From a virus: a stretch of DNA of 27,190 nt. The notes beneath the pieces were generated by a model, which searched no databases, was not told where the DNA came from, and saw only the letters and a program-made list of their open reading frames with translations. Positions 1 to 27,190 of the stretch are shown here, one piece after another (within the stretch, counting starts at the first letter, position 1; each line of letters starts with the position of its first letter). The translations under genes and the position numbers were made by a program. The DNA lies in the IMG/VR virus record IMGVR_UViG_3300048771_000030, positions 1-27,190 of that record. One strand, given 5' to 3'.

Positions 1-133
1 CCTCGACCACTTCCGGGTAACAACCGGGGTCATATTGAACCGTCGGATCGACAACTTGGAATACTTCTGAGCAATCCGCGCCGTCGATTTGCGTCGCTCC
101 GACGCAAGTGGTGATTATGGTGACATCAGTCAT
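1..133 (-). CDS. Partial hypothetical protein, N-terminal 44 residues, runs off the left edge
   Basis: The reading frame opens with an ATG at 133 that overlaps the stop of the upstream coiled-coil/membrane gene as ATGA, the coupling used repeatedly in this block, and stays open to the window edge. It begins MTDVTIITTCVGATQIDG and contains three cysteines (10, 21, 38) in a polar, non-membrane stretch. No family is recognised from this fragment. The tight overlap suggests it is co-translated with the membrane-anchored gene before it. The rest of the gene lies outside the window, so neither length nor function can be judged. Confidence 0.6.
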   Translation of the reverse strand, partial: MTDVTIITTCVGATQIDGADCSEVFQVVDPTVQYDPGCYPEVVE

Positions 134-609
134 GGTATGAACCTCGACGAAATAATAAATAGCATCGCCATTATCACCGTCAGCATAACCCCAATTAACC
201 ACGTTTTATTTGCGGATGCAAAGTCGGTGAATTGTTGAGAGAGCCCCGAAAGGTTTTTTTCAAACTTCTCACCAAGCAGAGCCATCTCCTTCGTGAGCGC
301 CTCGTCAATGTGGTTTATCTTCTCATCAAGACTTTCGTCAATGCGGCTCATTCGGTCGTTGAGCACCCTAAGCATCCCTTCGCGGCTGTCAGTGATCTTT
401 TCGACCTCTGTGTCGGTGCGTTTGTGTTGTTGCTTGAGTGTCTCAAGCTGCTCTTTGACGAGTGCGTTGATTCCGTCCTGAGCCACTTTGTCGAGCCGGA
501 GGCCGTCGAGGAGCTTCTCGTTCTCTTGGAGCGCGTGTTCCGCCTGCGACATCCTAAACGCCATGCTATTTTCATATCTGTAAGAATTGTGTCCGTTCCT
601 CGGCGTCAT
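130..609 (-). CDS. Coiled-coil protein with a C-terminal membrane anchor (function unassigned, possibly lysis-related)
   Basis: The product has 159 residues. After a short polar N-terminus, roughly residues 15-125 are highly charged and heptad-like (rich in E, K, L, with runs such as LDEKINHIDEAL), predicting a long coiled coil. A single hydrophobic segment (WLIGVMLTVIMAMLFII) follows, with a four-residue tail (SRFIP). This is a tail-anchored layout, with most of the protein probably in the cytoplasm. The ATG at 609 is chosen because GAGG lies 7 bases upstream; an in-frame GTG at 669 would overlap the HNH gene and has no good ribosome site. Its position just after the tailspike is where lysis genes often begin, so a holin-like or membrane-tethering role is possible, but no lysin is visible and this is inference only. 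Confidence 0.72.
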   Translation of the reverse strand: MTPRNGHNSYRYENSMAFRMSQAEHALQENEKLLDGLRLDKVAQDGINALVKEQLETLKQQHKRTDTEVEKITDSREGMLRVLNDRMSRIDESLDEKINHIDEALTKEMALLGEKFEKNLSGLSQQFTDFASANKTWLIGVMLTVIMAMLFIISSRFIP

Positions 610-653
610 GTTTTTTCCTCGCTCGCTTTTTTCTAAGTCTTTTCCGCCCGTTG

Positions 654-1109
654 TTAATTTTGTAGCCACGTCTTATCGTGTAATATACTCCATACATTTG
701 CTTGAGTAACGTCGAACCGCTTAGCGATTGCACGTTGAGACAATCCGGTATCAGATAATCGTCGTATCTCAGTTACTTGCACCCAAGTCAGCTTGCTAAA
801 TTGACATGCTTCCCCGTTTTCAATGCACCACCGCCCTTTATTTACCGAATCAAATGCATTATCGCTTTTAGTTCCTAAGAACAAATGCTCGGGATTCACA
901 CACGCCGGATTGTCGCACGTATGACAAACGAGCATATCATTAGGAATCTTACCAACCGTCAATTCATACGCCGTTCTGTGTGCGCTTTGTAACCGTCCAC
1001 CACCCCAAATTCTGCCGTAACCTTTGCGAGTATTGCCAGTCCACAACCAACATGAACCCCTATGTCCTGTCACTTCGACCTTAGACCAAAATCGTTCTTC
1101 TAAAGACAT
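654..1109 (-). CDS. HNH endonuclease with C-terminal helix-turn-helix (free-standing homing-type)
   Basis: The product has 151 residues. The HNH_3-type core is clear: AHRTAYEL around residue 44, then VCHTCDNPACVNPEHLFLGT (61-80) with Cys62, Cys65, Cys70 and His63/His75 for metal and catalysis, followed by KSDNAFDSVNKGR. Residues 103-149 form a small helix-turn-helix (EIRRLSDTGLSQRAIAKRF) like the DNA-binding tail of phage homing nucleases. GGAG stands 6 bases before the ATG. The gene is visibly more AT-rich than its neighbours and sits between two complete genes, as expected for a mobile, self-spreading nuclease that cuts DNA lacking the insertion. A role in the virion is unlikely. Confidence 0.88.
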   Translation of the reverse strand: MSLEERFWSKVEVTGHRGSCWLWTGNTRKGYGRIWGGGRLQSAHRTAYELTVGKIPNDMLVCHTCDNPACVNPEHLFLGTKSDNAFDSVNKGRWCIENGEACQFSKLTWVQVTEIRRLSDTGLSQRAIAKRFDVTQANVWSILHDKTWLQN

Positions 1110-1128
1110 TTCAATCTCCGTTAGGCAA

Positions 1129-1221
1129 TTAGACTGAGCGTTGATTTACTTTTCTATTTCTACGTCGGCGTTTCTTCTTTCGACGTTCTGTCCCTCGGTG
1201 CTTCTTATCATTGCCTGCCAT
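1129..1221 (-). CDS. Very basic 30-residue peptide (putative small ORF)
   Basis: A short frame fills the gap between the tailspike gene and the HNH gene. It reads MAGNDKKHRGTERRKKKR and continues RRNRKVNQRSV, with about half of all residues Lys or Arg. The ATG is at 1221, five bases after the tailspike stop codon. There is no convincing Shine-Dalgarno sequence, so translation would depend on coupling or re-initiation. The composition suggests nucleic-acid binding or an unstructured cationic peptide, but no family is recognised. It could be a chance frame in the leader of the HNH gene. Confidence 0.35.
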   Translation of the reverse strand: MAGNDKKHRGTERRKKKRRRRNRKVNQRSV

Positions 1222-1225
1222 GGTA

Positions 1226-2839
1226 TTATGCGTCGTAACTCGAGCCGTTCGGTGCGGAGCATTGGCTCCGGTTAAACCTGATCCAATTTGGATTTACGTT
1301 TGATCCGCCTGCAAATGTACATTTGATGTTTAACGCCGAGTTGCGTGCGGCATACCATGCCTCGTTGTTGGTGACTATATTGGCGTTGACAAGGTTGTCC
1401 ATGTAGATCCCATAGTCCGGTTTTTGAGCCACGCCGTTCTCAGTCCAAAAGTTATTTCCGGTGATAAAATTGCCCTGTGTCAACTGACCAAACATAAGGA
1501 TATGTGCATGAGTGTTGTCGGCATCGATACCGTTTGAATTAAAGTGGTTATTTTGGATATTATTACGATACACCGTGAGGCTTCCCGTTGTCGAGCTGCT
1601 CAGTTGCAGTCCATCCCACCAATTAAACCCGATCGTGTTATTGTTGATGACGTTTGCCGACGCCCCGATCGATCCCGTCGCTCCGACGAGTTGCATCCCG
1701 ATCTTATTGTATTTGATCTGATTCTTGGTGATGATTCCCTGTGAGCCGGACGTGCAAACTCCGACCGTACAGTTCCCGATATAGCACCGATCGATTCGAT
1801 GGCCGAATGAGGTGTCGCCGGAGCTTATACTATTGATAAAGATCCCTGTGTCCGAGCAGTCATTGATATAGAGGTCTTTGAACGTGTTTAAGATCCCATC
1901 ATTGACGGTGATTGCATTTGAGCCCGCGACAACTGCCGGGAATGAGCCCCGACCGGGAGCTGTCCCGCCGCCATCGATAAACATCTCGGCCACTGAGCAC
2001 CAATTAACATGATCAAGCAGGATCGCCGGGTTTGCGCCTCCGGCCGAATAGATGCGCGTCCCCCAACCGAGCCCTTTGAGATTGGTCGACCCGGGCATAT
2101 TGATCGGGCCGCCTGTGTAAAAGTCGCCCTCAGATAACGTAACCGTACCGCCTCCACGACCAAGACCACCATAGCTACCGCCCGGTGAGACTTCGACAAG
2201 AGCCGCGTTTATGATGTCCTCAGCATGCTTATATCCTGCCGGTATGACTGCGTCAGCGTTCGCACGGACAAGCGGAGATGCGTTGTCGGCGGCGATGGTG
2301 TAGGTCGTTGACTTGGCTGTTCCGCCGTTGACGAAGTTCCGCATGTCACGTATGTTCGCTTGCGTGAGCGTGGCGGCGTTATACGGAACTGTAACGCACG
2401 CGAGCGGGATTTGCCATTCCGACTGATACACTTGGGTCGGAGTCGGCGGCATTGGCGTCCCGCTGAGTGACCCGTTGCCTGCGGGATAAACAGAGCCCGC
2501 AGTTCCGGGCATAATCTTCACTGTGATGGCTGCGCCAACCCCCCATTTTAGGTCAAGGACGATCAGGTCGGCTCGAGAGCCGTCCAAGCTAGTGTTCACT
2601 CCCGGATTGAGCGACAACTGTGGAATCCCATCGTTTGAATAAAAGAACCCCTGAACCCACGCCGAACCGCTATCGATCAATATCTGTCGGTTTGCGCCTC
2701 CGGTCGTCGTAACTGCGAGTTGATTGACTACATCCTGCGGGATCGCCATGACGCCGGTCGGCATCCAATAACGAGCCATTTGAGCCCACATATCCTCGTT
2801 CATTGCCGTTATATCGAATGGAAAAGAACTTTCTGTCAT
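1226..2839 (-). CDS. Tailspike/receptor-binding protein with right-handed beta-helix
   Basis: The product has 537 residues. Residues 1-170 look like a virion-attachment region: a SGSAWVQGFFYSNDG strand set, SRADLIVLDLKWG, then IPLACVTVPYNAATLTQANI ending in RDMRNFV, a layout common in siphovirus side-fibre N-termini. From about 195 a right-handed parallel beta-helix follows, with the pectate-lyase-like entry GGGTVTLSEGDFYTGGPI and many short N-rich rungs such as IINNNTIGF, YRNNIQNNHF and ITGNNFW. Such proteins bind and often cut surface polysaccharide; catalytic acids cannot be assigned by eye. A GGAGG site lies 9 bases before the ATG, two bases after the upstream fibre gene. It probably trimerises at the tail tip and acts on the host envelope. 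Confidence 0.85.
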   Translation of the reverse strand: MTESSFPFDITAMNEDMWAQMARYWMPTGVMAIPQDVVNQLAVTTTGGANRQILIDSGSAWVQGFFYSNDGIPQLSLNPGVNTSLDGSRADLIVLDLKWGVGAAITVKIMPGTAGSVYPAGNGSLSGTPMPPTPTQVYQSEWQIPLACVTVPYNAATLTQANIRDMRNFVNGGTAKSTTYTIAADNASPLVRANADAVIPAGYKHAEDIINAALVEVSPGGSYGGLGRGGGTVTLSEGDFYTGGPINMPGSTNLKGLGWGTRIYSAGGANPAILLDHVNWCSVAEMFIDGGGTAPGRGSFPAVVAGSNAITVNDGILNTFKDLYINDCSDTGIFINSISSGDTSFGHRIDRCYIGNCTVGVCTSGSQGIITKNQIKYNKIGMQLVGATGSIGASANVINNNTIGFNWWDGLQLSSSTTGSLTVYRNNIQNNHFNSNGIDADNTHAHILMFGQLTQGNFITGNNFWTENGVAQKPDYGIYMDNLVNANIVTNNEAWYAARNSALNIKCTFAGGSNVNPNWIRFNRSQCSAPNGSSYDA

Positions 2840-2841
2840 TT

Positions 2842-5043
2842 TTAAGTGCCTCCTGTCGGCGGTGCTTTTTTATGGTCGCGAAGTACGACGCTGATCCCGG
2901 CAGGCATCGCCGTCGGAACCGGAGTTATAGGAACGAGCGTTAGGTCTTGCGGTGACGGCGGAGTTGTTATCGGCCCCCCGGGTGCGCCGCCCGTCCCGGT
3001 TGGGATAATCCCACCTGATTGCGCTGCCGGTTCGCTCGCGTCGATCGAATCCTTGCCGCCGAGGTTCTCCCAAGCATACCACACTGAGCCGTTGCCGTAT
3101 GTGTGATAGACCTGTGCGTCCGTTCCGGTGACAAAGACATGATAGTTTGTCCCGTCGGAACACGCGCCCGGACCGGTTCCTGTTGCGAGCTGTCCACCTA
3201 ACTCGAGCCATGCTGCGTCCCAAGCGCCGTCATTCCACTCGAGCATGTAGAGATGGCCGTTTGATCCCTGTGCAAAGACGGCGAGTTGCGTGCTTGACTG
3301 TGCGGCAGCTGCCGCCGATGCCGTCGTTTGGAATCCTCCGGCCGTGAGATCCTCCCATGTCGATGTCCAAACGCCGCCCGAGTAGGACTTATGGTAGACG
3401 GCCCCGTTTGTCCCCGTGACAAATACGTCGAATAGATTGGCTCCGCGTGAACACGCTGCCGGGCCGGTATTTGCGAGCATCCCTCCACCGAGGCTTATCC
3501 AATCGCCCCAAACGCTGCCATTCCATAGCTTATACCAACACGCGCCATCGCTGCCGCGTGCAAGCACCATGACATGATTTAATTGATCCGATACGGCACA
3601 TACTGACGACGTGCTGATTGCGCCGATGCTTGTCCATATCCACCCGCTCGCGTTGTTGGCATAATATACCGTGTTGTTGTAGCCAGTGACAAACGCATCC
3701 ATCCGACCCGCGCCCCATGATGCAACGCCAACTCCGGCCCCGGAGTATGCCAAACCGCCGATGCCCCTCCAAACGCCCCAAACGCCCTTTTCTTGTTGTT
3801 TGAAATAGATCTTGCTATCGGTTCCGCGTATAAAGACGGCGAGTTCGTTGGCGTCAGGAACGCAGGCCGCCGGAGTTGAACCTTCCCATCCTGCCGAGGT
3901 GAGGCTCACAATACCGCCCCAAGTTATAACGATGTCGTGTCCCCAATTGCCCGAGGCTCCTTTTGCGTTATAGTGATACACGCCGGTCTTTTTGGGACTT
4001 GGAATTGTGGCGCTGAAATTGCCCTTAGCATTCGGCTTGACCGTCCCGATTGTTGTGAGGTTCCCCGCCGGATCTTTTTGCACAATCGATATTGTGGTTG
4101 CGTCCGGTTTGTTTGCGATCCATCCTCCGGCTTGTGTGACCCACCCTTGCGCTCCGCTGATACTGACGGAATCGTTGACGTTGACTGTTTTCGAGTAGAG
4201 CGACGTTGTTGGTGCGCCCGTTACTCCACACCATATATGTTTACATGGACACTTTACGACCGCTGCGACGGCTGCGTTTGGAGTCGCAGGCACGGCGCTC
4301 CCTGTCCAAAGTCCGACGTCATCCGCCCAGTTGCCGCCGCCTGCGAGATCGAGAACGGTGTTGTCCTCTCTCCACGAATAGATATACGCCCCGCACGGGA
4401 ACCCGCCGCAATTTGATGCGTCGTTGCATCCCGGGCCTGTACAGTTCCCAATAACATAAGCGCCCGAAGTCGGCCCGTCGGAGGACACGGCGATCTGCAT
4501 GTAGTAGTTAGTATTCAACTTTAAGCTCGCGTTGCTAAATCCCTGATACAATGCCCCCTCGTTGCCCGGAGAGTCGGGCTGTATCTTGACAGGTCGGTTC
4601 GCACCAACACCGAGGTAGAACTCAACATCCAAATAGCTCGCGCCTTGTATTTCAACGGTCAAAAAGTAGTAGCCAAGTTGAGTCAAGGTGCTTCCGTCCC
4701 AAGAACACCCCTCATGAATATAGCCATAAAATTGATCGTCAGCGGCCGACCAAAGCTTGCCATCGTTACCAACGAGCATACCGTCCACGACACCGTTGAC
4801 CGGCCACCAACGGGCGATATTTAATCCAATTTGCCATGTGTGCTGATATGGATTGCTTATGCCGCTCGGAACGACTATCCCATCCTTTGCCCCGGTCATC
4901 GGCCCCCAAATAGGATGACCCTTTGAGTTCGTGCCGTATTGATTGCGAACGGCTTGTCCATCATACGAACCGGCAGCCGCCGCGCCATAGTTCTTTATCG
5001 TTGCCGAGTTTTGATTAAACAGGTAGTGAAGATACTGAGTCAT
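2842..5043 (-). CDS. Multidomain tail fibre: LamG-like + Ig-like + PLL/DUF346 beta-propeller lectin
   Basis: The product has 733 residues. Residues 1-240 form a concanavalin/LamG-like domain clearly related to the N-terminus of the 643-residue protein at 20095-22026. Residues 270-375 look Ig-like. Residues 378-663 hold six sequence repeats of about 45-50 residues with the PLL/DUF346 signature (DVFVTGTNGAVYHKSYSGGVW, then W-x-x-L-G-G), as in the PLL-type fucose/glycan-binding propeller lectins. Residues 664-733 are a Pro/Gly/Thr-rich tail ending LRDHKKAPPTGGT. Cysteines cluster in CPCKHIWC and in a C-rich loop near 201-217. The start overlaps the previous stop as ATGA with GAGG upstream. It most likely binds host surface glycans. 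Confidence 0.85.
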   Translation of the reverse strand: MTQYLHYLFNQNSATIKNYGAAAAGSYDGQAVRNQYGTNSKGHPIWGPMTGAKDGIVVPSGISNPYQHTWQIGLNIARWWPVNGVVDGMLVGNDGKLWSAADDQFYGYIHEGCSWDGSTLTQLGYYFLTVEIQGASYLDVEFYLGVGANRPVKIQPDSPGNEGALYQGFSNASLKLNTNYYMQIAVSSDGPTSGAYVIGNCTGPGCNDASNCGGFPCGAYIYSWREDNTVLDLAGGGNWADDVGLWTGSAVPATPNAAVAAVVKCPCKHIWCGVTGAPTTSLYSKTVNVNDSVSISGAQGWVTQAGGWIANKPDATTISIVQKDPAGNLTTIGTVKPNAKGNFSATIPSPKKTGVYHYNAKGASGNWGHDIVITWGGIVSLTSAGWEGSTPAACVPDANELAVFIRGTDSKIYFKQQEKGVWGVWRGIGGLAYSGAGVGVASWGAGRMDAFVTGYNNTVYYANNASGWIWTSIGAISTSSVCAVSDQLNHVMVLARGSDGACWYKLWNGSVWGDWISLGGGMLANTGPAACSRGANLFDVFVTGTNGAVYHKSYSGGVWTSTWEDLTAGGFQTTASAAAAAQSSTQLAVFAQGSNGHLYMLEWNDGAWDAAWLELGGQLATGTGPGACSDGTNYHVFVTGTDAQVYHTYGNGSVWYAWENLGGKDSIDASEPAAQSGGIIPTGTGGAPGGPITTPPSPQDLTLVPITPVPTAMPAGISVVLRDHKKAPPTGGT

Positions 5044-5771
5044 GTGCCTCTCATCCCATATCTGACGCCGTAATGGTCAATAAGTCCCCGGAAGGTTATA
5101 CCGAAATCGTTTTGCACAAGTGAGCAAATATCGTATCCAACTCCGCAGTAATAGAGGACGTTATCGCACGGAACGCCCTGCGATCTTGCCGTGTCGATTA
5201 GATTGATGTACCACGCGAGGCCGAGGTTCATGCACGACGTCATGTTAATAAGAATCCCGACTTCGTTCGCTCCCGCGTTATATGCATTTATCATTTGGTT
5301 AATCGTCGAGGCCGGTGTCGGATCACAGCCGTTGACACACGTTTGGATATAGTCAACGTGCTTCCCGTCTATCGGATGGCTCCAAGGTGCGGCGTACGCA
5401 TTGATCTGACCGTTGCCAACGCCGTCGTAGTCGTCTCCGCCTATTCCGGCATAGTTACAAACCCACATATAGTTATTCAGCACGCGAGTTATGTCGCCGC
5501 TTAATCCTGCGCCTGCGATCAGATCCCATCCCAAGTTTTTAGCCGCAGCGATCACGCCGCCAAACTGATCGCCCGGTGTTAAGGCGCTGTTGCCTTCCGT
5601 GTTAAAAGGATTCCACGTTGCGGTCGTGATCCCTGCGTTGTGGATAAACGAGGGATCGGGGATTGTCGATGTGTCATACGTGACGACGCCCGCTTCATCA
5701 ACTCCGTGGCTCGCAAGCCATCCTATGTCGCTGATCGTCCCGCCCATGCAGATTATACGAAGTTCTGACAT
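5040..5771 (-). CDS. Unrecognised 243-residue tail-tip protein, possible alpha/beta-barrel enzyme
   Basis: I do not recognise a family. The sequence alternates hydrophobic strands and helices in a way that suggests an alpha/beta (TIM-like) fold: LRIICMGG (4-11), LGWDLIAGAG (80-89), VDYIQTCVNG (139-148), EVGILINMTSC (170-180), DNVLYYCGVGYDICSL (203-218). A Gly/Asp loop (GIGGDDYDGVGNG, 109-121) and acidic residues near strand ends could form an active site. Eight cysteines are present. ATG at 5771 is preferred because GAGG lies 7 bases upstream; an in-frame GTG at 5780 overlaps that site. It lies between the tail-tip platform protein and the fibres, where envelope-degrading enzymes are often encoded, so a cell-wall or glycan hydrolase is a reasonable but unproven guess. 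Confidence 0.7.
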   Translation of the reverse strand: MSELRIICMGGTISDIGWLASHGVDEAGVVTYDTSTIPDPSFIHNAGITTATWNPFNTEGNSALTPGDQFGGVIAAAKNLGWDLIAGAGLSGDITRVLNNYMWVCNYAGIGGDDYDGVGNGQINAYAAPWSHPIDGKHVDYIQTCVNGCDPTPASTINQMINAYNAGANEVGILINMTSCMNLGLAWYINLIDTARSQGVPCDNVLYYCGVGYDICSLVQNDFGITFRGLIDHYGVRYGMRGT

Positions 5772-5776
5772 TACTT

Positions 5777-7270
5777 TCACCTCGCGTTAAGCATAAGCTG
5801 TCGGATCAAATCGCCTTGCACTCCGATCTGTTGCATGACGCGGGTTTGTTGTCTCTTGCTAAATGCCAAGGCCGCCGATCCTGATGCGCTGCCGCTTCCG
5901 GCGGGAACTGAGTAATTGAGATTCGTGACGACCTGATTAATCGGTTCGTCTCCGATCATAACGCAAACAGTGTCGCCGACATAGAAGTCTCGCGGGAAGC
6001 GGATCTGATCGGTCTCTTGTATCGTGAGCGTGAGCTGTGCATTATACGCCTCTGATAAAAGAGCGATCTGATTCGTCGCTGCCATGTTCGTGTTGATCTC
6101 CGCCGGAGTGTCGCTTGCCTGTCCTGTGGTTGCGCTCTCCCATCCTTCAAACCGGCCGTATTGTTTAATTGAGATCGGGTCGGCCGAGGGGAGCATGATC
6201 TTATCGACCCCTGCATTCGGCCCGACGCCGATCACCATGTTCGCTGTCGGAAGCCCAATGGTGTATTCATATTCTGCGAGCGTGCCGGAGTCGGTCGAGA
6301 ATATCACATCATTGGTAAGGTCGGCTCCGGTGTAAACTTCAAACTCGAGCTTCGTGCCGTTCTGTGTAACGTAGAAATAGACGCCGCCTGCGATCGCTGT
6401 GTCTTGTATCTGAGACAGTAAGTTCTCGCCCCGCGAGTTGACGACGACGTTGGCTCCCCGGCCGAAGTTCGTCTCGATGACAAGGTTTGGGATTGCCCGG
6501 GGGCCGAACTGATCCACGCATGCGCCCGCCGCGGCGTTGTAATTAACAAGCTCTTTCATGACGGTTTCGGCCGGGCCGCTCCGTGTATCGAATCCCAAGT
6601 ATGCGGGATTGTCGACGATTGCGCCTTTCGTGTTGGTTTGCGTCACCAATGTTCCGGCGGGATGCGCCCTGCCGAAGTTTGTTGCCGCTATAAGTGTGTT
6701 GGTCGTGTAGTCAATCGCGGCGATCACGAATGACGTTCCGGCGATTGTGCCTGCGGTTGCGACCGTCGCCGTCGCCCCGGGCAAGAATCCGCTCGCATCG
6801 GTGACAATAAGGTTCGGTTGTGCGACGACTGCGGTCGTGTCGATCGTCGTCGTCAGTCCTTCGGCGACGACCTTGTCAGTGAACCGATAACAGCCGTCAG
6901 TGTCGAGGATCATTCCCGAAACTCGGGGATAGCACACTCTCGCGGCGAGATAGGCATTATCACAGCCTCCGAATATCGACGTCGTTCGCATCCCTGTGAT
7001 ATAGTGCGTCTTTGTGAGCATCACCGGCCCGGTCATTATCTGCACGTTGTCACGCAGGAACATAATGCCGTCGCCAAGGCTAAACGTGTGGCCGTTGGAG
7101 TTGAGCGCCATGTAGTCCTCAGTGTGCATATCAATTTGCCAGCTCGAGACGTCGTTGAGTGTGATTGTACAGGTGAAGTCGACAAGGTTACGGATCTCGC
7201 CGTTGTCCTCGAGGTTTATATCCCGCACGACTACTTGACAGTCAGCGTCGACGAGGTTGGAGATTCCCAT
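5777..7270 (-). CDS. Tail-tip/baseplate protein, siphovirus ReqiPepy6 gp37-like
   Basis: The product has 497 residues. The N-terminal half has the tail-hub-like strand pattern VVVRDINLEDNGEIRNLVDF, then SWQIDMHTEDYMAL and LRDNVQIMTGPVMLT. The region DTRSGPAETVMKELVNYN (229-246), followed by LLSQIQDTAIAGGVYFYV and LEFEVYTGADLTNDVIFS, matches the gp37-like family that caps the tail after the distal tail protein. Residues about 150-212 look like an inserted small beta domain (FLPGATATVATAGTIAGTSF) that many relatives probably lack. The C-terminus is helical and carries SKRQQTRVMQQIGVQGDLI. The gene starts in a TAATG overlap with the distal tail gene. The protein is expected to close the tail tube and hold the fibres encoded next. 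Confidence 0.8.
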   Translation of the reverse strand: MGISNLVDADCQVVVRDINLEDNGEIRNLVDFTCTITLNDVSSWQIDMHTEDYMALNSNGHTFSLGDGIMFLRDNVQIMTGPVMLTKTHYITGMRTTSIFGGCDNAYLAARVCYPRVSGMILDTDGCYRFTDKVVAEGLTTTIDTTAVVAQPNLIVTDASGFLPGATATVATAGTIAGTSFVIAAIDYTTNTLIAATNFGRAHPAGTLVTQTNTKGAIVDNPAYLGFDTRSGPAETVMKELVNYNAAAGACVDQFGPRAIPNLVIETNFGRGANVVVNSRGENLLSQIQDTAIAGGVYFYVTQNGTKLEFEVYTGADLTNDVIFSTDSGTLAEYEYTIGLPTANMVIGVGPNAGVDKIMLPSADPISIKQYGRFEGWESATTGQASDTPAEINTNMAATNQIALLSEAYNAQLTLTIQETDQIRFPRDFYVGDTVCVMIGDEPINQVVTNLNYSVPAGSGSASGSAALAFSKRQQTRVMQQIGVQGDLIRQLMLNAR

Positions 7271-8208
7271 TAGATGCCCTCAAACCGCTGCAAGAATGTA
7301 AATGTGACAAGTGCCTCGCCTGCGCCTCCATCCATCTCGAGGGAGATCTCGTTCGGCCCCGGAATGAGAGCCCACATATCGCGCTGATTTGCATCCATGA
7401 ACTTGCGGAGGTTGGTCGTCGTGCCATCGGGCATAACTGACGTGACCGTGTGCGATGTCGCACCGTCCTCGCGCATATCGATCGTGACAACTTCGTCGAC
7501 GGTGAGAGTGTAATTGAGTAGGAACGATTCGCCGGTCGTGACGTTCATAAGTGACGGGGCGACTCCCGGGCCTGCGATTGTCCAAACCGGGTATGCGTCG
7601 GCATCGCCATCATTAAAGACGACCCAATCCCGCGCAACCGCTGACGACGCGAGTCGCCACGGAGAACAGAACCACGGATTAGAATCAAAGAATAGATTGA
7701 CCGGAGCCTCGTAAGCTGTCACATGCACGATTGCGTTCCCGGCGATGTCATAGAAGTAAGGATCGAACGCAACCATCTTTAACGGGATATTCATCGATTG
7801 GAAGCTGCGGTTCGCATCATCGGGAGAGAGCTCGAATCCACTCTCATACTTACAGAAGCAACTCCGCGTCTCACCGAGTTCATTGGTGATCTGTAACTCA
7901 ATAACGCTCTGAGCATAGGAGAGTGACTTTCGGAGTAGTTGCTTGTTGAGTTCCCGCTCGGCTGCCGTGTATCCTTGAATCCGTATCGGCATGTAGAGCT
8001 CTCGCTTCCCGATAAGTTCCTCGCGGAGCTCCTCGCCTGCGATGTTTGGGATCACATCGGATGTATATGTCCGCGGCATCCCGTGGTGTCCGTATGCGCC
8101 TTTGAGTAGATGATAGCGGGAATCGTAAGACCAATCGCCCGGCGTGTTCTCAGTGTTGAACATATATTCCTGCGAGTCCCACGCCGTTTTAAGTATCCAT
8201 TGCTCCAT
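7270..8208 (-). CDS. Distal tail protein (Dit-like, siphovirus tail component family)
   Basis: The product has 312 residues. The N-terminal half carries the Dit-like signature of ring-forming distal tail proteins: strand-rich start, REELIGKRELYMPIRIQGYT, AERELNKQLLRKSLSYAQ, then ELGETRSCFCKYESGFEL and IPLKMVAFDPYFYD (residues ~140-155). The C-terminal half looks like the accompanying galectin-like beta-sandwich (YPVWTIAGPGVAPSLMNVTT, ending LISLEMDG-type strands). The gene lies directly after the tape measure gene, the conserved place for Dit. The ATG at 8208 shares one base with the tape measure stop (TGATG); a TTG just upstream is a weaker start. It should form the hub linking tail tube and tip. 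Confidence 0.85.
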   Translation of the reverse strand: MEQWILKTAWDSQEYMFNTENTPGDWSYDSRYHLLKGAYGHHGMPRTYTSDVIPNIAGEELREELIGKRELYMPIRIQGYTAAERELNKQLLRKSLSYAQSVIELQITNELGETRSCFCKYESGFELSPDDANRSFQSMNIPLKMVAFDPYFYDIAGNAIVHVTAYEAPVNLFFDSNPWFCSPWRLASSAVARDWVVFNDGDADAYPVWTIAGPGVAPSLMNVTTGESFLLNYTLTVDEVVTIDMREDGATSHTVTSVMPDGTTTNLRKFMDANQRDMWALIPGPNEISLEMDGGAGEALVTFTFLQRFEGI

Positions 8209-11200
8209 CAAATCGCCCCGATGTGATTATAGTCCTCGAGATCTTGTATCGACTTGAAGATCTTGCGCGTGATGTTCTCCGAGTCGACTGAGACATACCA
8301 CTTATGGTTATGCACTGTTTGAGGCTGTGACGACGTTGCGGCCGAGGTGTTGACCGACCCAACCGGAAGGTTCACGCCTGTCGGTGTCGAAACCGGGCCG
8401 ACTGAGCTGACTCCGAACGCAGCCAATACCGACGGGTCAACGCTGCCGAAGTATTTTCGCGGCAAGACCAGCTCATCGCCTTCCTCTCCAATGTTTGCAT
8501 AATAACCGCCGGGCCTTCCCGGGAAGTATCCACCCTCCGCGAGATGAACGACACCTATACCGGGAATATGTGTGTCAAATGAGACTTGACCAAGTGCGGC
8601 CTCAAATGCGCCCGGAATCCCTCCAAAGAATCCCTGTGCGCCGGTCATTAACCACGCACCAAGGCCGCTCACTGCGCCTTGAATTGCGCCGGGCAAGCCG
8701 CCGATAAACCCTTGCGCCGCGGTCATAAGCCACGCACCAAAGCCGCTTATTCCTGATTGTATCCAACTCCCGATCTGTGTCCCGATCGTGCTCAATCCGT
8801 TTATGAATCGGGCCGGGAGTCCGCTGATCCATCCCCAAATTGAATTTCCGATGCCGCTCAGTCCTGATATGAATTGACCCGGAACTCCCTGCAACCACCC
8901 CCAAACCGAGGAACCAATGCCGCTCAGTCCGCTTATGAGTCGTCCCGGGATTCCTGACAACCACCCCCAAACCGAGGAACCAATGCCGCTCAGTCCGTTT
9001 ATGAACTGTCCGGGAACACCTTGCAGCCAGCTCCACACTTTCGAGCCGATTGTCTCGAGTCCGTTTATAAACTGCATTGGCAACGGCGACAGCTTTGACC
9101 AAATGAAGTCTCCGATCGTGGTGAGGAGGTTAATCCACTTTTGCGGCAGGTCTTTTATAAGATTCCAAATGAAGTCGCCGATAGTTGCGAACCCTTGGAT
9201 CTCTCTCAATGCCAGCCCCGAGATCCATCCCCAAATCTTGTCGCCGATCGTGCTCAATCCATCTATGAACTTGCCCGGGATCTGTGTGAGCCATCCCCAA
9301 ACCTTCGTTCCGATGTCCTTCATCCCGTCGACGATATTGCCCCCGAGTGTTGTCAATGCCGTGCCTAACTTGGAGAATGCCGAGCCCCAATCAATCGCCT
9401 TAAACGCATTGATGATCGCTTGTCCAAAGAACTTCAAGGTGACGAATATCAGTGTGAAGATCTGCAACCAATTGACCGCCTTGAGTGCGTTGAGTAGCGC
9501 CGTGCCGAGTGCAACCGCTGACGCGGCGAGAGTCTTGAATACTCCTCCGAGCACACTTCCCCAATTAATGCCGCCGAATGCGCCCGCCAATGCGCCGCCT
9601 AACTTGCCGAATACCTGCCCCCAATCGACCTTTGATAATGCGGTGAATAATGCTATTGCGATCTTGGAGAATATCGTCGGGACAAGCTCGAGCAGTTTGA
9701 TAAAGACGTCGCCGAGTTTGCCGAGGATGTCCGGGCCTGCCTTGGCAACCCCCGCCGATAATCCTTTGCTCATTCCGCCCGAGACTTTCGTCCCCGTCGG
9801 ACTTGTAGCCGATCCCCCGCCGCCGCCGAACAGTGAATCGAACGCTGCGCCGATCCCGTTTATCAGGTTGTTAATCATTGGGGTCGGATCGAAGTTGAGC
9901 AAGCCGGTCAAGACGTTGTCGATCGCGGTGAGCAGCCCGTTCACCATTCCGCCCCAATCAACATTTTTAATGGCGTTGAACGCGCCCATGAACATGCCGC
10001 CGATCTTGTCAGCGATGCCGCCGATCGACGTGACTGCCTCCCCGAGTGCTGTGACCATCATTCCCGGGAAGCCCATGATGTCTTGCTTTATAATATTAAA
10101 TCCACTTGAGAACCCGCTGGTCAGGTCGCTTCCGAGCTTACCAAAGTTCATGCTCGTTAGATCACCAACGAGTTCTTTGACCCACCCAACGAGGCCCATG
10201 AACTGACTTACGAGAGCGCCGACCGAAGTCCTAAACGTTTGCGAGGTCGCATAGAGGACACCAAAGAATGCCACGATCGGGGCGAGTATTGCCAAGACGG
10301 GAACCAACGCAGGCCCGATCAAACCCATCGCCGCCGCCATTAATCCGCCACTCTCCGCACCTCCGGCGACTCCACCTGCGACGCCTTCCGCTGCGACACC
10401 TGCCTCGCCAAGTCCCGAGCCTATTCCCGGGATCATCCCGGCGATTGATGACAGCGGCCCGGGCAAGTTGTCAAAGATTCCGCCCAAGATCCCGGCGTGT
10501 GTTCCTACATCCTCAACTGCGTCTCCGGTATCCTCAACGGCGGGAGTGATGTCACTCGCTGCGCCTTTAACATCGCCGAGTGCTGCCTTCTCGTCGTTCG
10601 TCTTTTGAAGCACCTTGTCAAAGCAAGCAGGATCAGGACATGCGGACGATGCGATCGACGGGAGACCTGACTTCGGTGCGGTTTGTCCGGGGATTGTGAT
10701 CCCGGTCAACTTCTGAACAAGCGGCCCGACCATGTTCGACAGATCGCCAAGCGTCTTTTTCATTGAGTCGAACGTGGTCAGAACTTTGCTTGTAAGCATC
10801 AACAACGGCCCGATCCCTGCGACTATCAAACCAACTATTAAAAGGATGTCTTGCAGCGGCGCGGGTATGTCCCCGAACTTCGATGCGAGGTCGCCGATGA
10901 CGTTTAACAGAGGCATAAAGAGGTTCATCAGTTGCATTGCCATCGCGATAAGTGCCTCACCGATCGGGGCGAACGCGAGCGTCGCCTTCTGTTTCAATAG
11001 TTCAAACTTCTCGCTCAACGTTTGCGCCGCCTCCGCCGCTTTCGCGGTCGCGCCTGTGCTGTTCGCAATCGACGCCGTCAATTGATCGTTGCTTAGTTTG
11101 CCCGCCACGCCCGCGGCGGTGAACATCGTGGCGTTCTTGCCGAGTAGTTTCGACTCGGCGTCAGTGTATTTTCCGCCTTCCTTTGCGTCCGTGACCATGT

Positions 11201-11981
11201 GATTCCAAAAATCGCTTGAGCTTTCACCTGCCGCCTTCGCTGCCGGGCCTACTGCGGTCAATATCGGAACGATCTGTCTCGCCTTTAATCCTGACTGCGT
11301 CATTCCATCGAGGAGTGCGATCTGAGCCGGGACGGTCATACCCATGGCCGACATTGCCGCCGTGCCTTTGTCAAACGCCGGGGCGATGTCACTGATTGAC
11401 ACGCCGGTCTTTTGGAATCCAACGGTCATCATGTCGGTGAGTTGTGGAATAGTCATGAGCGGCGCGTGTATTGCCGCAAGGCCCATGTTCGCGCCTGACA
11501 ACGCCTTCGTGAATGTGTCCGTGTCGGACGCGGCATCCGTCCCCGTCACCTTGGCATAGTTGACCATCGAGGTCGCGGCCTCAGTCATCGCCGGGCCTTG
11601 GAGGTGGAGAGAGTTGTTGAGTTTGTCAATGACACTCGTTAAGGTGTCAGCACTGACCGGGACGGACGCATAAACGGACTTCCAACTTCCTTCGAGACTT
11701 GTGAGTTGCGTCCCTTGCAGTCCTGTCGACTTCGCCATCGTGGAGAATGCGCTGTCGACGGTCATTGCACTTTTAACTGCAAATGCGCCAATGGCGACAA
11801 GGGGCACAGTGACAGCGGCAGTCATTCCGGTTCCGACGCTGCTTAGTGTCGCGGCGTGGCTTTTAAGATTGCTCTCAAAGCCGCCTGCGTCCGACTCTGC
11901 CTGTTTGAACCCACTGCTCAAACCTGACATATCAGCGCCGATCTTGACAATTATGTCAGATCCTACCGAACCAATTGTCAT
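8208..11981 (-). CDS. Tail tape measure protein (TP901-type)
   Basis: The product has 1257 residues, the longest gene. Residues 1-340 match the TP901-type tape measure core (ADMSGLSSGFKQAESDAGGF, VTVPLVAIGAFAVKSAM, FGVQ-like helices, then a hydrophobic segment PLQDILLIVGLIVAGIGPLL). Several hydrophobic stretches follow (540-580, 760-870), then nine 22-residue repeats at 879-1076 and two 26-residue repeats at 1079-1130. The C-terminus has the typical LAEGGYFPGRPGGYY...IGEEGDELVLPRKYFG motif. The gene follows the frameshifted chaperone pair in a TAATG overlap, the conserved order. It sets tail length and is probably ejected at infection. At about 0.15 nm per residue, as in other phages, a tail near 190 nm would be expected (inference). 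Confidence 0.93.
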   Translation of the reverse strand: MTIGSVGSDIIVKIGADMSGLSSGFKQAESDAGGFESNLKSHAATLSSVGTGMTAAVTVPLVAIGAFAVKSAMTVDSAFSTMAKSTGLQGTQLTSLEGSWKSVYASVPVSADTLTSVIDKLNNSLHLQGPAMTEAATSMVNYAKVTGTDAASDTDTFTKALSGANMGLAAIHAPLMTIPQLTDMMTVGFQKTGVSISDIAPAFDKGTAAMSAMGMTVPAQIALLDGMTQSGLKARQIVPILTAVGPAAKAAGESSSDFWNHMVTDAKEGGKYTDAESKLLGKNATMFTAAGVAGKLSNDQLTASIANSTGATAKAAEAAQTLSEKFELLKQKATLAFAPIGEALIAMAMQLMNLFMPLLNVIGDLASKFGDIPAPLQDILLIVGLIVAGIGPLLMLTSKVLTTFDSMKKTLGDLSNMVGPLVQKLTGITIPGQTAPKSGLPSIASSACPDPACFDKVLQKTNDEKAALGDVKGAASDITPAVEDTGDAVEDVGTHAGILGGIFDNLPGPLSSIAGMIPGIGSGLGEAGVAAEGVAGGVAGGAESGGLMAAAMGLIGPALVPVLAILAPIVAFFGVLYATSQTFRTSVGALVSQFMGLVGWVKELVGDLTSMNFGKLGSDLTSGFSSGFNIIKQDIMGFPGMMVTALGEAVTSIGGIADKIGGMFMGAFNAIKNVDWGGMVNGLLTAIDNVLTGLLNFDPTPMINNLINGIGAAFDSLFGGGGGSATSPTGTKVSGGMSKGLSAGVAKAGPDILGKLGDVFIKLLELVPTIFSKIAIALFTALSKVDWGQVFGKLGGALAGAFGGINWGSVLGGVFKTLAASAVALGTALLNALKAVNWLQIFTLIFVTLKFFGQAIINAFKAIDWGSAFSKLGTALTTLGGNIVDGMKDIGTKVWGWLTQIPGKFIDGLSTIGDKIWGWISGLALREIQGFATIGDFIWNLIKDLPQKWINLLTTIGDFIWSKLSPLPMQFINGLETIGSKVWSWLQGVPGQFINGLSGIGSSVWGWLSGIPGRLISGLSGIGSSVWGWLQGVPGQFISGLSGIGNSIWGWISGLPARFINGLSTIGTQIGSWIQSGISGFGAWLMTAAQGFIGGLPGAIQGAVSGLGAWLMTGAQGFFGGIPGAFEAALGQVSFDTHIPGIGVVHLAEGGYFPGRPGGYYANIGEEGDELVLPRKYFGSVDPSVLAAFGVSSVGPVSTPTGVNLPVGSVNTSAATSSQPQTVHNHKWYVSVDSENITRKIFKSIQDLEDYNHIGAI
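8754..9347 (-). repeat. Nine tandem 66-bp in-frame repeats in the tape measure gene
   Basis: Tape measure residues 879-1076 divide exactly into nine 22-residue units with the pattern (I/V/L)PGxFIxGLSxIGxxIWGWLxG. Examples are VPGQFINGLSGIGSSVWGWL and IPGRLISGLSGIGSSVWGWL. The two central units share a 40-base stretch that is identical at 8892-8931 and 8958-8997, exactly 66 bases apart, which points to recent duplication. The conserved Trp and Gly positions suggest an amphipathic membrane- or tube-active repeat. Copy number would change tail length in 22-residue steps. Confidence 0.9.
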
Positions 11982-12574
11982 TATTCGCCTCTTGCCTTCG
12001 CTGCTTTCTCGTCCTCAACTTCCCATGGCGGTTTGCCAGCTTCGCCCCAAACCGATTTGTCCGCCTTGTATATCACGACACCTTGTCCGACGACCATGCC
12101 GCCTTCGCCTGTGAGGTCAGTGCCACAACATAGTCGAGCGACTCGATTCGCTTCCTCCCACTCGGGAGACTCCGGCGAAGTCGTGTCAGGATCATGGCCC
12201 CACTGCTCGAGGAGTGACCTTGTCGTTTGAAGTAACAACTCCTCGGGAACGATGTCAACGGCCAACGGTTGCGGGGTGAACTGCGGCTCTTCATAATAGT
12301 GTTGCCGACTGACTCCCTTGCCCTTGATATAATCGAGATACCACGGGAGTATATCCTCAATTCGCATCGGCTCTTGCTTCTCATCCCAACGATTGACGTT
12401 GTGAAGGGTCGCATAGAGTTCCGCCCGTTTTATAGCTTCATGTCGTTCTCTATCCTGCCATCCAAGGAACATTTGCCGAAATTGATATGGCGTCAGCGCA
12501 AAGATCTCGTCGTATGAGAGATTCAGAACGCCGAGGCCAACTGAGAGTATCTCGTCCCATTTAAAGGAGCTCAG
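11981..12574 (-). CDS. Tail assembly chaperone, frameshifted T-domain (C-terminal part of gpGT-like fusion)
   Basis: This frame is open from the slippery site down to a stop at 11981-11983. After a -1 shift, translation continues LSSFKWDEILSVGLGVLNLS, then YDEIFALTPYQFRQMFLGWQ, with no stop, and runs on for 197 residues. The full fusion (13026 to 11981) would be 348 residues. The helical ALTPYQFRQM region is typical of the C-terminal domain of siphovirus tail assembly chaperones that recruit tube protein to the tape measure. An ATG at 12472 lacks a ribosome site and would cut the domain, so I take the frameshift product as the real one. The tape measure gene follows immediately, as in lambda-like G/GT systems. 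The C-terminus is acidic and basic mixed (EVEDEKAAKARGE). Confidence 0.82.
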   Translation of the reverse strand: MSSFKWDEILSVGLGVLNLSYDEIFALTPYQFRQMFLGWQDRERHEAIKRAELYATLHNVNRWDEKQEPMRIEDILPWYLDYIKGKGVSRQHYYEEPQFTPQPLAVDIVPEELLLQTTRSLLEQWGHDPDTTSPESPEWEEANRVARLCCGTDLTGEGGMVVGQGVVIYKADKSVWGEAGKPPWEVEDEKAAKARGE

Positions 12575-13026
12575 TTTTTTTCGTCTGCTTCCTCACCTTC
12601 CTCAAGACCTTCGACTTCGTCGAGCGGGTGCTGAAACTCATCACCGTCCTCTTTGACGTTGCCCGCGATCGTGCCTTCAAATGCAAGACCGATTGCTTCG
12701 CCTACCTTTTCGATGATGTATCCAAAGTCCTCAACATTGAGGATCTTGCCCGCGAGGGTCGTTGTCATCCCGCCGAACTGCGGTCGGAGTGCGAACGCTA
12801 AGAGCACTCGCATATCATGGAAGCTGACGTTCTCGGGATGTTCACCGCCGCTCTTGTTTAGAACTGCAAGCAACGATTCGTTCCCGCGGAACTGCAACTC
12901 CGCATCGGCCATCGCGTTATAATCTAACTTGAGGTAGACAGTCCGATGATCTTTCGGTTTAATCAATTTCGCCGCGATTGACTTATGGAAATCGACCGCG
13001 ACCTCGCCTTTATGAGGATTCGCCAT
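12571..13026 (-). CDS. Tail assembly chaperone, unshifted G-type product
   Basis: The product has 151 residues: a conserved-looking globular part (VYLKLDYNAMADAELQFRG at 30-48, then NVSFHDMRVLLAFALRPQFG) and a very acidic C-terminus (HPLDEVEGLEEGEEADEKN). The size, the position between major tail genes and tape measure, and the slippery heptamer overlapping its last codons identify it as the short form of the tail assembly chaperone. The pool of short and long forms normally coats the tape measure during tail building. The nearest Shine-Dalgarno (AAGGAG) is about 18 bases from the ATG, further than usual, across an A/T-rich spacer, so initiation may be inefficient. Confidence 0.82.
   Translation of the reverse strand: MANPHKGEVAVDFHKSIAAKLIKPKDHRTVYLKLDYNAMADAELQFRGNESLLAVLNKSGGEHPENVSFHDMRVLLAFALRPQFGGMTTTLAGKILNVEDFGYIIEKVGEAIGLAFEGTIAGNVKEDGDEFQHPLDEVEGLEEGEEADEKN
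12574..12580 (-). promoter_or_regulatory. Programmed -1 ribosomal frameshift site A AAA AAC
   Basis: On the minus strand the zero frame reads GAC GAA AAA AAC TGA, so the last sense codons contain the canonical X XXY YYZ heptamer A AAA AAC directly before the stop. Slipping back one base continues as CTG AGC TCC TTT and joins the open downstream frame. Both bases and frames were checked: 12574 and the downstream ATG at 12472 differ by 102, a multiple of three. A weak downstream pairing CTGAG/CTCAG (12574-12570 with 12545-12541) could help but is not convincing. Confidence 0.88.
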
Positions 13027-13048
13027 AACGATTCTTTATTATACTCCT

Positions 13049-13495
13049 TTAATCCCCGATCAACGGGGTCGACAATACTGCGATCTGAACGTTTGCCGTG
13101 TCGCCTGCGAAGTTGACAAGGACGCTATTTGCCGCAGGCGCTATCGAACCTACTGTTTGGTTATACCGGGACTTCTGAAACGGCCCGAGACTCTTAAATG
13201 TTGGCGTCACGTTGCCCGCTGCGAGCGAACCGATGACGTCGTGCTGCGGGGACTTATATCCTTGGCTGCAAGCCGTCCCGCATTGCGCGGTCACGGTCAC
13301 AACTGAGGACGAAGTGCTCCGAACAAGCAACGCCTCACGGCCCGTATTGGGGAACGAGATCCCGTTCGCAAAGTCCGCCGCAATCAGCGTGTACCACGTC
13401 AGGTTTAATCCCGTTGTGGGGGGCTGTGGCGGAACGTGTGCTCCGGTGTCGACAATCGTCGATACTTGCGGAGTTATAATATTTGGATCTACCAT
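13049..13495 (-). CDS. Small tail-region beta-sandwich protein, paralogue of the adjacent upstream gene
   Basis: The product has 148 residues, strand-rich and without membrane segments. It shares with the 115-residue neighbour (13509-13856) the motif F-x-NTGRE (FPNTGREALLVRS), a central Cys pair region (QCGTACSQG), a GPF motif (SLGPFQKSRYNQ) and a C-terminal strand AVLST-like ending. The two are probably tandem duplicates of one Ig-like or jelly-roll fold. An AAGGAG site lies about 9 bases before the ATG and overlaps the upstream stop. Located between the major tail protein and the chaperones, they may decorate the tail tube or act as tail-tube accessory proteins. Exact function is unknown. 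Confidence 0.7.
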   Translation of the reverse strand: MVDPNIITPQVSTIVDTGAHVPPQPPTTGLNLTWYTLIAADFANGISFPNTGREALLVRSTSSSVVTVTAQCGTACSQGYKSPQHDVIGSLAAGNVTPTFKSLGPFQKSRYNQTVGSIAPAANSVLVNFAGDTANVQIAVLSTPLIGD

Positions 13496-13508
13496 CTTAT
13501 TTCACTCC

Positions 13509-13856
13509 TTACACCGTCGGAACCTGTATGACCAAGACCTTGATGTTCGTTATCGAGTCGAATGCGACCGGGATTGAAGTCCCAAAGGCAGCGGGATCGA
13601 ACGGCCCGTATGCCTTGGCGTCATTTGCCACGGTCGTCTCGAGGTTGTCGTGCTCGACTCCATAAGAACACTGACCCTCCGAGAACGTGACCGTGTGCGG
13701 TGATGCCGTGCCGTTGATATGCACAAAGAACTCGCGGCCAGTGTTGACGAACGAGTCTCCGGTCAGTCCTCCGGGCGTTTGCCCTGCGGCAAGCAACGCG
13801 GTCAGATCGAGCCCGGTAAGGCTCATCACTTGAGGCGTATAAACTGTCGCTGCCAT
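13509..13856 (-). CDS. Small tail-region beta-sandwich protein (115 residues), NTGRE family
   Basis: The product begins MAATVYTPQVMSLTGLDLTA and carries FVNTGREFFVHINGTASPHT, two cysteine-flanked strands (GQCSYG) and AYGPFDPAAFG before a final strand IKVLVIQVP. The arrangement matches the next gene (13049-13495), which has a longer N-terminus, so the pair look like duplicates. GGAGG stands about 9 bases before the ATG at 13856. No enzyme motif is visible. Its place right after the major tail protein gene suggests a virion tail component, perhaps an outer decoration of the tube, but a head decoration role is not excluded. Confidence 0.7.
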   Translation of the reverse strand: MAATVYTPQVMSLTGLDLTALLAAGQTPGGLTGDSFVNTGREFFVHINGTASPHTVTFSEGQCSYGVEHDNLETTVANDAKAYGPFDPAAFGTSIPVAFDSITNIKVLVIQVPTV

Positions 13857-13872
13857 TTTTCAACGCCTCCGA

Positions 13873-14301
13873 TTACGCATATTGCAGGATTCCGCAGCCT
13901 GTCACGGTGAGGCTCAGTTTGGTCACGGCTCGGTTCGTTGCGTCGCTGTCCCACCCGATCGTCGAGTATCCGTAATAACCGACGGACGATCCGTTAGGCT
14001 TCCAAGATACACGCCGCATCTCGAGAGCGAGAGGCATGTTCCGCACTAGCATTTGACCGGGGTCAGTAAGGTTCCATTGACAATCAAGGGTCACTGACCA
14101 ATCGTAACCGACCGCTATTGCCAACCCTGCCGCGCTGTCTTTGTTCGTTGCGTCGGCGGTTGCAGGTTTAACGCTCATCTTGGAGGTCGTTTCGCCCCCA
14201 ATCGATACCCAAGACGAAGCTCCGCTTAGATTGGCGTCGACGTAGAACCTCGTCACCATTCCGTTCTCGAAGCTTGCCGGATAGCATGTAGGTACTGCCA
14301 T
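13873..14301 (-). CDS. Major tail (tube) protein, TP901-1-like
   Basis: The product has 142 residues. It starts MAVPTCYPASFENGMVTRFY and carries WVSIGGETTSKMSVKPATAD, TNKDSAAGLAIAVGYDWSVT, LDCQWNLTDPGQMLVRNM and KLSLTVTGCGILQY. The strand order with the NKDSAG loop and the internal W-S-V-T-L strand matches the TP901-1-type major tail protein family, which stacks as hexameric rings to form the tube. Its length is typical for the short members of that family. It sits after the tail terminator-type genes and before the chaperones, the normal order. The purine-rich AAGTGATAGAAAG region before the ATG offers only a weak ribosome site. Confidence 0.83.
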   Translation of the reverse strand: MAVPTCYPASFENGMVTRFYVDANLSGASSWVSIGGETTSKMSVKPATADATNKDSAAGLAIAVGYDWSVTLDCQWNLTDPGQMLVRNMPLALEMRRVSWKPNGSSVGYYGYSTIGWDSDATNRAVTKLSLTVTGCGILQYA

Positions 14302-14308
14302 CTTTCTA

Positions 14309-14740
14309 TCACTTCCTTTGTTTATGTTCGACCTTTATTGCGACCGTGAGTTCCGACTTCCGAACTCCGACCTCTCTTGTGTTGTGTTCGTTGACTACGA
14401 CCGCCGAAACGGTGAAGTTCCGAATCGCAAGAGGTTCTTTCATCAATGCTGCTCTCACCGCGTTCTTTAAGATCTCGAGCCTTGTCTTTGTCTCATAGCC
14501 TTTTGCTACGACACAAGTCATCCGCACCGTGAAAGTCCACGGCGGGAAGTCAGGCGGCGAGAACACTGTTTGCGGGATCATCGCCATTCCGAAATTATCT
14601 ATTTCGACTTTCGGGAGTGTGTCCACATTGACATTAATTCCCTCATCTACGAGCCGGTTGCCGACCTCATAGTAAAGCGTCTCCATATCGCTCTGTGGCT
14701 CGGCCCGTTTCGCGTTCTCAGTATCTTTCTTTTTTGCCAT
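14309..14740 (-). CDS. Hypothetical neck/tail protein, 143 residues
   Basis: The product begins MAKKKDTENAKRAEPQSDME and then has an alpha/beta pattern (TLYYEVGNRLVDEGINVNVD, FTVRMTCVVAKGYETKTRLE, SAVVVNEHNTREVG). It ends in a basic tail KVEHKQRK. No family is recognised with certainty. The strand-helix content and place between the DUF3168-type terminator and the major tail protein suggest a small tail-completion factor. ATG at 14740 is chosen because GGGAGG lies 9 bases upstream; an in-frame GTG three codons earlier lies inside that ribosome site. Confidence 0.7.
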   Translation of the reverse strand: MAKKKDTENAKRAEPQSDMETLYYEVGNRLVDEGINVNVDTLPKVEIDNFGMAMIPQTVFSPPDFPPWTFTVRMTCVVAKGYETKTRLEILKNAVRAALMKEPLAIRNFTVSAVVVNEHNTREVGVRKSELTVAIKVEHKQRK

Positions 14741-14757
14741 GCAACGCACCTCCCGGT

Positions 14758-15234
14758 TTATCGCACCTGTTCAATCCTAAACTGTAACTCGATTTTAGAT
14801 TGCTCGAGCTCCTCTTTGACACGCTTTGCGAGTCCTTCCTCTGCAAGCAGCCGTGTCTCCTCGGCTCCGAACCAAAACATGCCGATGTTAAAATCACAAG
14901 GCGGCGTGAAATTCAATTCGCCCGTGTTGTAAGCTGTTGATAACACCTGATAGACCACATTGAGGATCGATAGGTTGTCCATCGTTCCGCCATAGTCGGT
15001 GAACACATAGATCTCGATGATATAGTCATCAATGAACGCCTGTTTGGTCTCCTCGTTCGTCGCTGTGCAATCGCCAAGGCATACATACGGGAGCGGCATC
15101 CCTTTCGGGATCGTCTCGAATACCGGGACAACTGACGAGGCTCCGTTCTTGGTGAACTGAATCGTGCCGTTTAAGAGCGTGGCGAGCATTACCCGCAGTT
15201 CCCATTGCGCCGTCTTTTTAGCGATCAGCGTCAT
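14758..15234 (-). CDS. Tail terminator/completion protein, DUF3168-like
   Basis: The product has 158 residues. After a helical N-terminus (ELRVMLATLLNGTIQF) comes VFETIPKGMPLPYVCLGDCT, with the P-x-PYV-x-(L/I)G signature of the DUF3168 family, and then the strand pair DDYIIEIYVFTDYGGTMDNL followed by LNVVYQVLSTA. These proteins form the hexameric ring that ends the tail tube and joins it to the head. The order connector, stopper, gp10-like, DUF3168, tube protein is the classic one. It starts in an ATGA overlap with the gp10-like gene. The C-terminal 40 residues (LLAEEGLAKRVKEELEQ) form a charged helix that extends beyond the usual domain. Confidence 0.8.
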   Translation of the reverse strand: MTLIAKKTAQWELRVMLATLLNGTIQFTKNGASSVVPVFETIPKGMPLPYVCLGDCTATNEETKQAFIDDYIIEIYVFTDYGGTMDNLSILNVVYQVLSTAYNTGELNFTPPCDFNIGMFWFGAEETRLLAEEGLAKRVKEELEQSKIELQFRIEQVR

Positions 15235-15734
15235 AGTGTCACCTGTCCGAGCGACTTGTTGATAACCGATGCAACCTCGCGCTCTGCCGGGAGTAGTACC
15301 GGGTCAATAAAGTCCTGTGCTCTTGTTCCGCGCTTTGAGATTGCCCGTGCGATTAGGAATGCGCTCTGTTGTGGTGAGACTCCGGCCATTGGATGCCGTG
15401 TCGCCCATCCTACCAGCGCGGCCGACGGCGGGAAGTGTGGTGCGGTTCCTTTGTCGACTGCCATCGTGTATGATGCACTTCCGCGGATCGTGATGACTGC
15501 AAGGTCGCCCGCGGCGAGCATTGGGTCAGAGTGAATCCCGGCCCGCAAGTTGCCTTGATCCTTCGGTGCTTTTGCGCGGAGTGCCGAGGCAATAACGACG
15601 CCGTATTTGTTTAGATCCGCCATTATCTTGATTCGGATCTTTGCCGGGGCCGCTGCAAACTTCGCTTGTAGTTCCGGCACGCCGCTGACCGAATAGGTCA
15701 TCTTGCCCATGCCGCCTTGTTGCGTTGCGACCAC
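15231..15734 (-). CDS. HK97 gp10-like neck/tail completion protein
   Basis: The product has 167 residues from a GTG start that shares one base with the upstream stop (TAGTG), with GGAGG 10 bases before. It shows the gp10 family pattern: VSGVPELQAKFAAAPAKIRI, an amphipathic helix, VIASALRAKAPKDQGNLRAG (the conserved A-P-x-x-x-G-x-L-R/K motif), then SASYTMAVDKGTAPHFPP, where the conserved Y-x-x-x-V-E/D-x-G-T motif is clear. The end FLIARAISKRGTRAQDFIDP is also typical of the family. It acts in head-tail joining or tail completion. A longer reading frame upstream lacks a good start. Confidence 0.85.
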   Translation of the reverse strand: MVATQQGGMGKMTYSVSGVPELQAKFAAAPAKIRIKIMADLNKYGVVIASALRAKAPKDQGNLRAGIHSDPMLAAGDLAVITIRGSASYTMAVDKGTAPHFPPSAALVGWATRHPMAGVSPQQSAFLIARAISKRGTRAQDFIDPVLLPAEREVASVINKSLGQVTL

Positions 15735-16147
15735 TATTGATACGCCTCCGCCTGTGTTGTTTGCTCGACGCAACTGAGCAGATACCAAATGTGGCGATAT
15801 TCGACGTCGGTGATACTGTGAATACGAGCATAGTGCGTGACGCCCTTCCAAACCCATGATACCTGCATATCTTCTTTGATCCTCGAATCATAGCGCACCT
15901 TGATCGAGTGCGTTATCCTCACGTTCTGTTCAAATGCGAGAATCGCATCCTGCGGCGTTGGTTGTTGGATCTCTGCATAAAGACCGTTCCCGTTGCCAAC
16001 AAGATAATCCTCGAAGTCGGGCGGCGTGGCTCTCGCGGCGTCGACCGTGCCTTTTGGTTGTCGGATTCGAACCTTGTTGCGCTGTGCGACATAGTTGTTC
16101 GCAAGGCCCGGGTTTTGTACAGTCCAATTCATTTTAGGAAAAGGCAT
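15734..16147 (-). CDS. Head closure/head-tail adaptor protein (SPP1 gp16-like)
   Basis: The product has 137 residues, mostly beta-strand. Key segments are NYVAQRNKVRIRQPKGTVDA, FEQNVRITHSIKVRYDSRIK, EDMQVSWVWKGVTHYARIHS and ITDVEYRHIWYLLSCVEQ. The sequence T-H-x-I-x-V-R-Y followed by G-x-x-Y-x-I-x-x-I-x-D-x-E-x-R-x-x-Y-L matches the phage head-tail joining family that plugs the portal/connector after packaging. It follows the connector gene with one spare base and is coupled to the gp10-like gene downstream. The product has a single cysteine near its end. Confidence 0.87.
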   Translation of the reverse strand: MPFPKMNWTVQNPGLANNYVAQRNKVRIRQPKGTVDAARATPPDFEDYLVGNGNGLYAEIQQPTPQDAILAFEQNVRITHSIKVRYDSRIKEDMQVSWVWKGVTHYARIHSITDVEYRHIWYLLSCVEQTTQAEAYQ

Positions 16148-16148
16148 A

Positions 16149-16787
16149 TCACACTCCGGTCAAATCGCCGACGCTGATCGCATAGTCATCCACTAAGTCG
16201 ACTGCCTGCGTTGGCAACGTATAATCTAAGTTCTCTCGAGAGGCATACCATTGAGCGACGGTTATGCGGATTGCGTTTCTGATCTGAGCCGGAACATCTT
16301 TCGCGTTGTCGCCATATCCCGCGATAAATGTGATCTGATACCAACCGTGCAAGTAATACGGCCACCATGCGCCGTAATTCAAACGAATAAGCGCCGGTTC
16401 TAAGCCCGTATTAATGTTGTAGGTGCTCGGGATAACTGAATGTAAGACGCCCTCTTGATCGACGACCGATATGTCGAGCACTTGTTGGCACGGCGGTCGC
16501 CATATTGGGATCACCGGCGGGAACCCCTCATACGCCCATGTCGTGAGTCCTGCTTGCATCAACGGTTTAATCGTCGGCGTCATAATCATCTTGAGTGTTT
16601 GTGTGATGAATGCCCGGCCCGTGTAGTCACCGATCGCCTCTGTCGCTGCATAGATAAGATCCTCAACGAACACGATGTCCTCGATCATATCGGGATTCGT
16701 GCCGTCGATGTGGAGGAAGTTGAGCATCTCCGCCCGGGCGACGGGGAACTTCTCGGGCGGCGTGATCGTTTGGATATTACATCTCAT
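16149..16787 (-). CDS. Head-tail connector/adaptor protein (HK97 gp6 / phiE125 gp8-like)
   Basis: The product has 212 residues. It opens with CNIQTITPPEKFPVARAEML, then EDIVFVEDLIYAATEAIGDY with TGRAFITQTLKMI, the helical signature of the gp6-like adaptor ring that binds under the portal. It is followed by the phiE125-gp8-type middle (IPIWRPPCQQVLDISVVDQE, YNINTGLEPALIRLNYG) and GWYQITFIAGYGDNAKDVPA, QIRNAIRITVAQWYASREN. The G-x-P-x-x-I-R-x-A-I-x-x-x-V-A-x-W-Y motif is diagnostic. It begins in an ATGA overlap with the BppU-like gene upstream, so neck expression is coupled to the adhesin island. Confidence 0.9.
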   Translation of the reverse strand: MRCNIQTITPPEKFPVARAEMLNFLHIDGTNPDMIEDIVFVEDLIYAATEAIGDYTGRAFITQTLKMIMTPTIKPLMQAGLTTWAYEGFPPVIPIWRPPCQQVLDISVVDQEGVLHSVIPSTYNINTGLEPALIRLNYGAWWPYYLHGWYQITFIAGYGDNAKDVPAQIRNAIRITVAQWYASRENLDYTLPTQAVDLVDDYAISVGDLTGV

Positions 16788-17860
16788 GCTGTCTCCTCGA
16801 GAATCCGGTTCGGCTCAACGGTGAGGTAGCCGGTCGCCTCGATGCTCGTCGTCGTGACGCCCGCGACGGTGATCGTCATCTCCAATATATACTCATAGAT
16901 GAACGCCGGAATTGTCATCTCCGATGCAGAGAATAAGACCGCGATCTGCCCTTTTGATGGCGTCCCGAATGCGAGACCCGACCCGAGTGTTTTTTGCAGC
17001 ACGTCACCTGTTACATTGTGGTACGCCGTAAAGTTGAACGTCGCGGTGCTTATGTCGCGGGCGACTCCGTTGTCATCAGTTATGACGAAAAGAAGCTGGT
17101 CATCCGCGTCCTGATAAACCGTCTTGTTCGGGGACAGTGTGCCGCCCCACGTTAAAGGGTTCGGCGTATATATGAAACTACTTAGCACTACTTCGACCTG
17201 CGATAGTCCCGGGGGAAAATCCCCGCCGTTGAGTGTATTGCTTAGCATCAGCCGCACGAACATGCCATCCGTGTCTTTTGGTGACGTGCATGTAGTATCA
17301 TTATAGTATGTCTTCTCAACATGGCCGGAGAGTCCGCCGTCTGCCTCCCATTTGACATACGAAGAGTCCCATGTCAGCGTGTGCGTCACGTTCGGCCCGG
17401 CAACATAAGGTCTCATTATTCTCCCGACCAAAGATGCGGGGTCGGTCGGCGAATTCTCCAGCCATGACATAGGTTCGGACGTAGGATCGCCCCATTGACA
17501 TGGTTCGATACCAATCTCGCCACGGAACGGTTTTACATTTTCATCACAAACGTACATAGCAAACGCTAGATTTGGCATCCCCGGGGCAAATCCGGCGGCC
17601 GTTCCGAGTATCATCGCCGATATGTCCGTGGTCATTGTGCATTGAAACGTGCCATAGTGAACGGGTGCGGCGGATATTAGATCGACCCATGGCCAATACG
17701 GGCCGCCGGTAGAACTTCCCGTCGGGTCAAGTAATATAAACAGGTGAAGGGAGTCCGTTGTTGTATCGATATATGCTCCGCTGATCTGCTCCGTGTGCAT
17801 CACCCAATCCATGCCGTTCCACGTAAACGGCACACTATACTCTACATTCTCAATTGCCAC
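16784..17860 (-). CDS. Structural protein with C-terminal BppU-like Ig domain
   Basis: The product has 358 residues from GTG at 17860, two bases after the upstream stop; a GTG at 17887 would add nine residues but overlaps the previous gene and has no ribosome site. Residues 1-235 are strand-rich and of unknown fold, with four cysteines (QCTMTT, MYVCDENV, EPCQWGD, TTCTSPKD) and many tryptophans, possibly a carbohydrate-binding sandwich. Residues about 240-350 resemble the N-terminal Ig-like domain of BppU-type baseplate proteins: YQDADDQLLFVITDDNGVAR, DISTATFNFTAYHNVTGD, GQIAVLFSASEMTIPA and YILEMTITVAGVTTTSIEAT. This domain recurs in the 143-residue gene at 19667-20098. It is probably a surface-exposed virion protein. 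Confidence 0.72.
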   Translation of the reverse strand: MAIENVEYSVPFTWNGMDWVMHTEQISGAYIDTTTDSLHLFILLDPTGSSTGGPYWPWVDLISAAPVHYGTFQCTMTTDISAMILGTAAGFAPGMPNLAFAMYVCDENVKPFRGEIGIEPCQWGDPTSEPMSWLENSPTDPASLVGRIMRPYVAGPNVTHTLTWDSSYVKWEADGGLSGHVEKTYYNDTTCTSPKDTDGMFVRLMLSNTLNGGDFPPGLSQVEVVLSSFIYTPNPLTWGGTLSPNKTVYQDADDQLLFVITDDNGVARDISTATFNFTAYHNVTGDVLQKTLGSGLAFGTPSKGQIAVLFSASEMTIPAFIYEYILEMTITVAGVTTTSIEATGYLTVEPNRILEETA

Positions 17861-17862
17861 GG

Positions 17863-18609
17863 TTAGAACACCTGCCCGAATCTCCACCTGTCTGCGAGGA
17901 AGTTAGTTAACAACGTCGCGGTGCTCAGTATTGCGTTGTAGATGCGTGCGAAGTAAACGGTTATACTTGGGCCACCACTACCCAGCCAGTCATTGTTTCC
18001 GATTATGAAATCATACGATGCGTCGGTGTGGTAGGTTGAGGCCGAGCCGGTGTTTGCCATTGTAGGTGTTTGTGGTACGCCGTTTATATGGACAACTGGT
18101 GCTGTTCCGAACACACCAAGCGCCTGCGTGAACTGTATGTCATAAAAGTTGCCTGCGGTAAAGCTGCCGTTCGGCATTATCCAGTTGATGTGTGATGTGC
18201 CGTTATTGTCAAAGCGTATAAGGCTGAGTGTATTTGTTGGGTATAGCGCGAGACACCAGCCTGCCGAACTTGCACCGCCTTTCGAGAGTAAGTACGTGTA
18301 GTCAGAGCGCGAGGTGAGGTATACTCCTATCTCGACCGTGATGTTTGCGATGTTCTCGACTGGAGCGGTCTGGCCTGGTATTCGTATGCCATCGGTGGCT
18401 CCGTCGTTGGTGAACGATGATGCGCCGGTCGATTGGAGCACGTAACGGTTCGCGTGGGGTATGGCGTCGTATGTAGGATAGTTCGGCGTTTCGTTCGGAA
18501 TTACTGTTCCTGCCGACGGCCAATCCTGCAAATTGACTAAGCAGTTTGCGAGGTTAACGTGCGCGTTTTGAAACGGGTAGGCTGTCTGGCCAAAACTGTG
18601 AGCGCGCAT
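17863..18609 (-). CDS. LamG/concanavalin A-like beta-sandwich protein
   Basis: The product has 248 residues. After about 80 residues of lead-in, the LamG-type jelly roll is clear: NITVEIGVYLTSRSDYTYLL, SKGGASSAGWCLALYPTNTL, GNFYDIQFTQALG, APVVHINGVPQTPTM and YDFIIGNNDW, then ITVYFARIYNAILSTATLL, the typical last strand plus helix of laminin-G-like phage domains. It ends in DRWRFGQVF. Such domains usually bind glycans or other virion proteins. It is one of three LamG-like proteins in this window. GAGG from the end of the upstream gene lies 9 bases before the ATG. Confidence 0.82.
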   Translation of the reverse strand: MRAHSFGQTAYPFQNAHVNLANCLVNLQDWPSAGTVIPNETPNYPTYDAIPHANRYVLQSTGASSFTNDGATDGIRIPGQTAPVENIANITVEIGVYLTSRSDYTYLLSKGGASSAGWCLALYPTNTLSLIRFDNNGTSHINWIMPNGSFTAGNFYDIQFTQALGVFGTAPVVHINGVPQTPTMANTGSASTYHTDASYDFIIGNNDWLGSGGPSITVYFARIYNAILSTATLLTNFLADRWRFGQVF

Positions 18610-18612
18610 CGT

Positions 18613-19113
18613 TTACGCCCTCGCAAGCCAGTTAACTACAGGAGTTGTATCCGCCGTTGAACTCATCACAAAGATTTTGTTGACGTTCGATGCGGGTATG
18701 GTGAAATCTCTCCCCGGAGCGAGCTGCATCACGCACGTTGAGGCCGACGAACCGAACAACACTATAACGGTGTTTGTGGTGGGCGCTTGTATCGTGACTT
18801 CTGCACAAGCTTGAGTTGACGTCAACGCCACGCCTGCGCTTGCGCCGATGCTATAGGTGTGTTGTGTTGTTGGAGCCGTCGCGCCACTTGCTAACCCTGA
18901 CGTCGTTGTGCCGTCGCCCCACGTAATCGACCACGTTCCTGAGTTCGTCGTAGCGCTAAATGCATACGTGGCTTCCCCTAAGTCGCTTACTACCAGCTCA
19001 ATATTACCTGCCGCACAATCCGTAATAGTCGGCCAACACGTCGGCCATGTCCAGCCCCCACCTGCCGGAGCAACGGTAGGACATATACGCGCCCCAAATC
19101 CCTGTGTTTTCAT
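18613..19113 (-). CDS. PKD-like domain plus duplicated C-terminal domain (virion surface protein)
   Basis: The product has 166 residues. It starts directly after the stop of the upstream gene (TAA then ATG). Residues 40-95 look like a PKD/Ig repeat: TYAFSATTNSGTWSITWGDG with the W-G-D-G-T turn and the closing HTYSIGASAG. Residues 98-166 are a close copy of the C-terminus of the previous gene, sharing EVTIQAP, VLFGxSxSTC, GRDxTI, SNVNKIF, DTTPxVNWxARA. Four cysteines lie in the first 110 residues. It probably forms a small beta-sandwich fibre or decoration. Its last codons contain the GAGG that serves the next gene. Confidence 0.75.
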   Translation of the reverse strand: MKTQGFGARICPTVAPAGGGWTWPTCWPTITDCAAGNIELVVSDLGEATYAFSATTNSGTWSITWGDGTTTSGLASGATAPTTQHTYSIGASAGVALTSTQACAEVTIQAPTTNTVIVLFGSSASTCVMQLAPGRDFTIPASNVNKIFVMSSTADTTPVVNWLARA

Positions 19114-19653
19114 TTATGCCCTCGCAATCCAATTCACCATTGGAGTCGTGTCTGAAGTTGAACTCTTAATGAAAATCTTGTTAACGTTTGAAACGGCAAT
19201 CGTATAATCGCGTCCCGCCACTAATTCCATATAGCATGTTGATGGCGAGGTGCCAAAAAGAACCGTGACTGTGTTTGCCACCGGTGCTTGGATTGTTACC
19301 TCTGAACATGTTTGTGTCGTCATCGCCGCACCGTTTGTTGTAGCTGACCCGTATGCGGCTACGGAACCAATTTGACCACTGTAAACCGTTGTTGACCCTA
19401 CTTGAGCAACCGCTATGAAATGAGCAAGCTGGTCTACCGTGGCTTCAAGTACTGCGTCCGTTACGCTACCGTTAAAGCCCGGAATTGCGACTACTGCGGC
19501 TGTGATTGTATTTGCAAGAGCGACGAGGCCCGGATCAGTTGACAAGAGTGACACCGCGCCGCCGCTGCCGCCGCCGCTGCCGCCCGCTACGATATTAACT
19601 GGCACTCCTTGAGTGTTTGGATCATACCCTGCGTCTCCCGGATTCCCTGTCAT
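19114..19653 (-). CDS. Small virion-surface protein with glycine hinge and the same C-terminal domain
   Basis: The product has 179 residues from ATG 19653, with GGAGG 9 bases upstream. It begins MTGNPGDAGYDPNTQGVPVN, followed by a glycine-serine linker (GGSGGGSGG, 23-31), a helical segment (DPGLVALANTITAAVVAIPG and VDQLAHFIAVAQVG), and the C-terminal domain shared with the next gene (SEVTIQAPVANTVTVLFGTS ... VNWIARA). The short N-terminal peptide plus Gly linker looks like a virion-anchoring tail joined to an outer domain. The shared 69-residue domain may be a receptor- or sugar-binding sandwich. A longer frame upstream lacks support. Confidence 0.75.
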   Translation of the reverse strand: MTGNPGDAGYDPNTQGVPVNIVAGGSGGGSGGAVSLLSTDPGLVALANTITAAVVAIPGFNGSVTDAVLEATVDQLAHFIAVAQVGSTTVYSGQIGSVAAYGSATTNGAAMTTQTCSEVTIQAPVANTVTVLFGTSPSTCYMELVAGRDYTIAVSNVNKIFIKSSTSDTTPMVNWIARA

Positions 19654-19666
19654 CTTTTTATTCCTC

Positions 19667-20098
19667 CTATGTTTGTGACGGCATGATAAACAACCGCCCT
19701 CGTATCCCAATCCATGACTGACTTGTATACGTCAGTCGTCCTTCGTGGTCATAGATGATCGGCACGCCGATCGTCTTAGTGTCCGGCAACGGCGTGTCAG
19801 TCGGTAAGAATGATATGCTGAACGTGTTGATTATCCCGTTGACCGGGTCGGCGAGAGTGATGTTCCCGGCATCGGTGCTTTTAGGTATCAGTATGTCCCC
19901 GTTGAACGTGGCATTCCACGTAATATCATAATCAGTGATGTCTCGGGGATCTCCGGCAGGTGTGAACAAATGGATGTTCACCGTCAGCGATGCCCGCTCA
20001 TCGATGTTAATATCCACGCCGGTCGGCGTTGCGGCCATCGGCGTTGTAATTGGTAAGCCGCCGCTGTCCACTTCCGTCACTTTATAGCCTATGCTCAT
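19667..20098 (-). CDS. BppU-like Ig-fold structural protein
   Basis: The product has 143 residues. The core DERASLTVNIHLFTPAGDPR with DITDYDITWNATFNGDILIP, then TDAGNITLADPVNGIINTF and SISFLPTDTPLPD, and the closing strand SWIGIRGRLFIM, follow the pattern of the Ig-like N-terminal domain of BppU-type baseplate proteins (polarised G/A-x-x-x-D-I/L-x-x-Y turn). The same domain ends the 358-residue protein at 16784-17860. It overlaps the 643-residue gene as ATGA, so the two are co-translated. It is likely a linker or base onto which the larger multidomain protein attaches (inference). Confidence 0.72.
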   Translation of the reverse strand: MSIGYKVTEVDSGGLPITTPMAATPTGVDINIDERASLTVNIHLFTPAGDPRDITDYDITWNATFNGDILIPKSTDAGNITLADPVNGIINTFSISFLPTDTPLPDTKTIGVPIIYDHEGRLTYTSQSWIGIRGRLFIMPSQT

Positions 20099-22026
20099 TC
20101 GGTTGCTACCTCCCCAACAATATCAATTGAATCGGTCACGATACCCGTGAGATCCTCACTGTCGATCACATACGTTGCGACATCGGCCTCATCTATGACC
20201 ACGACGTCAAAGTCGAGGACTTTATTATAGGCAATCACGCCGTAAGCGTCGCAAACTTCCGCCTCCATCGCCGGGACAACAGTTGTCGTCGCCGTCTCCG
20301 ATTGTTGCACGCTTGTGTAGTTCTCTGTCTCGACGACGCAATCGCCGACGACCTCAGTGTTGACGTGCGTGCTAAGTTGACTGACGATCAGCGGTCTCGC
20401 TGTGAACTCGTTGCCTGTCGCAACTGCCGGGAATACAAACTCATAGAGGTGCATGACATCGCAATATACGATGACAGTATCGATCTCCATTCCCACGACG
20501 GTCGTCGTGACGGTAAAACCGATCGTTATTGTCGGGTTTGCCCCCGCCGTTGCTTCCATTGCAGGCACGACCGCTGGCAATGCTATCCACGCGCCCGCAG
20601 TCCCGAGTGGCAAAGTTGCTATCGCCATATCGGGAGGAGAGATCGCATTCACTGTTTGACTAACACTCGCGCCTGTGATCGCAATTGCAGTCGGTGAACA
20701 TGAGCATGTAAGGTGTGTCGCATCGCCGTCATAACTGACCCCGTACCACGTCACGCCCGCGACCGCAGTGACATCAATCGTATATTCACCGCTCGGGTCA
20801 GTCGTTGCGGCGATCGCCCCACCTGACGGAGTCCACGGCCCGGACTGAGACGTTCCTGTCCATAATCTGATGCTTGCCGAGTCGAGGCCGACACCCATTC
20901 CGCTTAACACGCCGGAGAGTCCAAACAGTGAGCCGACCGCCGGAGTCGTGGTGCTCGCGGACATCGTGATACTCATCGGCATCTTCTGTCCACGACTCTT
21001 AAAGATCGTACTCGTTGAACTTCCGTGGCCGGTGTCACCGGGAAAGACAACATACTCGTCCTCGAGTGCGATGGCCGTTTGTTCGTACGAATAATTGCCG
21101 TTTGCGTCGGTCGTGCAATACCCAACCTCCGCATGCCATGTCTCCTCGTCGGTCGTGTACCAAACGTTGAGTGCTTTGCCTGCGAGTTTAACGCCTGCCG
21201 TTGTTTGGAGTGTGCCGGTGACTTCGTAGATCTGACCGAGGATTGGTGTCAGTGTGTTTGGAGTGGCCGAGATCGTTGTTGCGACCGAAGGATTCCATCG
21301 AACGGAATCCGCTGCGAAGTCCGAGAACGACGCCCAATTCTTAGCCTCGGCGCTGTACTCGCGGTACACAATCAAATCAAAGTTTATGTTGTAATTCGTG
21401 CATCCTGCGGAACAGTTGCCAATCGCTGCCTGATACCCGGAGTCGGTGTTATGCCACGATGAATCGGAGCAGTTCTTTGTCATTGCGACCGACGTGGCCG
21501 TTGGTGCGACAGGCGTGCCGCCCGATGGAGTCGCCCCAACCCAAATGCTCACGTTACTAGCGGCGCACGACTGCGGATTCGCGGGGATGTTTACCGAAAC
21601 TTGGATGTAGTAGGTCTTGCCCGCGGTGAGCGCCCGGTTCGATGACCAATAGACCGATGACCCGGCGGACGCGCCAGCACGGAGGAATAGGATATACCCG
21701 TTTTGGATATAGATCGAGTATGCGCCCCATGCCTTGTCGTAGATCTTGGAGATTGTTCCGTTGACACCTGCGCCATTATAGTAGAAGCCGATCTCCCAAG
21801 AGTGAACGAATGCGCCCGTGCCTGCGGTGTTGTAGTCGGTGCTCGCAACTACAATCGCGTCGCCGCCCGCTGAGAACGGCCCGTAATAAGGATAAGGCGC
21901 ACCGTTGGCGTTGGTCGCGTGCCAACCGGAGAAATTTGCTCCACCGTTGCCACTCGGGCCGCCGCTGCCATAGTTTGTTATGGTCTCCGAGTCCGCTGCG
22001 AACGTGTAGTAAATAGCAAGAGCCAC
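20095..22026 (-). CDS. Large adhesin-like virion protein: LamG-like + two Ig-like domains + unknown C-terminus
   Basis: The product has 643 residues from a GTG start with GGAG 9 bases upstream. Residues 1-240 are a LamG/concanavalin-like domain sharing ITNYG, GPFSAGGDAIVV and HSWEIG patterns with the fibre at 2842-5043. Residues 248-345 (TTISATPNTLTPILGQIYEV ... DTGHGSSTSTIF) and 350-452 (AVGSLFGLSGVLSGMGVGLD ... DGDATHLTCSCS) are bacterial-Ig/CnaB-like repeats. Residues 455-643 are strand-rich with two VVPAME motifs (487-492, 583-588) and an acidic end. It is likely a capsid- or neck-attached adhesin because it is encoded among the head genes, far from the tail tip. No catalytic motif is seen. 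Confidence 0.82.
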   Translation of the reverse strand: MALAIYYTFAADSETITNYGSGGPSGNGGANFSGWHATNANGAPYPYYGPFSAGGDAIVVASTDYNTAGTGAFVHSWEIGFYYNGAGVNGTISKIYDKAWGAYSIYIQNGYILFLRAGASAGSSVYWSSNRALTAGKTYYIQVSVNIPANPQSCAASNVSIWVGATPSGGTPVAPTATSVAMTKNCSDSSWHNTDSGYQAAIGNCSAGCTNYNINFDLIVYREYSAEAKNWASFSDFAADSVRWNPSVATTISATPNTLTPILGQIYEVTGTLQTTAGVKLAGKALNVWYTTDEETWHAEVGYCTTDANGNYSYEQTAIALEDEYVVFPGDTGHGSSTSTIFKSRGQKMPMSITMSASTTTPAVGSLFGLSGVLSGMGVGLDSASIRLWTGTSQSGPWTPSGGAIAATTDPSGEYTIDVTAVAGVTWYGVSYDGDATHLTCSCSPTAIAITGASVSQTVNAISPPDMAIATLPLGTAGAWIALPAVVPAMEATAGANPTITIGFTVTTTVVGMEIDTVIVYCDVMHLYEFVFPAVATGNEFTARPLIVSQLSTHVNTEVVGDCVVETENYTSVQQSETATTTVVPAMEAEVCDAYGVIAYNKVLDFDVVVIDEADVATYVIDSEDLTGIVTDSIDIVGEVATE

Positions 22027-22041
22027 GATTCGTATCTCCGA

Positions 22042-22518
22042 TTAAACTACTTTCAGTCGACAGATTCCATTCGCATCGAATACAACCGTCAGAGTTCCGG
22101 CAGTGACGTCTTTCTCAACTCCGAAGTCAAGATAACATATCAGCGGCTTGTTTGTCGCCGTGAAGTCGTAGACCACGCCGCCCTCAGTCACAAACGTCGA
22201 TGATGTCCACGGGGCCGGTGCTGTCCCGTTGTATTTGAGATAGCGTAACCCGTCATCAGAATCCGTTATCATCCCGAGTGTTGGCGTTGCGACCGCTTGT
22301 CCGCCTGCCGTGTAACCTGCGCCCGCGCCGTTGGTCGTCTCCATTGCCGCCGCGATCGTGGTATAACTGGTCTCAGTCTCGTTACTCGGGACATACGTCG
22401 GCGAGTTCGTTGATGATTTAGCGAGTGCGAGTTTGATCGTGTCCGTGAGCCAATTGATTCGCTCCGTCGGATGTCCGACCATTCTCAGCGGCCCGCCTTC
22501 ATACATAGTTCCAACCAT
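22042..22518 (-). CDS. Small phage structural protein, IKLAL...GTGYTAGG-type family
   Basis: The product has 158 residues from ATG 22518, with AAGGAG 8 bases upstream. The sequence WLTDTIKLALAKSS near the start, NGAGAGYTAGGQAV in the middle, and CYLDFGVEKDVTAGTLTVVF followed by DANGICRL at the end follow a pattern I know from small structural proteins of many tailed phages (IKVAL, GTGYTAGG, DFG...GT.TI.W...GI). That family is usually encoded near head or neck genes and has no described enzyme activity. It is a beta-rich virion component, perhaps a decoration or fibre base. It precedes the large adhesin gene by 15 bases. Confidence 0.72.
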   Translation of the reverse strand: MVGTMYEGGPLRMVGHPTERINWLTDTIKLALAKSSTNSPTYVPSNETETSYTTIAAAMETTNGAGAGYTAGGQAVATPTLGMITDSDDGLRYLKYNGTAPAPWTSSTFVTEGGVVYDFTATNKPLICYLDFGVEKDVTAGTLTVVFDANGICRLKVV

Positions 22519-22532
22519 GTTAATTTCTCCTT

Positions 22533-22811
22533 TTAGATGTCCGCCCTTGGGATCTTGCGAAGGTGTGCCGGACAACCGTTGTCAAATAGATCCTTGCGCT
22601 CCATTTGCCACTTCATCTTAAACCCGCACCACGATTGTACTCCTCGCGGCTGCGTTGTTTGACAACTTGAACGCTTGCACGTTGAGCAATTGTGGTACTC
22701 ATGCGGGAATGGGTGAGTATTGTTTTTAATGATGACCTTTGGGTCAAATACCTCATACTCATATCCAATGCCGCCGCGTTCTTGCGGTTTGATATACTGA
22801 GTCTCGGGCAT
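22533..22811 (-). CDS. Small Cys-rich, probably metal-binding protein
   Basis: The product has 92 residues. Five cysteines occur at 42, 45, 50, 62 and 80, with HNCSTCKRSSC as the core, nearby His37 and His40, and a C-terminal CPAHLRK. The C-x2-C-x4-C spacing suggests a zinc ribbon or an Fe-S site rather than disulphides, but no exact family is recognised. The N-terminus (MPETQYIKPQERGGIGYEYE) is polar. It begins in a TAATG overlap with the upstream 85-residue gene, with GGGGGA as a possible ribosome site. Its setting among small head-associated genes suggests a virion or assembly factor. Confidence 0.7.
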   Translation of the reverse strand: MPETQYIKPQERGGIGYEYEVFDPKVIIKNNTHPFPHEYHNCSTCKRSSCQTTQPRGVQSWCGFKMKWQMERKDLFDNGCPAHLRKIPRADI

Positions 22812-23068
22812 TATCCCCCGACGAGTGGCGTTCCGGTTGCGTCAGTCCATGCCGTGCCGTTATACCAAACTGGCTGATTAAGCGTCGTGTCGTAGACCTG
22901 TTGCCCTGTCGTCGGTGTGAGCGCCTTTCGCTGTGCCGTTGTTACTATCAACGGGAGAACGCCGACTATACTTGGATCTAACTTCGGGGCAGTTACCGCG
23001 CCGTCAAAGATCTGTTCCGTGTCGACGCAATTCGGCCCGAGTGTTGTTCGTGATGAAGTTCCGGGCAT
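22811..23068 (-). CDS. Short fibre-type structural protein with VYDTTLNQ...WYNGTAW motif
   Basis: The product has 85 residues. The second half, TPTTGQQVYDTTLNQPVWYN followed by GTAWTDATGTPLVGG, matches the short motif that ends many phage fibre and collar proteins (G-x-x-V-Y-x-x-T-x-N-x-x-x-x-Y-x-G-x-x-W). The first half, TEQIFDGAVTAPKLDPSI, resembles the repeated trimeric coiled linker in fibre shafts. The gene may be a short trimeric fibre or neck whisker. It follows the 79-residue gene by six bases, with only a weak ribosome site (AAGAAGTGATG). Confidence 0.72.
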   Translation of the reverse strand: MPGTSSRTTLGPNCVDTEQIFDGAVTAPKLDPSIVGVLPLIVTTAQRKALTPTTGQQVYDTTLNQPVWYNGTAWTDATGTPLVGG

Positions 23069-23074
23069 GACGCA

Positions 23075-23314
23075 TCACTTCTTTTTAACAGGTGAACGAA
23101 CCATTTTGTTTTTCTTTGGTGCGTCAACTGCCTTCATTGCCTTTACTTCCTCGACTTCCTCTTCTTTCATTGGATTAACTGCCTTGAGGTATTCTTTGGT
23201 TGCGTCGACCGCTGTGCCGCCTTTAATCAAGTTGCCCGCCATAACTTCGTCGTACCATTGATACGAGCCGCTTGTGTGACCGTTATATTCCTTTAGAAAT
23301 CTGACTAATTGCAT
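23075..23314 (-). CDS. Small head-module protein with Lys-rich tail
   Basis: The product has 79 residues. The N-terminus MQLVRFLKEYNGHTSGSYQW followed by DEVMAGNLIKGGTAV resembles a short domain common in phage head modules (V-x-FL-x-x-Y, A-x-x-LI-x-x-G-x-A). The C-terminal half is charged (NPMKEEEVEEVKAMK) and ends in a lysine-rich tail (APKKNKMVRSPVKKK) that could contact nucleic acid or an acidic partner. An AAGGAGG site lies 5 bases before the ATG, but it is buried in a perfect hairpin (23321-23338), so translation may be regulated. Function is unknown. Confidence 0.68.
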   Translation of the reverse strand: MQLVRFLKEYNGHTSGSYQWYDEVMAGNLIKGGTAVDATKEYLKAVNPMKEEEVEEVKAMKAVDAPKKNKMVRSPVKKK

Positions 23315-23320
23315 TTTGAC

Positions 23321-23338
23321 CTCCTTTTAAAAAAGGAG
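23321..23338 (-). promoter_or_regulatory. Hairpin sequestering the ribosome binding site of the 79-residue gene
   Basis: The minus-strand RNA reads CUCCUUUU UU AAAAGGAG, a perfect 8-base-pair stem with a two-base loop (in practice probably 7 pairs and a larger loop). Its right arm holds the AAGGAG of the Shine-Dalgarno AAGGAGG that stands 5 bases before the ATG at 23314. Translation of that gene should therefore be lowered unless the stem is opened, for example by a ribosome finishing the upstream gene. Confidence 0.6.
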
Positions 23339-23339
23339 C

Positions 23340-23355
23340 GGGGACTATTGTCCCC
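23340..23355 (-). terminator. GC-rich hairpin before a U run (possible weak terminator or pause site)
   Basis: Just after the stop codon of the 175-residue head gene, the minus-strand RNA forms GGGGAC-AAUA-GUCCCC, six perfect pairs with a four-base loop. The bases GCUCC separate it from a run of six U. A classical terminator has the U run directly after the stem, so termination is likely only partial. This would lower transcription of the adhesin island relative to capsid genes. It could alternatively protect the capsid mRNA 3' end. Confidence 0.45.
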
Positions 23356-23883
23356 TTATGCTGACGTTGCCTCGGTTGTCGACGTAGGTGGTTCCTCTCG
23401 AGCGTTGAAGAACTCGAGCAAAGGTGTTCCGACCACTGCATCAACTGACGCGGCGACGAACGTTGCCGAGATCTTTATCTTGAGGTTCGCGTTGACCTTG
23501 ACATTGTCAAGATCCCACATTGCTTCAACAACACCCGGCCCTGTCGTGGCGACGTATCCATGTGCCGCATCCGTGCCGACAGGCGTGATCGTTGGAGCGT
23601 TCGCCGTGCCTGCAACATACGAAGGCAACGAGACACTCTGATATGCGTTCGATGTCCCGCTGTCGGACTGCAACTCGAGTTGAACTGCAACCGCGCCGCC
23701 GCCTCCCGTTTTAATGAACGGGAATATCGCCCTGACTGCGTTAAACGCCTTGTTGGTTCCGATTGCGTATGCCGTCGGTGTTGAGGTGATCGTTGAACCG
23801 GCGCCGGACGCGGTGAGTGTCACCGGGCCGCTCTCGGGCTGCTTGATCCTCGCCTGTCCAATCATTCCACTTTTCCATGCCAT
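23356..23883 (-). CDS. Head-associated protein downstream of capsid gene (possible decoration protein)
   Basis: The product has 175 residues from ATG 23883, with GGAGG 7 bases upstream. It begins MAWKSGMIGQARIKQPESGP and is strand-rich, with VRAIFPFIKTGGGGAVAVQL, QSDSGTSNAYQSVSLPSYVA, MWDLDNVKVNANLKIKISAT and TPLLEFFNAREEPP as its main segments. There is no cysteine and no enzyme motif. I do not recognise the family. Its place 31 bases after the major capsid gene, its strong ribosome site and its beta-rich composition fit a capsid decoration or cement protein made in large amounts; this is inference. A short Thr/Ser/Glu tail closes it. Confidence 0.75.
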   Translation of the reverse strand: MAWKSGMIGQARIKQPESGPVTLTASGAGSTITSTPTAYAIGTNKAFNAVRAIFPFIKTGGGGAVAVQLELQSDSGTSNAYQSVSLPSYVAGTANAPTITPVGTDAAHGYVATTGPGVVEAMWDLDNVKVNANLKIKISATFVAASVDAVVGTPLLEFFNAREEPPTSTTEATSA

Positions 23884-23914
23884 GTTACTTCCTCCGTTTG
23901 ATAACGCCATTCGA

Positions 23915-25168
23915 TTAGACGTTGCCCCATGTCACGCCGGTTAATGCAGCGGCGGATGCGGGATGTCGCATTCCGAAGTCGTGCATTTGAATCGCACGAA
24001 TAACTGCCTCGTCTCTGCTGAATGGCGAGAGTAAGGTTCCGCTCATATCGTAAGCGGCCTCGGTCGAAGCGTCGATTCTCATCGTCATGGCATCGCCGAT
24101 AATCATCTCGGGGAACTCGGCAAGATAGATGTAGTTCGTTGTCGGTGCGTCCATGCTCAGTTGAGTCGTGGTTGCGATTGGGTGTCCCCAAAATGTGTTG
24201 TTCGCCTGTACTGTTGGGAACGCGAGCATGCCTGTTGCTTCCCTCACTTGTGCGAGCCAGTTCTTGTTTGACGGCCGCATTATCCAACCTCGCTTTGTGT
24301 TGGGTACGTTGGCGTTGTCGAGAACTGTCTCCATTCTCGCGGCGTCGGTTGTTGCCGTTACTGCCGATGGAGTTGCGGTCATTGCGATTGCATTTGCCGC
24401 AGTCATCTGATTCCGCATTCCGACAGGTGTGGCGAGTGCGCCGTTACCTTCGATGAATGCAAGATCTTCTCTCAATGCCATTTGTTTTACGATGTCGTTG
24501 CGAACCATTTGGTCAACGTTCGGTTGTGAGAAGTCAAGGAGATCAGTTGAGATCGCCGTGATTGCTCCGAGTTTGTGACCTTGTAGGTTAATCTGTCCGA
24601 CTTGTAGCTGCGAGTAGGTGATGTTCCCGCCTTCGCTGAGATACGCTGCCGTTGCGCCGCCGGTTTGCCGTGTGATGCTCAGTTGTCCGTTGACAAGAGG
24701 CATGATCGTGCATCCCATTGATCGCATGACCGTCGCGGCAAGCAAGAGTTCAATCACTTCGTCCGAGAGTATCTCGGGAACCATCATGCCGCCTGCGGTT
24801 GGAATGGCAACCTCGAGCGCCTTGGTGATCTTGGATTTGTCACCAAACTTCCGCTGCGCCCAAAAGTGAGCATCCCTGACGTTACCCTTGGCGTTCGCGT
24901 ATGCGATTATAAGTCCGCCAAGTGGATCGACCTTTTCAAACTTGTTTGCTTCCGCATACTGTTCCTCGCCTGCGAGTGCCGTGCGGATCGCAAGGTTCTG
25001 TCGGTCAATTGCCTCATGGGTTTGACCCTTGAGTTCGTCTTTTGTTTGTCCAGTTCGCTTCAAGAACATATCTTGAAGCTGTTGCCGTGTGTACTTCGTC
25101 TCTCGTTTGATCCCATCTTTGCCCATGAGATCGTTCAACTGAGAACGAGTCATTCGTATTTCGCCCAT
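23915..25168 (-). CDS. Major capsid protein (HK97 fold)
   Basis: The product has 417 residues from ATG 25168, with GGAGG 6 bases upstream; a longer frame extends into the previous gene and is rejected. Residues 1-110 are charged and helical (RETKYTRQQLQDMFLKRTGQ, DELKGQTHEAIDRQNLAIRT), like the delta/scaffold region of HK97-type capsids that the protease removes. The mature fold begins near AIPTAGGMMVPEILSDEVIE and continues with VMRSMGCTIMPLVNGQLSIT, GGATAAYLSEGGNITYSQLQ, ALREDLAFIEGNG, and AYDMSGTLLSPFSRDEAVIR with the final IQMHDFGMRHPASAAALTGV. These are classic HK97-family landmarks. It forms the icosahedral shell. Confidence 0.95.
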   Translation of the reverse strand: MGEIRMTRSQLNDLMGKDGIKRETKYTRQQLQDMFLKRTGQTKDELKGQTHEAIDRQNLAIRTALAGEEQYAEANKFEKVDPLGGLIIAYANAKGNVRDAHFWAQRKFGDKSKITKALEVAIPTAGGMMVPEILSDEVIELLLAATVMRSMGCTIMPLVNGQLSITRQTGGATAAYLSEGGNITYSQLQVGQINLQGHKLGAITAISTDLLDFSQPNVDQMVRNDIVKQMALREDLAFIEGNGALATPVGMRNQMTAANAIAMTATPSAVTATTDAARMETVLDNANVPNTKRGWIMRPSNKNWLAQVREATGMLAFPTVQANNTFWGHPIATTTQLSMDAPTTNYIYLAEFPEMIIGDAMTMRIDASTEAAYDMSGTLLSPFSRDEAVIRAIQMHDFGMRHPASAAALTGVTWGNV

Positions 25169-25169
25169 G

Positions 25170-25973
25170 TTATGCCTCCGCGCCGTTGCCTTCAAGGACT
25201 GCTCGTAGTTCGTCCTCGTCAACAACAACAATCTCGTCGTCAGATTCGTCTTTTACTTCGCCGCCCTCGCCTTGTAGAACGGCCCGCAACTCATCCTCAT
25301 CGACGACTATAATGTCATCATCAGATTCCCCTTTATCAGTCTCGACGACAATCGGTTCCGTGTTCTCTGTCACTACTGCGGGGACAGTAGCAATCTCGCC
25401 CTTTGTTTCATCGGGCGACGCCGCGTTCGTGCCTGATGCCGGTGTCGCATCTCCCGCGTCGGGATTCGGCGCAGGATTGTCGCCTTGATTTGGTTTCGAT
25501 CCCGGCCCGCCCGGTCCGGGTGTACCTGTCACTTGGTTCAATACCCCGTTCGTCAATTTGACGCCGGAGTTGTGTGCCGCTACTGCGTCCCTAAGATCGC
25601 CTTCGTTCGCCGCACTCAGGACGCGCCCTGCTTTAAGTTCGGCGATCGTCGCCTCGAGTCCGGCGATCTTATCCTCATATACTTTCGTTTCTTGTTCGCT
25701 CATACTTGCCTCCGTTCCGCCGAATCCTTTTTTCCATTCTAGAGGAGAAGGATCGGCGCATTTAGTCGGCGGGTCGTCCTTCTTGTGCCACGCACACATC
25801 GCCGTTTCAACTCGAGAGTGAAGCCAATTCATATCGGCCTGTGTAAAACCTGTCATCAAATTGCCTTGCGCTGCAAATTGATGCAAGCGCCGGTGATATG
25901 CTGACAGATCCGACAAACTCTCCTTGTTGATTGCGGTTTGTAAATCACTCTTGTCAGTGTCCGTGATTGTCAT
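25170..25973 (-). CDS. Acidic scaffold-like protein with duplicated C-terminal repeat
   Basis: The product has 267 residues. Residues 1-95 form a helical domain with HRRLHQFAAQ, TQADMNWLHSRVETAMCAWH and two cysteines (60, 72). Residues 97-117 are a short coiled coil (VYEDKIAGLEATIAELKAGR). Residues 150-200 are Pro/Gly/Asn-rich and disordered. Residues 214-267 are two tandem 27-residue acidic copies (ESDDDIIVVDEDELRAVLQG and ESDDEIVVVDEDELRAVLEG). It lies between prohead protease and capsid genes, where scaffolds are encoded, and its composition fits an assembly factor removed during maturation. The capsid protein already has a delta-like region, so a role as accessory scaffold or cargo is equally possible. 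The ATGA overlap links it to the protease gene. Confidence 0.72.
   Translation of the reverse strand: MTITDTDKSDLQTAINKESLSDLSAYHRRLHQFAAQGNLMTGFTQADMNWLHSRVETAMCAWHKKDDPPTKCADPSPLEWKKGFGGTEASMSEQETKVYEDKIAGLEATIAELKAGRVLSAANEGDLRDAVAAHNSGVKLTNGVLNQVTGTPGPGGPGSKPNQGDNPAPNPDAGDATPASGTNAASPDETKGEIATVPAVVTENTEPIVVETDKGESDDDIIVVDEDELRAVLQGEGGEVKDESDDEIVVVDEDELRAVLEGNGAEA
25173..25334 (-). repeat. Two tandem 81-bp in-frame repeats encoding acidic helices
   Basis: The last 54 codons of the scaffold-like gene are two 27-codon copies. Both encode ESDD(D/E)I(I/V)VVDEDELRAVL followed by a Gly-rich turn. Protein identity is high, but many codons differ (for example TCATCGACGACT against TCGTCAACAACA on the plus strand). 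This suggests an older duplication kept by selection on the peptide. Confidence 0.85.
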
Positions 25974-26713
25974 GTCTTTGCCTCCTCACGTTCCCGAATC
26001 CGCTCCGTGATCTCGGTGATGTGAGCGCACTTCGATTCCTTGAGGGGGCAATCATCGCCCGTACAGAACTTGATTGCTTCCGGTGTCCACGCCTTGAGCA
26101 TAGACTTGGCTTCGTCATAACCGAACGACTTTGACCTGTCAATCAATGCTTGCGGGTTCGCAGGTACCGGAACTGCGGAGAACTCTAATAGATCCCACTT
26201 TGTAAACCTTGTTCCGTCGTTAAATGCGATAATGGCGCTCTTGCCTTCGTCCTTTTCCTCGATGTCCTCCCATTCCATAGGATCAAAGCCTATTGAGACG
26301 GCATTGAGGAATCCTGTCAGATACATTCGACGAATCATTGACCCGCGAATGCCTGCATAAGATTCGTGGTAATTGGTATCAGGTTGGAATACGACCTTTG
26401 CCTGTATCGCGTTCTGTTCAACTGTTGCGCCGTCCTTGATTGCCTTGATCTTGGTCGCTACCAGCGATACAGATTTGCCGACAGGCATCTCGTCGTAGTT
26501 GTGCGCCCATTGCATCACCGGGTTTGTGGTGAAGTTCTCGACCATAACTCCGGCAGGATCAACGATGTCACGATCCCTGTCGCGGACGTCCGTTGTTATA
26601 GTGAACGTGATCGGCCCGTTGTCGTCGTTGATGTCGCCGAGTGGTTTAACGTCGTCGATCTTGTAGATCTTGTAGATCTTTTTGCCGTGTTTAACATCCT
26701 TTGCGAGTGTCAT
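25970..26713 (-). CDS. Prohead protease (HK97 gp4-like, S78-type)
   Basis: The product has 247 residues. Family landmarks are TTDVRDRDRDIVDPAGV (41-57), NPVMQWAHNYDEMPVGKSVS with the likely catalytic His71, FLNAVSIGFDPMEWE with nucleophile Ser140, and WDLLEFSAVPVPANPQALID (173-192), which carries the third conserved acid, Glu177. It cuts the scaffold part of the capsid protein during maturation. The C-terminus is unusual: FCTGDDCPLKESKCAHITEI has three cysteines and a histidine (217, 222, 229, 231) in a possible zinc site. The following gene overlaps its stop as ATGA. Coding includes the odd start KIYKIYKID, made by a 9-base direct repeat. Confidence 0.9.
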   Translation of the reverse strand: MTLAKDVKHGKKIYKIYKIDDVKPLGDINDDNGPITFTITTDVRDRDRDIVDPAGVMVENFTTNPVMQWAHNYDEMPVGKSVSLVATKIKAIKDGATVEQNAIQAKVVFQPDTNYHESYAGIRGSMIRRMYLTGFLNAVSIGFDPMEWEDIEEKDEGKSAIIAFNDGTRFTKWDLLEFSAVPVPANPQALIDRSKSFGYDEAKSMLKAWTPEAIKFCTGDDCPLKESKCAHITEITERIREREEAKT

Positions 26714-26721
26714 TCAATCAC

Positions 26722-27117
26722 CTACTCAACACAACTCGATCGTGCCGCAAGCATCAGTGCGGCGAGTTGCCGTATGTTCGGGTTATAATGCCAGCACTCG
26801 GGATCGCAACCATGAGCAAACCTGTGGTGTTCAAAATGATGCAGCATTATGAAGTTCGCCAAGATGAAGTCATAGTCGTTCTGTTGTGCCGTTGTGAGTT
26901 TGTGGTACGGTAGAACATCGTGTGCCTCGAGTTGACACTGATCTCCGGTTGCGCCGTCCAACTTGGCATCAGGAACATTAAGCGAACCTTCCTTTGACCC
27001 GCACATCTCGCAAGTATCGTGTGCATTATGGAAGTCGGCTGCCGCCTGTGTCCACGCCACGGTTCTCGGTTGGCTACCTATCCCTTTGAACTGCTTGCGA
27101 CGTGATAAGAAACTCAT
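26722..27117 (-). CDS. HNH nuclease-like protein with His-substituted zinc knuckle
   Basis: The product has 131 residues. The first knuckle CEMCG (36-40) and the HNH core LEAHDVLPYHKL (63-74) with His66 are followed by NFIMLHHFEHHRFAHG (88-103). This aligns with the usual N-x-x-x-L-C-x-x-C-H-x-x-x-H, with both cysteines replaced by His94 and His97. Two further cysteines (104, 108) follow and might supply ligands. HNH proteins of this type in head modules often help DNA packaging in other phages. The gene starts in an ATGA overlap with a membrane-protein gene and ends eight bases before the protease gene. Confidence 0.75.
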   Translation of the reverse strand: MSFLSRRKQFKGIGSQPRTVAWTQAAADFHNAHDTCEMCGSKEGSLNVPDAKLDGATGDQCQLEAHDVLPYHKLTTAQQNDYDFILANFIMLHHFEHHRFAHGCDPECWHYNPNIRQLAALMLAARSSCVE

Positions 27118-27190
27118 CCCGGGAACCTCGCATAAAGAACAGCGGCGATATACACGCCGATTATGATTGCTACTATCTCGGTCAAGAATA
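27114..27190 (-). CDS. Partial small membrane protein, C-terminal end only
   Basis: The frame entering from the right edge reads FLTEIVAIIIGVYIAAVLYA and then RFPG before a TGA at 27116-27114, so the end of the product is a single hydrophobic segment with a four-residue tail. The stop overlaps the ATG of the HNH-like gene. Only 24 residues are seen, so identity is unknown. The membrane segment is unusual for a gene in the packaging-to-protease interval. Confidence 0.5.
   Translation of the reverse strand, partial: FLTEIVAIIIGVYIAAVLYARFPG

Follow-up and report, generated by a model that had tools for sequence, protein, structure and literature searches.

Head-borne adhesion in described systems

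The search for variable receptor binding in long-tailed phages usually centres on the tail tip. Glycan binding by the head also has precedents. The Caulobacter phage phiCbK makes first contact via its head, through a filament on the capsid apex that binds the flagellum, and its gp76 is the published head-filament candidate; gp76 was undetected in virions by mass spectrometry, and the identity of the filament is itself unproven (PMC3556154). In MiniFlayer, a four-gene set (gp6-gp9) was named a putative adsorption module by its authors, and short fibres bind the neck of another virion (PMC10690885). The capsid turrets of HFTV1, an archaeal tailed virus, carry a head-borne glycan-binding and polysaccharide-deacetylase protein, which a turret base protein mounts on capsid hexamers and which is proposed to be a first-contact device (PMC12494034). 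In RcGTA (head spikes, PMC7296036) and phage 7-7-1 (capsid fibres, PMC12796354), capsule or flagellum is first bound, reversibly, by fibres that stand on the head. Finally, Hoc and pb10 are Ig-like capsid decorations, and Douge has glycan-binding Ig domains on its capsid (PMC7602432, PMC13033339).

Because head-borne adhesins have these precedents, we regard the locus described here, referred to as the island, as a variant of a known theme. It lies in the window, by which we mean the whole 27,190-nucleotide stretch of DNA, from an uncultivated long-tailed phage, that was analysed (IMG/VR record IMGVR_UViG_3300048771_000030). Like the island, the long-tailed phiCbK carries a phrog_644 gene (gp75; 34% identity to the island protein) beside a LamG/lectin gene (gp76), downstream of its capsid genes. 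The same pairing is present in the window, where the lectin domain of the 643-aa protein is weakly supported. In contrast to the island, phiCbK has a single 2,799-aa Gly-rich filament protein without a recognised BppU-like or Cys-rich partner; no very large Gly-rich filament protein is encoded in the island, whose largest product has 643 aa. MiniFlayer has its phrog_644 gene (gp6, 37% identity), together with a LamG giant, between the major capsid protein and the head-tail adaptor, which is also where phrog_644 lies in the island. MiniFlayer is a short-tailed satellite, and of the two only its LamG has a Pfam match; comparison of its gp9 with the BppU-like profile stayed below significance.

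The other systems are more distant. HFTV1 has one turret type and an archaeal host, unlike the island; the cassette of the sister phage L001 likewise encodes a polysaccharide deacetylase, although a PDB search with the L001 deacetylase did not match the HFTV1 turret protein. RcGTA and 7-7-1 resemble the island in the function proposed for it, with homology unseen, and the RcGTA base and fibre genes (Rcc01079-01080) are far from its portal gene (Rcc01684). Hoc, pb10 and Douge resemble the proposed island in binding glycans through head-displayed domains, but differ in that no sequence match was found and in that the island would have lectin, LRR and esterase tips in exchangeable cassettes. A further relative points elsewhere: the phrog_644 family profile finds the tail wing arm gp31 of mycobacteriophage Bxb1 (PDB 9d93, E 8e-6) as a distant homologue, but one sited on the tail.

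Adhesin-like genes in a long capsid-to-connector interval

Along the minus strand, the major capsid gene is followed by the 184-aa and 79-aa genes, the island, and then the head-tail adaptor, head closure, neck and terminator genes; TMP, Dit, Tal and the tail-tip genes are downstream of the neck genes (Table 1). Gene position is no proof of virion position. For the capsid gene itself we prefer the ATG at 25168 as start, since the listed TTG at 25231 overlaps the preceding gene. The 184-aa protein matched no family and is a candidate capsid decoration. Genes resembling those of fibres and adhesins, all on the minus strand, fill the 7.1 kb of the capsid-to-connector interval. Profile matches and gene order bore out the inventory and position of adhesin-like genes given in the first-pass annotation, which had been made from the letters of the window.

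The distance from the capsid gene to the connector gene is 7,127 b in the window and 7.6 kb in the relative L020; a survey of 63 relatives gave a median of 327 b, with 94% of the gaps below 1 kb. The arrangement had been called unusual, which holds within this capsid group, but there are precedents for head-borne glycan binding. In 50,697 phage records the island had no match as DNA, and its large proteins had no convincing match as protein; a prophage scan returned distant relatives alone (best 41%).

Table 1. Coordinates of the island genes, their neighbours, the exchanged segments and the tail-tip adhesin in the window
Feature	Position	Strand	Evidence or remark
Tail-tip adhesin	2842..5043	-	PLL-type beta-propeller lectin, PDB 6rfz E 4e-23
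Head-tail connector (adaptor), right border of island	16149..16787	-	phrog_442 E 9e-15
367-aa protein with C-terminal BppU-like domain, directly before connector	16784..17887	-	phrog_1084 E 5e-7, residues 254-349
248-aa LamG-like protein (exchanged gene)	17863..18609	-	100% identical in L043
Exchanged cassette	17863..18847	.	985 b identical to unrelated L043, zero mismatch
Swap interval	17919..18829	.	near-identical L001 and L012 carry 3.17 kb instead
166-aa chimera	18613..19113	-	truncated PKD-like N-terminus; C-terminal domain shared with L043
179-aa protein, C-terminal domain ...EVTIQAP...WIARA	19114..19653	-	51% to L043 235-aa gene
BppU-like (phrog_1084) protein	19667..20098	-	phrog_1084 E 0.004; 50% and 37% to L020 proteins
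643-aa adhesin: N-terminal LamG-like, two tandem Ig-like repeats, long C-terminal part	20095..22026	-	35% to L020 524-aa protein
phrog_644 fibre-associated protein	22042..22518	-	phrog_644 profile E 4e-12; start set by L020 homologue
Cys-rich 92-aa protein	22533..22811	-	47% and 36% to L020 genes
85-aa fibre-motif protein	22811..23068	-	phrog_20787 'virion structural' E 2e-11; tail-fibre families
79-aa conserved gene	23075..23314	-	50% to L020 76-aa gene; phrog_34879 E 0.003
184-aa gene right after capsid gene, lineage-conserved	23356..23910	-	46% to L020 176-aa gene
Major capsid protein, HK97 type	23915..25168	-	phrog_617 E 3e-50

Domains of the island proteins

The 85-aa protein combines a conserved N-terminus (LGPNxVDTEQIxDG; 61% to a 187-aa protein of L020) with a fibre-type C-terminus that differs from that of the L020 protein. 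The Cys-rich protein is present in two copies in L020. The phrog_644 protein had been missing from the first-pass list; an AlphaFold model of it (pLDDT 36) was too poor for use alone.

Two Ig-like repeats stand in tandem in the 643-aa protein (alignment score 90, against 56 for shuffled sequence), while its 524-aa counterpart in L020 has one. The N-terminus of the 643-aa protein is homologous to that of the window's own tail-tip adhesin (score 108 versus 57; hhalign probability 95%), in which a PLL (Photorhabdus-type) lectin follows. The AlphaFold model of the 643-aa N-terminus (pLDDT 38) is again too poor to stand alone, and the top Foldseek matches were ConA/LamG-type folds, which lends weak support. 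Searches against Pfam, NCBIfam and PDB sequences found no LamG in either the 248-aa or the 643-aa protein; calling them LamG-like draws on profile comparison and on the Foldseek matches of a low-confidence model, and is weak by sequence. The 248-aa protein also aligns with an 839-aa protein of the relative L137 (25%, E 2e-9).

The BppU-like proteins matched phrog_1084, which like phrog_644 is a family that accompanies fibres; Pfam and NCBIfam searches gave no BppU match, and they thus have no detected sequence homology to TP901-1-type BppU. Nor did Pfam and PDB searches with the 643-aa and BppU-like proteins find any match, including to decoration of the Hoc/pb10 type. The protein at 19667-20098 has a C-terminal motif (RGRLFIMPSQT) common to the lineage, found in L019 just before the connector, and is a candidate docking module. 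The 166-aa protein is a chimera: its N-terminus is 99% identical to a 458-aa protein of L001, and its C-terminal domain is identical to that of the unrelated L043 and 70% identical to the C-terminal domain of the neighbouring 179-aa protein (score 264; highest score with shuffled sequence 61). The PKD label refers to a WGDGT...HTY motif judged by eye.

Of the domain labels given at first, the fibre motif (phrog_20787) and the Cys-rich protein (47% to L020) stood, LamG became weak, PKD stayed a judgement by eye and BppU is better stated as phrog_1084. Internal duplications had been noted as well, and these hold at the protein level, where scores exceeded those of shuffled sequence, but not at the DNA level, where repeat pairs look like chance; direct alignment of the window's two BppU-like domains was no better than shuffled sequence.

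Conserved position and exchange of cassettes

The position of the island is kept in four lineage members (the window, L019, L020 and L021), each of which has a BppU-like gene directly before the connector (4/4). In L020 the island order is conserved at 57% connector identity, and the set of Cys-rich, phrog_644, large adhesin and BppU genes is present twice. Two Oxalobacteraceae prophages, Massilia included, have other genes in the same gap, a SASA esterase in L083 and a LamG gene in L086; these occupants are carbohydrate-related and support the adhesin reading. Set against this conserved order, L137 has its homologues after the tape measure: a phrog_644-like gene, an N-terminus like that of L020_690, a giant combining the LamG of the 643-aa protein with a PLL lectin, and a relative of the 248-aa LamG protein.

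The interval 17919-18829 is a site of exchange. In 99.98% identical phages, the LamG cassette of the window is replaced by a BspA-type LRR C-terminus (LRR_5, E 4e-19), a phrog_644 gene and a polysaccharide deacetylase (Polysacc_deac_1, E 2e-13). The L001 deacetylase has a NodB domain with the metal-binding motifs FDDG and NHTWSH, and about 200 residues ahead of the enzyme domain. A third variant, L004, shows gene conversion inside the same interval. The capsid gene of L043 (phrog_1005) is unrelated to that of the window, and the identical LamG cassette again lies just after it. Since this cassette varies among near-identical phages and recurs in an unrelated one, the genes look like an exchangeable set for surface sticking. 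This is the strongest feature of the locus; it is new here and could not be seen by the earlier reader.

Explanations of the island

The data support well that the island is a multi-gene adhesin locus, and we think it fairly probable that it encodes an exchangeable array of glycan adhesins on the head or neck for first contact. Such an array would belong to the virion, outside the basic head and neck machinery. The fibre-motif N-terminus, the Cys-rich and phrog_644 proteins and the BppU-like protein with the RGxxFIMPSQT C-terminus may serve as mounting or docking parts; the LamG/Ig 643-aa and LamG 248-aa proteins and, in sister phages, the BspA-type LRR and deacetylase would be variable tips that bind or modify glycans. 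The array would most likely sit at a capsid vertex, the collar or the neck; a head or neck location is plausible and probable. Reversible first contact with host glycans might then be made by the array, after which the tail-tip lectin (2842-5043) would engage the final receptor; attachment to the virion, its site, glycan binding and this order of binding are what we infer. Tip cassettes may be swapped at 17919-18829 by recombination at short homologies, among phages of the species as well as with unrelated ones. In a fuller and more tentative version, of just under even probability, glycan adhesins and carbohydrate esterases on the head or neck would make up an exchangeable rack. It would have a docking set, conserved next to the connector, and a swap slot whose tips (LamG, BspA-type LRR, deacetylase) are swapped in the species, gene-converted and traded intact across unrelated capsids.

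The proteins might instead be ordinary appendages of the tail tip or tail shaft; their genes would then have been relocated to the head module, and the virion would be conventional. The L137 homologues that follow the tape measure fit this, as do the phrog_644 genes that siphophages of Gordonia, Rhodococcus and Mycobacterium have after their minor tail proteins, the solved relative in the tail wing arm, and the N-terminus that the 643-aa protein has in common with the tail-tip lectin. However, the window already has a full adhesin set at the usual tail-tip place, at least four members of the lineage keep the genes beside the connector, phrog_644 follows capsid genes in phiCbK, MiniFlayer, F116 and L043, and the same gap has carbohydrate-related occupants in other prophages. 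We consider relocated tail genes rather unlikely. The original proposal that the proteins decorate capsid or collar has the conserved position, the phiCbK, MiniFlayer and L043 parallels and the separate tail lectin on its side, with L137 and the Bxb1 tail relative against it.

Variable content in a fixed slot, with enzymes such as a deacetylase and an acetylesterase, is also what morons would give, that is, cargo acting outside the virion in the lysogen or infected cell (surface modification, exclusion). This is improbable: the genes are closely packed on the same strand inside the structural operon, their families match fibre and virion-structural profiles, a phrog_644 relative sits in a solved virion, and no strongly hydrophobic segment suggesting membrane insertion was found in the island proteins. 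Assembly chimeras are the least plausible source of the cassette differences and of the 985 b that L043 has in identical form, and we judge them very unlikely. Every sequence is a metagenome contig, and L003 and L005 break off at 17793, which is 126 b beyond the swap junction and is what an assembly fork would give; but L002 and L004, the latter slightly diverged, have the window's arrangement again, and the alternative one recurs in both L001 and L012, from different samples. L043 has neither flank of this phage, so a chimera of two phages fails as an explanation, and at the left junction the window, L001 and L043 are each joined differently.

If the locus is head- or neck-borne, it would be a second adhesion system beside the capsid gene, separately evolving and horizontally traded, which host-range prediction based on tail fibres alone would miss. 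Were the exchangeable docking-and-tip arrangement real, the head could become specialised to host surfaces without any change at the tail tip. The pairing of phrog_644 with a lectin gene also gives a way to approach head-filament genes, such as that of phiCbK, from sequence, and makes their identity testable.

An enlarged capsid–connector gap filled with adhesin-like genes

The contig (27,190 b, from IMG/VR) belongs to a long-tailed phage and carries its structural genes, every one on the minus strand, in the order protease, scaffold-like protein, HK97-type capsid protein, island, connector, head closure, neck, terminator, tail tube, tape measure, Dit, Tal and tail-tip proteins. The first-pass annotation had delimited the island correctly. 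Its products are a fibre-motif protein (85 aa), a Cys-rich protein (92 aa), a phrog_644 protein, a LamG/Ig-like adhesin (643 aa), a BppU-like (phrog_1084) protein, a pair of proteins with a common C-terminal domain, a LamG-like protein of 248 aa and, adjoining the connector, another BppU-like protein. Sequence searches make the LamG label of the 248- and 643-aa proteins a weak call; it is based on profile comparison, on a protein of phage L137 related to the 248-aa one and on a Foldseek result for a low-confidence model.

Coordinates of features (window unless another record is named)
Feature	Record	Position
Island start, either gene		23075-23314 or 22811-23068
Island end		16784
Swapped segment		17919-18829
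End of contigs L003 and L005		17793
HNH-endonuclease-like genes		654-1109; 26722-27117
537-aa protein		1226-2839
246-aa protein		5040-5780
Additional BppU-like gene	L021	1967-2629
Glycosylase–protease fusion	L043	1039-3090
gp36	Kampe, KU998254	37328-38314
gp38	Kampe, KU998254	38765-39169

A system of several head-borne adhesins had been expected to be unusual, and in this capsid group the gene order is. Among 63 relatives (phages and prophages whose capsid proteins are related, mostly 31–41% identical, connectors found by iterated profiles), the gap between capsid gene and connector had a median of 327 b and was below 1 kb in 94%; the window's gap of 7.1 kb and the 7.6-kb gap of its relative L020 lie far outside this range. 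The only two others above 1.4 kb, each in an Oxalobacteraceae prophage, contain a sialic-acid-type acetylesterase in one case (E 3e-15) and in the other a LamG protein whose match (E 6e-5) does not reach Pfam's curated cut-off, so the gap, if filled, tends to hold carbohydrate-related genes.

L020 (connector identity 57%) has the window's island order, with two copies of the set of Cys-rich, phrog_644, large and BppU-like proteins. A BppU-like gene also immediately precedes the connector in lineage relatives L019 and L021, and L021 has an additional one between its connector and head-closure genes. The window, L020 and L019 have in common the motif RGxxFIMPSQT at the C-terminus, with one I/V change; the BppU-like proteins may be docking parts.

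Cassettes are exchanged beside the capsid gene

Sister phages match the window in capsid protein (100%) and DNA (99.98% over 8.4 kb) and differ at a single place, where L001 and L012 carry, instead of the segment 17919-18829, 3.17 kb whose products are a BspA-type leucine-rich-repeat (LRR) protein, another phrog_644 member and a protein of 493 aa that contains a polysaccharide-deacetylase domain. The last 57 b of the LamG gene persist in L001; in the window, the 166-aa protein still has the LRR protein's PKD-like start in truncated form. Either the alleles are mutual cassette replacements or both arose by deletion from a longer array. L021 carries an LRR-type gene at the swap place, which suggests an early origin of the LRR form in this lineage. 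The contigs L003 and L005, which come from different samples, stop 126 b beyond the swap junction, as expected for a k=127 assembly fork, suggesting that both alleles coexist in these samples.

In the sister phage L004, a copy of the adjoining gene's end has overwritten that of the 166-aa gene (40 of 151 differences from the window). A further 96 fall in the tape measure gene, nearly all at 9.1–12.0 kb, and outside the island the remaining genes are mostly free of differences.

L043, with a Mu-like portal and phrog_1005 capsid protein, shares 985 b with the window without a mismatch, spanning the LamG gene and the preceding domain. The rest of its DNA has no similarity to the window. The shared stretch was transferred recently, between phages that are unrelated. 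In L043 the cassette lies directly downstream of the capsid gene, amid phrog_644 and phrog_1084 relatives; L043's own relatives, 95% identical over head genes, part from it at the island start. L043 also has a prohead protease (PF14550, E 1e-15) that is joined, within a single 683-aa gene, to a uracil-DNA-glycosylase-like domain (PF03167, E 3e-7).

Mounting place and proposed role

The island products had been proposed to decorate the capsid or collar. Attachment to the virion is likely; mounting on the head or neck is moderately favoured, and homologous genes at tail loci argue against it. L137, a relative by tape measure (35%), was compared from the connector onwards, where its contig begins. 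After its tape measure lie a phrog_644-like gene, an N-terminus like that of L020_690, a giant combining the 643-aa protein's LamG with a PLL lectin, and a LamG homologue of the 248-aa protein. Within the window itself, the 643-aa protein and the tail-tip lectin have an N-terminus in common. There is clear movement of adhesin genes between capsid–connector and tail loci.

phrog_644 matches 389 phage records (one tblastn query). In phiCbK it is gp75, adjoining gp76, a 2,799-aa LamG/lectin protein proposed to be a flagellum-binding head filament (PMC3556154). The member in the satellite MiniFlayer, gp6, lies in the interval from capsid gene to adaptor, with a LamG giant and a small fibre protein after it; the four genes there are considered a possible adsorption module by the authors, and particles attach to the helper's neck (PMC10690885). 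It also follows the capsid gene in F116 and further phages, follows the tape measure in Gordonia, Rhodococcus and Mycobacterium siphophages, and its profile matches the tail wing arm gp31 of Bxb1 (E 8e-6), the structure of which is solved. phrog_644 thus accompanies fibres, whatever their mounting place. Gordonia phage Kampe has its phrog_644 gene (gp38) two genes away from a minor tail gene that is deacetylase-like (gp36), resembling the pair in the L001 cassette.

Judging from their folds, island products would bind glycans. We propose that the array makes a reversible first contact with host surface polysaccharide and in some alleles also deacetylates it, binding by the tail-tip PLL lectin coming afterwards, by analogy with HFTV1, whose capsid turrets bear a carbohydrate-binding and deacetylase protein (PMC12494034), RcGTA, whose head spikes bind capsule (PMC7296036), phage 7-7-1, with capsid fibres (PMC12796354), and Douge, whose capsid bears glycan-binding Ig domains. 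Head adhesion as such has these precedents; what is new is that cassettes can be exchanged at a slot next to the capsid gene, and that one cassette is identical across phages.

Behind the tail-tip genes, the 537-aa protein's N-terminus matches phrog_9534 (E 2e-12) and phrog_1220, families annotated as head or virion structural, a further hint of head/tail traffic. Between Tal and the PLL lectin, the 246-aa protein, without any family match, looks enzyme-like by eye. Genes resembling HNH endonucleases by eye lie near either end of the structural block, the left one with unusually low third-position GC (0.39 versus about 0.6).
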